Under the pieces are notes generated by a model. The model did not search any database. It worked only from the letters and a program-made list of their open reading frames with translations, and was not told the origin of the DNA. From assembly GCF_030269685.1 (NCBI RefSeq), contig NZ_BSTT01000002.1, positions 310,001 to 374,000 on the forward strand: a DNA stretch of 64,000 bases, written 5' to 3'. Below are positions 1 through 64,000 of this stretch, piece after piece. The stretch's first letter is position 1, and each line of letters begins with the position of its first letter. Source of the stretch: Actinomycetospora sp. NBRC 106378. GTDB lineage: Bacteria > Actinomycetota > Actinomycetes > Mycobacteriales > Pseudonocardiaceae. The translations under genes and the position numbers were made by a program.

Positions 1-63
1 ATCGAGGTCGACCGCTGGCACGGGTGGGGCTCCGCCAAGGCCAGTGACAATCCGGAGAACTGA
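1..63 (+). CDS. 3' end of a truncated upstream gene
   Basis: Frame 1 is open from the window edge and ends at a TGA at 61-63, giving a 20-residue tail (IEVDRWHGWGSAKASDNPEN). Nothing in so short a tail identifies the protein. It is inferred to be coding only because it stays open to the edge and is followed by a normal intergenic gap before the next gene. Confidence 0.4.
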   Translation: MEVDRWHGWGSAKASDNPEN

Positions 64-178
64 CCGCCGGCCGGCGTCACCGGGAGTATCCCGCCCGCCC
101 GGATGTGTTCTACTCGCCTGACCGTGCCGGATGTATCGACGGCGCGCGAGGTGACGGACGGTCACGTCTGGGGGAGCG

Positions 179-3100
179 GTGGCGGCGATCCGTCTGCTCG
201 GTGAGGTGGCGGTGGCGGGCACGCCCCCGCAACGGAGTTCCGTCCTGCGATCGTTGCTGGCCCAGCTCGCCCTGGAGCCGGGGCGGTCGGTCGCGACAAC
301 GACGCTCATCGACGAGCTCTACGGGTCCGCGCTGCCGAAGAACCCGGCGGCGGCCCTGCACATCCAGATCACGCGGCTGCGCAAGTGGGTCGCCCCGGTG
401 ACGGTGAGCAGCACCGGCGGGGGCTACGCACTCGAGGTCTCCCGGGCGGACGTGGACCTCACCCGTTTCCTCGACGCCGCCCTCGACGACACCACCACCG
501 CCCTCGGCGCCTACGGCGGCGAACCGTTCCCGGGCTGCCGGATGGGGTCCCGCCTCGACGCCGAGCGGCGGCGGGTGCTGCGCCGCCACCACGAGGTGGT
601 GGAGGTGCACGCCCGGGCGTTGCTCGCGGCGGGCGCGGCGCGGGAGGTCGTCGCGCTCACCGCGGACGTGCTCGAGGTCGCCCCCGACCACGAGGGCATC
701 GTCGCCGTCGCCGGGCTCGCGCTGCACGCCGACGGCCGCACGTCCGAGGCGTTGCGCCTCTTCGCCGCCACCCGTCGTCGGCTCCGCACCGAGCACGGCG
801 TCGACCCCGGGGACGTCCTGCGCGCGGCCGAGCGCTCGGTCCTCGACAGCGGAGCGCAGCAGCGTCGCGACGTGGTCGGCCGCGCCGCGCCGCTCGCCAC
901 CATCCGGGAGGCGCTCGACGACACCCGGGCCGGCCGCATCGTCATCGTGGCGGGGGAGGCGGGCATCGGGAAGTCCACGCTGCTCCGGGCGGCCGTCGAG
1001 GAGGCCGGGCGCCGCGGGGCGACGGTCGGGGGCGGGCTCTGGGAGCACGACCAGGCGCCGTTCGCGGCCTGGGTGCAGGCGCTGCACGAGGTCGGCGTCG
1101 CCCCGCCGTCGCTGCGCGACCCGGCGCCCGGCCGGACGCTGCGCCGCCGGCTGTCCGCCGCGGGCGCCGACGAACTCGTCCTCGTCGTCCTCGACGACGC
1201 GCACCGGGCCGACCCCGCGTCGCTCCACGTCCTGCGCGGGCTCGGGGCCGTGGGTCTGCCGGCCGGCGTGGTGGTGCTCGTGGCGGCCCGGGAGCCGGAC
1301 GCGATCGCCCACCCCGCCTGGAGCGACACCGCGGCCGACCTGACCCTGCTCGACGGCGTCCTCCGGCTCCCGCTGACCGAGCTCGACGAGGCCGGCGCGC
1401 GGTCGATGGTCGAGGACACGATGGGCGGCGGGGGCGACCGGCTCGTCGCCACGCTCTGGGCGCGGACGGCGGGCCATCCGCTGCACCTCTCCGCCCTGCT
1501 CGCCGAACTGCGCGACCTCCCCGACGACGAGGCCCGCGAGGCCGCGACCCACCGCGTCCCGGCCCGGCTGCGCCCACTGCTCGCCCACCAGCTCGACGGC
1601 CTGCCCGACGCGTGCCGGACCGCCCTCGAGGCCATGGCGGTGCTGGGGCCGACGCCCCTGGCCGACCTCGCCGACGCCGTGGGCGCCGACGAGCGCGTCC
1701 TGGCGCGCGAGCTCCGACCCGCCGTCGGGATGACCCTCGTGGTGCCGACCGCGGACGGGTTCGTCTTCCGCCACGACCTCACCGCGGCGGCGGTGCTCGA
1801 CACCGTGCCCGCCGTCGTGCGGGCGCAGCTGCACCGCGCGCGCCTCGCCGGGCTGGGCACGGCCGCCGAGCCGTTCACCGTGCTGCGTCACACCGTCGGG
1901 GCGGCGGCGCTGCTGCCCGCGGCGGTCGTCGCCGACGCGCACCTGCCCGCGGCACACGCCGCCTACCAGGACGGGGCGCTCTCCGCGGCCCTGCTGCTGC
2001 TCGACACCGCCGAGGCCGCCACCTCGCGCCCGGTGCACGCCCGGATGCTGCGCGGGCTCGTGCTGGAGGGCCTGGGCCGCGTGGACGAGGCCGCGGACGT
2101 GTTCGACGCCGTCGTCACCGACCCCGCCGCCGACGTGGCCGACGCCGTCGTCGCCGCCCTCGGCGACGACGCGCAGGGACCCTCGATCGCCGGCCGTCCG
2201 CGCCGCCTGGAACGGCTGCGGCGGGTGCACGCGCTGGCCCTGACCGACGTCCAGCGGGCCCGGGTGCTGCGCGGCCTCGTCGTCGAGGAGCAGCAGCTCG
2301 ACATCGAGGGGTCGGCCGCGCTGCTGGCCGAGCTGATCGCGCTGGGGGAGTCCGCCGCCGAGCCGGTGCTCGCCGCCGAGGTGGCGGTCACGGAGGCCTA
2401 CCTGCAGCTCGGCCTGTCGGTCCCGTCGGCGGAGCGCGTCGCCACCGCCCGTCGCGCGGCCCGGCTCGCTCGCGCGGCCGACGTCACCGCGTTGCGGTTC
2501 GAGGCCGACGAACTGCTGGTCGCGGCCCTGGTCGGCAGCGGGGACCTCGACGAGGCCCTGGAGCTGCACGCGGTCCTGGCGCCCGAGGCCGAGCGCCGGC
2601 ACCGCCCGCGCACGATGTGGGCGGCGCGCCTGATCGAGGCCTCGGTGATGCTGGCATCGGGCAAGGTCGAGGAGTCCGACCAGGCGGCGCAGGAGGCGTT
2701 CCAGCGCGGCGCCGAACTGGGCATCGCCGACGCCCTCGGCGCCTTCGGGTCGCACCTGGCGATCCGCCACCTGCTGACCGGGAGCCTGCCCGTGCTCGGC
2801 GGCCTGCCCGCGCGGACCGCGCAGGACTACCCGCACGTGCCCGCGTGGGCGGCCTGCGCGGCGGTCGACGCGGTGCAGGGCGGCGACCCTCCGACGGCCG
2901 CCGCCCACCTCGCCGAGTTCCACCGGCGCCGGGAGGGCCGGGAGTCGGGACTGTTCGATCGCGTCGGGCTCTGCCTGGCCGCCTGCGTCGCGTTCGCCCT
3001 CGACGACCGCCCCACCGCCGACCTCGTCCTGGCGGCGCTCCCGGACGACCCGGGCGGCACCGTCGTCGTGGGCATCGGTGCGACGTTCCTCGGGCCCGTC

Positions 3101-3316
3101 GATCTCTACCGTGGCCTCGCGTTCGCGGCCCGCGGCGACCTCGCGGCGGCCCTCCGGCACTTCCGGGCGGCCACCGCCACGGCGACCGCGCTCGGCTGGA
3201 CGCCCTGGGCGGACGCGGCCGAGGACCTCGCGGAGATGACGGGGAGGACGGCCCCGGGGCAGCCCTCCGACACCCCGGGACCCCCGTTCCCCCTCGGACT
3301 CCGCCGGGCGCCCTGA
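179..3316 (+). CDS. SARP/AfsR-like regulator with AAA ATPase
   Basis: A 1045-residue regulator. The GTG start at 179 follows a GGGGGAG ribosome site. Residues 1-90 form an OmpR-like winged helix (IDELYG, ITRLRKWV) and about 95-225 a bacterial transcriptional activation domain. A STAND/AAA ATPase follows, with Walker A GEAGIGKST near residue 260 and Walker B VLVVLDDAH near 335. The C-terminal half (about 600-1010) is Ala/Leu-rich and helical, like TPR arrays. The family binds direct repeats near -35 boxes and activates secondary-metabolism or stress genes, with ATP hydrolysis as the switch. No biosynthetic cluster lies beside it, so its target is unknown. It stands alone, followed by a 409-bp gap. 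Confidence 0.88.
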   Translation: MAAIRLLGEVAVAGTPPQRSSVLRSLLAQLALEPGRSVATTTLIDELYGSALPKNPAAALHIQITRLRKWVAPVTVSSTGGGYALEVSRADVDLTRFLDAALDDTTTALGAYGGEPFPGCRMGSRLDAERRRVLRRHHEVVEVHARALLAAGAAREVVALTADVLEVAPDHEGIVAVAGLALHADGRTSEALRLFAATRRRLRTEHGVDPGDVLRAAERSVLDSGAQQRRDVVGRAAPLATIREALDDTRAGRIVIVAGEAGIGKSTLLRAAVEEAGRRGATVGGGLWEHDQAPFAAWVQALHEVGVAPPSLRDPAPGRTLRRRLSAAGADELVLVVLDDAHRADPASLHVLRGLGAVGLPAGVVVLVAAREPDAIAHPAWSDTAADLTLLDGVLRLPLTELDEAGARSMVEDTMGGGGDRLVATLWARTAGHPLHLSALLAELRDLPDDEAREAATHRVPARLRPLLAHQLDGLPDACRTALEAMAVLGPTPLADLADAVGADERVLARELRPAVGMTLVVPTADGFVFRHDLTAAAVLDTVPAVVRAQLHRARLAGLGTAAEPFTVLRHTVGAAALLPAAVVADAHLPAAHAAYQDGALSAALLLLDTAEAATSRPVHARMLRGLVLEGLGRVDEAADVFDAVVTDPAADVADAVVAALGDDAQGPSIAGRPRRLERLRRVHALALTDVQRARVLRGLVVEEQQLDIEGSAALLAELIALGESAAEPVLAAEVAVTEAYLQLGLSVPSAERVATARRAARLARAADVTALRFEADELLVAALVGSGDLDEALELHAVLAPEAERRHRPRTMWAARLIEASVMLASGKVEESDQAAQEAFQRGAELGIADALGAFGSHLAIRHLLTGSLPVLGGLPARTAQDYPHVPAWAACAAVDAVQGGDPPTAAAHLAEFHRRREGRESGLFDRVGLCLAACVAFALDDRPTADLVLAALPDDPGGTVVVGIGATFLGPVDLYRGLAFAARGDLAAALRHFRAATATATALGWTPWADAAEDLAEMTGRTAPGQPSDTPGPPFPLGLRRAP

Positions 3317-3725
3317 GAGCGTCCCCTCCCGGCATGCATCCACCGTCAGATCGAACCGGGCCGACCTTTCCGGAACCTTTCCGCGACGACGGGTGGGTCC
3401 CGACGGCGGGTGCGGTGCGGTCGCGGAGGTCGATCATGGAATGGTCGCCGCAGACGCGCATACAACCGGTCGTGTTCGGGTAATTCGTTCGGCTCCGTCT
3501 CCGGTGACAATTCGTCGGGGTCCGGAGAACGTGTGCGTCAATGGTGTTCGTCCTGCTCAGGGCCCTGTCCGACCGATTTCGTGCTTTTCGGCAGAGATCG
3601 GCGTCACCCGTCCGTGATCGCTTCGTTATCTGCATCAGGCGACGGTCCGTGACCGTCGTTTCCCGGTTCGGGGGACACCGGGTCCTCCTGCCGTGCGATG
3701 TCCAGGGACGAACGAGGAGGACCTC
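3317..3725. other. 409-bp intergenic region with a small dyad
   Basis: No convincing gene is seen. The short ORFs here lack ribosome sites and have biased composition. A perfect dyad GACGGTC-CGT-GACCGTC lies at 3641-3657, about 70 bp before the next start, and could be an operator or part of the leader. The GAGGAGG ribosome site for the next gene lies just before 3726. The region is less GC-rich than its surroundings, which fits a promoter. Confidence 0.4.
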
Positions 3726-4514
3726 ATGGGTGCACACAGCACTCCCCGCCGTCGCGACGGCCGGCTCGCCACCATCGCCGGACGCGGTGCCTTCGCCGCC
3801 GTCGCGGCGCTGACGGTCGCCGGTGGCGGCACCGGCGTCGCGCTCGCCGGCGAGCTGCCCGAGCAGTCGACGACCACCACCGAGCACGACGGGCAGCACG
3901 ACGGCCACGAGTGCGGCTGCGGGCACGGGCACGGCAAGCACAGCGGCAAGCACGGGCACGGCGGGAAGCACCACGGCCACGACGAGCCCGGGCACCACGC
4001 TCCCGAGCACCCGGAGCCGCAGGGGCCGGGCAGCATGCTGCCGGGGCTTCCCGACCTGCCGGGGCTGCCCGACCTGCCGGGCACGCCGGGCGACGCGACC
4101 GACCCGGGCCCGACGCCCGGCGCGGGTGACACCGACCCGGGGGCTGGCGACACCGATCCGGGGGCTGGCGACACCGACCCGGGGGCTGGCGACACCGACC
4201 CGGGGGCTGGCGACACCGACCCGGGGGCTGGCGACACCGACCCGGGGGCTGGCGACACCGACCCGGGGGCCGGTGACACCGATCCGGGGGCTGGAGACAC
4301 GGACCCGGCTGCTGGCGACACCGACCCGGGGGCCGGCGACACCGACCCTGCGTCCGACGGCCTCCCGTCGCTGCCCGGGGACGAGGACGCCACCCCCGAC
4401 GGCGGTCAGTCGAGCGACGAGGACCCGGGCGACGCCGGCGGCACGTCGTCCGACCAGGTCCCCGGTGCCGACTCCGGCGCCGGCACCGAGACGATCCTGT
4501 CCAGCATCATGTGA
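3726..4514 (+). CDS. Secreted His-rich protein with GAGDTDP repeats
   Basis: A 262-residue protein; ATG at 3726 is chosen over an in-frame ATG at 3693 because GAGGAGG sits just upstream. The N-terminus is a signal peptide (Arg-rich, then an Ala/Val core ending near ALAG). Residues 50-95 are His/Gly-rich (HGKHSGKHGHGGKHHGHD), a plausible metal-binding stretch. A Pro/Leu-Pro segment is followed by eleven tandem GAGDTDP heptapeptides and an acidic tail. There is no LPXTG signal or C-terminal membrane anchor. No family is recognised. A role as an extracellular metal-binding or low-complexity surface protein is inference. Confidence 0.75.
   Translation: MGAHSTPRRRDGRLATIAGRGAFAAVAALTVAGGGTGVALAGELPEQSTTTTEHDGQHDGHECGCGHGHGKHSGKHGHGGKHHGHDEPGHHAPEHPEPQGPGSMLPGLPDLPGLPDLPGTPGDATDPGPTPGAGDTDPGAGDTDPGAGDTDPGAGDTDPGAGDTDPGAGDTDPGAGDTDPGAGDTDPGAGDTDPAAGDTDPGAGDTDPASDGLPSLPGDEDATPDGGQSSDEDPGDAGGTSSDQVPGADSGAGTETILSSIM
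4119..4349 (+). repeat. Eleven 21-bp tandem repeats inside a coding region
   Basis: Eleven consecutive 21-bp units encode GAGDTDP with minor changes (unit 10 begins AA; units 2 and 8 use GAT for one Asp). Central units are identical at the nucleotide level, so the array was probably expanded recently by slippage or unequal recombination. Copy number is likely to vary between strains. Confidence 0.95.
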
Positions 4515-4575
4515 CCCCCCCGGAGGACCGGGCGGGCCGGCGCGAGGGGGGCGGCCCGCCCCGACGGGTCCGGAT

Positions 4576-4617
4576 TTCAGTGGCATGCGGTGCCCGTACG
4601 GGCGCTCCGTGCCACTG
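4576..4617. terminator. Hairpin between convergent genes
   Basis: Arms CAGTGGCA (4578-4585) and TGCCACTG (4610-4617) enclose an inner palindrome CCCGTACGGG (4593-4602). It lies between a plus-strand stop at 4514 and a minus-strand stop at 4714. There is no T-run, so intrinsic termination is uncertain, but the position suits a bidirectional terminator. Confidence 0.5.
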
Positions 4618-4713
4618 AGATCGACGGGCCCGTCCGGGGCCGGACCCGTGTGGCGTCACCGCCCGGGGCAGGGCGACGCCGTACGGGTCCGGTTCCCACC
4701 CGCGGGACGGGGC

Positions 4714-5421
4714 TCAGCCGATCCGCTGCCACACCCCGGGCGTCCGCTCGGTCCAGACGGACGCGGACGTGTCGGTGACGGCATCGGGCACCGGGCTGGA
4801 GAGCAGCGTCCCGCGCGCCTCCTCGTCCGGTGCGAGCATCGCGGCTCCGCCCGCCCCCGAGGTCCGCGCCTCGAGGACGCACGCGTCGGCCGGCAGGCCC
4901 GGGTACGACGCCGGGCCCGAGCCGAGCGGGGACACCGCCGGGCGGTTCTGGCACAGCACGGCCGAGGGGCCGGTCGTGACCGACGCCGGCAGCGCGGCCA
5001 GCGCCACCTGCACCCGCAGGGAGGTGAGCGGGTTCGGCGCCGGGGCGCCCGAGGTGTTCCGCACGACCAGGGGCGCCAGGAGCAGGTGCGAGCCCGCCGT
5101 CGAGCCGCGCGCGCTCGCCGCGAACGGGCCGACCCCGAGCGTGTAGGAGTAGCCACCGAGCTGCACCGGCGTCCCGGGGGTCACCCCCTCGCTCGCGAGC
5201 ACCGGCGGGGGCGGCCCGCCGACCGCCGCCGTGCCCGACCCGGCGTCCGAGTCCGACAGGAACGTCAGCGCCAGCACCACGACCAGCACCGCCGCGAGCA
5301 CGCCCAGCACCACGAACACCGGGACCCGCCCGCGCCCGCCCCAGGTCGTGCGCTCTCCGGGCCAGTACCCGTCGTCGGGTAGGTCGGACTCCGGGAGCTC
5401 ACCGAACGGCGACCGAGCCAC
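4714..5421 (-). CDS. Single-pass membrane protein, unknown function
   Basis: A 235-residue protein. The GTG start at 5421 is preceded by GGGAGGGAGAG; the longer frame upstream lacks a site. An N-terminal cytoplasmic segment rich in Gly/Pro/Trp (about 35 residues) is followed by one strong membrane helix (VFVVLGVLAAVLVVVLALTF). The extracytoplasmic domain has two Cys (in AVLCQNRP and DACVLEA) that may form a disulfide, and beta-rich text (YSYTLGVG, HLLLAPLVVRN) reminiscent of DUF4352-type immunoglobulin-like proteins. That resemblance is weak. It is convergent with the repeat protein and divergent from the ABC transporter. Confidence 0.75.
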   Translation of the reverse strand: MARSPFGELPESDLPDDGYWPGERTTWGGRGRVPVFVVLGVLAAVLVVVLALTFLSDSDAGSGTAAVGGPPPPVLASEGVTPGTPVQLGGYSYTLGVGPFAASARGSTAGSHLLLAPLVVRNTSGAPAPNPLTSLRVQVALAALPASVTTGPSAVLCQNRPAVSPLGSGPASYPGLPADACVLEARTSGAGGAAMLAPDEEARGTLLSSPVPDAVTDTSASVWTERTPGVWQRIG

Positions 5422-5537
5422 GTGCTCTCCCTCCCGACGACGGGTCCGGCCGGACAGCCTGCCAGTAACACCACCGTCAGACCCCGTCGCTACTCTCCCG
5501 CGCCACAAGGATCACGGCGGCGAGCTGGGGGAATGCG

Positions 5538-7361
5538 GTGGAATCGGTCGACTGGGGCACGGAGTGGCTCACGAGCCTGGGCTGGATCGCGGGCGTGTGG
5601 GTCGCGACGGTCATCGGGTTCGCGATCGTCGCGACGATCATCATGCGGTCCCTGACGTGGGGCCGGCAGTTCTGGCGCCTCGCCGGCCCCTGGATCGATC
5701 CCCGGACCAGCCCCGACCGCTACCGCCCGGTGCTCTACGTGCTCGCCCTGCTCGCCCTCGTGGTGCTGCAGGTGCGGCTGACGATCCTCTACACCTACCA
5801 GACGAACGACCTGTACACGGCGCTGCAGAACCTCGACGCGGGTGCGTTCTGGCGGTCGCTGGGCATCTTCGCGGTGATCGCGGCTTTGTCGGTCGCCGAG
5901 GCCCTGGTGACGTACTACGTCGGGCAGCGCTTCCTCATCCGACTGTGGGAGTACCTCACCGACCGGTTCCTGGGCGACTGGCTCGGCGACCGGGTGTACC
6001 ACCGGTCGCGGTTCTCCCCGACGCAGGTCGACAACCCCGACCAGCGCATCCAGGAGGACATCGCGTCCTTCGCCCAGACCTCGTACTCGCTGTCGATCGG
6101 ACCGAGCGGGGCGGTGCAGGCGCTGGTCACGCTGCCCTCGTTCACGATCATCCTGTGGCAGCTCTCCGGGCCGTTCACGCTGCTGGGCGTCGAGATCCCG
6201 CGCGCGATGACGTTCATCGCGTTCCTGTACGTCATCGTCGCGACGGTGTTCGCCTTCCGGATCGGCAAGCCGCTGATCCGGCTGAACTTCCTCAACGAGG
6301 GCCTCGGCGCCTACTACCGGTACGCGCTCGTGCGGGTCCGTGACAACGCCGAGAACATCGCCTTCTACCGCGGCGAGCCGGTCGAGCGGCGCACCCTCGA
6401 CGGCCGGTTCTCCGACGTGATCGCCAACTACTGGCAGATCGTGATCCGGACCCTCAAGTTCAACGGCTTCAACCTCGTCGTCACCCAGATCTCGCAGGTG
6501 TTCCCGATCATCCTGCAGGCGCCGCGCTTCTTCGCCCAGCAGATCAGCCTCGGGGACATCCAGCAGACCGCGCAGGCGTTCGGCCAGGTCCACGACTCCC
6601 TCAGCTTCTTCCGCAACGCCTACGACACGTTCGCGAGCTACCGCGCCGTGCTCGACCGCCTCACCGGGCTGCTCGACGCGGACCAGCAGGCGCGCGACCT
6701 CCCGACCGTCACCGCGGGGGACCGGACCGACGGCGTCTCCGTCAGCGACCTCACGGTGCGGACGCCCGACGGCACCGTCCTCGTCGAGGACCTCGACCTC
6801 ACGCTGGCGCAGGCGGACACCCTGCTCATCACCGGCCGCTCCGGCTACGGGAAGACCACGCTGCTCCGCAGCCTCGCCGACCTCTGGCCCTACGCCGAGG
6901 GCACGGTCGAGCGCCCCGGGGGGCCGCGCTCGATGTTCCTGTCGCAGCAGCCCTACCTCCCGCTCGGGTCCCTGCGCACGGCGCTGGCCTACCCCAACCC
7001 GCCCGAGACGGTCCCCGACGACGAGGCGTGGCGTGTCCTGCGGGCCGTCGCCCTCGGCCACCTCGCGGACCGGCTCGACGACGACGAGGTCTGGTGGCGC
7101 ACGCTCTCGCCCGGTGAGCAGCAGCGTCTCGGCTTCGCCCGGCTCGTGCTCGCGCGGCCCGACGTGGTGTTCCTCGACGAGGCGACCGCGGCGCTCGACG
7201 AGGGGCTCGAGCACGAGCTCTACACGCTCGTCCGGGCGGAGCTCCCCGCCCTGGTCCTCGTCAGCGTGGGGCACCGGTCGAGCCTGGAGGCCTTCCACGA
7301 GCGGCGGCTGGCGCTGCAGGGCGAGGGGCGCTGGGAGGTCGAGGCCATCGCGTCCTCCTGA
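5538..7361 (+). CDS. SbmA/BacA (YddA)-type ABC transporter, fused permease-ATPase
   Basis: A 607-residue protein fusing a permease and an ATPase. The N-terminal half has about six membrane helices and the SbmA/BacA-like core (WRxWLTDRFLxxWL-type text around residues 135-150; DNPDQRIQEDI). The C-terminal ATPase has Walker A GRSGYGKTT near residue 433, signature LSPGEQQRLGFARL near 524 and Walker B VVFLDEATAALDE near 543. The family includes YddA and the mycobacterial vitamin B12/BacA-like transporter; substrates include peptides, corrinoids and very-long-chain lipids. The actual substrate cannot be told from this sequence. The gene is monocistronic with a start about 117 bp from the divergent membrane gene. 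Confidence 0.9.
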   Translation: MESVDWGTEWLTSLGWIAGVWVATVIGFAIVATIIMRSLTWGRQFWRLAGPWIDPRTSPDRYRPVLYVLALLALVVLQVRLTILYTYQTNDLYTALQNLDAGAFWRSLGIFAVIAALSVAEALVTYYVGQRFLIRLWEYLTDRFLGDWLGDRVYHRSRFSPTQVDNPDQRIQEDIASFAQTSYSLSIGPSGAVQALVTLPSFTIILWQLSGPFTLLGVEIPRAMTFIAFLYVIVATVFAFRIGKPLIRLNFLNEGLGAYYRYALVRVRDNAENIAFYRGEPVERRTLDGRFSDVIANYWQIVIRTLKFNGFNLVVTQISQVFPIILQAPRFFAQQISLGDIQQTAQAFGQVHDSLSFFRNAYDTFASYRAVLDRLTGLLDADQQARDLPTVTAGDRTDGVSVSDLTVRTPDGTVLVEDLDLTLAQADTLLITGRSGYGKTTLLRSLADLWPYAEGTVERPGGPRSMFLSQQPYLPLGSLRTALAYPNPPETVPDDEAWRVLRAVALGHLADRLDDDEVWWRTLSPGEQQRLGFARLVLARPDVVFLDEATAALDEGLEHELYTLVRAELPALVLVSVGHRSSLEAFHERRLALQGEGRWEVEAIASS

Positions 7362-7439
7362 CCGGAGCGACGTCGGGAACTGGCCAACGCGGCGGGATGC
7401 CACGATCCTGTCCGGGACCACCGACGACGGGGGAGGGGC

Positions 7440-9056
7440 ATGGGCACGCTGTACCGCGCGATCTGGGGCTCCGACGATCCCGCCGCGGTCGAGCTCGCCG
7501 ACGACGCCTTCACGCGGTGGGCCGAGCGTGCCGCCGAGCGGGACCACCGCCCGCTCACCGAGTCCGGCCGCATCCGCACCAGCAAGCAGGACCGCTACAC
7601 GCTGCGTCGCGACGTCCACCGCGACCCGACCGACACGAAGATCACCGCCATCGTCCGCGCGGTGTTCATCGCGAACCGCCGCGACGGCATCCGGTGGACC
7701 ACGACGCTGCGCACCTGGTCGGGCGGGACCGTCGAGCACGAGGGTGCCCGCGCGTGGGTGTGGGTCGACGTCGACGCCTCCACCCACCATCCCAACGAGC
7801 CGATCGTCCCGCGTCCGCCGATCTTCGTCGGCGATCTGCTGACCGCGACCAAGGCCGCGCGACGGGGGGTCCCGCTGCGGGCCGGCCCCATGCGTTTCCG
7901 CGGCCGCGACGGCGCCGAGGAGCTCGCGGACCTCGTGACTCTCGCCGACCGGGACGTCCCCGTCGTCGTCCTGGCCGACCTCGGGGACGACGTCGCGGTC
8001 GACGACGGGCGGGTCCTCGACGCGGTGGTGCGCCGCACCGTGCGTGACGTCGCGGGGCTCGCGCCGGTGGCGGTGATCGATCCCGACGGCGGGTCGGCAC
8101 TCGCCGACGCCCTCGGGGAGGCCTCCGCGATCGGCCCGGGCGGGTTGCGCGTGTACCTGCCGGGCTTCGACCCGGCCGAGAGCGACGACGGCGGCGGCAC
8201 CGACGACCACCGCCTCGACGTCCGCGCCGAGCGCTTCTGGACCAAGCCCGGCCTGGCCGGACGGATCGTCGCGGGTCTCGTCGCGCCGCTGTCCACGGGT
8301 CGCCGGCCCCCCGACTCCTACGACCGGGCCCGCGCCCACCTCGACGCGCAGGCCCCCGCCGAGGTCGGCGCGACCCTGGAGAGGGCGACCGCCCGCATCG
8401 CCGACCTCGAGCAGGACCTGGCCGCCGAACGCTCGCTGTCCGAGGGCGTGATGGAGGAGTACGGCGACCTGGAGCACGAGGTCGCGAGCCTGCGCGACCA
8501 GCTGCGCGCGCTCACCGCCGACCTTGCCCGCCTGCGCGGCGAGCAGGCCGAGGCCGGGGTCGAGGAACTCGACGTCGCACCCGTGCACGCCCGCGACTGC
8601 ACCGACGCCGCCGCTCTCGCCCGCAAGCACCTCGGCCGCTACCTCGTGTTCCCGACGACGGCCGGGGTCGACCTGGAGCTGCTCGACCGCCAGTCCGCAG
8701 GGGCGGCGTGGGGTGAGCAGGCGTGGCGGGCGCTGCGGGCCCTGGCCTGGTACTCCCGCGCCCGGTCCCGCGACGGGGTCGAGGCCGACTTCTTCCAGTG
8801 GTGCTGGAACTCCGGGCACCCGATGGCCTGGCCGGCGAGCCCCCGCAAGCTCGCGATGCGGGAGTCGAAGTCGGTGATGGACCGCTGGCCCGACACGCGG
8901 ACCTTCGACGTCGACGGCGAGCGCCGGGTCGTGGAGTCCCACATCAAGATCTCCTCGGCGGGTCTGGCGCCGCGCATCTACTTCACCTGGGTCGAACGCA
9001 CCCGCTCGGTGCACGTCGTCTACTTCGGCAGGCACCTGCGCAATACCATGACCTAA
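7440..9056 (+). CDS. 538-residue orphan with coiled coil and C-terminal globular domain
   Basis: The ATG at 7440 follows GGGGGAGGGGC. I do not recognise a named family. Three parts are visible. Residues 1-300 form a mixed alpha/beta region with VPVVVLADLGDD, VAVIDPDGGS and LRVYLPGFDP. Residues about 310-370 form a long heptad coiled coil (LERATARIADLEQDLAAE and on). The C-terminal 160 residues form a compact Trp/Arg/His-rich domain ending in KISSAGLAPRIYF and VYFGRHLRNTMT. I have an impression, which I cannot verify here, of similar text in uncharacterised and sometimes defence-associated proteins. No toxin, nuclease or NTPase motif is proven. It sits alone between the ABC transporter and a membrane protein. 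Confidence 0.7.
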   Translation: MGTLYRAIWGSDDPAAVELADDAFTRWAERAAERDHRPLTESGRIRTSKQDRYTLRRDVHRDPTDTKITAIVRAVFIANRRDGIRWTTTLRTWSGGTVEHEGARAWVWVDVDASTHHPNEPIVPRPPIFVGDLLTATKAARRGVPLRAGPMRFRGRDGAEELADLVTLADRDVPVVVLADLGDDVAVDDGRVLDAVVRRTVRDVAGLAPVAVIDPDGGSALADALGEASAIGPGGLRVYLPGFDPAESDDGGGTDDHRLDVRAERFWTKPGLAGRIVAGLVAPLSTGRRPPDSYDRARAHLDAQAPAEVGATLERATARIADLEQDLAAERSLSEGVMEEYGDLEHEVASLRDQLRALTADLARLRGEQAEAGVEELDVAPVHARDCTDAAALARKHLGRYLVFPTTAGVDLELLDRQSAGAAWGEQAWRALRALAWYSRARSRDGVEADFFQWCWNSGHPMAWPASPRKLAMRESKSVMDRWPDTRTFDVDGERRVVESHIKISSAGLAPRIYFTWVERTRSVHVVYFGRHLRNTMT

Positions 9057-9097
9057 CGTCGACCCCGACACCGGGATCCCCGGTAACGGGAGGCGAC

Positions 9098-9691
9098 GTG
9101 ACCCAGCTCGACCGGACCACCCCCGCCGTCGGCAGCATCCCGGAGCCGCGGCGCCCGTCGGAGCCGCTCGCCCCCTGGACCCCGACGCCACCGAGCGGGA
9201 TCCGCTGGCTCGACGCCGAGCCGCCCGCCGCGCCCGCCCCGGCACGGCGCGGGCGCGGGGTCCGGTGGGTCCGGTGGGTCGTGGCCGCGGTGGTGGCCGT
9301 GGTCGCCGTCGTCGGGACGACCGCCGCACTGCTGGACAAGGCGGGCCGGACGATGACGGTGCAGGGGACGGTGGTGGTCGCCGTGTCCGGAGCGACCCTG
9401 CCCGGGGCGCCCTGCACGGCACAGCCGGTGTCGGGGTGGACGATGTCGATCTTCGACGCCGACGGGACCGTGGTGGGGTCCGCGGCCGTGCCGCAGACGG
9501 GCTACGCGGTGGACCGGTGGGGGTCGAGCACCCCGTTCGCCGACGGCTGCCGGTTCGACGTGCTGTTCACCGCCGTGCCCGCGAACGACTCCGTCTACCG
9601 GGTCGGGGTGGGCCGCAGCATCGCCGACAGCACGCCCTTCTCGCGCGACCAGCTCGAGACGACGGGTGCGTCGATCACCTACGGACGGTAG
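9098..9691 (+). CDS. Membrane-anchored protein, unknown extracytoplasmic domain
   Basis: A 197-residue protein. The GTG at 9098 has CGGGAGG just upstream. About 50 Pro-rich cytoplasmic residues and a basic patch (RRGRGVRWVRW) precede one membrane helix of Val/Ala. The outer domain has a pair of Cys (GAPCTAQP; DGCRFDV) and beta-strand-like text. Similar anchored proteins with small beta domains are common in actinomycetes and usually unannotated. It starts 41 bp after the orphan gene, so the two may be cotranscribed. Confidence 0.7.
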   Translation: MTQLDRTTPAVGSIPEPRRPSEPLAPWTPTPPSGIRWLDAEPPAAPAPARRGRGVRWVRWVVAAVVAVVAVVGTTAALLDKAGRTMTVQGTVVVAVSGATLPGAPCTAQPVSGWTMSIFDADGTVVGSAAVPQTGYAVDRWGSSTPFADGCRFDVLFTAVPANDSVYRVGVGRSIADSTPFSRDQLETTGASITYGR

Positions 9692-9700
9692 AACCTCGGG

Positions 9701-10531
9701 GTGTGCGGCGCGAGTGCGGTGATGACCCGGGGCGTCGTCACCGTCTCGCCGGGCACGCCGCTCGGGGACGCCCGCGCGCTGCTGACCGGCAACCGCTTCT
9801 CCGCGCTCCCCGTGACCGACGGAGGCGGCCGGCTGCTCGGGATCGTGACGACGCTGGACCTGCTGCGCGCCGAGGTCGAGGGCCGCGCCGGGGCGCGGGT
9901 CGCCGAGTTCATGACCCGCGAGCCCATGACGGTCGGCCCGGACACGCTCGTCGGGATCGTCGCGCACCGCATGCGCCGCTACGGCGAGGTGCGGGTGCTG
10001 CCGGTGGTGGAGCGGGGCCTGCTGGTCGGGATCGTCACCCGCGGCGACCTGCTGCGCACCCCGGAACGCCGCTCCCTGCTCGACCGGTTGCTCGGCACCC
10101 CCGACGTCGACCTGGACGTGCCGCCGCCCGACCGGCCCCGGATCGGCACGGTGGCGGGCGACGTCATGACCCCGATCGACGACTGCTGGGTGGCGGCCGG
10201 GTCGACCCCGGTCGCCGACGCGGCCGCGTGGCTCTCCGCGCAGCGGTTGTCGGCGCTGCCGGTGCTCGACGACGACGACCGCCTGCTCGGCGTCGTCAGC
10301 GAGGCCGACCTGCTGCCCGACCGGCTCTCCGGTCGCGGCCCCGCGCCGCGCACGTGCGGCGAGGCCATGACGACCGGCGCGACGGCCGTGCGGCACGACG
10401 TGCCGCTGCCCAAGGTCGCGAAGGCGATGGTGCGCCGCCGGTTCCGGTCGCTGCCGGTGCTGGGTGCCGACGACCGCGTGGTGGGGATGGTCAGCCGTGG
10501 CGACCTGCTCCGCGCGCAGGCGCCGGGCTGA
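9701..10531 (+). CDS. Protein with four CBS domains
   Basis: A 276-residue soluble protein made almost wholly of CBS units. Four modules begin with VMTR, FMTR, VMTP and AMTT, and each ends with a GIV/GVV/GMV plus D-L-L strand, as in LLGIVTTLDLL and VVGMVSRGDLLR. Paired CBS modules form Bateman domains that bind AMP, ATP, SAM or similar ligands and usually sense energy or redox state. No effector domain is attached. The start is uncertain: GTG at 9701 is used; a GTG or ATG shortly after is possible. It follows the previous gene by 9 bp, which suggests cotranscription. Confidence 0.88.
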   Translation: MCGASAVMTRGVVTVSPGTPLGDARALLTGNRFSALPVTDGGGRLLGIVTTLDLLRAEVEGRAGARVAEFMTREPMTVGPDTLVGIVAHRMRRYGEVRVLPVVERGLLVGIVTRGDLLRTPERRSLLDRLLGTPDVDLDVPPPDRPRIGTVAGDVMTPIDDCWVAAGSTPVADAAAWLSAQRLSALPVLDDDDRLLGVVSEADLLPDRLSGRGPAPRTCGEAMTTGATAVRHDVPLPKVAKAMVRRRFRSLPVLGADDRVVGMVSRGDLLRAQAPG

Positions 10532-10709
10532 GCCGTGCGCCGGGGTCAGCGGTGGCCCACCGCTGACGTCGGACGACAGGAGGGCGCCACGCTCGCGGAA
10601 TCGGCCTCCCCGGGGTGCTCGACCGTGCGACCGGACGAACGGCATACTCCGCCGCACGTTCGACCGGGTGCGTCGACCGGAAGGACCGGAAGGACCGGGA
10701 GGAGGCGGA

Positions 10710-11422
10710 GTGGCCGATCCACGTGGCGACACGCCACCGACCGGTGAGCCGCTCACGGTCCGGATGCCGCCGACCGGCCCCGTGGCCGCCGCCGACCCGG
10801 CCGGACCCGTGACCACGGCCGGCCCCACGGCCGAACCCACGCCCCCCCTCGTGACCCGCCCACACCCGCCGTCGGGAGGTCCCGGTGGCCGGCCCTCGCG
10901 CTGGCCGGCCTGCTCCTGCTGGCGCTCGGGGCGGCGGGCGGCTGGCTGGCCCGGGGGGCCCTGACCCCGGCCGCCACGACCGCCACCGCACCCACCGTGA
11001 CGACGACGGCCGCGGCGACGACCACGACGAGCACCGCGGCGCCGCTGCCGGTCGCGGGCCCGCCGATCGTCCCGACGACGAGCACGCGCAGCCAGGACGG
11101 TCCGCCGCTCGGCCGCTCCCGGGGATCGCAGCGCGGCTACGGCGCGGTGCAGCCCGCCGAGATCGACGGCGGCAGCGACCGCGGGCTCGTCACCGGCATC
11201 ACCTGGGAGGACTGGGGCGAGGACCGCGCCACGGGCCGCGGCACCGCGCTCTACCGGCCGGGCGACGAGCCGGACGCCCCGGGCGTGCAGGACCGCGCCA
11301 CCGTCGTCGCGTTCGACCTCGGGGACTGCGACGGCGACGAGGCCTACCGCCGCGTGACCTGGTACTTCCCGCAGCACGGTGAGTCGTTCCGGGAGTCACG
11401 GGCGCAGGAGTTGTGCGACTGA
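10710..11422 (+). pseudogene. Anchored membrane protein split by a 1-bp frameshift in a C7 run
   Basis: A GTG at 10710 with GGAGGCGGA upstream opens a Pro/Thr-rich frame (VADPRGDTPPTGEPLTVR). This frame loses coding character after a run of seven C at 10842-10848. The frame one base back continues naturally with a basic patch (VGRSRW), a membrane helix (ALALAGLLLLALGAAGGWLA), a Thr/Ala linker and a C-terminal domain with two Cys (LGDCDGDEAYRRVTWYF; AQELCD) to a stop at 11420-11422. Restoring one C gives a continuous product of about 237 residues. Either the gene is broken, the sequence has a homopolymer error, or the run slips in translation. The C-terminal domain is of unknown function. Confidence 0.7.
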
Positions 11423-11473
11423 GCGTGACCGGCTGACCCGCGTCCGGGCTGATTCGTTGCGTTCCGTCACACC

Positions 11474-12112
11474 GTGGACTGGCTCCTCGGCCCGCAGGGA
11501 ATCTCCTGGGACATGGGGACGGTGCACGCGCTCGGTCGGGTCCGGACGGCGCTGTTCCCGCGCCCGAGTGCGCTGCGACGGCGGTCGGACCGGATCGAGA
11601 CGGCGGTGCTGCGGTTCGCCGTCGTCCTCGTGCTCCTCGTGCTCCCGTGCACGTTCGTGCTCGGCCAGCGCGGGGCGGAGGACGCCCGGGAGGCGGCCGC
11701 CGTCACCCGCTCGACCGCCCACCCCGTCGACGCCGTCGTGCTCGAGGCGCCCACCGCGACCAGCCCCGCCGTCGGCTACACGGGCGGGCTCTCCGACGTC
11801 GACGTCGCGTGGGTCGACCCCGACCTCGCCCGCCACGTCGCGGCCGTCCCCGCCGCGCCGTCACTCGAGCCGGGGGACCACCTGCAGCTGTGGGTCGGCG
11901 CCGACGACCGGCCCGTGATCCCACCCGCCAGCGCCACCGACGCGACCGTCGAGGGAGTCGTCGACGGGGTCGGGGCGCTGGTCGGGGCGATCCTGGTGCT
12001 CGGCTCGGTGGTGCTCGCGGTGCGGTTGACCCTCGACCGCGGCCGCATGCGGGCCTGGGACGCGGACTGGTGGGCCCTCGTCCACCGCCGCGACCGCGGC
12101 ACCACCGGGTAG
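11474..12112 (+). CDS. Rv1733c-like membrane protein
   Basis: A 212-residue protein with the Rv1733c layout: a short N-terminal segment, a first membrane helix (VLRFAVVLVLLVLPCTFVLG, residues about 45-65), a roughly 100-residue outer domain, a second membrane helix (VGALVGAILVLGSVVLAV) and a short tail with WDADWWALV. In Mycobacterium tuberculosis, Rv1733c is a dormancy-regulon protein of unknown biochemical role. GTG at 11474 is used; the ATG at 11513 is an alternative. It is convergent with the aldehyde oxidoreductase operon, with stop codons only 7 bp apart. Confidence 0.75.
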   Translation: MDWLLGPQGISWDMGTVHALGRVRTALFPRPSALRRRSDRIETAVLRFAVVLVLLVLPCTFVLGQRGAEDAREAAAVTRSTAHPVDAVVLEAPTATSPAVGYTGGLSDVDVAWVDPDLARHVAAVPAAPSLEPGDHLQLWVGADDRPVIPPASATDATVEGVVDGVGALVGAILVLGSVVLAVRLTLDRGRMRAWDADWWALVHRRDRGTTG

Positions 12113-12119
12113 CACGCCG

Positions 12120-14195
12120 CTAGAGCAGACCCGACGTCAGGAAGTCGTCGCAGGTGATCGGCAACGACCGCACCCGCACGCCCGTCGCGTGGTACGCGGC
12201 GTTGGCGATCGCGGCGGACACCCCGACGATCCCGATCTCCCCGATGCCCTTCGCGCCCATCGGGTTGATGTAGGGGTCGTCCTCGTCGATCCACTCGGCC
12301 TCGACGACGCGCACGTCCGCGTTCGACGCGACGTGGTAGCCGGCGAAGTCGTGGTTGATCACCTCGCCGAAGCGGGGGTCGACCACGCTCTCCTCGTGCA
12401 GGGCCATCGACAGCCCCCACACCATCCCGCCCTGCAGCTGCGACCGGCCGAGGGTCGGGTTGAGGATGCGACCGACGCCGAACATGCCGAGCAGGCGCGG
12501 GACGCGGATCTCGCCGGTGTCGGCGTGCACCGCCACCTCGGCGAACTGCGCGCAGTAGGCCGCCATCGCGTACTCCCCGGCCCAGGGGTTGTCCGGGGTG
12601 GCGGCGTCGGCGTGGTCGCCGTCGTCCGGGTTCTCCCCGTACTTGTCGCGGAACCGGTCGGCCGCCTCGACCACCGTCGAGCCCCACGACGCCGTGCCCG
12701 CCGACCCACCGGCGATCGACCCGACCGGCACCTGCGTCGACCCGATCTCCACCGTGATCGACCCGACGTCGACGCCCAGTGCGTCCGCGGCGATCTGGGT
12801 GAGCACGGTGCGCGCACCCTGCCCGATGTCGGCCGCCCCGATCGCCACGACGTAGCGGCCGCCCGTGAAGGTGATCTCGGCCGCGGATCCCGGGAAGCGG
12901 AGGGTCGGGAAGGTCCCGCAGCCGACGCCGACGCCGTGCCACCAGCCGTCGACCAGCCGGCGCCGTGGCGTGCGGTCCCAGCTCGACCAGCCGAACCGCT
13001 CGGCCCCGGCGTGCAGGCACTCGACCAGACCGCGCGAGGAGAACGGCAGCCCGTTCTCCGGGTGCACCTCGGGCTCGTTGCGCACCCGCAGGTCGATCGG
13101 GTCGAGGTCGAGCGCGACCGCCAGCTCGTCCATCGCGCACTCCAGCCCGAAGCTGCCCGGGGCCTCGCCCGGACCGCGCATGTACGTGGGCCCGTCGAGG
13201 TCGAGCGGGACCGCCCGGTGCGAGGTCCGGCGGTGCGGGGCCGCGTACATCGACCGGGTCGACCCGCCGGCCGGCTCCACGAACTCCTTGTAGCGCGCGG
13301 TCGCGCCGACGACGTCGTGGGTGACGACCTCCAGCCGCCCGTCCCGCGAGGCACCCAGCGCCATGTGCTGGACGGTCGCCGGGCGGTAGCCGACGGTCTC
13401 GAACATCTGCCGGCGGCCCAGTGCGAACCGCACCGGCCGGCCCGGCACCGTCCGCGCGGCGAGCACCGCGAGCACCGTGCCGGCGTGCAGGCCCTTCGAC
13501 CCGAACCCGCCGCCGACGTGCGAGGCGTGCACCACGACCTCGGCGTCGAACAACGTCGCCAGCGTCTGCCGGGAGGACTCCACGCCCTGGGTCGCCTCGA
13601 ACACCTCGATCCGCCCGTCGACCCACGTCGCCGTGGTCGTGTGCGGCTCCATCGGGTTGTGGTGCTCCATCGGCGTCGCGTACGAGGCCCGCACGACGAC
13701 GGGTGCCGCGGCCAGGGCCGCGTCCGGATCGCCCACGCCGGAGTCGGGCGGCTGCCCGTTGGCCAGCGCCGACGGGGTGTAGGCCTGGGCGTCCGGGTCG
13801 AAGCCGGTCGTCGACGGGTTCTCGTCCACGGTCACGACGACGAGCCGCGCCGCCTCGGCCGCGACCTCCGCGTGCTCGGCGAGGACCGCGGCGACGTACT
13901 GGCCGCGGTGGTGGATCGTCGTGCCCTGCAGGACCCGGTGCTCGGGGTCGCCGGTGTCGCCGAGCGTCGGCGCGTCGCGGTGGGTGAGCACCGCGACGAC
14001 CCCGGGCAGGGCCTGCGCCGCCGCGGTGTCGATCGCCGTGATCTCGCCGCGCGCCACGCCCGCCTGCACCGGGTGGAGCACGAGCGTCCCGTCGGCCACG
14101 GAGTCACCCGCGTACGTCGCGGTGCCGGTGACCTTGTCCGGGCCCTCGATCCGACGGACCGAGGTGCCCATGCTGCGGGCGTCCATCGTCGTCAT
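12120..14195 (-). CDS. Molybdenum-cofactor subunit of an aldehyde/xanthine oxidoreductase (PaoC-like)
   Basis: A 691-residue large subunit. The ATG at 14195 overlaps the stop of the FAD subunit (ATGA) and has CGGAGG upstream. The N-terminal a/b hammerhead (SVRRIEGPDKVTG) and Moco-binding motifs (GGFGSKG, GGSAGTASWGS) are present. The C-terminal MGAKGIGEIG carries the catalytic Glu near residue 650 that abstracts a proton from Mo-OH. The subunit hydroxylates aldehydes or N-heterocycles. Length and partner genes fit the three-subunit PaoABC (YagTSR) type rather than CO dehydrogenase, whose large subunit has a distinct Cys-containing active loop not seen here. It is last in a three-gene operon. 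A MoCD/XdhC maturation gene is not adjacent. Confidence 0.9.
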   Translation of the reverse strand: MTTMDARSMGTSVRRIEGPDKVTGTATYAGDSVADGTLVLHPVQAGVARGEITAIDTAAAQALPGVVAVLTHRDAPTLGDTGDPEHRVLQGTTIHHRGQYVAAVLAEHAEVAAEAARLVVVTVDENPSTTGFDPDAQAYTPSALANGQPPDSGVGDPDAALAAAPVVVRASYATPMEHHNPMEPHTTTATWVDGRIEVFEATQGVESSRQTLATLFDAEVVVHASHVGGGFGSKGLHAGTVLAVLAARTVPGRPVRFALGRRQMFETVGYRPATVQHMALGASRDGRLEVVTHDVVGATARYKEFVEPAGGSTRSMYAAPHRRTSHRAVPLDLDGPTYMRGPGEAPGSFGLECAMDELAVALDLDPIDLRVRNEPEVHPENGLPFSSRGLVECLHAGAERFGWSSWDRTPRRRLVDGWWHGVGVGCGTFPTLRFPGSAAEITFTGGRYVVAIGAADIGQGARTVLTQIAADALGVDVGSITVEIGSTQVPVGSIAGGSAGTASWGSTVVEAADRFRDKYGENPDDGDHADAATPDNPWAGEYAMAAYCAQFAEVAVHADTGEIRVPRLLGMFGVGRILNPTLGRSQLQGGMVWGLSMALHEESVVDPRFGEVINHDFAGYHVASNADVRVVEAEWIDEDDPYINPMGAKGIGEIGIVGVSAAIANAAYHATGVRVRSLPITCDDFLTSGLL

Positions 14196-15199
14196 GCCGT
14201 ACCTCCGGCCAGGCCTCGCAGGGTGCTGACGACCGTGCCGGTCACCAGCGGGAGCTTGAACGTGTTGCCGCCGAGCGGGCTCCGGACCGGCTCCGCCGCG
14301 TCGAGCTCCGCCGCGATCGCAGCGCGGAACTCGTCGTCGGTGGCCGGGCGCCCGCGCAGGGCCGCCTCGGCGACGGTGGCCCGCCACGGCTTGTGGGCGA
14401 CCCCGCCGAGAGCGATCCGCACGTCGGCGACCGTGCCGTCGCGCACCTCCAGCGCCACCGCGGCGCTCACGAGGGCGAACGCGTACGACGCCCGGTCGCG
14501 CACCTTCCGGTAGGTCGAGTTCCGGACGGCGGGTGTGGGGGCGGGGAGGTCGACCGCGGTGATCAGGTCACCGTGGGCGAGGACGGTGTCGCGCGTCGGG
14601 TCGTCACCGGGCAGCCGGTGGAGCTCGCCGATCGGGATCGTGCGCGCTCCGTCGGGACCGAGCACCTGCACCTGCGCGTCGACGGCGACGAGGGCGACCG
14701 CCAGGTCGGACGGGTGGGTCGCGATGCAGCCGTCGGCCGCGGTGCCCAGGATCGCGTGGTAGCGGGCCCAGCCCTCGCGGGCCGAGCAGCCCTGGGAGAG
14801 GTCGCGCTTGGTGCACGGCGTCGTCGGGTCGGCGAAGTAGACGCACCGGGTGCGCTGCAGCAGGTTCCCGCCGGTCGAGGCCATGTTGCGCAGCTGCCCC
14901 GACGCACCCGCGAGGATCGCCGCGGCGACCGCCGGGTAGCGCTCCCGGACCCGCGGGTCGGCCGCGAGGTCGGAGTTGGGGACGCCCGCACCGATGCGCA
15001 GGCCCCCGTCGGGGAGGTCCTCGATCGCCGTGCTCGTGACGCGGTTGACGTCGACGAGCTGCGACGGCTCGACGACGCCGAGCTTGAGGTGGTCGAGCAG
15101 GTTGGTGCCGCCGGCGAGGAAGCGGGCGTCGGGGTCGGCCGCGAGCGCGGCGACGGCCTCGGACGCCTCGGACGGCCGGGCGTAGGTGAACGGCTTCAT
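14192..15199 (-). CDS. FAD subunit of aldehyde oxidoreductase with probable 4Fe-4S insertion (PaoB-like)
   Basis: A 335-residue FAD subunit. The ATG at 15199 overlaps the 2Fe-2S gene's stop (ATGA) and the C-terminus overlaps the large-subunit start. FAD-binding motifs are FLAGGTNLLDHLK (residues 28-40) and ASTGGNLLQRTRC. Between them and the rest lies a Cys-rich segment with Cys119, Cys129, Cys138 and Cys158 (in TRCVYF, TTPCTK, SQGCSA, DGCIATH). E. coli PaoB and 4-hydroxybenzoyl-CoA reductase beta subunits carry an extra 4Fe-4S cluster in an equivalent insertion; xanthine dehydrogenases do not. The presence of that cluster here is inferred from Cys placement. Confidence 0.9.
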   Translation of the reverse strand: MKPFTYARPSEASEAVAALAADPDARFLAGGTNLLDHLKLGVVEPSQLVDVNRVTSTAIEDLPDGGLRIGAGVPNSDLAADPRVRERYPAVAAAILAGASGQLRNMASTGGNLLQRTRCVYFADPTTPCTKRDLSQGCSAREGWARYHAILGTAADGCIATHPSDLAVALVAVDAQVQVLGPDGARTIPIGELHRLPGDDPTRDTVLAHGDLITAVDLPAPTPAVRNSTYRKVRDRASYAFALVSAAVALEVRDGTVADVRIALGGVAHKPWRATVAEAALRGRPATDDEFRAAIAAELDAAEPVRSPLGGNTFKLPLVTGTVVSTLRGLAGGTA

Positions 15200-15708
15200 G
15201 CGCGGGACGCCTCCTCGACCGCCGACACGATGTTCACGTAGGCCGCGCACCGGCAGAGGTTGCCGCTCATGCGCTCGGCGATCTCCGTGCGGTCCAGCGT
15301 GACCTCGCCGGTGAGGTCGGAGGTCACCGCGCTCGGCATGCCCTGCCGGGCCTCGTCGATCGCCCCGACCGCCGAGCAGATCTGGCCCGGGGTGCAGTAG
15401 CCGCACTGGTAGGCGTCGTTCGCGAGGAACGCCTCGGTCACGGGGTGCAGCTCGCCGTCGGTGGCGAGGCCGTTGGCCGTGACGACGTCCGCGCCGTCCT
15501 TCGCGACGGCGAGCGTCAGGCACGCCAGCACGCGCCGGCCGTCGAGCAGCACGGTGCACGCGCCGCACTGGCCGTGGTCGCAGCCCTTCTTCGTGCTCGT
15601 GACGCCGAGCCGGTCACGCAGGGCGTCCAGGAGGGTCGTACGGGGGTCGACGTCGAGGTCTCGTGGCTCGCCGTCGACCGTGATGGTCAGGGGAATGGTG
15701 GTGGACAT
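15196..15708 (-). CDS. 2Fe-2S subunit of aldehyde oxidoreductase (PaoA-like)
   Basis: A 170-residue subunit and first gene of the operon. The ATG at 15708 follows AGAGGCGGGT. A plant-type ferredoxin domain holds cluster I with Cys43, 48, 51 and 63. A four-helix domain holds cluster II with Cys102, 105, 152 and 154 (QCGYC; LCRC). It passes electrons from the molybdenum site to FAD. No twin-Arg signal is seen, unlike periplasmic PaoA, so a cytoplasmic enzyme is inferred. The physiological acceptor is not encoded nearby. Confidence 0.93.
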   Translation of the reverse strand: MSTTIPLTITVDGEPRDLDVDPRTTLLDALRDRLGVTSTKKGCDHGQCGACTVLLDGRRVLACLTLAVAKDGADVVTANGLATDGELHPVTEAFLANDAYQCGYCTPGQICSAVGAIDEARQGMPSAVTSDLTGEVTLDRTEIAERMSGNLCRCAAYVNIVSAVEEASRA

Positions 15709-15768
15709 ACCCGCCTCTGGTTCACGGGACCGATCCGGTCCGTCACCCACCGTCGCACGTCCCCGCCC

Positions 15769-15801
15769 GCTCAGCCTGGCCGTGACAGTCCCAGGCTGAG
15801 C
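15769..15801. promoter_or_regulatory. 11-bp perfect inverted repeat upstream of the aldehyde oxidoreductase operon
   Basis: GCTCAGCCTGG (15769-15779) and CCAGGCTGAGC (15791-15801) are perfect arms separated by 11 bp. The site is about 60 bp upstream of the 2Fe-2S start and about 150 bp past the stop of the DUF4190 gene on the same strand. It could be an operator for the operon or the terminator of the gene before it. There is no T-run. Confidence 0.45.
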
Positions 15802-15947
15802 GGAAACACGATCTTCTCCGGGCCGCGACGCGCGCGTCCGGTCGCGGGGAATCGCCCGTCCCTCCGCGCCTTGTCGCGCTGAATCACTGCGACGAGGCCG
15901 GCACGGGCTGTCGGAAGGCCGCGACAGGACGGCGGAGCGGCCGTGCC

Positions 15948-16682
15948 CTACTGCTCCCGCGTGATGTCGATCGACGCCTCGGCGCCGTTCACCGCCGTCA
16001 CGGTCGCGCGGAAGCGGGCGGCCTGCCCGTCGAGCGTGCCGTCGCACGTGGAGGTGCCGGCGACCTGGGCGGGCAGGTACCCGGGGCAGATGACGTCGGA
16101 GGCGCCGGTGCGCGTGCCCACCTCGGCGGCGAGCGCGTCGGACGGCAGCTCGGGGCCGTAGTCGCCGTCGGCGACCGCCACGGTGCCCGGCCCGACCGGT
16201 CCGGTGACCGCGGGTGTCGGGCCGGCGGGGGAGGGATCGGCGGGGGAGGGATCGGCGGGGGACGGATCGGCGGGGGCCGAGGCGGCGGGCAGGTCCGGCG
16301 CCGTCGTCGGGACGGAGCGCAGGACCTGCCCGGCGAGGACGGTGACGTACACCGTCGCCGCGATCCCGAGCAGGAGGAAGACGACCGAGAGCACGAGCCC
16401 CGTCGTCGCCAACCCGCGGCCCGGCTGCCCGGTGCGCGCGGTCTGCCGTCGCCCGACGACGCCGAACACGATGCCGAGCGGCGCGAACAGGAACGCGAAG
16501 ACGATCGCGAGGACCGCCATGACGTTCGTGCCGCGCGAGGGCGGGGGAGACCTGGGGGGCGGCCCGGGAGGCCCGGGTGGCATCGGCGCGCCGTAGCCGA
16601 CCGGCGCCCCGGTGCGCGGCGGCACCGGGGGTCCGTAGCCGCCGGGCTGCGGCGCGGAGTACGGGTACTGCGGCTGGCTCAT
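15948..16682 (-). CDS. DUF4190/DUF4333 membrane protein
   Basis: A 244-residue protein. The first 50 residues are Pro/Gly/Tyr-rich. Two membrane helices (MAVLAIVFAFLFAPLGIVFG; GLVLSVVFLLLGIAATVYV) with an interhelix GRRQTARTGQPGRGLA match DUF4190. A PADPS repeat linker (15-bp units in the DNA near 16225-16285) leads to a C-terminal domain with Cys pair (VICPGY; STCDGT) that fits DUF4333. Such proteins are common actinobacterial envelope proteins without known biochemistry. It is transcribed toward the aldehyde oxidoreductase operon, about 240 bp upstream of it. Confidence 0.8.
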   Translation of the reverse strand: MSQPQYPYSAPQPGGYGPPVPPRTGAPVGYGAPMPPGPPGPPPRSPPPSRGTNVMAVLAIVFAFLFAPLGIVFGVVGRRQTARTGQPGRGLATTGLVLSVVFLLLGIAATVYVTVLAGQVLRSVPTTAPDLPAASAPADPSPADPSPADPSPAGPTPAVTGPVGPGTVAVADGDYGPELPSDALAAEVGTRTGASDVICPGYLPAQVAGTSTCDGTLDGQAARFRATVTAVNGAEASIDITREQ

Positions 16683-16814
16683 CGCGGCGTCCTCACCGGG
16701 GCAGGAGCGGGTGTGGCCGGACGCTAGTGCGGGGCGGATCCCCCGGGGCAGCGCTTCCGGCGAGGTGCCGTAGTGCCGCCCGGCGAATGCCGTAGTCCCG
16801 GGACGGACGAGCGC

Positions 16815-17981
16815 TCAGCGCACCGCACCCGCCGCGCGTAGCGCCGCGATGCGGTCGTCGGCGTACCCGAGCGCGCGCAGCACCTCCCCGGTGTGTTCGC
16901 CGACCGCCGCCGCCGGCGCTCCCGCCGTCGTCGGCGTCCGGGAGAAGCGCGGGGCCGGCGCCGGCTGCACGACCCCGCCCACGGCGGCGAACGTCCCGCG
17001 GGCGGCGAGGTGTGGGTGCGAGGGGGCCTCGCTCATCTCCAGCACCGGCGCGACACACGCGTCGGTGCCCTCGAACAGGGCCGCCCACTCGTCCCGGGTC
17101 CGGGTGGCGAACACCTCGGCGAGACGGGCGCTCGAGGCGGGCCAGGTCGACGGGTCCCACTGGTCGGGGAGGTCGTCCAGCCCGAGCCGCTCGGTCAGGG
17201 CCGCGTAGAACCGCGGTTCCATCGCCGCGACGGAGACGAACCGACCGTCGGCGCACGCGTAGACGTCGTAGAAGTGCGCCCCGCCGTCGTTCGCGTTCGA
17301 CTGCCGCGCCTCGGTCCAGGCACCCCGCCCGAGCAGCTCGTACATCATCGTCATGAGGTACGCGGCGCCGTCGACCATCGCCGCGTCGACCACCTGGCCG
17401 ACCCCGCTGCGCCGCGCGTCCACGAGCGCCGCCGCGATGCCGAGGGCCAGCACGAGCCCGCCGCCGGCGAAGTCGCCGAGCACGTTGAGGGGCGGTGCCG
17501 GCGGGGCGCCCGCTCGTCCGAGCGGAGCCAGGGCGCCCGCCACGGCGATGTAGTTGAGGTCGTGCCCCACGGCCTGCGCGAGCGGCCCGTCCTGCCCCCA
17601 CCCGGTGAGCCGGCCGTACACCAGGGCCGGGTTCCGGCCGAGGACGACGTCGGGGCCGAGCCCCAGCCGTTCCATGACGCCGGGCCGGAAGCCCTCGACG
17701 AGCGCGTCGGCGGAGTCGAGCAGGGCGAGCGCGACGGCGAGCCCGTCCGGGTGCTTGAGGTCCACGGCGACCGATCGGCGGCCGCGGCCCATGATGCCGT
17801 CGGTCAGGGCGTCGACCCCACCGCCGGACGGCCCCGCGCTCGCGCGGTCGAGGCGCACGACCTCGGCCCCGAGGTCGGCGAGCACCATCGCGCAGAAGGG
17901 CGCGGGGCCGATGCCCGCGACCTCCACGACACGCACCCCGGCCAGCGGCCCTTTCGAGTTCCCGAAGCTCGACCCCGACAT
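16815..17981 (-). CDS. Alpha-methylacyl-CoA racemase-like CoA-transferase family III protein
   Basis: A 388-residue CaiB/BaiF-fold enzyme. ATG at 17981 starts it; the frame upstream is antisense to the next gene. Two catalytic residues of the mycobacterial racemase (His126 and Asp156, 30 apart) are matched by His140 (VGHDLNYIAV) and Asp170 (LGDFAGGG), also 30 apart. VAAMEPRFYAAL is close to the racemase's Glu-containing motif. This points to epimerisation of 2-methylacyl-CoA thioesters, not CoA transfer. It is divergent from the acyl-CoA operon starting at 18081, which encodes a ligase able to make such thioesters, so it probably belongs to the same pathway. Confidence 0.88.
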   Translation of the reverse strand: MSGSSFGNSKGPLAGVRVVEVAGIGPAPFCAMVLADLGAEVVRLDRASAGPSGGGVDALTDGIMGRGRRSVAVDLKHPDGLAVALALLDSADALVEGFRPGVMERLGLGPDVVLGRNPALVYGRLTGWGQDGPLAQAVGHDLNYIAVAGALAPLGRAGAPPAPPLNVLGDFAGGGLVLALGIAAALVDARRSGVGQVVDAAMVDGAAYLMTMMYELLGRGAWTEARQSNANDGGAHFYDVYACADGRFVSVAAMEPRFYAALTERLGLDDLPDQWDPSTWPASSARLAEVFATRTRDEWAALFEGTDACVAPVLEMSEAPSHPHLAARGTFAAVGGVVQPAPAPRFSRTPTTAGAPAAAVGEHTGEVLRALGYADDRIAALRAAGAVR

Positions 17982-18034
17982 GTCGAAGGACCCTAGACCG
18001 CGCCGGGACCCGCGGCCTACAGTCCGGGGGCGAG

Positions 18035-18050
18035 CTTCGAGATATCGAAG
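18035..18050. promoter_or_regulatory. Candidate operator CTTCGA-N4-TCGAAG
   Basis: CTTCGAGATATCGAAG is a dyad with perfect 6-bp arms, located between the divergent racemase and transporter genes, 30 bp before the transporter start. A half-site GTCGAAGG lies near the racemase start. The IclR regulator at the end of the operon is the natural candidate to bind here. Binding is inference. Confidence 0.45.
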
Positions 18051-18080
18051 ACGACGACGGGATTCCGAAGGCGGCGGCCA

Positions 18081-19421
18081 ATGGCGGGCACCACAGCGGC
18101 ACGGGGCGAGCAGCGACGGGTCGCCGCCGCCTGCATCATCGGCAACGTCCTCGAGTACTTCGACTTCGCGCTCTACGGCTTCTTCGCCGTCGTCGTCGGG
18201 AAGCAGTTCTTCCCCGAGGCGAGCCCGAGCTCGCAGCTGCTGTCCTCGCTCGCCGTCTTCGGGGTCGCGTTCCTCATGCGCCCGCTCGGCGGACTGGTCT
18301 TCGGCATCATCGGCGACCGCGCCGGGCGCCGGCTCTCGCTGTCGATCAGCGTCGCCGTGATGGGAGTGGCCACCGCGCTGATCGGCGTGCTGCCCACGTA
18401 CGCGACGATCGGGGTCGCGGCGCCGGTGCTCCTCGTGCTGCTGCGCTGCGTCCAGGGTGTGTCGGTCGGCGGCGAGTGGGGCGCGAGCTCGGCCTACCTG
18501 ATCGAGACCGCCCCGCCGGGCCGGCGCGGCATCCGGGGCAGCTTCCCCTCGATGGCGGCGGCGTTCGGCCTGGTCGGTGGCAGCCTGCTCGCGCTCGTGC
18601 TCAGCCTGCTCCTGTCCACCGAGCAGCTCGGCAGCTGGGGCTGGCGCATCCCGTTCCTCGTCGCCGCGCCGCTCGGCCTGTTCGGCGTGTGGATCCGGCG
18701 CCGGCTCGAGGACACCCCGGTCTTCCAGGAGCTGGAGCGGCGCGCCGACCTGCCGCGGGCCCGGGTGCGCGACGCGTTCCGGCGCGACCAGGCCCGGGCG
18801 ATCCTCGTGACGTTCTGCTTCTCCTGGATCTGCGGCGTCGGCCTCTACTTCCTCGGCTCCTACGTCATCAACTTCCTGACGGCGACGGTGAAGGTCCCGC
18901 AGCTCACCGCGGTCCTGCTGACCGGTGCCGGCCTGCTCGTCTACGCGGCCCTGTGCCCGATCGCCGGCCGGCTCTCCGACCGCTTCGGTCGTCGCCGCAC
19001 CGTGCTGTTCGGCTGTCTCGGGCACACTGTCCTCGGGATCCCGATGTTCCTGCTCATGAGCACCGGTGACCCGGTCGCGATCATCGTCGCCCTGCTCGTG
19101 TTCGGCGTGATCCAGGCGCCGATCAACGCGAACACCTCGCTGATCCTCATCGAGCTGTTCCCGGCCGCGACCCGGCTGACCAGCGGCTCGGTCGGCTTCA
19201 ACCTCGGCGTCGGCGCCCCGTCGGGCTTCGGGCCACTCGTGGCCGCGGCCCTCGTCGTCGGGACCGGGCTGACCTGGGCGCCCGGCATCTTCCTGGCCGC
19301 CGTCGCCGCGATCTGCGGGCTGGTGCTCGTCGCGCTGCTGCCCGAGACGGCAGGACGGGACCTGATGGCCGAGCACGACGCGACGAAGACCGCCGCCGTC
19401 GTCGGGGAGTCCCGCGGATGA
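18081..19421 (+). CDS. MHS-family MFS transporter (carboxylate:H+ symporter)
   Basis: A 446-residue, 12-helix transporter of the metabolite:H+ symporter type (ShiA/ProP/KgtP relatives). The N-terminus has GNVLEYFDFALYGFFA, loop 2-3 has RPLGGLVFGIIGDRAGRR, and helix 4 has RCVQGVSVGGEWGAS, all hallmark motifs. Family substrates are carboxylates, betaines and aromatic acids. It is the first gene of the operon and overlaps the ligase gene by ATGA, so import is tied to activation. No strong ribosome site is visible before the ATG at 18081. Confidence 0.92.
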   Translation: MAGTTAARGEQRRVAAACIIGNVLEYFDFALYGFFAVVVGKQFFPEASPSSQLLSSLAVFGVAFLMRPLGGLVFGIIGDRAGRRLSLSISVAVMGVATALIGVLPTYATIGVAAPVLLVLLRCVQGVSVGGEWGASSAYLIETAPPGRRGIRGSFPSMAAAFGLVGGSLLALVLSLLLSTEQLGSWGWRIPFLVAAPLGLFGVWIRRRLEDTPVFQELERRADLPRARVRDAFRRDQARAILVTFCFSWICGVGLYFLGSYVINFLTATVKVPQLTAVLLTGAGLLVYAALCPIAGRLSDRFGRRRTVLFGCLGHTVLGIPMFLLMSTGDPVAIIVALLVFGVIQAPINANTSLILIELFPAATRLTSGSVGFNLGVGAPSGFGPLVAAALVVGTGLTWAPGIFLAAVAAICGLVLVALLPETAGRDLMAEHDATKTAAVVGESRG

Positions 19422-20947
19422 CCGCCGCCACGCTCCCGTCCCTGGTGGCCGAGCTCGCCGCCCGCACCCCGGATGCGCCGGCCCTGGTCGCGGGGGAGCG
19501 GCGGCTCAGCTTCGGTGAGCTCGACGAGGCGGCCCGCCGCGCGGCGACGGTGCTGGCGGACGCGGGGGAGAGCGTCGGCCTCCTGGCACCCAACCGGGCC
19601 GACTGGCTCGTCGTCGCCCTCGGGGCGATGCGCGCGGGCGCCCGGGTCGACGCGTTCAACACCTGGTCCAAGGCCTGGGACCTCGAGCACCTGCTCGCCG
19701 CCTCCGCGTGCCGCGTGCTCGTGACGGTCGAGCGCGCCCGCTCCACCGACACCCTCGGCGAACTGCGCCGCCTGGTGCCGGAGGTGCTCGACGGCGGTCG
19801 CTCGGAGCGGTTCCCGGCGCTCGAGCGCGTCATCGTGCTCGGCGAGCAGTGGGACGGCCTGCTGGCGACCGCCGGGCCGACCGACGCCGATCACAGCACG
19901 CCCGACGACGTCGCCTTCGTCCTCTACACGTCCGGCTCCACCAGCCGCCCGAAGGCCGTACCGCTGTGTCAGGGCGACATGCTGGCCAACGGCGCCTCGA
20001 TCGGCGACCGCATGGGGCTCTCGGCCGCGGACCGGGTGTGGCTGGGCTCCCCGCTGTTCTGGAGCTTCGGGTCGGCGAACGCCCTGCCCGCCACGTGGAC
20101 GCACGGGGCGTGCCTCGTGGTGCAGGAGCACTTCGCCCCCGCGGAGGCGGCCGACCTGCTCGCCGCCGAGCGCTGCACCGCGGCCTACCTGCTGCCGACC
20201 ATGGTCGACGCCCTGATCCCGCAGGCCGGGCGCGTGCGCGCGGTGACGAGCCTGCGCACGGGGCTGACGATCGGACGGCCCGAGGAGGTCGAGCGCGCGG
20301 TCCGCGAGCTCGACGTCCCGGAGCTGTGCAACGTCTACGGCTCCACCGAGGTCTACGGCAACTGCTGCGTCACCCCGCACGACGCACCGCTGGAGCTGCG
20401 CCTGGTCAGCCAGGGCCCGCCGCTCGACGGGGTCGAGGTGCGGGCCGTCGATCCCGACGGCCGGGTGCTCCCGACCGGTGAGGCCGGCGAGCTGCAGGTC
20501 CGCGGGCACGTGATGCCCGGCTACCTCGGCGCCCCCGAGGCGACGGCGGCGGTGATGACGGCCGACGGCTGGTTCCGCACCGGGGACCGCCTGCTCGTGC
20601 GCGACGACGGGTACGTCGAGTTCGGCGCCCGCCTCACCGACATGATCAAGACGTCGGGCATCAACGTCGCCCCGGCCGAGGTGGAGAGCTACCTCGCGGG
20701 CCACCCGGCGGTCGCCGAGGTCGCGGTCGTCGGCGCCCCGCACCCGAGCCGGGGAGAGGTCGTGATCGCGTTCGTCACCGTGACCGAGGGGGTCGACGGG
20801 GAGACGCTGCAGGCGTGGTGCCGGGAGGGCATCGCCGGTTACAAGGTGCCGTTCCGGGTCGTGGTGCTGCCCGAGCTGCCGCGCACCGTGACCGGGAAGC
20901 TCACCCGGTCGACGCTCGTCGAGCTCGCCGTCGAGGAGGCCCGATGA
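19418..20947 (+). CDS. Acyl-CoA ligase, ANL superfamily
   Basis: A 509-residue adenylate-forming enzyme. P-loop motif YTSGSTSRPKAVPL is near residues 170-183, A5 NVYGSTEVYG near 306, the hinge region YVEFGARLTDMIKTSGINV near 405, and the catalytic Lys in PRTVTGKLTR near the C-terminus. It makes an acyl-AMP and then an acyl-CoA thioester. The substrate is not predictable from motifs; context suggests the imported carboxylate. It starts by ATGA overlap with the transporter and ends by ATGA overlap with the cyclase gene. Confidence 0.9.
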   Translation: MTAATLPSLVAELAARTPDAPALVAGERRLSFGELDEAARRAATVLADAGESVGLLAPNRADWLVVALGAMRAGARVDAFNTWSKAWDLEHLLAASACRVLVTVERARSTDTLGELRRLVPEVLDGGRSERFPALERVIVLGEQWDGLLATAGPTDADHSTPDDVAFVLYTSGSTSRPKAVPLCQGDMLANGASIGDRMGLSAADRVWLGSPLFWSFGSANALPATWTHGACLVVQEHFAPAEAADLLAAERCTAAYLLPTMVDALIPQAGRVRAVTSLRTGLTIGRPEEVERAVRELDVPELCNVYGSTEVYGNCCVTPHDAPLELRLVSQGPPLDGVEVRAVDPDGRVLPTGEAGELQVRGHVMPGYLGAPEATAAVMTADGWFRTGDRLLVRDDGYVEFGARLTDMIKTSGINVAPAEVESYLAGHPAVAEVAVVGAPHPSRGEVVIAFVTVTEGVDGETLQAWCREGIAGYKVPFRVVVLPELPRTVTGKLTRSTLVELAVEEAR

Positions 20948-21786
20948 CCAACTGGGGACGCTGGGGTGCCGACGACCAGGCGGGCGCCCTGAACCTCGTC
21001 GACGCGCGGGCGACGCTGGCCGCCGCCGGCCTGGTGACCGAGGGCCGCACCATCTCGTTGGCCCAGCCCGTCGGACCCGGCGCCGGGGTGCCGCCGCACC
21101 GGCGCTCGCCGCAGCGGTTCATGGACCGCGACGCCGGCGACTACGCGGCCGGGGCGCGCTCGCCCGACGGCTTCCGGTTCGCCGAGGACACCGTCCAGTT
21201 CGGCACCCACTCCGGGACCCACCTCGACGCCCTGGCCCACACGTGGAGCGGCGACGAGCTCTACAACGGCCACCCCGCGGCCTCGACGCGCTCGACGAAG
21301 GGCGCGAGCCGCTGCGGCGCCGAGCACCTGCGTCCGGTCGCGGCCCGCGGCGTCCTCGTCGACCTCGGGGTGCTGCCCGCCCGGCACGCCGTGGGCCGCG
21401 CGGAGCTCGAGGCGGCCTACCCGGGCGGCGTGCCGCAGCCGGGCGACGTGGTGCTGATCCGCACCGGGTGGTGGGAGTCGCGCGGCGGACGGGCCGACTA
21501 CTTCGACGACGAGCCCGGCCCCGACGACGAGGCGGCGCGCTGGCTCGCCGCGCACGACGTCGCGACGGTCGGCGCCGACAACTACGCCGTCGAGGTGCAG
21601 CCGTCGGCCGCGGGCACGTTCCCGGTGCACCTGGAGCTGATGCACCGCCACGGGGTGCCGCTGCTGGAGAACCTCGACCTGTCCGTGCTCGCCACCACCG
21701 GCCGCACCACGTTCCTCGTCGTGGTCGCGCCGATCCCGCTCGCCGGCTCGACGGCGGGCCCGGTCGCCCCGGTGGCGATCCTGTGA
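20944..21786 (+). CDS. Cyclase-family (kynurenine formamidase-like) metal hydrolase
   Basis: A 280-residue protein. HSGTHLDALAH near residues 89-99 is the metal-binding signature of the cyclase/KynB family (Pfam Cyclase), and DNYAVEVQPS near 216 and HLELMHRHGVPLLENL near 230 are typical of its longer members. The family hydrolyses or forms cyclic amides, lactones and isatin-like rings. It overlaps the ligase by ATGA and the CoA-transferase by GTGA. A ring-opening or hydrolytic step in the operon's pathway is inferred. Confidence 0.88.
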   Translation: MTNWGRWGADDQAGALNLVDARATLAAAGLVTEGRTISLAQPVGPGAGVPPHRRSPQRFMDRDAGDYAAGARSPDGFRFAEDTVQFGTHSGTHLDALAHTWSGDELYNGHPAASTRSTKGASRCGAEHLRPVAARGVLVDLGVLPARHAVGRAELEAAYPGGVPQPGDVVLIRTGWWESRGGRADYFDDEPGPDDEAARWLAAHDVATVGADNYAVEVQPSAAGTFPVHLELMHRHGVPLLENLDLSVLATTGRTTFLVVVAPIPLAGSTAGPVAPVAIL

Positions 21787-22928
21787 GGCTCTCGTCCGGT
21801 CTCCAGGCGGGTGACCTCGTCGTCGCCGGGCAGGGCGTGGGGGAGCCGACCCCGCTGCTGCGGGCCCTGCTCGACGACCCGGCACCGGTGGATCTGTTCG
21901 TCGGGCTGTCCCACTCCGACGTGCTGCGCGGACCGGTCCCGGCCCCGGTGCGGCTCGTGTCGTTCGGGGCACTCGGACCGCTGCGCGACCACGACGTCGA
22001 GGTCCTGCCGGTGCACTTCCTCGACCTCCCGCGCCAGCTGCGCCACCGCCCGCGGAACCGGCTCGTCCTGCTCGTGCAGGTCTCGCCCCCCGACGCCGAC
22101 GGGCGGCACCGCTTCTCGGCCGCCGTCGACCACACCGCGGAGCTCGTCGACGACGCCGACGTGATCGTCGCCGAGGTCAACGACGCCCTCCCCACCACGA
22201 TCGGCCCGACCCTGGACCCCGCGCGGATCGACGAGGCGGTCGCGACGTCGCGGCCCCTGCCGACCGTGCCGCGCGCCGAGCCGACCGACGTCGCCCGGGC
22301 GATCGCCGCGCACGCGGCGGCGCTGGTCGGCGACGGCGCCGCGCTGCAGCTCGGGCTCGGCGCCGTCCCGCAGCTGATGGGGGAGGCGCTCGCCGACCGG
22401 ACGGGGCTGCGGGTGCGCTCCACGCTCGTCGGCGACTGGCTGCTCGCCCTCGACCCGGCGGAGACGGTGCTCAGCGAGGCCGCCGGCTCCCCGGAGCTCT
22501 ACGCCCACGTCGCCGCGCACGCCCGCATGGTCGGCGTGCCCGAGGTCAACACCCCGGTCGACGGCCTGGTCGCCGTGAACTCCGCCCTCGAGGTCGACCT
22601 GAGCGGCGCGGTCAACGCCGAGGCCACCGCGCGCGGGTACGTCGGCGGGATCGGCGGCCAGGCCGACTTCCTGCGCGCCGCACAACGCAGCCCCGGCGGG
22701 CTCGCCGTCGTCATCCTCCCCGCGACCGCCGAGCGTGGCCGCCGCTCCCGCATCGTCCCGACCCTGCACGCGGGCACCGTGACCACCCCGCGCTCGTGCG
22801 TCGACGTCGTCGTCACCGAGCACGGCGTCGCCGACCTGCGCGGGCGCGGGCTGCGCGAGCGGGCCCGGGCGCTCGCCGCGATCGCCGCGCCCCACCACCG
22901 CGACACCCTCGGACAGGAGGCCGCGTGA
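21783..22928 (+). CDS. Acetyl-CoA hydrolase/CoA-transferase family I protein
   Basis: A 381-residue protein starting at GTG 21783 within a GTGA overlap. AALQLGLGAVPQLMGEAL is the N-domain motif, VAVNSALEVDLSGAVNAE resembles the catalytic-Glu region of 4-hydroxybutyrate CoA-transferases, and GGIGGQADFLRAAQRSPGG plus VVTEHGVADLRGR are C-domain hallmarks. It is slightly short for the family (about 430), mainly through a trimmed N-terminus. It likely moves CoA between the pathway acid and acetyl-CoA or succinyl-CoA, or hydrolyses a thioester. Confidence 0.88.
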   Translation: MRLSSGLQAGDLVVAGQGVGEPTPLLRALLDDPAPVDLFVGLSHSDVLRGPVPAPVRLVSFGALGPLRDHDVEVLPVHFLDLPRQLRHRPRNRLVLLVQVSPPDADGRHRFSAAVDHTAELVDDADVIVAEVNDALPTTIGPTLDPARIDEAVATSRPLPTVPRAEPTDVARAIAAHAAALVGDGAALQLGLGAVPQLMGEALADRTGLRVRSTLVGDWLLALDPAETVLSEAAGSPELYAHVAAHARMVGVPEVNTPVDGLVAVNSALEVDLSGAVNAEATARGYVGGIGGQADFLRAAQRSPGGLAVVILPATAERGRRSRIVPTLHAGTVTTPRSCVDVVVTEHGVADLRGRGLRERARALAAIAAPHHRDTLGQEAA

Positions 22929-23887
22929 CCCCGCTCGCCGCGCTCGAGGCGTTCCTGCACGCCCCGGGCCGGGTGGTCGACGTCCGGCGCACCGGCGTCG
23001 GGCGCTCCCGCCAGAACTGGCTGTTCGACCTCCGGCACGACGACGGGTCGCGCGAGCCGCTGATCCTGCGCTCCGATCCCGACGGCGGGTTGGTCGAGAC
23101 CGACCGTGCGCTCGAGTTCGCGCTGCTGGGCGCGCTCGTCGACGCCGACCTGCCGACCCCGCCCCCGCACTCCCTCGACGCCGACGGGACGGCGTTCGGC
23201 AGCCCGTCGCTGATGATGGGCCGGCTGCCCGGGACCTGCGACTACCGGGTGCTCACCGGGGACCGGCCCGAGGCGGAGCGGGTGGCGATCGCGGTGGCCC
23301 TGTGCGAGCTGCTCGCCCGTGTGCACGCCACGGACTGGAAGGCCCTCGGCCTCGGCGAGCTGTTCACCGACCCCGGCGAGCAGGCGGCGCGCCACGAGCT
23401 GGACCGGTGGGAGGGCATCCTGCGCCGCGACCGGCTCGCCGCCCACCCGGAGCTCGAGCTCGCCCTCGTCGCCCTGCGCGAGCGCGCCCCGCGCTCCCGG
23501 CGCACCGTGCTCGTGCACGCCGACTTCAAGCCCGGCAACGTGCTGCTCCGTGGCGTCGAGATCACCGCCCTGCTCGACTGGGAGCTCGCGCACCTCGGGG
23601 ATCCGCTCGAGGATCTCGGGTGGGTCACGCAACCGCTGCGCGCCGGCGAGCACGCCATCCCCGGGCGCTGGGAGGCCGCCGACCTGATCGGCCACTACGA
23701 GGAGGTCACCGGCGAGCCGGTCGACCGCGAGGCGCTGCGCTGGTGGGTCACGTTCTCGACGTTCAAGACCGCCGTGATGCAGGTCAGCGGGCTGCGCGCG
23801 TTCCTCGAGGGCCGCAGCGACGAGCCCTACCGCCCGCACCGTCGCGTGCTCGGGTCCCTGCTCGACGACGTGAACCGGGGGTTCTGA
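22925..23887 (+). CDS. APH-like phosphotransferase of the acyl-CoA catabolism type
   Basis: A 320-residue protein starting at GTG 22925 (GTGA overlap). The kinase catalytic loop VHADFKPGNVLL is near residue 198 and the metal-binding LLDWELAHLGDPLEDLGW near 217-234. These belong to the aminoglycoside-phosphotransferase-like subfamily found next to acyl-CoA dehydrogenases and related to the kinase domain of human ACAD10/11, which phosphorylates 4-hydroxyacyl-CoAs. A resistance role is unlikely. A role in a hydroxyacyl intermediate is inference from family and context. Confidence 0.85.
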   Translation: MTPLAALEAFLHAPGRVVDVRRTGVGRSRQNWLFDLRHDDGSREPLILRSDPDGGLVETDRALEFALLGALVDADLPTPPPHSLDADGTAFGSPSLMMGRLPGTCDYRVLTGDRPEAERVAIAVALCELLARVHATDWKALGLGELFTDPGEQAARHELDRWEGILRRDRLAAHPELELALVALRERAPRSRRTVLVHADFKPGNVLLRGVEITALLDWELAHLGDPLEDLGWVTQPLRAGEHAIPGRWEAADLIGHYEEVTGEPVDREALRWWVTFSTFKTAVMQVSGLRAFLEGRSDEPYRPHRRVLGSLLDDVNRGF

Positions 23888-24237
23888 TGCGCCCGACCAT
23901 CGACGACCAGCTCGGCGGCGCCGACCGGCTGCTGGACCTCGTCGCCGCCGACCCCGGTCTCGGCGACGGCTCGCGGGAGCTCCTCGTCAACGCCCGTCGG
24001 CTGCTGCGCACGGTGCGCCGCTCGTGGGACCGGGTCGTGCCGTTCGCGGTGGCCGACAACGCCCGGATGGCGGAGCTGTTGGGCGAGGCCGCCCCACCCG
24101 ACGTCGGGAAGGGGCCGCTGGAGCGGCAGGAGGAACTGCGCGCGGCGCTCGCCGCCGCGATCCCGGATCTCGACGACGGGGCCCGGGCCGAGATCGGCCG
24201 CTACCTGCGCGAGCGCGTGGAGGAGGACCCGGCATGA
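23887..24237 (+). CDS. DUF6285-like small partner of the phosphotransferase
   Basis: A 116-residue helical protein; its ATG shares one base with the previous stop (TGATG). The text LLVNARRLLRTVRRSW and NARMAELLG resembles the small DUF6285 proteins that regularly follow APH-like phosphotransferases in actinobacterial and proteobacterial catabolic operons. The family match is from memory and moderate. It has no visible catalytic motif and may be an accessory subunit. Confidence 0.65.
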   Translation: MRPTIDDQLGGADRLLDLVAADPGLGDGSRELLVNARRLLRTVRRSWDRVVPFAVADNARMAELLGEAAPPDVGKGPLERQEELRAALAAAIPDLDDGARAEIGRYLRERVEEDPA

Positions 24238-25361
24238 CCCAGGCAGGACCCGACGCGTGGTTCGACGAGCAGTTCCCGCTCTCGCCCGCCGACGACCACA
24301 TGATCCACCAGACCCCGGACCCGGTCCGGGTGGTGTGGACCGGCGACCCGCGGGCCTACGAGCGGTACTGGGTGATCTGCCACGACCCGGCCGGCGAGGT
24401 GCTCGTCGCGACCGGCGGCAGCTTCTACCCGAACCTCGACCGCGCCGAGGCGTACGCCGTCGTCAACCACGGCGGGCGGCACACCGCGGTCCGCAGCTTC
24501 CGGCGGATCGGGGCGGACCGCACCGACCTGCGGGTGGGCCCGATCGCCCCGCGCATCGTGCGCGGGCTGCGGGAGTGGCGCTTCGTGCTGGAGCCCAACG
24601 CGTGGGGGATCAGCTGGGACCTCCGCTTCGTCGACACCACCCGGCAGGTGTTCCGGGAGCCGCTCTCGAACTCCGCGCACGGCACCCCGCCGGGGCGACG
24701 GGGCGACGTGACGGCGGGCTTCGAGGGGTTCGGCGCCGTGACCGGCTGGGTGGAGGTCGACGGCCGGCGCCTCGAGATGCCCGAGGGGTCGGTCGGGACG
24801 CGCGACCGGCACTGGGGGACCGGGCGCGGGGTCGGCGGGCCCACGATGTCGCTGGGCGGGCGCCTGCACGTGGGCACCAACGGCAACGCCTTCGTCTCCT
24901 TCGGCGACTGGACGCTGTGGGGCGACCGCGTCTTCTACCCCTTCGGCTCGTCGACCCCGGGCGCGACGAAGGTGCTCAAGCCGTCGCGGCGACTGCGCTT
25001 CGAGCCGGACACCCAGGTGTTCGCCGAGGGGATCGTCGACTACCGCTTCGCCGACGGCTCCACCCGGCAGCTGCACTACGAACGGATCGGGCAGCAGACC
25101 GCGTACCTGCGGTGCGGGATGTACGGCGGCACCCCCGACGGGGACATCCACCAGGGCTCCTACGACGGGCCGGACCACACCGAGGGCGAGACCTACGACG
25201 TGAACGACCCGGCGACCCGGGTGTTCGTCCGCGGGCTCGACGAGCACCTGTGCCGGGTGACCACCGACGACGGACGGTCCGCGATCGGCGTCTACCAGGC
25301 GATCGACCCGGCGGCGTTCGAGCAGTGCACGGCCGGGCGGCCCGGCTGGGCCTTCCTGTGA
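24234..25361 (+). CDS. CrtC/lipocalin-like protein of unknown function
   Basis: A 375-residue protein with an ATGA overlap to the previous gene. It is Trp/Gly/Tyr-rich and beta-strand-rich, with GTRDRHWGTGRG, WTLWGDRVFYPFG and WRFVLEPNAWGISWDLRF. This resembles hydroxyneurosporene synthase (CrtC)/tocopherol cyclase-like double-lipocalin proteins often found in CoA-dependent catabolic operons (DUF7064/7065-like). It probably binds a hydrophobic substrate. Its chemistry, if any, is unknown. It is the last structural gene before the regulator. Confidence 0.7.
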   Translation: MTQAGPDAWFDEQFPLSPADDHMIHQTPDPVRVVWTGDPRAYERYWVICHDPAGEVLVATGGSFYPNLDRAEAYAVVNHGGRHTAVRSFRRIGADRTDLRVGPIAPRIVRGLREWRFVLEPNAWGISWDLRFVDTTRQVFREPLSNSAHGTPPGRRGDVTAGFEGFGAVTGWVEVDGRRLEMPEGSVGTRDRHWGTGRGVGGPTMSLGGRLHVGTNGNAFVSFGDWTLWGDRVFYPFGSSTPGATKVLKPSRRLRFEPDTQVFAEGIVDYRFADGSTRQLHYERIGQQTAYLRCGMYGGTPDGDIHQGSYDGPDHTEGETYDVNDPATRVFVRGLDEHLCRVTTDDGRSAIGVYQAIDPAAFEQCTAGRPGWAFL

Positions 25362-25373
25362 TGATGTCGCACC

Positions 25374-26147
25374 GTGGCGGGTGTTGAGCAGAACCGGGAT
25401 CGCTACGCGCGGACGTTCGACGTCCTCGAGCTGCTCGCCGGCCACCCCGAGGGCCTGACCGTCACGGAGATCGCGACGCGCCTCGAGCTCCCGGTGTCGT
25501 CGAGCCACAACCTCCTGGGGCGGATGGCGGCCAGCGAGGTCGTCTCGGTCTCCGACGGGCCGCGCTACTCGCTCGGCCCACGGGCGGTGCGGCTCGGCAT
25601 CCGCATCGCCGACGGCCTCGAGGTGCGCGCCCTCGCCCGGCGGCACCTGCAGGACCTCGCCCGGACGACGGGTGAGGACGTCTACCTCGCGATGCGCCTG
25701 GGGCGCCGGATCACCTACGTCGAGCGGGTCGCCGGGTCGCGGCCGGTCACCGTCGAGATCCGGTTGGGCCAGGACCTCTACCTGCACGCGACGGCGGTCG
25801 GGAAGCTCTTCGCCGCAGCCGACGACGGGTTGCGCCGCCGGCTCTGGTCCCGGGAACGCCCGCGGCTCACCGAGCACACCCTGGTCGGCACGGAGGAGCT
25901 CACCGCGGAGCTCGACGCCATCCGCGAGGCCGGGGTGGCCGTCAGCCGCGAGGAGGCGATCATCGGCGTCGTCGGCATCGCGGTCGGGGTGCACGACGCG
26001 CACGGCGAGCTCGTCGCCGCCGTGCACGTGTCCGCCCTGCGACCCGCGCTGCCGCCGGACGCCGAGACGTCGCTGACCACCGCCGCGCGCGGCTGCGCCG
26101 TGGCGATCGAGCGGGACCTCGGCCGGAGCCATCCCGTCACCCGATAG
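25374..26147 (+). CDS. IclR-family regulator
   Basis: A 257-residue regulator starting at GTG 25374, 12 bp after the operon. The N-terminal winged helix has LTVTEIATRLELPVSSSHNLLGRM; the effector domain has YVERVAGSRPV, LYLHATAVGKLF and the end motif VAISREE-like VAVSREEAIIGVVGIAVGV. IclR proteins bind an aromatic or carboxylic effector and control adjacent catabolic genes. It probably regulates the 18081 operon and the divergent racemase, perhaps via the dyad at 18035. Confidence 0.92.
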   Translation: MAGVEQNRDRYARTFDVLELLAGHPEGLTVTEIATRLELPVSSSHNLLGRMAASEVVSVSDGPRYSLGPRAVRLGIRIADGLEVRALARRHLQDLARTTGEDVYLAMRLGRRITYVERVAGSRPVTVEIRLGQDLYLHATAVGKLFAAADDGLRRRLWSRERPRLTEHTLVGTEELTAELDAIREAGVAVSREEAIIGVVGIAVGVHDAHGELVAAVHVSALRPALPPDAETSLTTAARGCAVAIERDLGRSHPVTR

Positions 26148-26223
26148 CACTACTGTTCGTAACACCGGAGCAACGGGCTCCGACATCCGCGGCATCAGGC
26201 GTCGGAGTCGGGGAGCGGGCAGC

Positions 26224-26712
26224 GTGGGCACGGTGGAGAAGGTCTGGTCGGGGATCGGCGCGGCGGTGTTCGGTCTCGTCGCCGTCAGCGCGTTGACCCC
26301 CACGTCGAGCGCCACCGCCGCCCTCGCCGCGGACGCCTCCACCGAGAGCCCCAGCCTGAGCACCGTCACCGTGACCGACGTGCTCGACGGCGACACCGTC
26401 ATGGCCGGTCCCCAGGTGATCCACGTGCTCGGCATCGACTCCTGCCCGGTGTCGACCCCCGGCGGGGCGGCGGCGAAGCAGATGGCCGAGTCGATGCTGG
26501 GCAGGCGGCAGATCACGCTGCGCACCGAGCCGGGCGTCGACCGGGACGCCTCCGGGCGCCTGCTGCGCCGCATCGACCTGGCCGACGGCGGCGACTACGG
26601 CTCGTTCATGGTGCCGTTCGCGCACACCGGGGCGGACGCCTCCAACGGGGTGAGCCGGCAGTACCTGGCGAGCCTGCGCGAGAACGACGGCAACGGCCGC
26701 TCCTGCGGCTGA
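26224..26712 (+). CDS. Secreted SNase-like protein with altered active site
   Basis: A 162-residue protein. It has a signal-like N-terminus (VWSGIGAAVFGLVAVSALTP ending near ALAADA) and a thermonuclease-like fold: VTVTDVLDGDTVMAGP, VLGIDSCPV, AAKQMAESMLGRRQITLR and DRDASGRLLRRI. The calcium-site DGDT is kept. Compared with staphylococcal nuclease, Arg35 aligns with His and Glu43 with Pro; only Arg87 (in SGRLL) is kept. The protein is therefore unlikely to be an ordinary nuclease. GTG at 26224 follows GGGGAGCGGGCAGC. Confidence 0.75.
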   Translation: MGTVEKVWSGIGAAVFGLVAVSALTPTSSATAALAADASTESPSLSTVTVTDVLDGDTVMAGPQVIHVLGIDSCPVSTPGGAAAKQMAESMLGRRQITLRTEPGVDRDASGRLLRRIDLADGGDYGSFMVPFAHTGADASNGVSRQYLASLRENDGNGRSCG

Positions 26713-26814
26713 GCCGGTTCCATCGGGATCGCCGAAGGTTGCATTCGGGAGACGTCGTCGGTGGTGCCGGTCCGGCGCTGGAAAGCGCCCGCATCGCGTG
26801 ACACGCTCGTATGC

Positions 26815-26949
26815 ATGGATATCGGACGCGTCCAGCGTCGCTTCACCGCAGAACCCGTCGAGAGCCCCGTCCCCGCCGCCCCCGAGGCGCCCGTGGAACA
26901 CGTGGAGCACCTCGAGGCCGAGACCGTCACGGCCGACGCACGCCCGTGA
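26815..26949 (+). CDS. 44-residue micro-ORF coupled to the next gene
   Basis: ATG at 26815 encodes a 44-residue acidic peptide (MDIGRVQRRFTAEPVESPVP, then an APEAPVEHVEHLEAE tail). Its stop overlaps the next start as GTGA, so the two are probably translationally coupled. An ATG at 26811 in the frame of the next gene also exists. No ribosome site is obvious. It has no known homologue in my memory; it may be a leader peptide or a small partner protein. Confidence 0.5.
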   Translation: MDIGRVQRRFTAEPVESPVPAAPEAPVEHVEHLEAETVTADARP

Positions 26950-27530
26950 CCGCCCCGCACCGCGTGACGGCGGTGCCGGACGTCCCGGCCGCCGTCCTCG
27001 GCTGGCGCACGTGGCGCGTCGGCCGGCGGGCGCAGCAGCGTCACGCGCTCTTCTCTCCCCTCACCGGGACCCCGTGGCCGGCCGCCCGCCCGATGGTCGC
27101 CGCCTGCGCGAGCCCGCGACACACCCCGCCCGGGGACACCTGCCCGTGCGGGCTGTACGCGGTCGCCGACACGACCACGCTCGGGTGGAGCCCGTCCGAC
27201 CACGAGGTCCTCGGCGTCGTCGCGCTGTGGGGCGACGTCGTCGAGGGGCAGTACGGCTGGCGGGCCTCCCACGCCTACCCCCGCTTCCTCGTGGCGGGAC
27301 CGGGCATCTCGACCGAGCAGCGGGCCGCCCTGTCCCGCCGCTACGGCGTTCCGGTGCACCTCGTCGGGTCGGGGCCACGCGAACTCGCGCGCCGGCTCGA
27401 GCGGTCCGACGCCGACGCCCTGCGCCACGCCGACCCGGCCGACGTGACCGACCTGCTGGCGGCGGCCTGCCGTCGTCCGGACGTCCCGGCCCCGCGCCGG
27501 CGGACCTGGCGGTCCTGGCTCACGTCGTGA
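26946..27530 (+). CDS. Cys-rich protein with C-x5-H...C-x-CG signature, unknown function
   Basis: A 194-residue protein starting at GTG 26946 by overlap. It has an N-terminal GWRTWRV, a segment ACASPRHTPPGDTCPCGLYA that could bind zinc, and the conserved-looking LWGDVVEGQYGWRASHAYP and LSRRYGVPVHL. This arrangement recurs in small actinobacterial hypothetical proteins (impression from memory). Its C-terminus overlaps the convergent gene by 11 bp. Function unknown. Confidence 0.7.
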   Translation: MTAPHRVTAVPDVPAAVLGWRTWRVGRRAQQRHALFSPLTGTPWPAARPMVAACASPRHTPPGDTCPCGLYAVADTTTLGWSPSDHEVLGVVALWGDVVEGQYGWRASHAYPRFLVAGPGISTEQRAALSRRYGVPVHLVGSGPRELARRLERSDADALRHADPADVTDLLAAACRRPDVPAPRRRTWRSWLTS

Positions 27531-28116
27531 GGCGCAGCAGCGTCCCCACGACGTGGGCCCCGAGGTGGCGCCCGAGCTGGCGGTAGACCTCGACCTGGTC
27601 GTCGTCGAGCGTGGTCGTCTCGTCCGGGAAGCGCGGGTGCCCCGCCGCGTAGGAGATGACCGCGTCCGGGGCGTCGGCGGTCAGCCGTGGCATCGCGAGC
27701 ACGAGCCGGCCGCGCCGCCCGGACGGGTAGGTGATCCGCCCGGCGACGACGGCGGTGCCCGCCAGCCGGGTGCGGAACGGGCCCGCCGCCTCGCCCGCGA
27801 ACCCGGTGCCGGGCTCGAGGTCGGACACGTCCTCGATCTCGATCCCGCGGGGGAGGGCGGGCGGGCCGCCGTCGGCGTCGATCACCACGGTCGTCCCGCA
27901 CTCCTGGCGCAGCGCCGCCGCGACGCCCACGTGCTCGTCGACGTAGCAGAGGTAGCCGTCGGGCCGGACCCAGCCGGTCGCCCGCAACACCTGCAACGCC
28001 CCGAGGCTGACCGCGGCCGCCCGGGCGCCGCCGGCCGCGGCACAGATGCCGACGGTGCCCGCGCCCTGCTCGTCCCGACGCCGGGTGGGGCGGCGTCCGA
28101 GGGTGCGTACCGCCAT
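27520..28116 (-). CDS. Hypothetical protein
   Basis: A 198-residue protein starting at ATG 28116 with CGGAGG upstream. The sequence is mildly acidic with a Gly/Ala-rich N-terminus (GTVGICAAAGGARAAAVSLG), GYLCYVDEHVGVAAAL and a C-terminal QVEVYRQLGRHLGAHVVGTLL helix. There is no signal peptide, clear membrane helix or catalytic motif. I do not recognise the family. Coding is supported by the ribosome site, codon bias and length. It is divergent from the NmrA-like reductase. Confidence 0.65.
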   Translation of the reverse strand: MAVRTLGRRPTRRRDEQGAGTVGICAAAGGARAAAVSLGALQVLRATGWVRPDGYLCYVDEHVGVAAALRQECGTTVVIDADGGPPALPRGIEIEDVSDLEPGTGFAGEAAGPFRTRLAGTAVVAGRITYPSGRRGRLVLAMPRLTADAPDAVISYAAGHPRFPDETTTLDDDQVEVYRQLGRHLGAHVVGTLLRLTT

Positions 28117-28229
28117 GGCGTCCTCCGGTGCTCGAGGGAGTGGTCCGAGGATCGCGCGCCGGGCTTTCCGGCACCTTTCCCCGCGCCGCGCGGGTGTGAC
28201 CCCGCCGCCGACGGGCCACCCTGCGGCCC

Positions 28230-29111
28230 ATGAGCACGCCCGCCACACCCGCCCCGTCCTTCGCCGTCACCGGTGCCACCGGCCACCTGGGCCGGCTCGC
28301 CGTCGACGCCCTGCTCCGCCGCGGGATCCCCGCCGGGAACGTCTTCGCGCTGGTCCGCGACCCGGACCGCGCGGGGGAGCTGGCCGACCTCGGGGTCGGC
28401 GTCCGCGTCGCCGACTACGACCGGCCCGAGACCCTCGGCCCGGCCCTCGAGGGCATCGAACGGCTCCTGCTCGTGTCCAGCCCCGACCCGGGCGACCGGG
28501 TGCGGCAGCACTCCGCGGTGATCGATGCCGCGAAGGCCGCCGACGTCGAGTTCGTCGTCTACACGAGCGTGCTGCGCGCCGACGAGACCGAGCTGATCCT
28601 GGCGCCCGAGCACGCCGCCACCGAGGACGTGCTGCAGGGCTCGGGGCTGCTGTTCGCCGTGGCCCGGAACGGCTGGTACATCGAGAACTACACCGCCCGG
28701 CTGCCGGAGTACCTCGGCAGCGGCGAGTTCATCGGGGCCGCGGGGGAGGGTCGGGTGTCCGCCGCGACCCGGGCGGACTACGCGGAGGCCGCGGTGAGCC
28801 TGCTGACCGGCGACGTCGTCGACCAGCAGGGCTACTGGGAGCTCGGCGGGCCCGCCTTCTCCATGTCCGACCTCGCCGCCACGATCACCGAGGTCACGGG
28901 GACCACGGTCGTCTACCGCGACCTCAGCCCCGAGGCGTTCGTCGAGTCGATGGTCGACGTCGGGGTCGACCGGGGCACCGCCGAGTTCGTCGCGGCGCTC
29001 GAGACGTCGATCGCGCGCGGCGAGCTGGAGACCGACAGCCCGGCGCTGGAGAACCTCCTCGGGCGGGCCCCGACCTCGCTGGCCGACGCCGTGCGGGCCG
29101 CGCAGCTCTGA
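28230..29111 (+). CDS. NmrA-like NAD(P)H-binding reductase (QorB type)
   Basis: A 293-residue atypical SDR. The dinucleotide motif VTGATGHLGRLAVDAL lies at residues 13-28, followed by VRDPDRAGELADLGV, which binds the NADPH phosphate. LLLVSSPDPGDRVRQH and ARNGWYIENYT match the E. coli quinone oxidoreductase 2 (QorB/YtfG) group. It likely reduces quinones or senses NADPH. The active-site Tyr-Lys pair of classic SDRs is not present, as usual for NmrA-like proteins. Confidence 0.85.
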   Translation: MSTPATPAPSFAVTGATGHLGRLAVDALLRRGIPAGNVFALVRDPDRAGELADLGVGVRVADYDRPETLGPALEGIERLLLVSSPDPGDRVRQHSAVIDAAKAADVEFVVYTSVLRADETELILAPEHAATEDVLQGSGLLFAVARNGWYIENYTARLPEYLGSGEFIGAAGEGRVSAATRADYAEAAVSLLTGDVVDQQGYWELGGPAFSMSDLAATITEVTGTTVVYRDLSPEAFVESMVDVGVDRGTAEFVAALETSIARGELETDSPALENLLGRAPTSLADAVRAAQL

Positions 29112-29239
29112 GTCCCCGGCCGCCGCCGGACGCCGCTGACCGCCGCCGCCGCACCGTTCGCCGGGTGGCGGCGGTCCGTACGGCTCGCGACCACCCGTCC
29201 GAGGTAGTACCCCCGTGTCGCCGCACCCCAGGGGGTCTC

Positions 29240-30763
29240 ATGGAGGGTCCGCTCGCCCACGCCACCCGGACCCGGGTGGAACGGGCGTTCATCGACAACC
29301 TCTCCGACCACGCCCGGGTGGCCCGGGACCGGGCGAGCGGCTCGCGCCCGGAGCGGATGTCGAAGCGCCTGCTCGTCGACGTCTCGCACGCCGTGGAGAA
29401 GGCGGTGATGGCGGGGACCGTGGAGCCCCCGACCGTCGTGGTCGCCCTGTTCCAGCAGCTGTCCTACTTCGACCGGGAGCGGGCGGTCTACGAGGCGATG
29501 GCGGCGGCGGGCGTGACCGCCGTCGTCGGGTTCGTGGCCGGGCAGGCCCACGAGGCGCCGGTCGGGGTCCCCGTCGTCGAGCTCGACCCGGCGGAGGCGC
29601 TCGCCGACGAGTGGACGGTGGTGGCCCTCGGGCCACGGGCCGGCGCCTTCCTGGTGGCGACCGACCAGCACGCCTTCGACCCGGCGGAGTCGGCCGTCGA
29701 GCCGAGCCGGGTCTTCGACGGCCGGTGGGGCTTCTCGCGCGCCCAGGCGGCCAACGAGCTGGCCCGCCTGCGCTTCGCCCTCGGCACCCGGCTCGATCCG
29801 GAGGTCCTGCGCACGATCGACGACCTGCTGGCGCGCACCATGCCCGCGGGCGGCGACGCGGCCGGGTCCGCCGGCAGCCCCGGCGAGATGTGGGCGACCA
29901 CGTCGCTCTACCACATGATCGACCGCATGCGGGACGCGCACGCGGGCACCCGCGAGCTGCGCGAGCAGATCGCCGACGCGCACGCCGCGGCCGGGGCGCG
30001 CGCCGCGGCCGGCACGGACGCCGCGAGCGGCCTGCCCGACGCGGGTTTCCTCGAGCGCTGGACCCCGCGCGGTGGCCCGGGCGCGCTGCAGGTGGGCGTG
30101 GCGCTGTTCGACATCCCGGCGTTCGAGGACGAGGCGCTCACCGCGGGCCGGGCCGCCTACCACGCGGCGCACCGGGTCGCGGCCGCGCTGACCGAGCCGC
30201 TCGGGCCGGTCGACGTGGCGGTACGGCTCGACGCCCGCACGTTCGTCGTCCTCGTGCCCGGGGCGTCGGCGGTGCACCTGAACGACCTCGCCGACCGCAT
30301 CGGCGAGGGCCTCGCGCTGGCGTCCGAGGGGCATCCCGGCGTCTCGTTGACGGCGCGGGTGGCGACGACGACCACCCGCGGGCGCCCGCTGCCGATCGAC
30401 GACCTGCGGGCCGCGCTGGCCCACGCGGACACCACCGGCGAGCCGGTCGACGCCGGCCGCACGCCGTCGGGCGGGCGCATCATGGTGGTCGCGACGACGG
30501 GGGAGGAGCCGGTCCCGGACGACCCCCTCGAGTCCGAGGCCGCCTTCGAGGCCGCCTTCGAGGCCGCCTCCGAGCCCGCCCCGGAGCCGGAGCCCGACCA
30601 CGCCGGTCGGCACGTGCGGCTCGTGGCGGACGTGCCCGACGACGACGCGCGGACGCCGCGGCCCAGCCCGCTCGGGTCGGCGTTCGCGCGCCCGCCCCGG
30701 CCGTCGCCCCCGACCTTCGACGGCCTCGACGCCCCGACCGGCTGGTTCGGCGAGGGGCGCTGA
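29240..30763 (+). CDS. DICT-domain protein with degenerate GGDEF-like domain
   Basis: A 507-residue cytoplasmic protein; ATG at 29240 has GGGGG upstream. Residues about 40-230 match the DICT sensory domain (SHAVEKAVM, VVVALFQQLSYFDRERAVYE, WGFSRAQAANELARL). The region after residue 270 looks like a GGDEF fold whose signature is replaced by VRLDARTFVVLVPG, so cyclase activity is unlikely. The C-terminal 100 residues are acidic and Pro-rich (AAFEAAFEAASEPAPEPEP), probably disordered. DICT domains are thought to pair with light or second-messenger signalling. It has no obvious operon partner. Confidence 0.8.
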   Translation: MEGPLAHATRTRVERAFIDNLSDHARVARDRASGSRPERMSKRLLVDVSHAVEKAVMAGTVEPPTVVVALFQQLSYFDRERAVYEAMAAAGVTAVVGFVAGQAHEAPVGVPVVELDPAEALADEWTVVALGPRAGAFLVATDQHAFDPAESAVEPSRVFDGRWGFSRAQAANELARLRFALGTRLDPEVLRTIDDLLARTMPAGGDAAGSAGSPGEMWATTSLYHMIDRMRDAHAGTRELREQIADAHAAAGARAAAGTDAASGLPDAGFLERWTPRGGPGALQVGVALFDIPAFEDEALTAGRAAYHAAHRVAAALTEPLGPVDVAVRLDARTFVVLVPGASAVHLNDLADRIGEGLALASEGHPGVSLTARVATTTTRGRPLPIDDLRAALAHADTTGEPVDAGRTPSGGRIMVVATTGEEPVPDDPLESEAAFEAAFEAASEPAPEPEPDHAGRHVRLVADVPDDDARTPRPSPLGSAFARPPRPSPPTFDGLDAPTGWFGEGR

Positions 30764-30767
30764 GGCC

Positions 30768-30995
30768 CTACGCCCCGGCGAAGGGCGGGCCGGGGTGCAG
30801 CGGGACGACCGCGACCAGGACGTCGTCCAGGTCCTCGCGGCCGAGCTCCTCCCGCCGGCGGCAGGCCTCGGCGAGCGCGTGGCCGTAGGTGTACGGCCCA
30901 TAGGAGTCGATCTCGCCCGTGACCGGGTCGAGCACGAGCACGATGAAGAGCGACGCCTCCTCGCCGGGGCGTCGGGTCTGCTCCGACCCGGGCAC
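30768..30995 (-). CDS. Small hypothetical protein
   Basis: About 75 residues. GTG at 30995 is a guess, since no start has a good ribosome site; a GAGGAGG lies 13-15 nt before FIVLVLDP. The conserved-looking core is FIVLVLDPVTGEIDSYGPY followed by a Glu/Arg-rich helix and AVVPLHPGPPF. It is convergent with the DICT gene, with stops 4 bp apart. Function unknown. Confidence 0.55.
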   Translation of the reverse strand: MPGSEQTRRPGEEASLFIVLVLDPVTGEIDSYGPYTYGHALAEACRRREELGREDLDDVLVAVVPLHPGPPFAGA

Positions 30996-31109
30996 GATCG
31001 GGAACCTACAGACCGGTCGGTTCCGGATCTCGGTCGGGCGCGCCCACCTCACCCGTCCGCGTGAACGCACACGCGGTGTGTTCGGGGCGGGTGCGCCGCG
31101 GATACGGCG

Positions 31110-31436
31110 TCAGGTCACGTCGGCGACGAACACGTCGACCGGGTGGCCCGGTGCACGCACCGCGACCGCCGAGCGGACCTGCTCGACGAGCCGGCCGACC
31201 GGGGCGCCGTCGCACATCGAGACGGACACGGCGATGCGTGCCGACCCGGGCCCGTCGTCGGACACCCGGATGCCCGCTACCCGGCGCCCGGTCAGCGGCG
31301 TCCCGGAGGGGTCGGGATCACCGGCCACGAGGTCCGCGACGAGCGGGCAGGCCCGGACCGCGGCGGCGACCCGGTCGACGTCCACCCCGGCCACCCCGGC
31401 CGGGGCGGCGTCACCGGGACGCACCGGGTGGGTCAC
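31110..31436 (-). CDS. Hypothetical protein coupled to the Asp23 gene
   Basis: A 108-residue protein starting at GTG 31436 within a GTGA overlap of the Asp23 gene. VAAAVRACPLVADLVAG and AVSVSMCDGAPVGRLVEQVRSAV followed by VDVFVADVT look like a second, shorter domain of the Asp23/Gls24 type, a common partner arrangement in actinobacteria. Function is probably in cell-envelope stress, by association. Confidence 0.65.
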   Translation of the reverse strand: MTHPVRPGDAAPAGVAGVDVDRVAAAVRACPLVADLVAGDPDPSGTPLTGRRVAGIRVSDDGPGSARIAVSVSMCDGAPVGRLVEQVRSAVAVRAPGHPVDVFVADVT

Positions 31437-31906
31437 CGGACGCGGGCGGGAGCCGGGGCCGGAGCCGGGGCGTCGTCCTCCTCGTCGGGGAGGTGCAGGT
31501 CGACGACGTCGACGTTGACCTCGGTGACCTCGAGGCCGGTCATCTGCTCGACGGCGCCGATGACGTTGCGGCGGATCGCCCGCGACAGCTCGGCGATCGC
31601 GACGCCGTACTCGACGACGATGGTGAGGTCGACCGCGGCCTGGCGCTCGCCGACCTCGACGGCGACGCCCTGGGTGGCCGAGGAGCGGCTGCCGGGGATG
31701 CGCTCGGTGATCGCCCCGAAGGCGCGGGCGGCCGAGCCGCCGAACCCGTGCACGCCGCGCACCTCGCGGGCGGCGAGGCCCGCGATCTTGGCCACGACAC
31801 CGTCGGCGACGGTGGTCTTGCCCTGCGTGCTCTCCAGCGCCGACCCGGTCGGGGTGACGGGGCTCGGCGTCGTCGTCCTCGGCGCGGTGGGAGTGGGGGT
31901 GCTCAT
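31433..31906 (-). CDS. Asp23/Gls24-family envelope stress protein
   Basis: A 157-residue protein; ATG at 31906 has AAGGAGG upstream. A Thr/Pro N-terminus is followed by the Asp23 core: VADGVVAKIAGLAAREVRGV, VAVEVGERQAAVDLTIVVEYG and VIGAVEQMTGLEVTEVNVDV. Asp23 is a membrane-associated alkaline-shock protein in staphylococci, and actinobacteria carry several paralogues. The C-terminus is an acidic and Pro/Ala tail. It heads a two-gene operon. Confidence 0.9.
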   Translation of the reverse strand: MSTPTPTAPRTTTPSPVTPTGSALESTQGKTTVADGVVAKIAGLAAREVRGVHGFGGSAARAFGAITERIPGSRSSATQGVAVEVGERQAAVDLTIVVEYGVAIAELSRAIRRNVIGAVEQMTGLEVTEVNVDVVDLHLPDEEDDAPAPAPAPARVR

Positions 31907-32044
31907 GGGTGAACCTCCTTCGTCGGTGGTTCGCGAGCTCCGCCCCCGGTGGGCGGAACGTGCCGTCGAACTCGTCCCGTAGGACGCGATCGGGTCGCGG
32001 ATCCTCACGGGCGGGTCCCGGTGGCACCCGTCACACGGCCGCGG

Positions 32045-32677
32045 TCAGCGCGGCTCGAGGAGTCGGACCGCCAGCCGTTGCAACCGGGCGACCGTCCGCT
32101 CGCGGTCGGTGTCCGGAGCCGTGAGGTGGCTCAGGGCGGCGCGGACGATGAGGTCCGCGGTGTCGTCGAGGATCGGCCGGGGGAGCCGCGGGTGGTGACC
32201 GCGCAGCCAGGTGGACAGCATGAGCCGGGCGCGGGCGATGATCCTGGCGCTGCCGGTGACGAACTGCGGGAGCAGGCTCGTGTCGTCGTGCGCCGTGGTC
32301 AGCACGGTGTCGAGGAGCGGGTGGGTGTCCCGCGCCGACACGGTGGTCCGCAGCCCGGCCGTGAGGCCCGACCGCCAGTCGGGGGCGTCGATGAGGGCCT
32401 GGCCGACCTCGGCGATCACCCGGTCCGACTCGTGGGCGACCAGCGCGTCCGCGACGGCCTCCTTGTCACCGAACTCGCGGTGGATCGCCGATCGGGACAC
32501 GCCCGAGCGTCGGGCCAGGTCGCTCATGCGGACCTGGTTCCAGCCCTGCTCGGTCGCGGCGGCGGACGCGGTCTCCAGGACGCGCTCGCGCAGGGTCTCG
32601 CGGAACTGTTCCCGCAGGCCCCGCGGTGCCGGGTGCGGCCGGGCGGGGGCGGCGGGACGGGTGTCGGACCGGGTCAC
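32045..32677 (-). CDS. TetR-family regulator
   Basis: A 210-residue regulator starting at GTG 32677, overlapping the small Cys-rich gene (GTGA). The helix-turn-helix is VRMSDLARRSGVSRSAIHREFGDKEAVADALV, split here as residues near 48-79, with the classic Tyr replaced by His in the recognition end (AIHREF). The ligand domain is typical in length. It is cotranscribed behind the small gene. No divergent target is present, so its regulon is unknown. Confidence 0.88.
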   Translation of the reverse strand: MTRSDTRPAAPARPHPAPRGLREQFRETLRERVLETASAAATEQGWNQVRMSDLARRSGVSRSAIHREFGDKEAVADALVAHESDRVIAEVGQALIDAPDWRSGLTAGLRTTVSARDTHPLLDTVLTTAHDDTSLLPQFVTGSARIIARARLMLSTWLRGHHPRLPRPILDDTADLIVRAALSHLTAPDTDRERTVARLQRLAVRLLEPR

Positions 32678-32859
32678 GACGCGTTCGCCCGCCCCTCGTG
32701 CTGCGCCCCGTGCAGGGGGCACAGCGGGTTGACGAACGCGCTGCCGTCGTCCGTCGGGTCGTTGAGCAGGAACGAGCAGTGGCAGCCCTGGGCCTGGGCC
32801 TCGGGGCTCCCCGGGGGTAGTGGTGTCCGGGCCGTCGTCTCGGCCGGTACGTCGGTCAT
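32674..32859 (-). CDS. 61-residue CHC...CPLHG protein
   Basis: A small protein starting at ATG 32859. It has GCHCSFLLNDPTDDG and FVNPLCPLHGAQH, giving three Cys and two His in a pattern that suggests a metal-binding knuckle. Small actinobacterial and phage proteins share a C-x-C then CPLHG layout (memory-based). It overlaps the TetR gene by 4 bp, so they are made together. Function unknown. Confidence 0.65.
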   Translation of the reverse strand: MTDVPAETTARTPLPPGSPEAQAQGCHCSFLLNDPTDDGSAFVNPLCPLHGAQHEGRANAS

Positions 32860-32975
32860 TCGGGCCTCCCGTCGGGGTCGACGTCGGGCAGGGGCACTCC
32901 GGGACTATCGACCCGGACCCCGCGGGCGTTACCCCGGCGTGACAAAGAGGTGTGGACCACCGGTCCCCGTGCTGG

Positions 32976-33836
32976 TCAGAGGCGTCGACGGGTCCACTCG
33001 AGAGCGGCGTCACAGCGGCGCAGGATCGAGATGTGCCCGTCGACGGGCGAGACCCACTTCTCCGCCTGCGGCATCGCGGTCCCGAGGGCTCGGGCGTGCG
33101 TGGCGGGCACGAAGGTGTCGGCCTCGCCGTGGAGCAGGACGGTCGGGCACCGGGCGTCGGCGGGATCGAAGCGCCAGGGCGTCACGAGCGCGATGTGGTC
33201 GTCGGTGCGGGCCTCGACGGCGGCGGGGCCGACGGTGCCCTGGTCGGGGAACCAGCCGTGGTCGAGCGCCTCGAGGTCGACCGGGGGGAAGAGCCAGCGC
33301 AGATCCGGGTGGGCCCGCTCGAAGTCCAGCTTGTGCTCCCGGCCCTGCGTGGCCGCGCGCAGCGACAGGGTGGCGGCCGGGTCGAGGTGGGCGTACCAGT
33401 CCAGGTCCGCCGTGTCGCAGGGCGCGAAGGTACCGATCGCGACCGCGGCGAGGACCCGTTCGGGGAGCAGCGCCGCGCACGCCAGTGCGTGCGGCGCGCC
33501 GGCCGAGTGGCCGACGACGGCGAACCGGTCGATGCCGAGGTGGTCGGCGACGACGGCGATGTCGGCCGCGACCGAGGCGACCGAGCGGCCCGGTCGGCTC
33601 GACGACCGGCCGTGCCCGGGGCGGGCGACGCTGACCCACCGCAGCCCGAGCCGGGCCGCGGCGGCCACGAAGGGCCGGGGTGGGGCGCCGTCGCGCAGGG
33701 TGCCGTGGTGCCAGAAGACGGTGCCGCGGTCGGACCCGTGCGACAGCGACAGCCGGGCGGCCAGCTGCCGTCCGTCCGCCGTCCGCACGTCGACCGCGTC
33801 GAGTTCCAGGAAGATCCCCCCTGCGCATCGTGACAC
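32976..33836 (-). CDS. Alpha/beta hydrolase with GHSAG nucleophile
   Basis: About 286 residues. HHGTLRDG forms the oxyanion loop, VVGHSAGAPHALAC the Ser nucleophile elbow, and VSPVDGHISIL provides the likely catalytic His near the C-terminus. LLHGEADTFVP holds the likely Asp. The exact start is uncertain: GTG at 33836 is the frame's only candidate near the end and has no clear ribosome site. Substrate unknown. It lies 3 bp after the stop of a small hypothetical gene on the same strand. Confidence 0.82.
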   Translation of the reverse strand: MSRCAGGIFLELDAVDVRTADGRQLAARLSLSHGSDRGTVFWHHGTLRDGAPPRPFVAAAARLGLRWVSVARPGHGRSSSRPGRSVASVAADIAVVADHLGIDRFAVVGHSAGAPHALACAALLPERVLAAVAIGTFAPCDTADLDWYAHLDPAATLSLRAATQGREHKLDFERAHPDLRWLFPPVDLEALDHGWFPDQGTVGPAAVEARTDDHIALVTPWRFDPADARCPTVLLHGEADTFVPATHARALGTAMPQAEKWVSPVDGHISILRRCDAALEWTRRRL

Positions 33837-33839
33837 GAC

Positions 33840-34160
33840 TCAGGGCGGTGCGGTCGGGCGCCCCGGCTCCGCTCGCCCCTCCGTGACGCTGGCCTCCGCG
33901 GCCGCGCTGCGGACGTGCGCGTCGAGGGGGGACCGCGCACGCAGGATCGCGTCGGTGAGGCTGCCGACGCGGTCCTGCACGTGGACGTTGAGCGCCTCGT
34001 AGATCTCGGGCCGCCCGCAGACCGCGAGCATCTCGATGACCCGCCGCCGCGCGTCGTCGTCCAGCTCGTCGCCCTCGCGCAGCGCGTCCGCGGCGCGGCG
34101 GGTGCGTTCGGCCTGTCGGGCGAGGGCGGCGCGGAGTCGGGGGTTCGGCGTGCGGGCCAC
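33840..34160 (-). CDS. Helical hypothetical protein
   Basis: About 106 residues from GTG 34160. It is rich in Arg, Ala and Glu with long helices (LRAALARQAERTRRAADALR; RRRVIEMLAVCGRPEIYEAL). There is no membrane segment or known domain. A position just downstream of the GntR gene and 3 bp before the hydrolase suggests one transcript. Coding is supported by helical amphipathicity rather than by family recognition. Confidence 0.55.
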   Translation of the reverse strand: MARTPNPRLRAALARQAERTRRAADALREGDELDDDARRRVIEMLAVCGRPEIYEALNVHVQDRVGSLTDAILRARSPLDAHVRSAAAEASVTEGRAEPGRPTAPP

Positions 34161-34187
34161 CGGGCCAGGTTCGCACACCAGTTCGAA

Positions 34188-34880
34188 TCAGTGCATCCCG
34201 AGCAGGTTGGTGCGGACGTCGACGAGGTGGGCCCGCATGTGGTCGCGGGCGCCGTCGGCGTCCCGCTCGGCGAGCGCGTCGACGATCTCGCCGTGTGTGC
34301 ACTCGTACCCGCGGCGCCGCTCGGGGGTGGCGGAGCGGCGCTTCAGGCTGCCCCACACCGGCAGGTCGCGCGCGGCGTTCATGGTGTCGAAGAGCCGCAG
34401 GAGCAGGCCGTTGTGCGCGGCGGTCGCGATCGCACGGTGCAGGGCGGAGTCCCAGGCCTCGAACTCCTCGTAGGTGGTCGTCGCGTTGCCGCGCGCCAGG
34501 CAGTGACGGACGTGCTCGAGGTCCGACGGGGTGGCGTGCCGCGCTGCGAGCGCCGCGATCTCGGGCTCGAGCACGAGGCGGGTCGCCATGATCTCGGCCG
34601 GGCTGGTCTGCAGTGTGCCGCGAGCGGGCACGGGCAGGTCCGGGCCGCCCTCGAGCTCGGCGAGGAAGGTGCCGCGGCCGACGTGGCGGGTGATCCGGCC
34701 CTCGCGTTCGAGCTCGGCGAGCGCGGAGCGCACCGCGGTGCGCGAGACCTGCAGGGTGTCGCAGAGCGCCCGCTCGGTCGGGATCTTCGCGCCGGTCCCG
34801 AGGGTGCCGGCCGCGACGGCGTCGTCGAGCAGGGACCGCAGACGGGCCGCGACGGGGCCGCCGGTCGGTGGTGCGGACAT
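34188..34880 (-). CDS. GntR/FadR-family regulator
   Basis: A 230-residue regulator from ATG 34880. The winged helix contains KIPTERALCDTLQVSRTAVR and GRITRHVGRGTFLAE. The C-terminal FCD domain has LVLEPEIAALAARHATP, FHRAIA-type text (DSALHRAIATAAHNGLL) and a C-terminal HMRAHL with metal-binding His. FCD regulators bind carboxylates. It is divergent from the FAH-hydrolase operon across a region with ACCAAT repeats, so it very probably controls it. Confidence 0.92.
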   Translation of the reverse strand: MSAPPTGGPVAARLRSLLDDAVAAGTLGTGAKIPTERALCDTLQVSRTAVRSALAELEREGRITRHVGRGTFLAELEGGPDLPVPARGTLQTSPAEIMATRLVLEPEIAALAARHATPSDLEHVRHCLARGNATTTYEEFEAWDSALHRAIATAAHNGLLLRLFDTMNAARDLPVWGSLKRRSATPERRRGYECTHGEIVDALAERDADGARDHMRAHLVDVRTNLLGMH

Positions 34881-34900
34881 CGTGGACTCCTCGTGAGCTC

Positions 34901-34918
34901 GACCAATATTAGACCAAT
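34901..34918. promoter_or_regulatory. Candidate GntR operator, left site
   Basis: GACCAATATTAGACCAAT holds two GACCAAT direct repeats 11 bp apart, about one helical turn. It lies 20 bp upstream of the gntR start in an unusually AT-rich patch. FadR/FCD regulators commonly bind TGGT-N-ACCA dyads. Binding is inference. Confidence 0.55.
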
Positions 34919-34995
34919 GCCGAGGGCCTGAGCGTCTTGGCAGGCCTGTCGGCGGGTCGTACCGTCCCTCGTACCGCGGACATGCCGCACCGATC

Positions 34996-35018
34996 GACCA
35001 TATTGGTCTTGATTGGTC
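34996..35018. promoter_or_regulatory. Candidate GntR operator, right site
   Basis: GACCATATTGGTC (34996-35008) is a dyad with GACCA and TGGTC arms, followed by a further ATTGGTC at 35012. Read on the other strand it repeats the GACCAAT units of the left site. It ends 22 bp before the FAH-hydrolase start, in a good position to block transcription. Confidence 0.6.
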
Positions 35019-35040
35019 GCCGCCGCGCGAACGAGGGAGA

Positions 35041-35919
35041 GTGGCTGTGAAGCTGGTGACGTACACCGACGGCGGGCACGAGGCCGTCGGCCTGGTCGAG
35101 GCCGACGGGACGACGGTGCTCGACCTCGGGCCCGTCGTCGGGAACCGGACCCTGGTCGAGGTCGTCGAGGACTGGGCGGCGCTGGCGCCCGCGATCGCGG
35201 CGGCCGCGGACCTGCGCCGCATCGAGGGGCCCCGCCTGCTCGCGCCGTTCCCGCGGCCGCGCCGCGACCTGTTCGCGGTGGGGAAGAACTACCGGGAGCA
35301 CGTGGCCGAGTTCGGGCGGTCCGGGTACGACACCCCGCAGCGCTCCGAGGACCTGCCGGAGAAGCCGATCGTCTTCTCGAAGGCGACCACGGCCGTCACC
35401 GGTCCCCACGACGACGTCGAGGCCCACCCCGGGATCACGAGCGAGCTGGACTACGAGGCCGAGCTGGCCGTCATCATCGGGCGCGGCGGGCGCGGCATCT
35501 CCCGCGAGCAGGCGCTCGAGCACGTGTGGGGCTACACGATCGTCAACGACGTCACGGCCCGGGACGTGCAGCGCGACCACAAGCAGTGGCTGCTCGGCAA
35601 GTCGCTGGACACCCACGCCCCGATGGGGCCGTGGGCGGTCTCCGCCGACGAGGTCGGCGACGTCACCGCGCTCGTCGTCTCCTCGACGGTCAACGGGGAG
35701 CCGCGGCAGAAGGCGCCCGTGGCCGACCTGATCTTCGACGTCCCGGAACTGATCCGGGTCATCTCGGCGGGGATCACCCTGCTGCCGGGGGACGTCATCG
35801 CCACCGGCACCCCGGCCGGCGTCGGGATCGGCTTCGACCCGCCGCGCTTCCTCGAGCCCGGTGACGTCGTCGAGTGCTCGATCACCGGTCTCGGCTCGCT
35901 CCGCAACACCATCCGCTGA
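35041..35919 (+). CDS. Fumarylacetoacetate hydrolase-family protein
   Basis: A 292-residue enzyme. GTG at 35041 follows GAGGGAGA; GTG at 35047 is possible. AVGKNYREHVAEFG, SELDYEAELAVIIGRGGRGI (metal-binding acids), VNDVTARDVQ and KSLDTHAPMGPW are FAH-family hallmarks, with TGTPAGVGIGFDPPRFLEPGD at the C-terminal side. The family hydrolyses C-C bonds, decarboxylates or hydrates oxo-acids in aromatic breakdown. It is first in the GntR-controlled operon. Confidence 0.93.
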   Translation: MAVKLVTYTDGGHEAVGLVEADGTTVLDLGPVVGNRTLVEVVEDWAALAPAIAAAADLRRIEGPRLLAPFPRPRRDLFAVGKNYREHVAEFGRSGYDTPQRSEDLPEKPIVFSKATTAVTGPHDDVEAHPGITSELDYEAELAVIIGRGGRGISREQALEHVWGYTIVNDVTARDVQRDHKQWLLGKSLDTHAPMGPWAVSADEVGDVTALVVSSTVNGEPRQKAPVADLIFDVPELIRVISAGITLLPGDVIATGTPAGVGIGFDPPRFLEPGDVVECSITGLGSLRNTIR

Positions 35920-35952
35920 CACCCGGGCAGACGCCCGAAGGAGGACGACCAC

Positions 35953-36717
35953 GTGCAGGTGAACGGCAAGGAACTGGCGGTCGAGATCACGGGGGACGGG
36001 CCCGTGGTGCTGCTCGTCCACGGGCTCGGCGGGACGTCCAACTTCTACCAGCCGCAGGTGGCCGCCCTCGCCGAGCGGTTCACGGTCGTCCGGCCCGACA
36101 TGGAGGGCTCCGGGCGCTCGCCGGTCGCCGGCACGGTCTCCATCCAGAGCTTCGCAGGCGACCTCGCCGACCTGCTGGCCCGGCTCGACGCGGGGCCCGC
36201 CCGCGTCGTCGGGCACTCGATGGCCACCATCACCGCGCGCCTGCTCGCCGCGACCCGGCCCGAGGCGGTGTCCCACCTCGCCCTGCTCGGCGCCGTGCCC
36301 GCCCCGCTGCCCGAGGCCGGGCAGCAGGCGCAGCACGACCGGGCCGCGAAGGCCCGGGCCGGCGAGATGCCCGCGATCGCGGACGCGGTCATGGCGAACG
36401 CCACCGCCGAGACCACCCGCCGGGACTCCCCGGCCACCGCCGCCCTCGTCCGGGAACTCGTCCTGCGCCAGGACCCCGAGGGCTACGCCCGCTCGTGCGA
36501 GGCCCTCGCCGGCGCACCCGACCCGGGCCCGATCGACCCGCAGCTGCCGCTGCTGCTGCTCACCGGCGCCGACGACGGCGTCGGTCGGCCCGCGATCAGC
36601 GAGGCGCTCGCCGAGGCCCACGGCGCGGCGACGCTCGACGTCCTGCCCGGCTGCGGTCACTGGACCGCCCTCGAGCGGCCGAACGACGTGACCGAGCACC
36701 TCCTCAAGTTCTTCTGA
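35953..36717 (+). CDS. Alpha/beta hydrolase, PcaD-like
   Basis: A 254-residue hydrolase from GTG 35953 with AAGGAGG upstream. VHGLGGTSNFYQPQV forms the oxyanion region, VVGHSMATITARL the nucleophile elbow (Ser), LLTGADDGVG the Asp region and LPGCGHWTALERPNDV the catalytic His. It resembles 3-oxoadipate enol-lactonases and other ring-cleavage-pathway hydrolases. It lies 33 bp after the FAH gene. The substrate is inferred to be an ester or lactone of the same route. Confidence 0.88.
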   Translation: MQVNGKELAVEITGDGPVVLLVHGLGGTSNFYQPQVAALAERFTVVRPDMEGSGRSPVAGTVSIQSFAGDLADLLARLDAGPARVVGHSMATITARLLAATRPEAVSHLALLGAVPAPLPEAGQQAQHDRAAKARAGEMPAIADAVMANATAETTRRDSPATAALVRELVLRQDPEGYARSCEALAGAPDPGPIDPQLPLLLLTGADDGVGRPAISEALAEAHGAATLDVLPGCGHWTALERPNDVTEHLLKFF

Positions 36718-36753
36718 CCCCCACTGCCCGACCCTCGACGCCGAGGAGCCCCC

Positions 36754-38052
36754 ATGAGCAAGGTCCTGTTCCGCAACGTCTCGATCCTCGACTCCACCGG
36801 GGCCCTGCCCTACCCCGGTGACGTGCTCGTCGAGGACGACCGCATCGCCGCGGTGGGCACCGTCGACGCCTCGCGCGCCGACGGCGCGCAGGTGGTGGAG
36901 GGGCGCGGACGCACCCTCATGTCCGGGCTGTGCGACGCCCACACGCACTTCTCGTGGAACAACTCCGCCGACCTCGACGGGCTCGGCCTGATGCCGGTCG
37001 AGGAACACCTGCTCTTCTCGATGGAGTCGGCGAAGAAGTACATCGACTCCGGCTACACGATGTGCCTGGGCGCCGCGTCGGCCAAGGAGCGCCTCGACGT
37101 CGTCTGCCGCGACGCCATCGCCGCCGGCCGCATCCCCGGCCCGCGCTACCTCGCCAACGGCCCGGAGATCGCCGTGACCGGCGGCGCGCTCATCAAGTCG
37201 ATCACGAAGTTCGCGGACGGCCCCGAGGGCATGCGGAAGGCGGTCCGTGAGCTGATCGACCTCGGCGTCGACCAGATCAAGCTGTCGATGACCGGCGAGG
37301 AGATCACCGGTACCCAGCGCGCCGAGGACACCTACTTCTCCGACGAGGAGGTCGCCGCCGCCGTCGCCGAGGCCCACCGCCGCGGCAAGCGCGTGTGCGC
37401 CCACGCCCGCTCCGCGGAGAGCGTGAAGATGTGCCTGCGGAACAAGGTCGACATCATCTACCACGCCTCCTTCACCGACGCCGAGGGCATGGACATGCTC
37501 GAGGCCAACAAGGACTGGGTGTTCGTCGCCCCCGGCATCAACTGGCTCGTCGCGACCCTCTACGAGGCCGAGGCGTTCGGGTTCCCCCAGGAGGCGGCCG
37601 AGGCCGTCGGCTACAAGAAGGAACTCGAGGTGGCCACCGAGGGGCTGCGCGAGATGCACCGGCGCGGCATCAAGCTGCTGCCCGGCGGCGACTACGGGTT
37701 CGCGTGGACCCCGCACGGCACCTACGCCCGCGACCTCGAGCACTTCGTCGAACGGCTCGGCTTCACGCCGATGGAGGCGATCATCTCCGCCACTGCGTGG
37801 GGCGGCGAGATCATGCTGCAGCCCGACGAGCTCGGGAAGGTCCAGCCCGGCTACCTCGCGGACCTCATCCTCGTCGACGGCGACCCGCTCGAGGACATCA
37901 CGGTGCTGCAGGACCACGACCGGCTGCACGCGATCATGAAGGACGGGCGCTTCCACAAGGAGGACGCACCGCTCGTGACGCACAGCGGGCTCGACGACCC
38001 GGCGGGCCCGGTCAGCCCGGCGACCCGCGAGTACGTCGAGGCCCGGCCCTGA
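36754..38052 (+). CDS. Metal-dependent amidohydrolase
   Basis: A 432-residue amidohydrolase from ATG 36754 with GAGGAG upstream. LFRNVSILDSTGALPYPGDV starts a small beta domain, CDAHTHFSWN carries the first metal His pair, VDQIKLSMTG contains the bridging Lys, and CAHARS, YHASF and GGDYGFAWTPHGTYARDLE hold further ligands. The group covers imidazolonepropionase-like and prolidase-like enzymes that cleave cyclic or acyl amides. It is a paralogue of the enzyme at 62091. Position in the operon suggests hydrolysis of an amide or cyclic precursor. Confidence 0.88.
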   Translation: MSKVLFRNVSILDSTGALPYPGDVLVEDDRIAAVGTVDASRADGAQVVEGRGRTLMSGLCDAHTHFSWNNSADLDGLGLMPVEEHLLFSMESAKKYIDSGYTMCLGAASAKERLDVVCRDAIAAGRIPGPRYLANGPEIAVTGGALIKSITKFADGPEGMRKAVRELIDLGVDQIKLSMTGEEITGTQRAEDTYFSDEEVAAAVAEAHRRGKRVCAHARSAESVKMCLRNKVDIIYHASFTDAEGMDMLEANKDWVFVAPGINWLVATLYEAEAFGFPQEAAEAVGYKKELEVATEGLREMHRRGIKLLPGGDYGFAWTPHGTYARDLEHFVERLGFTPMEAIISATAWGGEIMLQPDELGKVQPGYLADLILVDGDPLEDITVLQDHDRLHAIMKDGRFHKEDAPLVTHSGLDDPAGPVSPATREYVEARP

Positions 38053-38053
38053 C

Positions 38054-38395
38054 GTGCCGCTGCTCGTCTGCCGGACCTGCCCGCGCGACCGCGCGGACAC
38101 CGGCTCCTTCGGTGCCGCGCTCGACCCGCTCCTGACGGGGGCGGCCGGGCGCGGCGTCCGCGTGCGGCACGTGCCGTGCCTCGGCGGCTGCCCGAACGAC
38201 GGGAACGTGGCCGTCGACGGGCCGGGCAAGCCACGGGTGCGGTTCTCCCGGATCGCCGCCGAGGACGCCGCCTCGCTCGTCGAGGCGGGGGTGGCGTTCG
38301 ACGCCAGCGAGAGCGGTCTCCCCGACGTCGGGTGGGAGGTCCCGGACGCACTGCGGGGCCGGCTCACCGCGGTCACCCCGAAGCGGGTGGAGTGA
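38054..38395 (+). CDS. DUF1636-like thioredoxin-fold metal protein
   Basis: A 113-residue protein from GTG 38054, one base after the amidohydrolase stop. LVCRTCPRD and VPCLGGCPNDGNVAV form a C-x2-C and C-x3-C pattern like DUF1636 and 2Fe-2S thioredoxin-like ferredoxins. Members often sit beside cobalamin or metal-dependent pathways. It may bind a Fe-S cluster or deliver metal to the amidohydrolase; both are inference. Confidence 0.75.
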   Translation: MPLLVCRTCPRDRADTGSFGAALDPLLTGAAGRGVRVRHVPCLGGCPNDGNVAVDGPGKPRVRFSRIAAEDAASLVEAGVAFDASESGLPDVGWEVPDALRGRLTAVTPKRVE

Positions 38396-38435
38396 CCGGC
38401 TGGCCGTCCCCGCCGCGACCGACGATCATGCGTCC

Positions 38436-39197
38436 GTGACCCTCGGCGAAGCGGCGATCATCGCGGTCGCGGGCGTGTGGGCCGGCATGATCAACACGAT
38501 CGTCGGGTCCGGCACGCTCGTCACCTTCCCGGTCCTGCTGGCGCTCGGGTTCCCGCCGCTGACGGCCAACGTCTCGAACGGCCTGGGGTTGGTACCGGGC
38601 TCGGTGACCGGGGCGATCGGCTACCGGCGCGAGCTCCGCGGCCTGGCCGGACGGACGGTCCGGCTGGCGATCCCGACGGCGGTCGGGGGCCTGGCCGGCG
38701 CGCTGCTGCTCTTCGCGCTGCCGTCGTCGGTGTTCGACGCCGTCGTGCCGGTGCTCGTCGCGCTCGCGGTCGTGCTCGTGGTGGTCCAGCCCGCCGTCGC
38801 ACGTCGGATCGCCGCCCGCCGCCCGTCGGGCGAGCCGCGCACGGCGGTGCGGCCCGGGCTCGTGGCGTCGGTGTTCGGGACCGGGCTCTACGGCGGGTAC
38901 TTCGGCGCCGCGCAGGGGGTGCTCCTGCTGGGGGTGCTCGGCATCCTGATCGACGACGACCTGCAGCGCCACAACGCCGTCAAGAACATCCTGGCCGCGA
39001 TCGCGAACCTGGTGTCCGGGATCGTGTTCGCCCTGGTCGCGCCGGTGTCCTGGCCGGTCGTCGGGTTGATCGCGGGCGGCTCGATCGTCGGGGGTCTGAT
39101 CGGCGCGCTCATCGGCCGACGGCTCCCGCCGCTCGTCCTGCGCGGGGTGATCGTGGTGGTCGGCCTCGCGGCGCTGGTGCAGCTCCTGCTCCGCTAG
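38436..39197 (+). CDS. TauE/SafE-family permease
   Basis: A 253-residue membrane protein with about eight helices. The first repeat has GMINTIVGSGTLVTFPVLLALGFPP (split over residues 15-40), the second GLYGGYFGAAQGVLLLGVLG, both TauE hallmarks, and HNAVKNILAAIANLVSGIVF marks the third conserved stretch. The family exports sulfite, sulfoacetate or organic anions. It starts 40 bp after the DUF1636 gene and may share its transcript. Its substrate is unknown. Confidence 0.9.
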   Translation: MTLGEAAIIAVAGVWAGMINTIVGSGTLVTFPVLLALGFPPLTANVSNGLGLVPGSVTGAIGYRRELRGLAGRTVRLAIPTAVGGLAGALLLFALPSSVFDAVVPVLVALAVVLVVVQPAVARRIAARRPSGEPRTAVRPGLVASVFGTGLYGGYFGAAQGVLLLGVLGILIDDDLQRHNAVKNILAAIANLVSGIVFALVAPVSWPVVGLIAGGSIVGGLIGALIGRRLPPLVLRGVIVVVGLAALVQLLLR

Positions 39198-39220
39198 TCC
39201 CGCCGCTCCGCTAGTCCCGC

Positions 39221-39280
39221 CGCGAGGTTCACGTCAGGTATGCCGGCGGGCCCGTGACCCTGCCTGATGTACACCTCGCG
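39221..39280. repeat. Palindromic extragenic repeat, GAGGTTCAC type
   Basis: Arms CGCGAGGTTCACGTCAGGTA (39221-39240) and TGCCTGATGTACACCTCGCG (39261-39280) match with four mismatches. It lies between convergent genes (stop at 39197 and stop at 39309). The same element type clusters at 60564-61083. An 18-bp tandem duplication, GCTCCGCTAGTCCCGCCG, covers the TauE stop codon just before it. Confidence 0.75.
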
Positions 39281-39308
39281 GCAGCGGCGCACAGCCCCGC
39301 GGTGTCGC

Positions 39309-40178
39309 TCAGCCCTTCAGCGGGGCGATCACCTGCTCGGCGAAGCGCAGGACCGGCTCCGTGGAGCGCGGGTGCCCGAAGTCCATGACGACGTGGTCGA
39401 CCCCGAGGTCGCGGTGTCCCGCGAGCTCCTCCACGAGCTTCGCGGCGTCGTCGTCGCTCTCGGGCAGCGCGCGCTCGAGCGTCACCGTGACCTCGATCGT
39501 GTCGGGGTCCCGCCCCGCCTGCTCGGCCGCGCTGCGCACGATGTCCCAACGACGGGTGAAGCCGTCGCCCGCCGGCCCGTTCCACGAGTCCGCGAGCCGC
39601 CCGACCATCGGGAGCCCGACCTTCTCGCCCGCCGCGCCGATGCACACCCGCGGCGGCGTCTCGGGCAGCGGCGGCGCGGAGGCCTCGGTGATCGTCGTGA
39701 ACCGGCCCTCGTAGGAGGGGTACTCCTGCGTCCACATCCGGCGGCAGATCTCGATGGTCTCCTCGAGCTGCGCGAACCGCACCGACGGCTTCGGGAACTC
39801 GTAGCCGTACGCCTCGTACTCCTTCTCCCGCCAGCCCGCGCCGATCCCGAGCACGAACCGTCCGCCCGAGAGGTACTGCAGCGTCGCCGCCATCTTGGCC
39901 AGCAACGGCGGGTGCCGGTAGCCGACCCCGAGCACGTGGTGGCAGAGCTCCACGGACTCGTGCCGCGCCGCGAGCCATGTCAGCGTCGTCCACGCCTCGA
40001 GGAACGGGTCGGTCTTCTCGTCGAACCCGTAGAAGTGGTCGGCGATCCACAACGAGTCGAAGTGCGGCAACGCCGTCGGCAGGATCTCCGTGTCCTGGTA
40101 CGCGGCGATCGGCACCTGGTCCGACCACCGGTTGCCGATCACGGGGGAGAGCCATCCGAACCGCAGGGCCTGAGTCAC
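39309..40178 (-). CDS. LLM-class (F420-dependent type) oxidoreductase
   Basis: A 289-residue TIM-barrel protein from GTG 40178. HFDSLWIADHFYGFDEKTD, LGTGVxxxxYRHP-like VLGVGYRHPPLLAKMAATL, GRFVLGIGAGWREKEYEAYG and PRVCIGAAGEKVGLPMVGRL match the luciferase-like monooxygenase family, in the subgroup usually using F420 in actinobacteria. Substrate unknown. It is convergent with TauE and upstream of nothing on its strand. Confidence 0.88.
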   Translation of the reverse strand: MTQALRFGWLSPVIGNRWSDQVPIAAYQDTEILPTALPHFDSLWIADHFYGFDEKTDPFLEAWTTLTWLAARHESVELCHHVLGVGYRHPPLLAKMAATLQYLSGGRFVLGIGAGWREKEYEAYGYEFPKPSVRFAQLEETIEICRRMWTQEYPSYEGRFTTITEASAPPLPETPPRVCIGAAGEKVGLPMVGRLADSWNGPAGDGFTRRWDIVRSAAEQAGRDPDTIEVTVTLERALPESDDDAAKLVEELAGHRDLGVDHVVMDFGHPRSTEPVLRFAEQVIAPLKG

Positions 40179-40194
40179 GGCGCGATCATCGCAC

Positions 40195-40587
40195 TCAGAG
40201 GATGACGAGGTGGCGGTCCTCGGCAGCCGGCACGGCGTCCCGTCCGACTCGACGGTCGACGGTGACGAAGCGACCGTCGTAGCGGGCTGCCAGCGCGAGG
40301 AGGTAGGCGTCCGTGAGCCGGCGGGGGCCATGGATGCGTTCCGTCGTGAGCACGTCCTCGTCGAGGGAGCTCACGTCGCAGGGCCAGAACTCGTGGTCCG
40401 AGCCGTCCCGCGACGTCCGGAGCAGATCGACGGCCCGGTGGGGGCTGACCGGGCTCGGGTATCTCGGCTGGCTGATGATCCGCACGAAGCCGTTCTCGGT
40501 GATCGCGCACGAGGCCCAGCCATGGGACAACTCCGTGTCCGCCCACTCCCAGGCGCGCTCGTGGTCCAGGTGGTCGGCGTCGAGTCC
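40195..40587 (-). pseudogene. VapC-family toxin lacking its N-terminus
   Basis: The frame reads DADHLDHERAWEWADTELSH, ASCAITENGFVRIISQPRYP and, at the end, LTDAYLLALAARYDGRFVTVDRR, all strong matches to VapC PIN-domain RNases, including the TENGFVR and TDAYLLALA motifs. The first strand with the catalytic Asp (LLDVN-type) is absent: upstream of about 40587 the frame runs without homology into the stop region of the aldo/keto reductase and has no proper start. No VapB antitoxin gene precedes it. The gene is judged a 5'-truncated remnant. A TTG at 40530 could start only a shorter fragment. Confidence 0.75.
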
Positions 40588-40603
40588 CTCGGTGCCTCGA
40601 CAC

Positions 40604-41575
40604 TCACCGCTCGCTGTCGAGCTGCGCCATCGCCGCCGCGGGGTAGCGGTCGCCGGAGACCGACCCGGCCGGGATCAGCTCGTCGATCCGGGCGAGGTCG
40701 TCCGCGGTGAGCTCGACGTCGGCCAGCGACGACGTCACCTGGTCGACCCGCCGCGCCCCGATCACCGGCACGATGTCCGGCCCCTGCGCGCTCACCCACG
40801 CGATCGCCAGCTGCGCGACCGACACGTCCTTCGCGGCGGCCATCTCGTGCAGACGGGCGACGAGCGCCTGGTTGTGCTCGAGGTGCTCGCCCTGCCAGCG
40901 CGGGGTCATCGCTCGGCCGCCGGTCACCGCCCCGCTCCCGCCGATCAGTCCGCGCCCGAGCACGCCGTAGGCGGTGATCCCGACGCCGAGCTCCCGGCAG
41001 GTCGGCAGGATGTCGGCCTCGATCTCGCGGCTGAGCACGGAGTACTCGATCTGCAGGTCGCAGACGGGGGTGACCGCGGCGGCGCGGCGGATCGTCGCCG
41101 ACGAGACCTCGCTCAGCCCGACGTGGCGCACGTAGCCCTGCTCGACGAGCTCGGCGATCGCGCCCACGGTGTCCTCGATCGGCACGGCCGGGTCGAGGCG
41201 CGCGGGCCGGTAGACGTCGACGTGGTCGACGCCGAGCCGCTGCAACGAGTAGGTGAGGAAGTTGCGCAGGGAGGCGGGGCGCGCGTCGACCCCGCCGATC
41301 CCGCCGTCGGGACCCCGCATCGCCCCGAACTTGACCGAGAGGACGACGTCGTCGCGGGACCGGTCGGCCAGCGCGCGGCGGATGAGCATCTCGTTGTGGC
41401 CGGAGCCGTAGAAGTCGCCGGTGTCGAGGAGGGTGCCGCCGGCGTCGAGGTAGGCGTGGATCACGCGGACGCCCTCGTCCTCGTCGACGGCGCCGTAGAC
41501 GCCGGACAGGCCCATGCACCCGAGGGCGGGGGAGGAGACGACGGGACCGGTGGAGCCGAGCTGTCGGTGCTGCAT
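40604..41575 (-). CDS. Aldo/keto reductase
   Basis: A 323-residue AKR from ATG 41575. GCMGLSGVYG, LLDTGDFYGSGHNEMLIRRAL (Asp and Tyr of the tetrad, split near residues 52-70), VVLSVKFGAM (Lys), QRLGVDHVDVY and PVIGARRVDQ (cofactor loop) are family hallmarks. The usual catalytic His of the tetrad lies in a YRPARLDP segment where a His is expected but Arg/Pro is seen. It likely reduces aldehydes or ketones with NADPH. It is divergent from an XRE regulator, a frequent pairing. Confidence 0.9.
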   Translation of the reverse strand: MQHRQLGSTGPVVSSPALGCMGLSGVYGAVDEDEGVRVIHAYLDAGGTLLDTGDFYGSGHNEMLIRRALADRSRDDVVLSVKFGAMRGPDGGIGGVDARPASLRNFLTYSLQRLGVDHVDVYRPARLDPAVPIEDTVGAIAELVEQGYVRHVGLSEVSSATIRRAAAVTPVCDLQIEYSVLSREIEADILPTCRELGVGITAYGVLGRGLIGGSGAVTGGRAMTPRWQGEHLEHNQALVARLHEMAAAKDVSVAQLAIAWVSAQGPDIVPVIGARRVDQVTSSLADVELTADDLARIDELIPAGSVSGDRYPAAAMAQLDSER

Positions 41576-41623
41576 GGCGTCCACCCTGCGCCCCTCGACG
41601 GGGAGGTGGCAGGCCCGGGCCAA

Positions 41624-41644
41624 CCAGGGACCGGCCGACCCTGG
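41624..41644. promoter_or_regulatory. Dyad CCAGGG-N9-CCCTGG between AKR and XRE genes
   Basis: CCAGGG (41624-41629) and CCCTGG (41639-41644) form a dyad with a central GGCC. It lies in the 101-bp gap between the divergent aldo/keto reductase and XRE regulator genes, and is the only clear symmetry there. Operator function is inferred. Confidence 0.4.
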
Positions 41645-41676
41645 CTCGCTTCCCGACGACGGTTGATGCTGGGGCG

Positions 41677-42540
41677 GTGATCGACCGCGCGGGCCTCGGG
41701 GACTTCCTCCGGCGACGACGGGAGCTGCTGCGACCGACCGAGGTCGGTCTCGTGCCGGGCCCCCGACGACGGACCCCGGGGTTGCGCCGCGAGGAGGTCG
41801 CGCAGCTGGCCGGGCTCTCGGTCGACTACTACACGCGCCTCGAGCAGGCCCGCGGCCCGCACCCGAGCGAACCCGTCGTGACGAGCCTGGCGCGGGCGCT
41901 GCGCTGCGACCTCGACGAGCGCGACCACCTCTTCCATCTCGCCGGCTTGGTCCCACCGGCGCGGCGGGCCGGCCGGCACGTGTCGCCGGGTCTGATGGCG
42001 CTGGTCGACCACCTCACCGACGTCCCCGCCCGCATCCACACCGATCTGCACGACGTGCTGTGGCAGAACCCGCTCGCCGACGCCCTGTTCGGCACCAGCA
42101 CGGTCAATCCGGTGCGGCAGTGGTTCACCGATCCAGCGTTCCGCTCGTTGACCCCGGACGAGGACCGGGCCGCGTTGTCCGCCGGACACGTCCGCGACCT
42201 GCGCGCCACCGCGGCCCGGCGGGCGGGCGACGCGGACGTGACCGAGCTGGTCGACGACCTGCTCGCCCGCAGCACCGAGTTCCGGGAGCTCTGGGAGCGC
42301 CACGAGGTCGGGGTCCGGCGGGTCGACCGGAAGCGGTTCCGGCACCCGGAGGTCGGGCTCGTGCACGTCACCTGCGAGGTCCTGCTCAGCCCCGAGACCG
42401 ACCGGGTCCTGCTCGTCTACTTCCCCACGGAGGGGACCGACGCCCGGGAGAAGCTCGACCTGCTGCGGGTGATCGGCACGCAGTCGATGGTCGAGCTCCG
42501 CTCCGCTTCGTCTCCCGAGGACCTGCACCCGTCGTCGTGA
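41677..42540 (+). CDS. XRE-family regulator with MmyB-like ligand domain
   Basis: A 287-residue regulator from GTG 41677. RRTPGLRREEVAQLAGLSVDYYTRLEQ is the helix-turn-helix (residues about 28-60). The C-terminal PAS-like MmyB domain has DVLWQNPLADALFG, NPVRQWFTDPAFR and HPEVGLVHVTCEVLLSP. Such regulators usually repress a divergent dehydrogenase or reductase, here the aldo/keto reductase, and bind a fatty-acid-like ligand in known structures. Convergent with MarR, with abutting stops. Confidence 0.92.
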   Translation: MIDRAGLGDFLRRRRELLRPTEVGLVPGPRRRTPGLRREEVAQLAGLSVDYYTRLEQARGPHPSEPVVTSLARALRCDLDERDHLFHLAGLVPPARRAGRHVSPGLMALVDHLTDVPARIHTDLHDVLWQNPLADALFGTSTVNPVRQWFTDPAFRSLTPDEDRAALSAGHVRDLRATAARRAGDADVTELVDDLLARSTEFRELWERHEVGVRRVDRKRFRHPEVGLVHVTCEVLLSPETDRVLLVYFPTEGTDAREKLDLLRVIGTQSMVELRSASSPEDLHPSS

Positions 42541-42996
42541 TCAGTCCGGTCGGCCCGCCCGGTCCATGGCCGCGGTGAGCCGGTCGAGGAAGGCACGCAC
42601 GACGACGGTCTCCTCCGGGGAGAGCGACCGGCCGACCTCGTCGATCAGCCGCAGACCGGGGAGCCACACGCGCAGTGCGTGGGCCTGCGCGTCGGCTGTG
42701 GCGGCGAGGGTGACGCGGCGGCGGTCGGTGGGGTGCGGGGTGCGCTCGACGTGCCCGGCGGCCTCGAGGCGGTCGATCAGCACGGTGGCCGACGCCGAGC
42801 GGATGCCGAGCCGCTCGGCCAGTTCGGCGGCGCCCATCGGGCCGTGCTCGCCGAGCAGGTGGATCGCGGTCATGTCGGTGACGTTCATCCGCATCGCCTT
42901 CGCCATGCGCACGACGAGGTCCTGTGAGGCGCCGATCAGGTCGCGCACCGCGAACGTGGTCGCGTCGAAGTGCGCGATCTCGGTCTCCGGCTCCAT
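42541..42996 (-). CDS. MarR-family regulator
   Basis: A 151-residue regulator from ATG 42996; GAGGAGG lies upstream and is also compatible with an ATG three codons earlier. The winged helix has MGAAELAERLGIRSASATVLIDRLEAAGHVERTPHPTDRRRV, split over residues 50-92, with the DRR wing typical of MarR. It is divergent from the FAD monooxygenase across an AT-rich 54-bp gap, so it likely represses that gene. Confidence 0.92.
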   Translation of the reverse strand: MEPETEIAHFDATTFAVRDLIGASQDLVVRMAKAMRMNVTDMTAIHLLGEHGPMGAAELAERLGIRSASATVLIDRLEAAGHVERTPHPTDRRRVTLAATADAQAHALRVWLPGLRLIDEVGRSLSPEETVVVRAFLDRLTAAMDRAGRPD

Positions 42997-43014
42997 CCGT
43001 GGCACCTCCTCAGG

Positions 43015-43031
43015 TAGTTAGAGAATCTAGC
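43015..43031. promoter_or_regulatory. AT-rich dyad, candidate MarR operator
   Basis: TAGTTAGAGAATCTAGC contains TAGA-GAA-TCTA (43019-43029), a small perfect dyad in the only AT-rich patch of the marR-monooxygenase gap. Position and composition suit a MarR site overlapping both promoters. Confidence 0.5.
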
Positions 43032-43050
43032 GACAGGGTATCCGGATCCC

Positions 43051-44259
43051 ATGACACGCCACGCACTCATCTCCGGCGCGAGCGTCGGCGGCCCGGCCCT
43101 CGCCCACGAGCTCAACACCCGGGGGTGGCGCACCACCATCGTCGAGCGCTACCCGCGCCTGCGTGACGAGGGGCAGAACATCGACGTGCGCGGGGCGGGT
43201 CGGATCGTCCTGCGACGGATGGGGCTCGAGGCCGAGGCGCTCGCCACGAGCACGACGGAGGTGGGGACGCGGTTCGTCGACGACCGCGGCGGGACGGTCG
43301 GGGAGTTCCCCGCGGGGGAGGACGACCTCCACGGCCCCACCGCGGAGCTCGAGATCCTGCGCGGCGAGATGGCCCGCATCCTCTACGAGCACACGGCCGA
43401 CGACACCGACTACCGCTTCGGCGAGCAGATCGCCGACCTCACCGACGCCGACGACCACGTCACCGCCACCCTGGCGAGCGGGGAGCGGATCGACGCCGAC
43501 CTCGTCGTGGTCGCCGAGGGCACCCGCTCGCGGACCCGGACGCTCGTCGTGCCGGACGCGCAGCTCTCCGAGCTGGGCCTCGTCATCGCGAACATCACGA
43601 TCCCGCGGACCGCCGACGACGACCGCTGGTGGCGCTGGATGCACACCACGCGCACCCGCGGCGTCAGCCTGCGGCCGGACAACGTGGGCACCACGCGGGC
43701 CATGCTGAGCTTCCTCACCGACGTGCGCGGCCTGGAGCAGCTCGACCACGACGACCAGGTCATGATCCTGCGGAAGACCTTCGCCGACGTCGGCTGGGAG
43801 GCGCCGCGCGTGCTCGCGGCGCTCGACGACGCGCCGATGTACGTCGACGCCGTCGCCCAGGTGCGCCTCGACCGCTGGAGTTCCGGACGGCGGGTGCTGC
43901 TCGGCGACGCCGCCTGGGCCACCGGTCCGTTCGGCACCGGGACGACCCTCGCGCTGACCGGCGCGCACGTCCTCGCGGGCGAGCTCGACCGGAACGCCGA
44001 TCACCGGGTGGCCCTGCAGCGCTACGAGGAGGTCATGCGGCCGTTCGTCGCCGAAGCGCAGAACGTCAACCCGCGGATGATCCGGGCCGTCAATCCCGGC
44101 TCGCGCGCGGCACTGGTCGCCCAGCAGTCCGTGCTCCGCACCGTGGCCACGCTGCAGCGCTGGACCGGGCTCGCCGACCGCCTCTTCAGCCCGCCCGCCG
44201 ACCAGGTGGAGCTGCCGGACTACCCGGTGCCGGCGGCCAGTCGCGCGAGTGTCGGATAG
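43051..44259 (+). CDS. FAD-dependent monooxygenase (PHBH/TetX-like)
   Basis: A 402-residue flavoprotein from ATG 43051. The N-terminal Rossmann motif is modified (ISGASVGGPALAHEL), then VERYPRLRDEGQNIDVRG, the DG-like VVAEGTRSRTR, and the second FAD motif VLLGDAAWATGPFGTGTTLAL. This fits class A monooxygenases that hydroxylate aromatic or polyketide substrates; TetX and related antibiotic-modifying enzymes are in the same group. Substrate unknown. Probable MarR control suggests response to a phenolic or drug-like compound. Confidence 0.9.
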   Translation: MTRHALISGASVGGPALAHELNTRGWRTTIVERYPRLRDEGQNIDVRGAGRIVLRRMGLEAEALATSTTEVGTRFVDDRGGTVGEFPAGEDDLHGPTAELEILRGEMARILYEHTADDTDYRFGEQIADLTDADDHVTATLASGERIDADLVVVAEGTRSRTRTLVVPDAQLSELGLVIANITIPRTADDDRWWRWMHTTRTRGVSLRPDNVGTTRAMLSFLTDVRGLEQLDHDDQVMILRKTFADVGWEAPRVLAALDDAPMYVDAVAQVRLDRWSSGRRVLLGDAAWATGPFGTGTTLALTGAHVLAGELDRNADHRVALQRYEEVMRPFVAEAQNVNPRMIRAVNPGSRAALVAQQSVLRTVATLQRWTGLADRLFSPPADQVELPDYPVPAASRASVG

Positions 44260-44373
44260 TCGGTGTGGCTCGCGCGTCCCCGCGGCAGGACGTCGAGGCG
44301 TCGGCCGCGGCGAGGCGCGATGTCGAGCCGACGCCGCACTTGTCGCGACCAGATCGGCGAAGTGCACCTTGTT

Positions 44374-44856
44374 TCACGGGGCGGCGGACGCGCGCAGCCC
44401 GAGCAGCGACGGAGCGAAGTCCACGTCGAAGAACAGCGCCCCCCGCTGCCACCCGACCACCAGTCGTCGTGCCGTGGCCGCGGACCGGCCCGTCGCCGCC
44501 GCCAGATCGCGCCACCGGGCGCGGCCGTCGCGGGCGAGCGCGTCGAGGAGCAACCGGTTGTCCTCGGCGCACGGCCTATGACGAGCAGCTCCGCCCCGCC
44601 GACGTGTGCTGCCCCCACGACGTCTCCGGCAGCCGCGCGATCGCGTGCGCGAGCCCATCTGCGGCGTCCGGCGCGCAGCCGACCCGCACCAGCCACTGCC
44701 GCTCGCCGACCGCCTCCGGTCACGTGCTCGCGGTACTGGCGTTCCAGGTGCGTCGGACACGCCGAGCGTCTCGGCGACGAGGGCGAACCCCCCCCGGCCG
44801 TCGAGCTGCAGCGCCTGCAGGAGTCCGCGTCCGATCTCGTCGGCGAGGGGTGCCAC
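44374..44856 (-). pseudogene. Lrp/AsnC-family regulator, multiply frameshifted
   Basis: Parts of one protein lie in all three frames. Frame 1 from GTG 44856 reads GRGLLQALQLDGRGGFALVA and ETLGVSD (helix-turn-helix). Frame 2 continues LERQYREHVTG. Frame 3 gives QWLVRVGCAPDAADGLAHA and IARLPETSWGQHTSAG, then a stop. Frame 1 resumes with EDNRLLLDALARDGRARWRD, LAAATGRSAATARRLV and GALFFDVDFAPSLLGLRASA before ending early. Intact double-module Lrp proteins of actinomycetes have the same order plus more than 100 further residues. The gene is dead, with an internal deletion before EDNRLLL. Confidence 0.78.
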
Positions 44857-44918
44857 GGGTCCAGCTCAGGACACGATTCGCGGTCGTTGACGAGGACCGG
44901 TGCGGGGTAGCCGACGGC

Positions 44919-45659
44919 ATGGGAGCACTGGACGGGACGGTCGCGGCGGTGACGGGCGCGTCGAGCGGCATCGGGGAGGCGACGGCGCGGGCGCTCGCGG
45001 CCCAGGGGGCGACCCTCGCGCTGCTCGCGCGGCGGGCGGACCGGCTCGAGGCGCTCGCCGCGGACCTCGGCGGGCACACCAGCGTGCACGCCGTCGACCT
45101 GGCCGACACCGACGCGGCCGTCGCCGCGATCGGGGAGGTCGTGGCGCGGCACGGTCGGCTGGACGTGCTGGTGAACAACGCCGGGTACGGCTCGCTCGCG
45201 CCGGCCCGCGGGTCGGACCTCGCCGACTGGCGCGCCACGACCGCGATCAACCTCGACGGCCTGCTGGCGGCCAGCCACGCCGCCCTCGAACCGCTCGTCG
45301 CCGCGGCCGGCGGCCCGCGTGGCGTCGCGGACCTGGTCAACGTCAGCTCCGACGCGGGACGGCGCGTGCTGCCGGTGGGGGCGGTCTACAGCGCGACGAA
45401 GCACGCGGTCGGCGCCTTCTCCGAGTCGCTGCGCCAGGAGCTCGCGCCGGTGCACGTGCGGGTCGGGGTGGTGGAGCCGGGCATCACCCGCACCGAGCTC
45501 CCGGACAAGGGCGAGGGCGACACGCCCGACCTCGACTCCCTCGGCGAGCTCGGCGTCCTCGAGGCGGCCGACATCGCCGACGCCGTCGTCTGGATGGTGA
45601 CCCGCCCCGCCCGGGTCGCGGTCAACGAGATCCTCGTCCGCCCCGCGGAGCAGACCTGA
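44919..45659 (+). CDS. SDR-family oxidoreductase
   Basis: A 246-residue classical SDR. VTGASSGIGEATARAL is the cofactor motif (residues 11-26), VNNAGYGSLAP the NAG motif, VNVSSDAGRRV the Ser and YSATKHAVGAFSESLR the Tyr-x3-Lys. VEPGITRTELP follows. Substrate unknown; the group includes serine dehydrogenase-like and clavulanate-type enzymes. It is divergent from the dead Lrp gene, which may once have regulated it. Confidence 0.9.
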   Translation: MGALDGTVAAVTGASSGIGEATARALAAQGATLALLARRADRLEALAADLGGHTSVHAVDLADTDAAVAAIGEVVARHGRLDVLVNNAGYGSLAPARGSDLADWRATTAINLDGLLAASHAALEPLVAAAGGPRGVADLVNVSSDAGRRVLPVGAVYSATKHAVGAFSESLRQELAPVHVRVGVVEPGITRTELPDKGEGDTPDLDSLGELGVLEAADIADAVVWMVTRPARVAVNEILVRPAEQT

Positions 45660-45746
45660 CCCGTCGTGTAACCCGCGCCGGAGATCCCGCGATGGGCCCT
45701 CGACGCCGCCGGCACACCGGCCGGCGGCCACCGTCGGGGGGACACC

Positions 45747-46322
45747 GTGACCGAGACCGCCGGGGCGACCTGCCCCACCTGCGCCACCGCACTGCCCGCT
45801 GCGGGCGCCTCGTGCCCGCGCTGCACGCCCTGGTCGGCCACCGCGCAGCCCGCCGCTCCCCGTCCGATGCCCACGGCCCACCCGTCGTTCCCGCCCGTGC
45901 CGGCGCCTCCCGGATACGCCCCGCAGGGATACGCCCCGCAGGGATACGCCCCGCAGCCCTACGCCCCGCAGCCCTACGCGCCGCTGCCGCCGTACGGCCC
46001 GTCGCCCCATGCCCCGCAGTCGTTCATGCCGCAGCCGTACGGTGCGCCGTACCCGCCCGCGGCGGCCCGGCCGGTGAAGTCGGCCGGGGTCGCGGTGCTG
46101 CTCTCGCTGCTCTGGATCGGCGCCGGACACCTGTACCTCGACCGCCTCGGCACCGGGCTGGTGCTGATGGGCGCGCACCTGTTCCTCGGGCTGCTGCTGA
46201 TCTTCATCTTCCCGATCAGCTTCTTCCTCTGGCTCGCCGCCTTCATCACCTGCGCCGTGGTCTGCTCGAACCTCGCGAACCAGATCAACACCGGGACGGT
46301 GCCGCCGCGCAGCACCTGGTGA
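45747..46322 (+). CDS. TM2-domain protein with zinc ribbon
   Basis: A 191-residue protein from GTG 45747. An N-terminal zinc ribbon (ATCPTCATALPAAGASCPRC, two C-x2-C pairs) is followed by Pro/Tyr-rich GYAPQ repeats and a TM2 domain: VAVLLSLLWIGAGHLYLDRL then GTGLVLMGAHLFLGLLLIF and a third short hydrophobic stretch. TM2 proteins are small membrane proteins of unclear function. The GYAPQGYAPQ repeats are 15-bp units near 45911-45970. Confidence 0.85.
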   Translation: MTETAGATCPTCATALPAAGASCPRCTPWSATAQPAAPRPMPTAHPSFPPVPAPPGYAPQGYAPQGYAPQPYAPQPYAPLPPYGPSPHAPQSFMPQPYGAPYPPAAARPVKSAGVAVLLSLLWIGAGHLYLDRLGTGLVLMGAHLFLGLLLIFIFPISFFLWLAAFITCAVVCSNLANQINTGTVPPRSTW

Positions 46323-46359
46323 GTGCCGGCCGACGTGTCCGCCCCGTGGAGCAGCACCG

Positions 46360-47688
46360 TCAGGAGTCCCAGATCGGGCCGTAGGCGGGGATGCCCTGCC
46401 GACGGAGCTCGCCGACCACCCGGAGCGTGGTGCGGCGGTTCGAGATGCAGACGACGGCCTCGGCGCCGGTCTCGGCGACGGCCCGGGCGGCGAGGGCGAC
46501 CAGGTCGGGCTTGCCGGCGGCGTCGGTGTCCCAGAAGACCGCCGTCGGGTCGGCCGTGCGGATGTCGGCGACGAGCGCGGGCCCGTAGGTGCGCTCGGGG
46601 TTGCGGGTGACCCAGACCAGGTGCGCGGGGGTGTCCTCGCCGAGCAGGTGCGGCAGCACCGGGGCGATGCCGCTGCCGGTCGCGATCCAGACGACCCGGG
46701 TGAACACCCGCGAGACGCTGCCGACACCCGTCGTCGGGACCCCGCGGACCCAGAGGGCGTCGGGTCGGTCGTCGATGAGGTCGGCGGTCCAGTTCCCGGC
46801 GCGGGAGACCGCGAGGCGGAAGTCGGTGCGGTCGGGGCGGGCGACGGTGGCGAAGGCGTGCCACTGGCCGAGCGGGTGGCGGGCGATGCGGGTGGCCGAC
46901 CCGATGCGCACCGGTCGGCCCCGGTCGGCCGTGACGAGGGCGACGTGGTCCGACGGGGTCTCGATCGTGACCGGCAGGCGGCGCAGCTGCAGCCACGGGA
47001 TCACCGCGGCGACCGCGACGGCGAGCAGGATCCAGGTGCCGGGCGAGGTGGCGAGGGCGACCGGGAACGAGGTCGGGGCGTCGGCCGCGAGGACGATCGT
47101 CAGGGCCGTGAACAGGGCGAGCGCGGCCCAGCCGCCCCAGCGGTGCGAGTGCTCGAAGCGGTCGTGGTGCCGCTCGCGGGCGCTGGGCCGGGCGAGCACG
47201 GCCATGGTGACCAGCACCGCGAGGATGCCGGTCGCGATCGCGAGCACCGCCGGGCGCAGGGGCGTGGCCGGGGCGAGCGCGGTCAGCGCAGTGAAGGCGA
47301 CGAACCAGCCCACCGCGGAGATCGCGGCGCCGACGTGGACGCCGGCCCCGACCTGGTGCACCTGGGCGATCGCGGCCCGCAGACGCAGCGGCCAGCTCCG
47401 CGGCGTGCGGGTGGCGAGCGCGAACAGCCCGTTGACCACGTCCTGCTGCCGGATCAGCGCGGCGAGCCCGACGTCGACGCTCGCGATCGTGCCCGCAGCG
47501 GCGGCCGCAGCGGCGAACGACGTCGCGGTGAGCAGGAGGACCGCGGCGACGACGACGTTGGCCGCGAGGACCGCCAGCAACCAGCAGCGCATCGGCCGGG
47601 TGGCCAGCCGGGCGGGGTCGACGACCCGCGGCACGGCGGGGGAGAGCGCGGCCGGAACCGCGGGGACGGGCAGGGTGGCGACGCTCAT
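46360..47688 (-). CDS. TmpA-like membrane protein with reductase-like C-terminal domain
   Basis: A 442-residue protein from ATG 47688. About six membrane helices fill residues 30-255, with His residues (VHQVGAGVHVGAA; HHDRFEHSHRWGG) that could bind haem. The C-terminal 190 residues look like a ferredoxin-reductase fold: HPLGQWHAFAT, SRAGNWT, VVWIATGSGIAPVLPHLL and TYGPALVADI. The architecture matches the TmpA/TmpL type of fungal and bacterial membrane proteins, where the C-terminal part is thought to bind FAD/NAD(P). A transmembrane redox role is inferred. Confidence 0.75.
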   Translation of the reverse strand: MSVATLPVPAVPAALSPAVPRVVDPARLATRPMRCWLLAVLAANVVVAAVLLLTATSFAAAAAAAGTIASVDVGLAALIRQQDVVNGLFALATRTPRSWPLRLRAAIAQVHQVGAGVHVGAAISAVGWFVAFTALTALAPATPLRPAVLAIATGILAVLVTMAVLARPSARERHHDRFEHSHRWGGWAALALFTALTIVLAADAPTSFPVALATSPGTWILLAVAVAAVIPWLQLRRLPVTIETPSDHVALVTADRGRPVRIGSATRIARHPLGQWHAFATVARPDRTDFRLAVSRAGNWTADLIDDRPDALWVRGVPTTGVGSVSRVFTRVVWIATGSGIAPVLPHLLGEDTPAHLVWVTRNPERTYGPALVADIRTADPTAVFWDTDAAGKPDLVALAARAVAETGAEAVVCISNRRTTLRVVGELRRQGIPAYGPIWDS

Positions 47689-47956
47689 GACGTGCCCCTC
47701 TCGGGCGTTGACCGGGGGTGTCCCGGCGACCCGGGAAGCGTCGGACGGCGGCGCCCGTCGTCCTGTCGGCCCATCGGCCCGGGTTCGGGCCACACGGGCC
47801 GTCCCCTCGTCGGGGGACACCGCTGTCGTCCCCCGGTGTGGCTCCTCGGGGGACGGGACGGCCCCGGTCGCGGCGGCAGAGTTCTCCTCGTCAGCACGGA
47901 GAGCGCCCCGACCGGGACGGTCCCCGCACCGCGTCCCTCACCCTCGGGAGCTCGTC

Positions 47957-48631
47957 ATGCGCCTCACCCGGATCGCCGCCACCACCCTGATCGCCGGCTC
48001 GCTCGCCCTCGCCGGCACCGGCGTCGCCCTGGCCGACACCGTCACCCCGGTCGCGAGCTCGTCGGCCGTCTCCGCGGTCTCCGCAGCTTCCGAGCCCGGT
48101 GACCTCATGCTGTCGTCGACGACGGTGAAGCCGGGCGCGCACCTCACCTTCTCCGGCTCGGTGGCCACGCCGACCAGCGGCGACGGCCCGGTCACCGTCA
48201 CCTCGTCGGCGTTCGCCGGATCGGCCACGATGACCCGCACCGACCCGACGGCCTTCGCCGGGTCGGCCACGATCGGCACCGACGTCACGGCGGGCACCTA
48301 CACGGTCACCGCGTCGTCCTCGGCCGGGACGGTGTCCAGCCGCATCACCGTCACCGGCACCGCTCCGACGCCCGCCCACCACGGCAGCAGCGGCACCCGT
48401 GCGGGACACGGCTCGTCGTCGGGCACCGGGAGCACCGACGCCGACAGCACCGCGATCACCGACCCCGGCTCCGACGTCCTGCCCTGGGCCCTGGGCGGCG
48501 CGGGTGCCGTGGCGCTGATCGGCGGCGGCGCCTACGCGATCGGCCGCGGGCGTCGCGCCGATCGGGACCGGGCCGCGCAGGCGCGGCAGGACTACCGCGA
48601 GCCGCGCACCGAGGTCATGACCCGGCGCTGA
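47957..48631 (+). CDS. Secreted Ser/Thr-rich protein with C-terminal membrane anchor
   Basis: A 224-residue protein from ATG 47957. A signal peptide (LTRIAATTLIAGSLALAGTG to ALA-D) is followed by a small beta domain (LMLSSTTVKPGAHLTFSGSV; AGTYTVTASSSAGTVSS), a His/Gly/Ser/Thr linker and a C-terminal helix (LPWALGGAGAVALIGGGAYA) with a basic tail. This is the layout of envelope proteins held by a C-terminal helix; no LPXTG is present. Function unknown. The 268-bp gap before it holds a probable promoter and no gene. Confidence 0.75.
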   Translation: MRLTRIAATTLIAGSLALAGTGVALADTVTPVASSSAVSAVSAASEPGDLMLSSTTVKPGAHLTFSGSVATPTSGDGPVTVTSSAFAGSATMTRTDPTAFAGSATIGTDVTAGTYTVTASSSAGTVSSRITVTGTAPTPAHHGSSGTRAGHGSSSGTGSTDADSTAITDPGSDVLPWALGGAGAVALIGGGAYAIGRGRRADRDRAAQARQDYREPRTEVMTRR

Positions 48632-48638
48632 GCACGGT

Positions 48639-48694
48639 CGAGACGTCACCCATCGGGCCGGCGGGGTGGGTCGAGCCGGATCAGTGACGTCTCG
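48639..48694. repeat. 56-bp palindromic element, copy 1
   Basis: Perfect 11-bp arms CGAGACGTCAC (48639-48649) and GTGACGTCTCG (48684-48694) enclose a GC-rich core that shares GGTCGAGCC-GAT-AGTGACGTC with copy 2. It lies between convergent genes and could also act as a terminator. Confidence 0.8.
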
Positions 48695-48740
48695 TGCAGC
48701 CGGAGCCGCAGGAGTGGTCATCACCCGACGCCGAACACCG

Positions 48741-48796
48741 CGAGACGTCAGTCGTCGGCCGGGCAGGGTCGGTCGAGCCCGATGAGTGACGTCTCG
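48741..48796. repeat. 56-bp palindromic element, copy 2
   Basis: The same length as copy 1, with perfect 10-bp arms CGAGACGTCA (48741-48750) and TGACGTCTCG (48787-48796), in the same orientation 46 bp further on. The core differs from copy 1 at scattered positions, so the duplication is not recent. Confidence 0.8.
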
Positions 48797-48836
48797 AGCC
48801 GACCCAGAGCGGCTCTGACACGGAGCCGGCCGGAGG

Positions 48837-49709
48837 TCACACCTCGGGGCCACCCCGCGCACCGACCGACGTCTCGTCCCGGGAGCCGGACCCGTCGTCG
48901 CGCCGGAACACCCGCCAGACGACGACGCCGACCGTCACCAGAGCGATCACCCCGAGGACCACGAGGTCCGGGATCCCGGCCCCGACCGACACCGCCCCGT
49001 TCTCCGCCGCGGCCGCCGTCGCGGGGTCGGCGCCGATCAGCCCCGCCGTCCCGTCGAACACGATGAACAGCACGCCGATCACGATGAACAGCAGCCCCGA
49101 GATCACCGACGTCGTGTGCAGCCGCAGCCGGCCCAGCGAGAACTCCCGCCCGCGCAGCCACGAGCGGCGACCCAGGTCGAGGCGTTGCCAGAGCAGGGCG
49201 AGCACGAACAGCGGGAGCGCCATCCCGACGGCGTAGACCGCGAGCAGCGCCGCCCCGCGGACCGCCTGCCCGCTCGCGGCGGCGACCGTGAGCACCGCGC
49301 CGAGGATCGGGCCGGAGCAGAAGCCGGCCAGGCCGTAGGCGGCGCCGAGCCCGAGGGTCGCGAGCCACGTCCCGCGCCGCGCCATCCGCGACTGGAACCG
49401 CGCCGCCGCGCCGAACGCCCACCCGCCGCCGAGCAGCGTCACGACGCCGAGCACCACGATCACCGCACCGGCGACCGTCACCACCACCGACCGGTACTGC
49501 GTCAGCACACCCGCGAGCGCGCCCGAACCGGCCCCGAGCGGTACCAGGACCGCCGCGAGGCCGAGGAGGAACACGCCCGTCCGCGCGACGAGTTCGGTGC
49601 GGCCGCTGAACGCGTAGGCGAAGAACGAGGGCAGCAGCAGCGCGCTGCACGGACTGAGCAGCGCGAGGACCCCGCCGAGCAGGGCGGCCGCGTAGCCGAG
49701 GTCGGGCAC
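48837..49709 (-). CDS. CcdA-family cytochrome c biogenesis/thiol-reductant transporter
   Basis: A 290-residue membrane protein. GTG at 49709 starts the sequence PDLGYAAALLGGVLALLSPC. LLSPCSALLLPSFFAY and GLAGFCSGPILGAVLTVA carry the two membrane Cys that pass electrons across the membrane in CcdA/DsbD proteins. About seven helices are predicted. Its start is 3 bp after the stop of the DsbA-like gene, so the two form a redox pair: CcdA supplies reductant, DsbA-like protein exchanges thiols outside. Confidence 0.9.
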   Translation of the reverse strand: MPDLGYAAALLGGVLALLSPCSALLLPSFFAYAFSGRTELVARTGVFLLGLAAVLVPLGAGSGALAGVLTQYRSVVVTVAGAVIVVLGVVTLLGGGWAFGAAARFQSRMARRGTWLATLGLGAAYGLAGFCSGPILGAVLTVAAASGQAVRGAALLAVYAVGMALPLFVLALLWQRLDLGRRSWLRGREFSLGRLRLHTTSVISGLLFIVIGVLFIVFDGTAGLIGADPATAAAAENGAVSVGAGIPDLVVLGVIALVTVGVVVWRVFRRDDGSGSRDETSVGARGGPEV

Positions 49710-49711
49710 GG

Positions 49712-50428
49712 TCAGCGAGACCGCGCGAGGGCGGCGTCGAGGGCCTGCTGGAACGTCGACAGGGGCTGGGCGCCGAAGATCAGCTGGTCGCCGATGACGA
49801 AGCTGGGCACACCGCCGACGCCGAGGCGTGAGCCCAACTGCTGGTCGGCGGCCACGTCGGAGGCGATCTGCGGGTCGGCGAAGTCGGCCTGGAAGCGGGG
49901 CACGTCGAGCCCGAGCCGTTCGGCCAGCGCCGTCAGCGACGCCTCGGTGACCTCGCCGCGGTTCTCCGGCGCCTGGTCGGCGTAGAGGGCCGCGTGGAAC
50001 GGCCAGAACTGGCCCTGGCGTCCGGCGGCCCGGGCGGCGCGGGCCTCGAGGACGGACTCGGGGCCGAGGTAGGCGAAGTCGTGCCACTCGATGCGGACCT
50101 GCCCGGAGTCGACGTACTGCCGCATGAGGGCCGGCTCGGTCGACGTCGCGTACAGGCGGCAGAACGGGCACTGGAAGTCGCCCCACTCGGCGAGCACCAC
50201 CGGCGCGTCCACCCGGCCCAGCGCCAGGGGGTCCCCGGCCTGACGACGGGGCACGTCCAGCCGGGCCTGCGCCACCGGGTCCGCGGAGGTCGTTCCCGTC
50301 GCACCCGTCGGGGCGGGGGAGCGGCCCGTCACGGCCACGATCGCGAGGGCCACCAGGACGACCAGGACGATCCCGGCGCCGACCAGCAGCCGGGTGCGGG
50401 TCGGACGACGCTCTTCGGTGTCGGTCAC
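49712..50428 (-). CDS. DsbA-like membrane-anchored thioredoxin-fold protein
   Basis: A 238-residue protein from GTG 50428. An N-terminal helix (LLVGAGIVLVVLVALAIVAV) anchors a DsbA domain with active site GDFQCPFCRLYA, a helical insertion (GRQGQFWPFHAALYADQ) and the cis-Pro loop GVGGVPSFVIGDQLIFGAQP. It resembles mycobacterial DsbA/DsbE-like secreted oxidoreductases. It is cotranscribed with CcdA. Confidence 0.92.
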   Translation of the reverse strand: MTDTEERRPTRTRLLVGAGIVLVVLVALAIVAVTGRSPAPTGATGTTSADPVAQARLDVPRRQAGDPLALGRVDAPVVLAEWGDFQCPFCRLYATSTEPALMRQYVDSGQVRIEWHDFAYLGPESVLEARAARAAGRQGQFWPFHAALYADQAPENRGEVTEASLTALAERLGLDVPRFQADFADPQIASDVAADQQLGSRLGVGGVPSFVIGDQLIFGAQPLSTFQQALDAALARSR

Positions 50429-50523
50429 GACGGCGGGGTACCCCGACCCGCCGTCGTGACCCGGATCCACGGCGAACGGAGAGGAGGACCGGACCTGACC
50501 GCCTCCCCCGACAGGCTCCGCTC

Positions 50524-51021
50524 ATGGCGATCAGCACGGTCACGCACCTCAACTTCACGGGCAACGCGCGGGCGGCGCTCGAGTACTACCACGCGATCTT
50601 CGGCGGACAGCTCGTGATCGGGACCTACGGCGAGGGTGGCGTGCCGCAGGACTCGGCCGACTCCGACCGGGTCACCTTCGCCCCGGTCCCGGCGGACTCC
50701 CCGAACGCCGACCTGGTCGGGTTCGGCCTGGTCGCGGCGGAGAACGGGTTCCGCATCGCCGCCTACGACGTGTTCGACGCGCGGGGCGGGGTGCTCGCCG
50801 GGGCCGACGGTCCGGGGCGCGCCGACGCCCTGGTGCACACCGAGTCGCTGTTCGTGCTGCTGAACGGGGACTCGCTCGAGGAGGTCGCCGGGTACTGGAC
50901 GGGGCTCGCCGACGGCGGACGTGTGATCCAGTCGCTCGCGCCGACGCCCTGGGGTACGCCGTACGGGATGGTGACCGACCGTTTCGGCGTCACCTGGATC
51001 GTCGGGGTGAACCCGGGCTGA
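50524..51021 (+). CDS. VOC/PhnB-like glyoxalase-fold protein
   Basis: A 165-residue protein from ATG 50524. THLNFTGNARAALEYYHAIFGG is the typical PhnB-like N-terminus, and WGTPYGMVTDRFGVTWIVGV the C-terminal signature. The family folds as paired beta-alpha-beta modules; many members have lost metal binding and their role is unknown. Its last 32 bp overlap the convergent hydrolase gene. Confidence 0.88.
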   Translation: MAISTVTHLNFTGNARAALEYYHAIFGGQLVIGTYGEGGVPQDSADSDRVTFAPVPADSPNADLVGFGLVAAENGFRIAAYDVFDARGGVLAGADGPGRADALVHTESLFVLLNGDSLEEVAGYWTGLADGGRVIQSLAPTPWGTPYGMVTDRFGVTWIVGVNPG

Positions 51022-51853
51022 CCGGGTGCGGTGCCGGTCCCGACCGACCGCCGCACGTCCGGTCGAACCCGGCCAGGTGGGCGGCGAGCGCGTCGGGCTG
51101 CTCCTCGGGCACGAGGTGGCCGCAGCCCGGGACCGCCACGTGCGTGACGTCGTCGGCGATCCCGTCCAGCTGGCGCCCGACCGCGTCCCCGACCACCCCG
51201 CCCGCGACGGCGAGGGCCGGTACCGTCAGGCGTCCGGCCGCCGCGAGCTGCTCGGCGTGCACGTCCATCGCGCGGTAGTAGGCGAACCCGCAGCGCAGGG
51301 AGACCGGGTCGGCGTAGGCGGCGACGAAGGCGTCCCGGGCCTCGGGGGCGATGCCGACCCCGTCCGCCGTCCCGGCGCGGTAGAACCAGTCGAGGTACTC
51401 CGCCTCGTGCCCCGCGAGCACGGTCTCGGCGAGCCCTGGGACTCCGTGGAAGCCGAACCACCACGGCGGCGGGAAGTCCTCGGCGCCGGGGAGGCGTCCG
51501 AGCAGGCCCTCGGTCACCGCGAGGCCGCGTACCCGGTCCGGGTGGCGCAGCGCCGTCATCGCGGCGATCGGGGCACCGAGGTCGATCCCGACGACGAGGG
51601 CGTCCGCGACCCCCAGCGCGTCCATCGTCGCGACGACGTCGTCGGCGCCGGTGTGCAGGTCGTAGCCCTCGGCGGTGCGGCGGCTCGCGCCGAGTCCGCG
51701 GAGGTCGGGGGCGATCACGCGGTGGGTCGTGCGCAGGCGGGCGATGACGTGGCGCCACAGGAACCACGTGTGCGGCCAGCCGTGCAGCAGCACGACGGCA
51801 GGTCCGGTCCCGCTGCTCACGACGTGCCGCCCGTCGACGTCGTGGTGGTCCAT
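50990..51853 (-). CDS. Alpha/beta hydrolase with Asp nucleophile (epoxide hydrolase-like)
   Basis: A 287-residue protein from ATG 51853. LLHGWPHTWFLWRHV is the HGxP oxyanion motif, and the nucleophile elbow is VVGIDLGAPIAA, with Asp rather than Ser, as in epoxide hydrolases and haloalkane dehalogenases. GCGHLVPEEQPDAL carries the base His. The C-terminus overlaps the VOC gene by 32 bp. It is divergent from an HxlR regulator, which probably controls it. Confidence 0.88.
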   Translation of the reverse strand: MDHHDVDGRHVVSSGTGPAVVLLHGWPHTWFLWRHVIARLRTTHRVIAPDLRGLGASRRTAEGYDLHTGADDVVATMDALGVADALVVGIDLGAPIAAMTALRHPDRVRGLAVTEGLLGRLPGAEDFPPPWWFGFHGVPGLAETVLAGHEAEYLDWFYRAGTADGVGIAPEARDAFVAAYADPVSLRCGFAYYRAMDVHAEQLAAAGRLTVPALAVAGGVVGDAVGRQLDGIADDVTHVAVPGCGHLVPEEQPDALAAHLAGFDRTCGGRSGPAPHPVSPGSPRRSR

Positions 51854-51874
51854 GCGAGCTCCTCGATGCCGGTA

Positions 51875-51891
51875 ACCTGTGGTGACCAGGT
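51875..51891. promoter_or_regulatory. Dyad ACCTG-N7-CAGGT, candidate HxlR operator
   Basis: ACCTGTGGTGACCAGGT lies 22 bp upstream of the hydrolase start and 64 bp upstream of the HxlR start. It is the clearest symmetric site in this 101-bp divergent promoter region. Confidence 0.45.
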
Positions 51892-51954
51892 CATCGTCGG
51901 GAACCGGACGGTGGCCCACAAGGACGCACGTCGAGGTGAGGAGGTGAGCCCGAG

Positions 51955-52353
51955 GTGACCGCCTCCCGCCGTGGGGACCTCCTCGACCCGGCATGTCCGA
52001 CGCGCCAGATGCTCGACCGGATCGGCTCGAAGTGGGTGTCGATGCTGTTCCTCGCCCTCGGGTCCGAGGACGAGGTGCGCTTCGCCGAGCTCCGCCGCCG
52101 CGCGCCCGGCATCTCCTCCAAGGTCCTCGCGGACACGCTGCGCGTCCTCGAGCGCGACGGGTTCGTCGTCCGCCGGGTCGAACCGACGGTCCCGCCGGCC
52201 GTGCACTACGGCCTCACGCCGCTCGGGCGCTCGCTCACCGGCCCGCTCGCGGTGCTGCGCGACTGGGCCGAGACGCACATGGCCGCCGTCGACGACGCGC
52301 GGTCGGCCTACGACAGCCGGGCTCCCGTCGGGACGCCGAAGTCGATGTTGTAG
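51955..52353 (+). CDS. HxlR-family regulator
   Basis: A 132-residue regulator; GTG at 51955 follows GGAGGTGAGCCC. DPACPTRQMLDRIGSKWVSM includes the conserved Cys used in redox or electrophile sensing by HxlR proteins, RFAELRRRAPGISSKVLADT is the helix-turn-helix, and VEPTVPPAVHYGLTPLGRSL the wing. It probably represses the divergent epoxide hydrolase-like gene and responds to electrophiles. Confidence 0.93.
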   Translation: MTASRRGDLLDPACPTRQMLDRIGSKWVSMLFLALGSEDEVRFAELRRRAPGISSKVLADTLRVLERDGFVVRRVEPTVPPAVHYGLTPLGRSLTGPLAVLRDWAETHMAAVDDARSAYDSRAPVGTPKSML

Positions 52354-52364
52354 GAACATCCCCG

Positions 52365-53768
52365 GTGCGATCCCTCCTCGCCGCGTCCGCGGTCCTGCTC
52401 GCGGTCGTGACGACGACCGCCGGGTGTTCCGCCGCGCCCACGCCCCTGTGCGACGCGGCCGCCACGCAGCTGGCGGCCGGTCGGGTCGGGGCGGCCACGG
52501 AGCTGTCGGCGCGGGCGGTCGCGGCACAGGAGGGCGACTGCGCGACGTCGGGTCTCACGGCGGCGAGCGAGCGCTACGCGGCCGCGTACTCCGAGGTCGC
52601 GGCCGGATCGGAGGCGGAGACCGCCGGCGACCCCACCGGCGCGACCGGGCACTACCGGGCGGCGCAGCGGCTCGACGTCGGGAACCCGGTGGCGATCGAG
52701 GGGCTGACGCGGCTCGGGGTGCAGGCGGCCACCGTCGACACGCCGGTGACCGTGACGCCCGCGCCGGTCGTCGAGCAGCGGGGCGTCGGCCGGCCGTGGA
52801 TCGTCGCGGGCGCACTGGTGCTCCTGGCCCTGCTCGCGGCGCTCGCCTATGCGGGGTGGGAGAGCCGACGGCGGCTGACGGCCCGGATCGAGGAGCTCGA
52901 CCGCCGGGTCGACGCGGGCGAGGGGATCGGGGCCCGGGTCGAGGCGCTGGCGGGCGACCACGACCGCGCACTCGACGAGGTCCGCGGCTACGTCGACGAC
53001 CTGGAGACCGACCAGCTCCGGCTGCTCGGCCTCGTCCTCGACCGCACGAGGACCGGGGAGATCCTTGCGGACGTCGGGTCGCTGACGCTGCTGCACTGGC
53101 CCGACCGGTCCCGGGCCTACGACGTCTCCGAGGGGGAGGACCCGCCGCCCGACCGGCTCGACCTCGCCGTCGTCAGCACCCGGACGACGGCGGCGGCGGA
53201 CGGGCCGCGGCTGGTCGTGCACCAGTACCGGGTGGAGGCCGAGCGGCTCGACCTCGCCGCCCTTCTCACGGCCGACGACGCGTTCCGGGCGCTGACCGAC
53301 CTGGCCGACGACCCCGACGACACCGACCGGCTCGCCGCCCTCGAGGCGAAGGCCGAGGACGTCCGGCGGTGGCGGACGGTGGAGGCGACGCCCGGCGGGT
53401 CGCTGCCGGCACCCGTCGCGGAGCAGCAGTTCTGGACCGACCTCCACGCGACGGTGGTGCTGACCTGGTCGCGGAGCACCGGCACCCGGCGTCGGGAACG
53501 GGACGTGTGCACGCTGTCCCACCCGGCGGCGGCCGCGGCGCTGGTGGACGTGCCGACGATCGTGGACGGCCTCGCGAAGCCGCGCGGGGAGGACCTGGCC
53601 GACCTGGTCCGACCCGCCCTGGAGCGGGCGCTCGTGCACGCGGTCTGCGGGGAGGACCCGCCGCGGGTGGAGCCGCCGGAGGCGGGGTCGCTCGTCGTCG
53701 TGACCCCGGACGGGCTGGCGCCGCGGCCGATCGCGGAGGCGCTGGGGGGCGCGGACCCGGCGGTCTGA
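52365..53768 (+). CDS. Lipoprotein-like membrane protein, unknown function
   Basis: A 467-residue protein from GTG 52365. The N-terminus is a lipoprotein signal (LLAASAVLLAVVTTTAGC). A Cys/Ala-rich helical outer region follows, then a membrane helix (VAGALVLLALLAALAYAGW, near residue 150), a coiled-coil-like Arg/Glu segment (ARIEELDRRVDAGEG) and a soluble domain with VVLTWSRSTGTRRRERDVC. The combination of a lipobox and an internal membrane helix is unusual. No family recognised. Confidence 0.7.
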   Translation: MRSLLAASAVLLAVVTTTAGCSAAPTPLCDAAATQLAAGRVGAATELSARAVAAQEGDCATSGLTAASERYAAAYSEVAAGSEAETAGDPTGATGHYRAAQRLDVGNPVAIEGLTRLGVQAATVDTPVTVTPAPVVEQRGVGRPWIVAGALVLLALLAALAYAGWESRRRLTARIEELDRRVDAGEGIGARVEALAGDHDRALDEVRGYVDDLETDQLRLLGLVLDRTRTGEILADVGSLTLLHWPDRSRAYDVSEGEDPPPDRLDLAVVSTRTTAAADGPRLVVHQYRVEAERLDLAALLTADDAFRALTDLADDPDDTDRLAALEAKAEDVRRWRTVEATPGGSLPAPVAEQQFWTDLHATVVLTWSRSTGTRRRERDVCTLSHPAAAAALVDVPTIVDGLAKPRGEDLADLVRPALERALVHAVCGEDPPRVEPPEAGSLVVVTPDGLAPRPIAEALGGADPAV

Positions 53769-53817
53769 GGGACGTCGCGTCGCCGGCTGCTCGGCCGCTC
53801 TCCGCGGGCCACGCCGC

Positions 53818-53844
53818 GGAACCGGTGCGAGCGGTCCCGGTTCC
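53818..53844 (+). terminator. Hairpin after the lipoprotein gene
   Basis: GGAACCGG (53818-53825) and CCGGTTCC (53837-53844) form perfect arms around an 11-nt loop, 50 bp after the stop at 53768. There is no T-run, so termination is only likely. The rest of the 249-bp gap to 54018 shows no gene, only a single GAGACGTC half-element near 53891. Confidence 0.45.
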
Positions 53845-54017
53845 AGGGCACGGCCCGGGAACCCGCGTCACGCTCCGTGTCGGTCGATCACGAGACGTCC
53901 TGGATGCGGCGTGCGGGGGACGGTCGGCCCCGATCGGGTGGCACCGGTGACGCGTCGATAACGATGTCGTCGGGCACCCCGAACCACCGGTCGACGGATC
54001 GAGGGTCGGGGGACCAC

Positions 54018-54332
54018 ATGGGGCGGCACCACCAGCAGGGCACGGCACGCCGGGCGCACGTCTCGCTCGGCGCCGCGACCCTGGCCGGCCTGCTCTGCTC
54101 GGCGACGTACGCGCTGGCCGCGCCGGCCGTGGCTCCCGCGGCTCCCGTGGCCGCGCCGGCCGCGCCGCTCGCCGTCACGACGACCTGCGACCTCTCCGGT
54201 CCGCCGGTGTTCGGCGACCCGGCGCACCCGGACGAGATCACCAACCGCGCCTGCGGCTGGACGGACGCGCAGGGCCGGGAGCGTTCCGGCGACGCCTGGA
54301 TCGACGACCAGCTCCGCGCCGCCGGACGCTGA
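54018..54332 (+). CDS. Small secreted protein
   Basis: A 104-residue protein from ATG 54018 (an upstream in-frame GTG at 53877 adds a non-conserved-looking leader). A signal peptide with LGAATLAGLLCSATYALAAP leads to a Pro/Ala linker and a small domain with Cys pair (TTCDLSG; NRACGWTD). No family recognised. Its stop is 4 bp from the stop of the convergent SDR gene. Confidence 0.65.
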   Translation: MGRHHQQGTARRAHVSLGAATLAGLLCSATYALAAPAVAPAAPVAAPAAPLAVTTTCDLSGPPVFGDPAHPDEITNRACGWTDAQGRERSGDAWIDDQLRAAGR

Positions 54333-54336
54333 CCCG

Positions 54337-55179
54337 CTACTTCGCTCCCTGCCCCGCGTCGACGCGCAGGACGTGGCCGGTGATCTGGTCGGCGTTGTCC
54401 GAGGCGAGGAAGAGCACGGCGTCGGTGATGTCGGAGACCTCGGTCCGCCACTTCGGGCCGGGCATGTTGCCGGCGGCGGAGAACATCTCGTAGGCGTCGT
54501 CGGGCGTCATCCCGACCTCGCCCGCCAGGCCCAGCACCATGCCCGAACCCTGCTCTTCGCCCGGCTTGATCGTCGCCGGCGCGATGGCGTTCACGTTGAT
54601 GTCGAACTCCGCGAGCTCGAACGCCCACGCCGAGGTCAGGCCCTGGATCGCGTGCTTGGCGGCGACGTAGTGCGAGAGCTGCGCGTGGCCGGAGCCGGTG
54701 ACGCCGGACGAGATGTTGATGATCTTGCCGCTGCGGTGGCCGATCATGCTGGGGACGACGTACTTCGCCACGTACATGTGGCCCTTGACGATCGTGTCGA
54801 TCACGGCGTCCATGACGTGGGAGCGCATGCCCTGGATCGAGTCCAGCGCGGCGACCCCGGCGTTGTTCACCACGATGTCGATGCGGTGGTCGAAGTACCC
54901 CAGGGCCTTCGCGACGGCGGCCTCGACCTGCGACTCGTCGCGCAGGTCGCACGGCAGCGGCAGGCACCGGCGCCCCTTGGCCTCGACGGCGGCGACGGTC
55001 GCCTCGAGCATGTCGGCGGTGGCCAGCGGATAGATGTCGTCGATCGGGTCGGTGATGTCCAGGGCGGCGACGTCCGCGCCCGCGTCCGCGAACGCCAGGG
55101 CGTGGCTCAGGCCCTGGCCCTTCGCGGCGCCGGTGATCAGGACGGTCTTGCCTTCGAGTCCACGCAGCATCGCGGGCAT
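54337..55179 (-). CDS. SDR of the mycofactocin-coupled type
   Basis: A 280-residue SDR from ATG 55179 with AGGAGA upstream. The cofactor motif ITGAAKGQGLSHALAFADAG, with GQG-x-SHA, and the insertion LDITDPIDDIYPLATADMLE resemble mycofactocin-dependent carveol/alcohol dehydrogenases, which hold NADH tightly and recycle it through mycofactocin. NISSGVTGSG and YVAAKHAIQGL hold Ser, Tyr and Lys. It is last in the minus-strand gene set with an epoxide hydrolase homologue and a P450, a fit for oxidation of the diol. Confidence 0.85.
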   Translation of the reverse strand: MPAMLRGLEGKTVLITGAAKGQGLSHALAFADAGADVAALDITDPIDDIYPLATADMLEATVAAVEAKGRRCLPLPCDLRDESQVEAAVAKALGYFDHRIDIVVNNAGVAALDSIQGMRSHVMDAVIDTIVKGHMYVAKYVVPSMIGHRSGKIINISSGVTGSGHAQLSHYVAAKHAIQGLTSAWAFELAEFDINVNAIAPATIKPGEEQGSGMVLGLAGEVGMTPDDAYEMFSAAGNMPGPKWRTEVSDITDAVLFLASDNADQITGHVLRVDAGQGAK

Positions 55180-55217
55180 CGGGTTCTCCTCGGTGGATCG
55201 GGCGGGGGTGGAAGGGG

Positions 55218-55601
55218 TCAGGACAGGGCCCCGGCCAGGCGCGCACGCCATTCACCGAGGTCGACGTAGTCGCGGAAGGCGGTGATGCGGTCGGCCGCGG
55301 GATCGAGTTCCACGACGGCGGTGCAGGCGACCGCGTACTCGCGGCCGTCGATGACGAAGCGGTCGACCCGCTCCAGGAAGCACCGGCGGGTGTCGACGGC
55401 CGCGGTGACGATCTCCCACCGCACGTGTTCCGAGCGCTCGAGGATCGGCGCGAGCAGGTCGCGGACCCCGGAGGGCCCGACGACGGGCGGGTGCGGCACG
55501 TTCGCGTAGGGCGCGCCGTCGGCGAAGCAGGCGCCGGCGGTCTCGGGGTCCCGTGCCTCGACCGCCGTCAGGAAGCGGGCCAACGCCGGCGGCAGGTCCA
55601 T
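55218..55601 (-). CDS. Limonene-1,2-epoxide hydrolase-like enzyme
   Basis: A 127-residue NTF2-fold protein from ATG 55601, sharing one base with the P450 stop. Tyr32, Asn34 (YANVPHPP), Arg78, Asp80 (LERVDRF) and Asp111 (FRDYVDL) align with Tyr53, Asn55, Arg99, Asp101 and Asp132 of the Rhodococcus enzyme. The spacings are identical (2, 44, 2, 31). That enzyme opens epoxides in one step without a covalent intermediate. The P450 next to it could supply the epoxide. Substrate specificity is unknown. A general SnoaL-like protein is the alternative but would not keep these residues. Confidence 0.85.
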   Translation of the reverse strand: MDLPPALARFLTAVEARDPETAGACFADGAPYANVPHPPVVGPSGVRDLLAPILERSEHVRWEIVTAAVDTRRCFLERVDRFVIDGREYAVACTAVVELDPAADRITAFRDYVDLGEWRARLAGALS

Positions 55602-56794
55602 CAGGAGAAGAGCACGGGGTAGGACGCGAAGTGGTCCCGCGCGGAGTGCGGGTCGCGCCGGGCCGGGTGCTCGGGGTCGGGGCGGGCCCCGGCGCCCAGC
55701 AGTGCCTCGAGCATCAGCGTGACGGTGCCGAGGACCTGCTGACCGTCCTCGGCGGCCGCCATCGGCACCCCGCCCGCGAGCTCGGTCCCGATGCACGCGT
55801 GCATCCCGCCGCCGAAGGCGTGCCCCCAGCGCGGGACCTCGGCGGGCACGGCGCGGGTGGGGTCGTACTCCCCGGGCCGGTCGAACACGGTCGCGTCCCG
55901 GTTCGCCGCGGCGATGTCGAGCACGACGACGGCGCCCTCCGGGACCTCCGTGCCGTTCCGCAGGGCGATGGGGGACTCGGCCCGGCGTCGGGCGACCGGG
56001 CTCGCGGGGTGCAGCCGCAACGTCTCGTACACGCAGGCCTGCAGCAGCGCCGGGTCGGTGCGGGCCCGGTCGGCGGCCTCGGGATCCCGGGCCGACCAGG
56101 CGAACCAGTCGTCGGCGGCGTGGCTGAACGCGTCGGCCGTGCTGTGCGAGCCGGCCTGCAGGTAGAAGGCGCACTCGCGGCGGATCGCGTCGTCGGAGAC
56201 GCCGAGTTCGTCGCGGTGGCGCAGCAGGGCGGTCAGCACGTCGCGGGGGAGTGCGGACTCCTCGATCTCCCCGGCCGTGAACTGCTCGAGCAACGCCGTC
56301 CGGCGGGCGATCGAGGGCTGCAGGAAGACCCGGTCGAACTCGTCGAGAGCCGCCGCCACCTCGGCGCGGACCTCGTCGGGGTCGCGGGTCGTGTGCACGA
56401 GGGTGGCGCCCTCGGAGAACTTCTTGGCCAGCCGGTAGAGCACGTCGGTCTCGGCGTCGGAACCGGTGGGCCGGTCGACCCCGGCCACCATCGCCGTCAG
56501 GGTCATGATCGTCCGGTAGCCGAGCTCGATGAGGTCGGCCCGACCCGTCGTCGTGAAGGGGCGCAGCGTGTCGACGACGACGTCGCGGAGGAACTCCCGC
56601 TCCCAGTGGCGGAAGGTGCCCCGGCGGAACAGCCGGTTCTCGACCCGGCGGCGCACCCGGTGCTCCGCGCCGTGCAGCACGAGCAGGCAGTCGGCCATGA
56701 CCACTCCGCCCGCGTCGTAGAGCGCCTGGGCGAGTTCGTGCCGGCGGAACGCGTCGCGGACGTCGGCGTAGCGGTCGAGGGTGATGGTCGACAT
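55601..56794 (-). CDS. Cytochrome P450 (first)
   Basis: A 397-residue soluble P450 from ATG 56794. It starts abruptly, about 20-40 residues shorter at the N-terminus than most bacterial P450s. Conserved features are RRRVENRLFRRGTF (helix C region), ETLRLHP (ExxR), and the haem loop HAFGGGMHACIG with Cys334. The I-helix reads LQAGSHSTADAF, with His where Asp/Glu of the oxygen-activating pair is usual. It is paralogous to the enzyme at 56938, with which it shares a divergent promoter region. It probably uses the ferredoxin at 58131. Confidence 0.93.
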   Translation of the reverse strand: MSTITLDRYADVRDAFRRHELAQALYDAGGVVMADCLLVLHGAEHRVRRRVENRLFRRGTFRHWEREFLRDVVVDTLRPFTTTGRADLIELGYRTIMTLTAMVAGVDRPTGSDAETDVLYRLAKKFSEGATLVHTTRDPDEVRAEVAAALDEFDRVFLQPSIARRTALLEQFTAGEIEESALPRDVLTALLRHRDELGVSDDAIRRECAFYLQAGSHSTADAFSHAADDWFAWSARDPEAADRARTDPALLQACVYETLRLHPASPVARRRAESPIALRNGTEVPEGAVVVLDIAAANRDATVFDRPGEYDPTRAVPAEVPRWGHAFGGGMHACIGTELAGGVPMAAAEDGQQVLGTVTLMLEALLGAGARPDPEHPARRDPHSARDHFASYPVLFS

Positions 56795-56937
56795 GACAAC
56801 TCCGTCGCTGCGTCGCTTCCGGCTGGCTCGGCGTTGCGACATTAACGACGGCGGGGTCGGTCGGGAAGGGATGCGGGCGCATTGCGGCGTCAGTTCGCTG
56901 ACGACTACCGTCGCGGCACCGTCACCGAGGAGGCGCG

Positions 56938-58134
56938 ATGACCGTCACCGTCGACACCTTCGCCGACGCCAAGGACGTCTACCGCTCCCGCGACCTGCGC
57001 CAGTCCCTCTACGACGAGGGCGAGGTGGTGATGGCCGACGTCCTGGTGAACCTGCACGGGACCGAGCACCGCGACCGCCGCCGCGTCGAGAACCGGCTGT
57101 TCCGGCGGGACGTGTTCGAGCGCTACGAGCGCGAGCTGTTCCCGGGCATCGTCGAGCGGACCCTGGCCCCGCACGTCGCCGCGGGCGGGGCCGACCTGGT
57201 GCACCTGGGTCACGAGCTGATGCTCAACCTCGCCGCGCTCACCGCCGGGGTGGACCGGCCCGAGGGCACCGCGGCGGAGACCGACCGCCTGCACGCCTAC
57301 ATGCTCCGGTTCATCCAGGGCGCCACGCTCGCGCACGGGACGGGGGACCGGGAGGCCACCGTCGCGGCGGTCGCCCGTGCCCTCGCCGACTGGGACGAGG
57401 AGTTCCTGGCGCCGTCGGTCGAGCGTCGTCGGGCGTTGCTCGCCGCCGAGGCCGCGGGGGAGCCCGTCGAGGTGCCCGCCGACGTCCTGACGACGCTGCT
57501 GCGCCACGGCGACGAGCTCGGCCTGCCCCGGCACGTCGTGCGCCGCGAGGTCGCGTTCTTCCTGCTCGCGGGCGGGCACACGAGCGCGACCGCGTTCGTG
57601 CGGACCGTCGACCACCTGCTCACCTGGTTCGACCGGCACCCCGAGCAGGCCGACCGGTGGGACGACCCGCTCTTCGTCCAGCGGTGCGTGCACGAGACGG
57701 TGCGGCTCAACCCCTCGAGCCCGGTCGGCCGCCGCCGGGCGCTCGCCCCGGTCCGGCTGCGCTCGGGTGTCGAGATCGGTGTCGGCGACACGGTGGTGAT
57801 CGACCTCCATGCCGTCAACCGGGGCGAGTCCGTGTTCGGGCCCGACGCGGGGGAGTTCGACCCCGACCGCGCCACGCCGCCGGGGGTCGGTCCCTTCGGG
57901 CTCAGCTTCGCCGCCGGGATGCACGTGTGCATCGGGCAGGACCTGGCCGCCGGGGTGGTGGCGCGCCCGGACACCGACCCGTCGTCGCACCTGACCGGGC
58001 TGGTCACCGGCGCGGTCCGGCAGCTGTTCGCGGCCGGCGTCGCCCGCGACCCCGCCCGTCCACCGGAGCCCGACACCGCCACCGCCCGCCCGTACTGGGG
58101 GACCTATCCCGTGCTGCTGGGGGTCGGCCGATGA
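56938..58134 (+). CDS. Cytochrome P450 (second)
   Basis: A 398-residue P450 from ATG 56938 with GAGGAGGCG upstream. It is a clear paralogue of the first: RRRVENRLFRRDVF, ETVRLNPSSPVGRRR (ExxR) and FAAGMHVCIG with Cys331. The I-helix is LLAGGHTSATAF, again with His at the acid position but Thr kept. The N-terminus is short. It is first in an operon with ferredoxin, SDR and transporter. Substrate unknown; two related P450s could act on successive positions or in different directions of the same pathway. Confidence 0.93.
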   Translation: MTVTVDTFADAKDVYRSRDLRQSLYDEGEVVMADVLVNLHGTEHRDRRRVENRLFRRDVFERYERELFPGIVERTLAPHVAAGGADLVHLGHELMLNLAALTAGVDRPEGTAAETDRLHAYMLRFIQGATLAHGTGDREATVAAVARALADWDEEFLAPSVERRRALLAAEAAGEPVEVPADVLTTLLRHGDELGLPRHVVRREVAFFLLAGGHTSATAFVRTVDHLLTWFDRHPEQADRWDDPLFVQRCVHETVRLNPSSPVGRRRALAPVRLRSGVEIGVGDTVVIDLHAVNRGESVFGPDAGEFDPDRATPPGVGPFGLSFAAGMHVCIGQDLAAGVVARPDTDPSSHLTGLVTGAVRQLFAAGVARDPARPPEPDTATARPYWGTYPVLLGVGR

Positions 58135-58355
58135 GCTGCCGGGTCGTGGTCGACGCCGACGTCTGCATCAGCTCGGGCCGCTGCGTCGCGGAGCGTCCCG
58201 ACGTCCTGCGCTTCGACGACGACGAGCTCGCCGAGGTCGTGCCCGGGGCGCCCGAGCTCCCGGACGACGCCGGGCGGACGCTGGCCCGAGGATGTCCCTC
58301 CGGCGCGATCGGACTGGTCGACGCCGAGACCGGTGCGGAGATCGACGTCGACTGA
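58131..58355 (+). CDS. 3Fe-4S-type ferredoxin partner of P450
   Basis: A 74-residue ferredoxin with ATGA overlap to the P450. VVVDADVCISSGRCVAERPDV has C-x2-S-x2-C, and RGCPSGAIGLVD gives the third Cys. Three Cys in this order fit the 3Fe-4S ferredoxins that serve actinobacterial P450s. The central Cys/His position is Ser. A ferredoxin reductase is not encoded nearby. Confidence 0.93.
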   Translation: MSCRVVVDADVCISSGRCVAERPDVLRFDDDELAEVVPGAPELPDDAGRTLARGCPSGAIGLVDAETGAEIDVD

Positions 58356-58365
58356 GGAGGCGGGC

Positions 58366-59112
58366 ATGGACCTGGGGCTGCGGGGACGACGGGTGGCGGT
58401 GGCGGCCGGGACGGGAGGGCTGGGTCGCGCGTGCGCGGCCGCGCTGCGGGCGGAGGAGGCGCGGGTCCTGCTCTGCGGCTCCGATGCCGGGCGCGCCCGG
58501 GCGGCGGCGGAGGAGCTCGGGGCCGACTGGACCGTCGCCGACCTCACCGATCCCGACGCCGCGGCGGGGTTCGTCACGGAGGCGACCGACCGCCTCGGCG
58601 GGCTCGACGTCCTCGTCGTCAACGGGCCGGGCCCGAAGCCCGGCCGCGTCGCGGACACGGTCCTCGACGACTACCGCGCCGCGCTGGACCGCAGCCTGCT
58701 CGCCGTCGTCGGGATGTGCCAGGCGGCGGTCCCGACGATGACCGCGCAGGGCTGGGGCCGCATCGTTGCGATCACCTCGCTCGGGGTCCGGCAGCCCTAT
58801 CCGAACCTCGCCCTGTCGAACACCGCCCGCGCCGGCGCCACCGGGTTCCTGCGGACCCTCGCCCGGGAGGTCGCGGCGCACGGCGTCACCGTCAACTCGG
58901 TGCTGCCGGGTCTGCACGACACCGACCGCGTGCGCGGCGTCTACACCGACCCGGAGGCGCTGTCGTCCGCGCTCGCGGGGGTCCCGGCCGGTCGGCTCGG
59001 GACGCCGCAGGAGTGCGCGGCCCTCGTCGCCTTCCTCTGCTCGGAGCTCGCCGGCTTCGTGACGGGGGCGGCGATCCCGGTCGACGGGGGCGCCTACGCG
59101 GGCCTGCTGTAG
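58366..59112 (+). CDS. Atypical SDR lacking the Tyr-x3-Lys motif
   Basis: A 248-residue SDR-fold protein from ATG 58366 with GAGGAGG upstream. Cofactor motif AAGTGGLGRACAAAL is modified (usually TGxxxGIG), NGPGPKP replaces NNAG, and after the conserved Ser (AITSLGV) the expected YxxxK is NTARAGATGFL with no Tyr or Lys in place. This divergent SDR subgroup is known in actinomycetes. Some members may bind cofactor without classical catalysis. It is 10 bp after the ferredoxin and before the transporter. Confidence 0.85.
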   Translation: MDLGLRGRRVAVAAGTGGLGRACAAALRAEEARVLLCGSDAGRARAAAEELGADWTVADLTDPDAAAGFVTEATDRLGGLDVLVVNGPGPKPGRVADTVLDDYRAALDRSLLAVVGMCQAAVPTMTAQGWGRIVAITSLGVRQPYPNLALSNTARAGATGFLRTLAREVAAHGVTVNSVLPGLHDTDRVRGVYTDPEALSSALAGVPAGRLGTPQECAALVAFLCSELAGFVTGAAIPVDGGAYAGLL

Positions 59113-59210
59113 CCGCCACACGCGTTCTTGACGCGGGCGTCGTCAGCTTCCTAACGTCTACGGTGCGGCGAGGCTCCCTCCCGCGTGACGACGTCGTCCC
59201 GGGAGGCCCC

Positions 59211-60539
59211 GTGTCCGCTCTCCACCCCACGCCGCCGGACACCGCGACCGCCGACGATCCGGAGGCCCGGCGGGCGCTCCGGCGCCTGCTGCTCGGCGGG
59301 GTGATCGGTTCGCTCGTCGAGTTCTACGAGTTCTCCGTGTACGCGGTGCTGGCGACGACGCTCGCGGCGGTCTTCTTCCCCTCGGTCGACCCGACGACGG
59401 GGCTGCTCTCGGCCCTCGCCGTCTTCGCGGTCGCGTTCTTCGCGCGGCCGCTCGGCGGGTTCGTGTGGGGTGCCGTGGGTGACCGCATCGGCCGCCGCGG
59501 CACCCTCGCGCTGACGGTGCTGCTGATGTCGGTCACGACCACGCTGATGGGCCTGCTGCCGGGCTACGCCGCGATCGGGGTCGCCGCGCCGGTCCTGCTC
59601 GTCGCGCTCCGCTTCGTGCAGGGCGTCTCCGCGGGCGGGGAGATCTCCGGCGCGGTGTCGTTCGTCGCCGAGCACGCGCCGACCCACCGGCGTGGCCTCT
59701 TCGTCGGGATGATCTCGGTGGGCTCGGTGGTCGGCACGCTGCTCGGCAGTCTCCTGCCCGGCATCCTGCTGCTCACCCTCTCCACCGAGGCGATGCAGTC
59801 CTGGGGCTGGCGCATCCCGCTGCTCGCCGCGCTCCCGCTCGGGCTGATCGGGCTGTTCATCCGCCGTCGCCTCGACGAGACGCCGTTCTTCCTCGCGCTG
59901 CGCGAGGAGTCCGGCCGCGCCGCGAACCCGGTGCGGGCCGCGCTCAGCGGTCGCCCGGCGCGGCGCCTGCTCGTCGTCGCGTTCTGCCTGGTCGCGGTGA
60001 ACGCGTCGTCGTTCTACATGATCGTCGGCTACCTCCCGAGCTTCGCGACGAAGAGCCTCAAGCTCACCGGTTTCGAGGCCTTCGCGCCGTCGCTGATCGC
60101 GCTCGCGGCGTGCCTGGTCGCCGAGGTCGCCGGCGCCTGGATCTCCGACCGCGTCGGCCGCAAGCCGGTGCTGCTGACCAGCGGACTCGGCCTGCTCCTC
60201 CTGGCCTACCCGAGCTTCCTGCTCATCACCTCGGGCACGTTCGGCCTCATCACCTGCGGACTCGTGCTGTTCGGACTGCTCGCCGGTGCCTACGCCGCGG
60301 TGATCAACGCGGCGCTCACCGAGCAGTTCCCGACCCGCGTCCGCGTCAGCGGCCACGGCATCACCTACAACCTCTCCGTCGCGCTGTTCGGCGGATCGGC
60401 GCCCTACCTGCTCACGTGGCTGGGCGGCGTCACCGGCAGCACGATGGTCGGCGCCTTCTACGTCATCCTGCTGGCCCTCGTCTCGTTGCCCGCCGTGCTG
60501 GCGCTGCGCGAGACGGCGGGTGCTCCGCTGCGTTCCTGA
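59211..60539 (+). CDS. MHS-family MFS transporter
   Basis: A 442-residue, 12-helix transporter from GTG 59211 with CGGGAGG upstream. GSLVEFYEFSVYAVLATTLA, RPLGGFVWGAVGDRIGRR and RFVQGVSAGGEISGAV are the family motifs. It is a paralogue of the transporter at 18081. Location after the P450 operon suggests uptake of that pathway's substrate. Confidence 0.92.
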   Translation: MSALHPTPPDTATADDPEARRALRRLLLGGVIGSLVEFYEFSVYAVLATTLAAVFFPSVDPTTGLLSALAVFAVAFFARPLGGFVWGAVGDRIGRRGTLALTVLLMSVTTTLMGLLPGYAAIGVAAPVLLVALRFVQGVSAGGEISGAVSFVAEHAPTHRRGLFVGMISVGSVVGTLLGSLLPGILLLTLSTEAMQSWGWRIPLLAALPLGLIGLFIRRRLDETPFFLALREESGRAANPVRAALSGRPARRLLVVAFCLVAVNASSFYMIVGYLPSFATKSLKLTGFEAFAPSLIALAACLVAEVAGAWISDRVGRKPVLLTSGLGLLLLAYPSFLLITSGTFGLITCGLVLFGLLAGAYAAVINAALTEQFPTRVRVSGHGITYNLSVALFGGSAPYLLTWLGGVTGSTMVGAFYVILLALVSLPAVLALRETAGAPLRS

Positions 60540-60563
60540 CGACGGGTCGGCACGGCTCCGCCC

Positions 60564-60623
60564 CTCGAGGTCTACACCAGGCAGGTCGGCGGGCCTCCGG
60601 AGCTGCGCCACGTCACTCTCGCG
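60564..60623. repeat. GAGGTTCAC-type extragenic element, cluster copy 1
   Basis: CTCGAGGTCTACACCAGGCA on the left and TGCGCCACGTCACTCTCGCG on the right, with a GGTCGGCGGGCCTCCGGAGC core. The ends are diverged versions of GAGGTTCACATCAGGCA; the core is close to that of the next copy. Confidence 0.65.
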
Positions 60624-60673
60624 GCCCGCTGGGGGCGCCGGGCCGCGGCGATCCGACCCCAAGATCCCAACCA

Positions 60674-60712
60674 GCCGCGCGAAGTGTTCGCTGAGCGAGC
60701 ACTTCGCGCGGC
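60674..60712. repeat. 39-bp near-perfect palindrome
   Basis: GCCGCGCGAAGTG (60674-60686) and CACTTCGCGCGGC (60700-60712) are perfect 13-bp arms; the loop itself contains CGCT-G-AGCG. Outside the arms CCAAGATCCCA and TGTGGATCTTGG extend the symmetry imperfectly. It follows the transporter by about 135 bp and could terminate its transcript or be a separate repeat type. Confidence 0.7.
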
Positions 60713-60836
60713 ACGTGTGGATCTTGGCGACTGGCCGACCCGTTCGGCCGGTCCGGCGCGGCCGACCGCGTGCAGCGACACGCCCGGAACCCGCGTGCGC
60801 GACGCAACGCCGGGCCGCCGGGGGAGACACCCCCCC

Positions 60837-60894
60837 GCGAGGTCTCCATCAGGCAGGTCCGCCGACCTCCGGAGCTGCGCCATGTGAACCTCGC
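60837..60894. repeat. GAGGTTCAC-type extragenic element, cluster copy 2
   Basis: CGCGAGGTCTCCATCAGGCA and TGCGCCATGTGAACCTCGCG flank a GGTCCGCCGACCTCCGGAGC core. This is the same layout and length as copy 1. Confidence 0.75.
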
Positions 60895-60917
60895 GCCCGG
60901 GCTCGGGGCAGGCCCCA

Positions 60918-60980
60918 GCTCGAGGTTCACATCAGGCAGGGCGACGGGCCGGAGGAGCTGCGCCATGTGAACCTCGCCGA
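60918..60980. repeat. GAGGTTCAC-type extragenic element, cluster copy 3
   Basis: CGAGGTTCACATCAGGCA (60921-60938) and TGCGCCATGTGAACCTCG (60960-60977) share 12 perfect outer bases. This is the best-preserved copy and defines the consensus ends. Confidence 0.8.
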
Positions 60981-60997
60981 GGGCGGGTCGGGCGGTA

Positions 60998-61083
60998 CCG
61001 CCGGCCTCCGGGACTGCGTCACGTGAACCTCGGCGCCGGCACGCCAGGCAGGCCCCGCGACGGCGGGACCTGCCTGACGCACC
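60998..61083. repeat. Partial GAGGTTCAC-type halves
   Basis: CCTCCGGGACTGCGTCACGT followed by GAACCTCGG is a right half, and GACCTGCCTGACGCACCCGG a reversed left half. They end 29 bp before the stop of the amidohydrolase gene. Together with the three copies above, the 572-bp gap 60540-61111 is almost filled by repeats and holds no gene. Confidence 0.55.
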
Positions 61084-61111
61084 CGGAGACGGCGGGCAAG
61101 GGGCCCCGCCG

Positions 61112-62098
61112 TCAGGACAGTCGGAGCAGGCGCTCCGCGTTGGTGGTGAGCTGGTCGGCCCAGGGCCCCGACGGGGTGTCGTCGGCGTCGGAGTCCCAGC
61201 CCGCGAAGTTGGTGCCGAAGACCAGGTGCGCCGGGTCGGCCCGGGCGCACAGCAGTTCGACGGAGCCCTCGTCGTGCACGTGCACGTCGAACCACAGCCG
61301 CCGGAAGAAGTGGTCGAACCCCTGCTCCCGCAGCGCCGTCGACGCCCACGGGCGCTTCCCGGCCGCCCGGGCGAACCGCCCGGCCAGGAACGCGGCCGCA
61401 CCGCCACCGTGCGAGAGGCAGACGTCCAACGACGGGTGCCGCTCGAGTACGCCGCCGAAGACCAGCGCCGCCACCGCGAGCGTCTCGTCGTAGGCGAACC
61501 CGCACTGCAGGTCGAGGTCGAAGCGCCGCAGTCGGGGGTCGGCGGGCGGACCGCCCGGACCGATCGGCGACGGGTGCACGAACAGCGGGACGTCCAGTGC
61601 GACGACCGCCTCGTACAACGGGTCGAGCGCGGGGTCGTCGAGCGTGCGCCCGGCCGGGTCGGTGTCCAGGTACACGGCCACCATCCCCAGGTCCCGCACC
61701 GCGCGCCGGGCCTCCGCGATCGCCGCGTCCACGTCCTGCGCCGGCACCTGCGCGGCCGCCAGCAGCCGGGAGGGATGCGCGTCCACCACCGTCGCGAGCC
61801 CGTCGTTGTACTGCTGGGCGAAGGCGACGGCGTCGGCCACGGGCAGGTCGCCGAAGTAGGTGAGCGGGTTCGGGGAGAGCAGTTGCCGCGCGATCCCGGC
61901 GCGGTCCATCGCCGCCAGCCGGACGTCGACGTCCATGAACGGGCTGCCCGCGTAGCGCACGCCGCGCAGGACGTAGTCGCCCACGCGGTAGAACGGCGTG
62001 CCGTCGTCGAGCGTCCCCAGCTCGGGCCCCGCCGCCCCCGCCGCGCCCTCGGACGCAGCCAGGACCGCGTGGGCGTGGACGTCGAGGACGTCAGACAT
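61112..62098 (-). CDS. Amidohydrolase 2 (ACMSD-like) protein
   Basis: A 328-residue TIM-barrel metal enzyme from ATG 62098, overlapping the next gene by 8 bp. DVHAHAVL gives the first metal His pair, LFVHPSPIGPGG the third, CLSHGGGAAAFLAGR the fourth His, and FGTNFAGWD the Asp position, where FGTD is usual in the ACMSD family; here Asn replaces Asp but an Asp follows in GWD. The family decarboxylates or hydrolyses carboxylated ring-cleavage products. It is second in a minus-strand operon. Confidence 0.85.
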   Translation of the reverse strand: MSDVLDVHAHAVLAASEGAAGAAGPELGTLDDGTPFYRVGDYVLRGVRYAGSPFMDVDVRLAAMDRAGIARQLLSPNPLTYFGDLPVADAVAFAQQYNDGLATVVDAHPSRLLAAAQVPAQDVDAAIAEARRAVRDLGMVAVYLDTDPAGRTLDDPALDPLYEAVVALDVPLFVHPSPIGPGGPPADPRLRRFDLDLQCGFAYDETLAVAALVFGGVLERHPSLDVCLSHGGGAAAFLAGRFARAAGKRPWASTALREQGFDHFFRRLWFDVHVHDEGSVELLCARADPAHLVFGTNFAGWDSDADDTPSGPWADQLTTNAERLLRLS

Positions 62099-63443
62099 GC
62101 GACAACCGCTCCAGGTCGTCCTCGGTGAGGGCGAGCGACCGGGTCAGCGGGCAGGCGGCGAGGAAGCGGACCTGGTCGGACGCGCGCTGCCTGCGCTCGG
62201 GGATCGGGGTCGTGATGTCGACGCGGCGCCCGTCCTTGATCACCTCGACGATCCGCTCGCGGTCCTGGAGGACCCGGACGTCGCGCAGCGGGTCGCCGTC
62301 GACGACGAGCACGTCGGCGATCCGGCCGACCTCGAGCGTCCCGAGCTCGCCCTCGGCGCGCATCGCGAAGGCGCCGTTGCGGGTGGCCGCGACGATGGCC
62401 TCCATCGGCGTCATGCCCATGTACTCGACGAACATCTCGAGCTCACGCGCGTGCCACTCGCCGACCGGGGTCACGGCGAAGCCCGTCTCCGAGCCCGCCA
62501 GGAACGGGACGCCCGCCGCGTGCGCCTTCGCCAACTGGCGGGCCGTCACCTCGATCTCGGCCCGGAACACGTCGAGCAGCTCGGGAGCGGTGCCGATCTT
62601 CGCGCCGTAGTCGGCGAGGTTGCCCAGCAGCGTGAAGGTGGGGCAGAGCGCGCTGCCCGCCTCGACGACGGCCTCGAGCGCCTCGTCGTCGACGTAGGAG
62701 GCGTGGTAGATCAGGTCGACGCCGGCGCGGGCGGCGTCACGGGTGGAGTCGGAGTTGCGGCAGTGCGCGACGACCTTGGTGTTGAGCTCGTGGGCGGTGT
62801 CGCAGACGGTGCGCAGCTCGTCGATGTTCCAGACCTTGACCTCGGGGCCCTTCATGGACGGGATCAGCCCGGTGACCATGATCTTGATCCAGTCGACCCC
62901 GTACTTGATCTGCCGGCGGATCTCGTTGACCATCACGTCCCGCCCGGTGACCACCGTGGCGTAGCCGGTGCGGCCCTCGTCGGCGATCATCCGGCCCGCC
63001 GTGCCGCCCAGCATCGTCATGAGCGCCTGGCCGCCCGCGCGCATCCGCGGGCCCTCGACGATGCCGGACTCGATCGCGTCGCGGAGCTCCACGCCGATGT
63101 TCCACAGGCAGTCGGCGTCGAGCACGCTCGTGACGCCGGCGCGGAGGACCTTCCGGGCGTTGTAGGCCGAGAGCATCGAGCTGTAGGCCTCGGTGCGGTG
63201 GTTGAACAGCTCGTCGTTGCCGGTCGGCTCGCCGAAGGTGAGGTGGGTGTGCGCGTCGATCAGCCCCGGCATCACGGTGCGGCCGGCTGCCTCGACGATC
63301 TCGGTGTCGGGATCGGTCGATGCCGCCGCCTCGGACCCGAGCACGGCGACACGACCGTCGCGCAGCAGCACGTCCTCGCCCGGACGCGCCGCCGACCCGG
63401 TCCCGTCGATCAGGGTGCCGCCCCGGATGAGGATGCTCGTCAT
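62091..63443 (-). CDS. Metal-dependent amidohydrolase
   Basis: A 450-residue amidohydrolase from ATG 63443 with GGGAGG upstream. LIRGGTLIDGTGSAARPGED, GLIDAHTHLTFGEP (metal His pair), VDWIKIMVTG (bridging Lys), VVAHCRNS, YHASYVDDEAL and FLAGSETGFAVTPVGEWHAR are family motifs. It is a paralogue of the enzyme at 36754 (both share MTPMEAI after a GxxxGFAxTP loop). It likely cleaves an amide or cyclic imide bond in the same pathway as the ACMSD-like enzyme. Confidence 0.9.
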   Translation of the reverse strand: MTSILIRGGTLIDGTGSAARPGEDVLLRDGRVAVLGSEAAASTDPDTEIVEAAGRTVMPGLIDAHTHLTFGEPTGNDELFNHRTEAYSSMLSAYNARKVLRAGVTSVLDADCLWNIGVELRDAIESGIVEGPRMRAGGQALMTMLGGTAGRMIADEGRTGYATVVTGRDVMVNEIRRQIKYGVDWIKIMVTGLIPSMKGPEVKVWNIDELRTVCDTAHELNTKVVAHCRNSDSTRDAARAGVDLIYHASYVDDEALEAVVEAGSALCPTFTLLGNLADYGAKIGTAPELLDVFRAEIEVTARQLAKAHAAGVPFLAGSETGFAVTPVGEWHARELEMFVEYMGMTPMEAIVAATRNGAFAMRAEGELGTLEVGRIADVLVVDGDPLRDVRVLQDRERIVEVIKDGRRVDITTPIPERRQRASDQVRFLAACPLTRSLALTEDDLERLSHV

Positions 63444-63467
63444 CGTGCCTCCCGCGTCGTGCTGTGA

Positions 63468-63480
63468 CTGACGACTACCG
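63468..63480. promoter_or_regulatory. CTGACGACTACCG motif shared with the P450 promoter
   Basis: The 13-bp string CTGACGACTACCG occurs here, 24 bp upstream of the amidohydrolase start, and again at 56898-56910, 27 bp upstream of the second P450. It could be a shared regulator site or a recurring promoter (-10-like TACCGN). Confidence 0.35.
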
Positions 63481-63584
63481 CCAGGACGTGCGTCTCCCTG
63501 CACCATAGACGGGAGCATCGTCGCTCACTAGCGTCGTTACCCCGACCACTACGCTTCCAGGGCACGACGACGAGAGGGGCAGCC

Positions 63585-64000
63585 GTGACGAGGTGGGCCG
63601 TGATCACCGGCGCGGGCAGCGGGATCGGCGCGGTGCTCGCGCGGCACGCGGCCAAGGAGGGCTACCGGGTCGCGGCCTGGGACGTCGACGAGGAGGCGGT
63701 CTCCTCCGTCGCCGCGGCGATCGGCGAGGCCTGCGTCCCGTCGCGCGTCGACGTCACCGACGACGGGGCCGTCGTCGCCGCGATCGCGGACCTGCCCGAG
63801 GCGCCCGCCCTCGTCGTGAACAACGCCGGGGTCGTGCGGTTCGGACCGCTGCTGGAGCTCGCGGCGCAGGACTGGCGCACCGCCCTCGACGTGAACCTCA
63901 CCGGCACGTTCCTCGTCGCCCGCGCCGCCGCCGCCCGCATGATCGCCGAGGGCCTCGGGGGAGCGATCGTCAACATCTCCTCCATCAACGGGCTGGCGGC
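63585..64000 (+). CDS. SDR-family oxidoreductase, 3' end outside window
   Basis: The first 138 residues of a classical SDR from GTG 63585 with AGAGGGGCAG upstream. VITGAGSGIGAVLARHAA is the cofactor motif, VVNNAGVVRFGPL the NAG motif, NLTGTFLVARAA follows, and the window ends at VNISSINGLAA, the Ser motif. The Tyr-Lys pair lies beyond the edge. It is divergent from the amidohydrolase operon and may belong to the same island. Confidence 0.9.
   Translation, partial: MTRWAVITGAGSGIGAVLARHAAKEGYRVAAWDVDEEAVSSVAAAIGEACVPSRVDVTDDGAVVAAIADLPEAPALVVNNAGVVRFGPLLELAAQDWRTALDVNLTGTFLVARAAAARMIAEGLGGAIVNISSINGLA

What the first reader, a model, noticed from the sequence alone, without database searches (positions are those of the whole stretch)
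16815..26147. Fully coupled acyl-CoA catabolic operon of unknown substrate
Seven genes from 18081 to 25361 overlap their neighbours by 1 or 4 bp (ATGA, ATGA, GTGA, GTGA, TGATG, ATGA), then an IclR regulator follows after 12 bp. A divergent gene encodes a racemase with His and Asp 30 residues apart, as in alpha-methylacyl-CoA racemase. Together: uptake, CoA activation, racemisation of a 2-methyl branch, a cyclase-family hydrolase, a CoA-transferase, an ACAD10/11-like kinase, a DUF6285-like partner and a lipocalin-like protein. No acyl-CoA dehydrogenase or hydratase is inside. I do not know a described pathway with this set. A 2-methyl or 2-aryl carboxylic acid is a reasonable guess.
Basis: partly seen in the sequence, partly recalled or inferred. 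Interest (0 to 1): 0.75.

Follow-up and report, generated by a model that had tools for sequence, protein, structure and literature searches.

The report
Mobile operon for ATP-driven dehydration
A nine-gene block in an actinobacterium appears to activate an unknown acid with coenzyme A and to strip water from an alcohol group by first attaching a phosphate (kinase) and then removing it (lyase), a chemistry known from a few other pathways.

Summary
In detail: nine genes (16815-26147), six tight overlaps, IclR after 12 bp, divergent alpha-methylacyl-CoA racemase. The block is one inserted unit: four same-genus genomes have the same flanks without it. Its six-gene core (ligase, cyclase, CoA-transferase-like, kinase, small protein, 'lipocalin-like') is in order in 10 of 13 close loci, window included.

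The 'lipocalin-like' protein is Rv3169 family and matches the solved 25-phosphosteroid lyase (E 5.7e-22 alone; family profile E 1e-95 over nearly full length). Its neighbour is a kinase of the ACAD11/Rv3168 superfamily. A kinase gene lies near 28 of 30 lyase loci against 0 of 27 control loci. Most likely this is a kinase-phospholyase pair for ATP-dependent dehydration, which would explain the missing acyl-CoA dehydrogenase. The CoA-transferase-like protein lacks the catalytic glutamate. Substrate unknown; a tertiary or gamma hydroxy acid, perhaps alpha-methyl branched, is my inference. New variant of a known kind, patchily and probably horizontally spread, not found described in ten searches of the held library.

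The parts
16815..17981 (-). RAC, alpha-methylacyl-CoA racemase-type protein of CoA-transferase family III (divergent)
   Evidence: PF02515 272 bits; MCR of M. tuberculosis 8rmw / 1x74 E 1e-112 with GHD and GDF motifs kept; H140/D170
18036..18049 (.). TTCG-N6-CGAA inverted repeat in the RAC-MFS gap, weak candidate for an IclR operator
   Evidence: such a repeat occurs three times in window 15000-27000, so one site may be chance; the related CGAA-N6-TTCG repeat stands in the promoter gap of 8 related loci but is absent from the window
18081..19421 (+). MFS transporter, metabolite:H+ symporter type
   Evidence: PF07690 151 bits; TIGR00883 368 bits, below its cut-off of 443
19418..20947 (+). LIG, AMP-forming acyl-CoA ligase
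   Evidence: PF00501 225 bits and PF13193 75 bits; motifs located
20944..21786 (+). CYC, cyclase-family (PF04199) presumed metal-dependent hydrolase; lactonase role inferred
   Evidence: PF04199 81 bits; 5ibz E 2.4e-39; HxGTHxD in 12 of 12 aligned rows, window included
21783..22928 (+). CAT, relative of 4-hydroxybutyrate CoA-transferase without the catalytic Glu (Thr214)
   Evidence: 3d3u E 3.9e-49; Glu column of 3gk7, 3d3u and 3eh7 is Thr here, Thr in 11 of 11 rows, window included
22925..23887 (+). APH, small-molecule kinase of the ACAD11/Rv3168 superfamily
   Evidence: PF01636 99 bits; alone: 9o56 1.3e-17, 3dxp 4e-17, ACAD11 4.6e-13; family profile: 3ats 5e-64, 9fsg 4.9e-57, ACAD11 8e-40; D200, N205, D218 invariant in 20 rows
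23887..24237 (+). small partner between kinase and lyase, borderline DUF6285
   Evidence: PF19802 17.7 bits, below cut-off; same position in 12 other loci; relation to DUF6285 inconclusive
24234..25361 (+). LYASE, Rv3169-family protein, homologue of 25-phosphosteroid lyase
   Evidence: NF053593 295.6 bits, cut-off 150; 9fzn E 5.7e-22 as single sequence; profile E 1e-95 over 2-355 of 362
25374..26147 (+). IclR-family regulator
   Evidence: PF01614 124 bits, PF09339 41 bits

Best explanation
The block is an acquired catabolic unit whose core step is ATP-dependent dehydration. A carboxylic acid enters by the MFS symporter and is activated by the AMP-forming ligase. The kinase, with its small partner, phosphorylates a hydroxyl that ordinary beta-oxidation enzymes cannot remove (tertiary or gamma), and the Rv3169/25-PSL-type lyase eliminates the phosphate to give an unsaturated acyl-CoA that housekeeping beta-oxidation finishes. 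The cyclase-family hydrolase probably opens a lactone or other cyclic form; the Glu-less CoA-transferase-like protein probably hydrolyses or cleaves a CoA intermediate rather than transferring CoA; the racemase sets the configuration of an alpha-methyl branch; IclR controls the set. Shown by sequence: the homologies, the recurrent pairing, the lost glutamate, the empty site. Inferred: that the pair acts in sequence here, that the substrate is a CoA ester, the roles of CYC and CAT, and the substrate class.
For: Lyase homology to 25-PSL: single sequence E 5.7e-22, profile E 1e-95 over 2-355 of 362. Kinase homology to Rv3168, 9fsg and ACAD11. Kinase ORF in 28 of 30 lyase loci with about 1.5 kb of flank, against 0 of 27 control loci. 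Conserved six-gene core. A second gene set with P450, kinase, lyase, ligase and a racemase at about 50% identity on three Rhodococcus plasmids looked at. Empty site in four same-genus genomes. Precedent: 25-HSK phosphorylates a tertiary alcohol, and extracts turn the phosphoester into the alkene (PMC8449060, parts 1-2 of 5 and passages); LvaA/LvaC and ACAD10/11 remove a 4-hydroxyl of acyl-CoA by phosphorylation and elimination (PMC12440821, passages).
Against: No structure could be predicted, so the active site was compared in sequence only. Two of 30 lyase loci (L012, L031) show no kinase in the stretch held. The kinase alone matches 9o56, 3dxp and ACAD11 much better than 9fsg or Rv3168, and in the tree it lies with kinases that stand beside DUF6285 genes rather than with most lyase-neighbour kinases, though with support under the tool's star threshold and without Rv3168, 25-HSK or LvaA in the tree; so kinase and lyase need not act on one substrate as in the steroid case. 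The own genome has no match at E 1e-50 to the flavin monooxygenase or Zn-dehydrogenase that accompany the core in relatives. The kinase profile was built partly from loci that were then counted. No growth or expression data.
Confidence: 0.68

Rival explanations
1. A gamma-lactone / 4-hydroxy acid pathway: CYC opens the lactone, the ligase makes the 4-hydroxyacyl-CoA, kinase plus small protein act as LvaA/LvaB do, and the lyase replaces the acyl-CoA-dehydrogenase-like LvaC. This is the narrower form of the best explanation.
For: Kinase alone nearer to ACAD11 than to 9fsg or Rv3168 and on the side of DUF6285-neighbour kinases in the tree; CAT nearest to 4-hydroxybutyrate CoA-transferases; no ACAD inside the block.
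Against: The small protein is not a clear DUF6285; CAT lacks the Glu expected for CoA transfer; that a PF04199 protein acts as a lactonase was not shown.
Confidence: 0.3
2. A pathway for cyclic terpenoid-like ketones: oxygenases make a lactone whose hydrolysis gives a tertiary hydroxy acid, which the block dehydrates.
For: Baeyer-Villiger fingerprint (recalled motif) in L035; flavoproteins of L035 and L055 match the PtlE model at 167 and 239 bits, far below its cut-off of 1100; P450 beside the lyase on three Rhodococcus plasmids; racemase fits an alpha-methyl branch.
Against: The strict fingerprint was found only in L035 and the overlapping L059 among 23 stretches scanned, the window included.
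Confidence: 0.25
3. One reading: catabolism of a 2-methyl or 2-aryl carboxylic acid with racemisation as the key step; kinase and lipocalin-like gene are accessory.
For: Racemase strongly MCR-like and inside the inserted unit.
Against: Racemase at over 60% identity in 5 of 13 close loci, kinase, small protein and lyase in 13 of 13.
Confidence: 0.12
4. The kinase is a drug-inactivating phosphotransferase and the rest is unrelated.
For: PF01636 membership and weak NCBIfam drug-kinase hits.
Against: Those NCBIfam hits score 26.3 bits or less against cut-offs of 205 to 520; recurrent company of a lyase homologue.
Confidence: 0.02

Closest known systems
25-hydroxysteroid kinase / 25-phosphosteroid lyase of Sterolibacterium denitrificans
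   Same: Lyase homologous over nearly full length; two-step phosphorylation and elimination with a tertiary alcohol in the known case (PMC8449060, PMC11061730, passages). A kinase entry, 9fsg, which I believe but did not show to be 25-HSK, matches the kinase family.
   Different: In PMC8449060 the lyase gene was still unknown and no candidate lay near the kinase gene; here the two are in one operon. Here a CoA ligase, a hydrolase and a racemase are in the same unit, and the kinase alone is closer to ACAD11 than to 9fsg.
lva operon of Pseudomonas putida and ACAD10/ACAD11
   Same: Kinase superfamily; ligase and kinase in one operon; removal of a hydroxyl through a phosphoester (PMC12440821, passages).
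   Different: The elimination partner is a 25-PSL homologue, not an acyl-CoA dehydrogenase; the small partner is not a clear DUF6285 (that LvaB is of DUF6285 is recalled).
Rv3168-Rv3169 of Mycobacterium tuberculosis
   Same: Adjacent operon genes under one regulator, Rv3167c (PMC5340868, passages); the Rv3169 family model fits our lyase; 3ats, which I recall as Rv3168, is the best profile match of the kinases.
   Different: No ligase-cyclase-CAT core mentioned in the passages read; TetR-type, not IclR-type, regulator; substrate unknown.
alpha-methylacyl-CoA racemase MCR
   Same: E 1e-112, GHD and GDF motifs.
   Different: Activity untested; role in this operon unknown.
4-hydroxybutyrate CoA-transferase
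   Same: Sequence homology E 3.9e-49.
   Different: Catalytic Glu replaced by Thr in 11 of 11 rows.

Membership tests
25-PSL / Rv3169 family phospholyase | Curated family model passed | tested here: met
   NF053593 295.6 bits against 150
25-PSL / Rv3169 family phospholyase | Homology to solved 25-PSL over nearly full length, with shared invariant residues | tested here: met
   Profile E 1e-95 over 2-355 of 362; the 18 columns invariant in A1 read by eye as kept in 9fzn in the printed alignment
25-PSL / Rv3169 family phospholyase | Eliminates phosphate from a phosphoester | not testable with these tools
   needs an assay
ACAD10-11/LvaA/25-HSK kinase superfamily | Catalytic Asp, Asn and metal-binding Asp of the APH fold (recalled) | tested here: met
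   D200, N205, D218 invariant in 20 rows
lva-type 4-hydroxyacyl-CoA operon | DUF6285 partner (LvaB; the link is recalled) | tested here: inconclusive
   17.7 bits, cut-off 28.1; hhalign 0.7% with 13 rows, 55% with 18 rows; no DUF6285 at E 0.001 in the own genome
lva-type 4-hydroxyacyl-CoA operon | LvaC-like acyl-CoA dehydrogenase in the operon | tested here: not met
   no such protein among the nine
alpha-methylacyl-CoA racemase | MCR-type His and Asp in context (roles recalled) | tested here: met
class I 4-hydroxybutyrate CoA-transferase | Catalytic glutamate (Glu238 in 3gk7 numbering; role recalled) | tested here: not met
   Thr in 11 of 11 rows, window included
PF04199 cyclase | HxGTHxD metal motif (recalled) | tested here: met
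   12 of 12 rows, window included

The most novel reading that the evidence does not exclude
A transferable ATP-driven dehydration pathway in which an ACAD11/LvaA-like kinase is wired to a 25-PSL-type phospholyase in place of an acyl-CoA dehydrogenase, with a Glu-less CoA-transferase relative recruited as a hydrolase or C-C cleaving enzyme, opening degradation of hydroxy acids whose tertiary or gamma hydroxyl blocks beta-oxidation. The same pairing, annotated as 'phosphotransferase family protein' plus 'hypothetical protein', would be a widespread unrecognised catabolic module, Rv3168-Rv3169 included.
Probability: 0.45. Interest if true: 0.78.

Novelty: new variant of a known kind. Interest (0 to 1): 0.62.

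Why it matters
It turns a protein family with a curated but functionless name (Rv3169 family), annotated 'hypothetical protein' in the records looked at, into a predicted phospholyase that works with the neighbouring kinase. It gives a testable reaction for many gene clusters, and suggests how bacteria deal with hydroxyls that stop beta-oxidation. It also shows a Glu-less branch of CoA-transferase relatives in a catabolic setting.

Tried and rejected
Substrate hunt: flanking genes of relatives (ACAD, flavin monooxygenase, thiolase, ChsH2-type OB-fold, crotonase and CaiB in L053 and L059; Zn-dehydrogenase in 7 of 10 core genomes; AroQ-like gene in L037, L039 and L045; a second CaiB in L039, L040, L045, L046 and L057) and the plasmid P450 did not name a substrate. 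Drug resistance rejected. A plain CoA-transferase role for CAT held unlikely because the catalytic Glu is absent. A clear DUF6285 assignment not upheld. The Baeyer-Villiger idea is kept only as a rival. The CGAA-N6-TTCG repeat of the relatives is absent from the window (0 matches, 0.28 expected); the window has only TTCG-N6-CGAA, three times between 15000 and 27000, so the operator is a weak call. My first profile comparisons failed because my input file was empty; done properly. Papers: ten searches gave no description of this operon among the titles, abstract starts and passages I saw; DUF6285 gave no paper. Of the 14 papers naming Rv3169 I read passages of one. Rand 2017 and the IpdAB paper were not held, so what I say of LvaB and IpdAB is recalled.
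Full report
Observation. The window is G000:C2:310001-374000 of a 6.3-Mb genome. Family scans name racemase-type CoA-transferase III, MFS, ligase, cyclase, acetyl-CoA hydrolase/transferase C-terminal domain, APH kinase, Rv3169 family and IclR; the small protein reaches DUF6285 only at 17.7 bits (cut-off 28.1).

One unit. In four same-genus genomes (G267, G388, G344, G360) the flanks are syntenic: 11, 11, 10 and 12 of 13 flank genes asked for were matched, and none of the nine block genes is listed at E 1e-10. Of the two genes that border the block in the window, the left one was not matched in G344 and the right one lies inverted in G360. In three further genomes (G401, G487, G434) only the NmrA-like gene was matched in the stretch taken, so they do not bear on the point; 7 of the 13 genomes were fetched. 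The 17 same-genus genomes listed, three of them under 85% complete, have no lyase match at E 1e-40.

Conservation. Lyase matches at E under 1e-100 occur in 7 of 298 genomes of the order, in 4 of 297 of the family (limit 1e-40) and in 1 of 396 of the phylum (limit 1e-40), the own genome counted in each; the samples overlap and the tool's first look may miss some. Named carriers are Pseudonocardia endophytica, Sciscionella marina, Prauserella muralis and, at 54%, a Rhodospirillaceae MAG. G343 and G320 coincide in coordinates with the Sciscionella and Prauserella records, so the own family is probably Pseudonocardiaceae (inference). In plasmids 22 of 72,556 records match, two at about 75% (Rhodococcus sp. 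ZPP pRZP2 and R. opacus pRop44186_a). Among 13 loci with a lyase at 73% or more (window, L035-L040, L045-L047, L053, L054, L057), the six-gene core in order is found in 10 (window, L035, L036, L037, L038, L039, L045, L046, L053, L057; in L035 CAT is split over two frames), while L054 has a cut ligase, L040 lacks CAT in the stretch and has CYC divergent with IclR between, and L047 shows only kinase, small protein and lyase in 21 kb. Besides the window, MFS at 67% or more is in L035, L036, L037, L039, L045 and L057 and in fragments in L046; IclR at 40% or more is in L036, L037, L039, L040, L045, L046, L053 and L057; the racemase at over 60% is in L035, L036, L037 and L053.

What the eighth gene is. 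The 'lipocalin-like' protein passes the Rv3169-family model (295.6 bits, cut-off 150). Alone it matches PDB 9fzn/9g2i and 9g4c, named 25-phosphosteroid lyase, at E 5.7e-22 over its residues 14-203. A profile of 22 relatives matches at E 1e-95 over residues 2-355 of 362. The 18 columns invariant in that alignment are kept in the lyase as I read the printed alignment by eye. The neighbouring kinase alone matches 9o56, 3dxp and ACAD11 best, 9fsg and 3ats weakly; the family profile matches 3ats, 9fsg, 9o56, 3dxp and ACAD11. I recall 3ats as Rv3168 and believe 9fsg (379 aa) to be 25-HSK; no call showed either.

Pairing. A kinase-profile ORF is found in 28 of 30 lyase loci with about 1.5 kb of flank (L005-L034, the 30 loci that one search returned out of its longer list of matches), missing in L012 and L031, and in 0 of 27 control loci (L068-L094, from crotonase, flavoprotein and dehydrogenase searches), two of which themselves touch a lyase gene. 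The kinase profile was built partly from some of these loci, so the count is not fully independent. On plasmids the pair stands with P450, ligase, enoyl-CoA hydratase and PDR/VanB reductase (L055, L056, L063), with P450, OB-fold protein and aldehyde dehydrogenase (L066), and between two kinases in Variovorax (L065); in these records the lyase gene is annotated 'hypothetical protein'. In a tree of 54 kinases the 13 operon kinases and the one of L048 form a set with the three P450-variant ones (92/86) and, with 13 kinases that stand beside true DUF6285 genes and that of L066, a larger set (94/84); 20 other lyase-neighbour kinases lie outside, three more (L064, L065) in between. Neither of these two supports reaches the tool's star threshold, the root is a midpoint, and LvaA, Rv3168 and 25-HSK are not in the tree. 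True DUF6285 genes sit by a kinase in 14 of 14 loci and by a lyase in 0 of 14. My reading, an inference, is that the operon joins an ACAD11/LvaA-side kinase to a 25-PSL-side lyase.

Known chemistry. 25-HSK phosphorylates tertiary C25 alcohols, and extracts of S. denitrificans turn the phosphoester into the alkene; the authors reported no lyase candidate near the kinase gene (PMC8449060, parts 1-2 of 5 and passages). PMC11061730 (passages) names a putative 25-PSL. LvaA/LvaC and ACAD10/11 remove the hydroxyl of 4-hydroxyacyl-CoA through a phosphoester (PMC12440821, passages; PMC11342911 seen only in the listing). Rv3168-Rv3169 is an operon repressed by Rv3167c (PMC5340868, passages).

The CoA-transferase-like protein. 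The Glu column of the three solved relatives printed (Glu238 of 3gk7 by my count) is Thr214 here, and Thr in 11 of 11 aligned rows, window included. Among 31 rows (window and 30 fetched loci of the order, L112 being the window's own gene) the column is Gly 15, Thr 6, Asp 6, Glu 4; Thr only in operon members. It is thus unlikely to be an ordinary CoA-transferase. I recall that IpdAB, a ring-cleaving hydrolase, is a class I relative without this Glu: a lead and not a test.

Accessory genes and regulation. L053 and L059 share ACAD, flavin monooxygenase, thiolase, OB-fold protein, crotonase and CaiB at 56-80% identity. The Zn-dehydrogenase is in 7 of 10 core genomes. The own genome has neither that monooxygenase nor that dehydrogenase at E 1e-50; its best crotonase is 56% identical. 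CGAA-N6-TTCG repeats stand in the gap upstream of the ligase in eight loci (L035, L036, L037, L039, L040, L045, L046, L057), in six of them (not L045, L057) with a further half site 10 bp on; of 19 such repeats in 318,780 bases 12 are in these gaps. L038 and L053 have none, those of L047 and L054 lie elsewhere, and the window has none. The window's RAC-MFS gap has one TTCG-N6-CGAA at 18036, a weak operator candidate.

Verdict. Its most likely core is kinase-phospholyase dehydration of a hydroxylated acyl-CoA. Substrate, reaction order and the jobs of CYC and CAT are inferred. Ten paper searches in the held library gave no description of this operon in what I saw; most subscription papers are not held.

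Noticed in passing
L117-L129, L131-L137, L140 (CAT homologues): A wide branch of 4-hydroxybutyrate CoA-transferase relatives has Gly or Asp in place of the catalytic Glu (15 Gly and 6 Asp of 31 rows).
   Followed up: partly
L065 8426-12611 (Variovorax sp. SRS16 plasmid 3): Lyase gene flanked on both sides by a kinase with a small gene after it, near ligases and ABC uptake genes.
   Followed up: no
L066 5772-14065 (Rhodococcus oxybenzonivorans pRB98): AMP-binding protein, P450, OB-fold protein, lyase, kinase, small protein and aldehyde dehydrogenase in one row.
   Followed up: no
L039 3407-3940, L045 14542-15063, L037 16492-16995: A type II 3-dehydroquinate dehydratase-like gene sits near the operon in three loci (family match for the L039 copy).
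   Followed up: partly
window 12120-15568: Molybdenum hydroxylase-type genes (MoCoBD and FAD-binding subunits) near the insertion; found at the same place in four same-genus genomes.
   Followed up: partly
window 26224-26712: Small protein without a Pfam family just downstream of the insertion, present in four same-genus genomes, inverted in one.
   Followed up: no
L035 8423-9597; L054 10816-11478; L046 11214-11695: Decaying copies: CAT split over two frames, ligase cut short, MFS in fragments.
   Followed up: no
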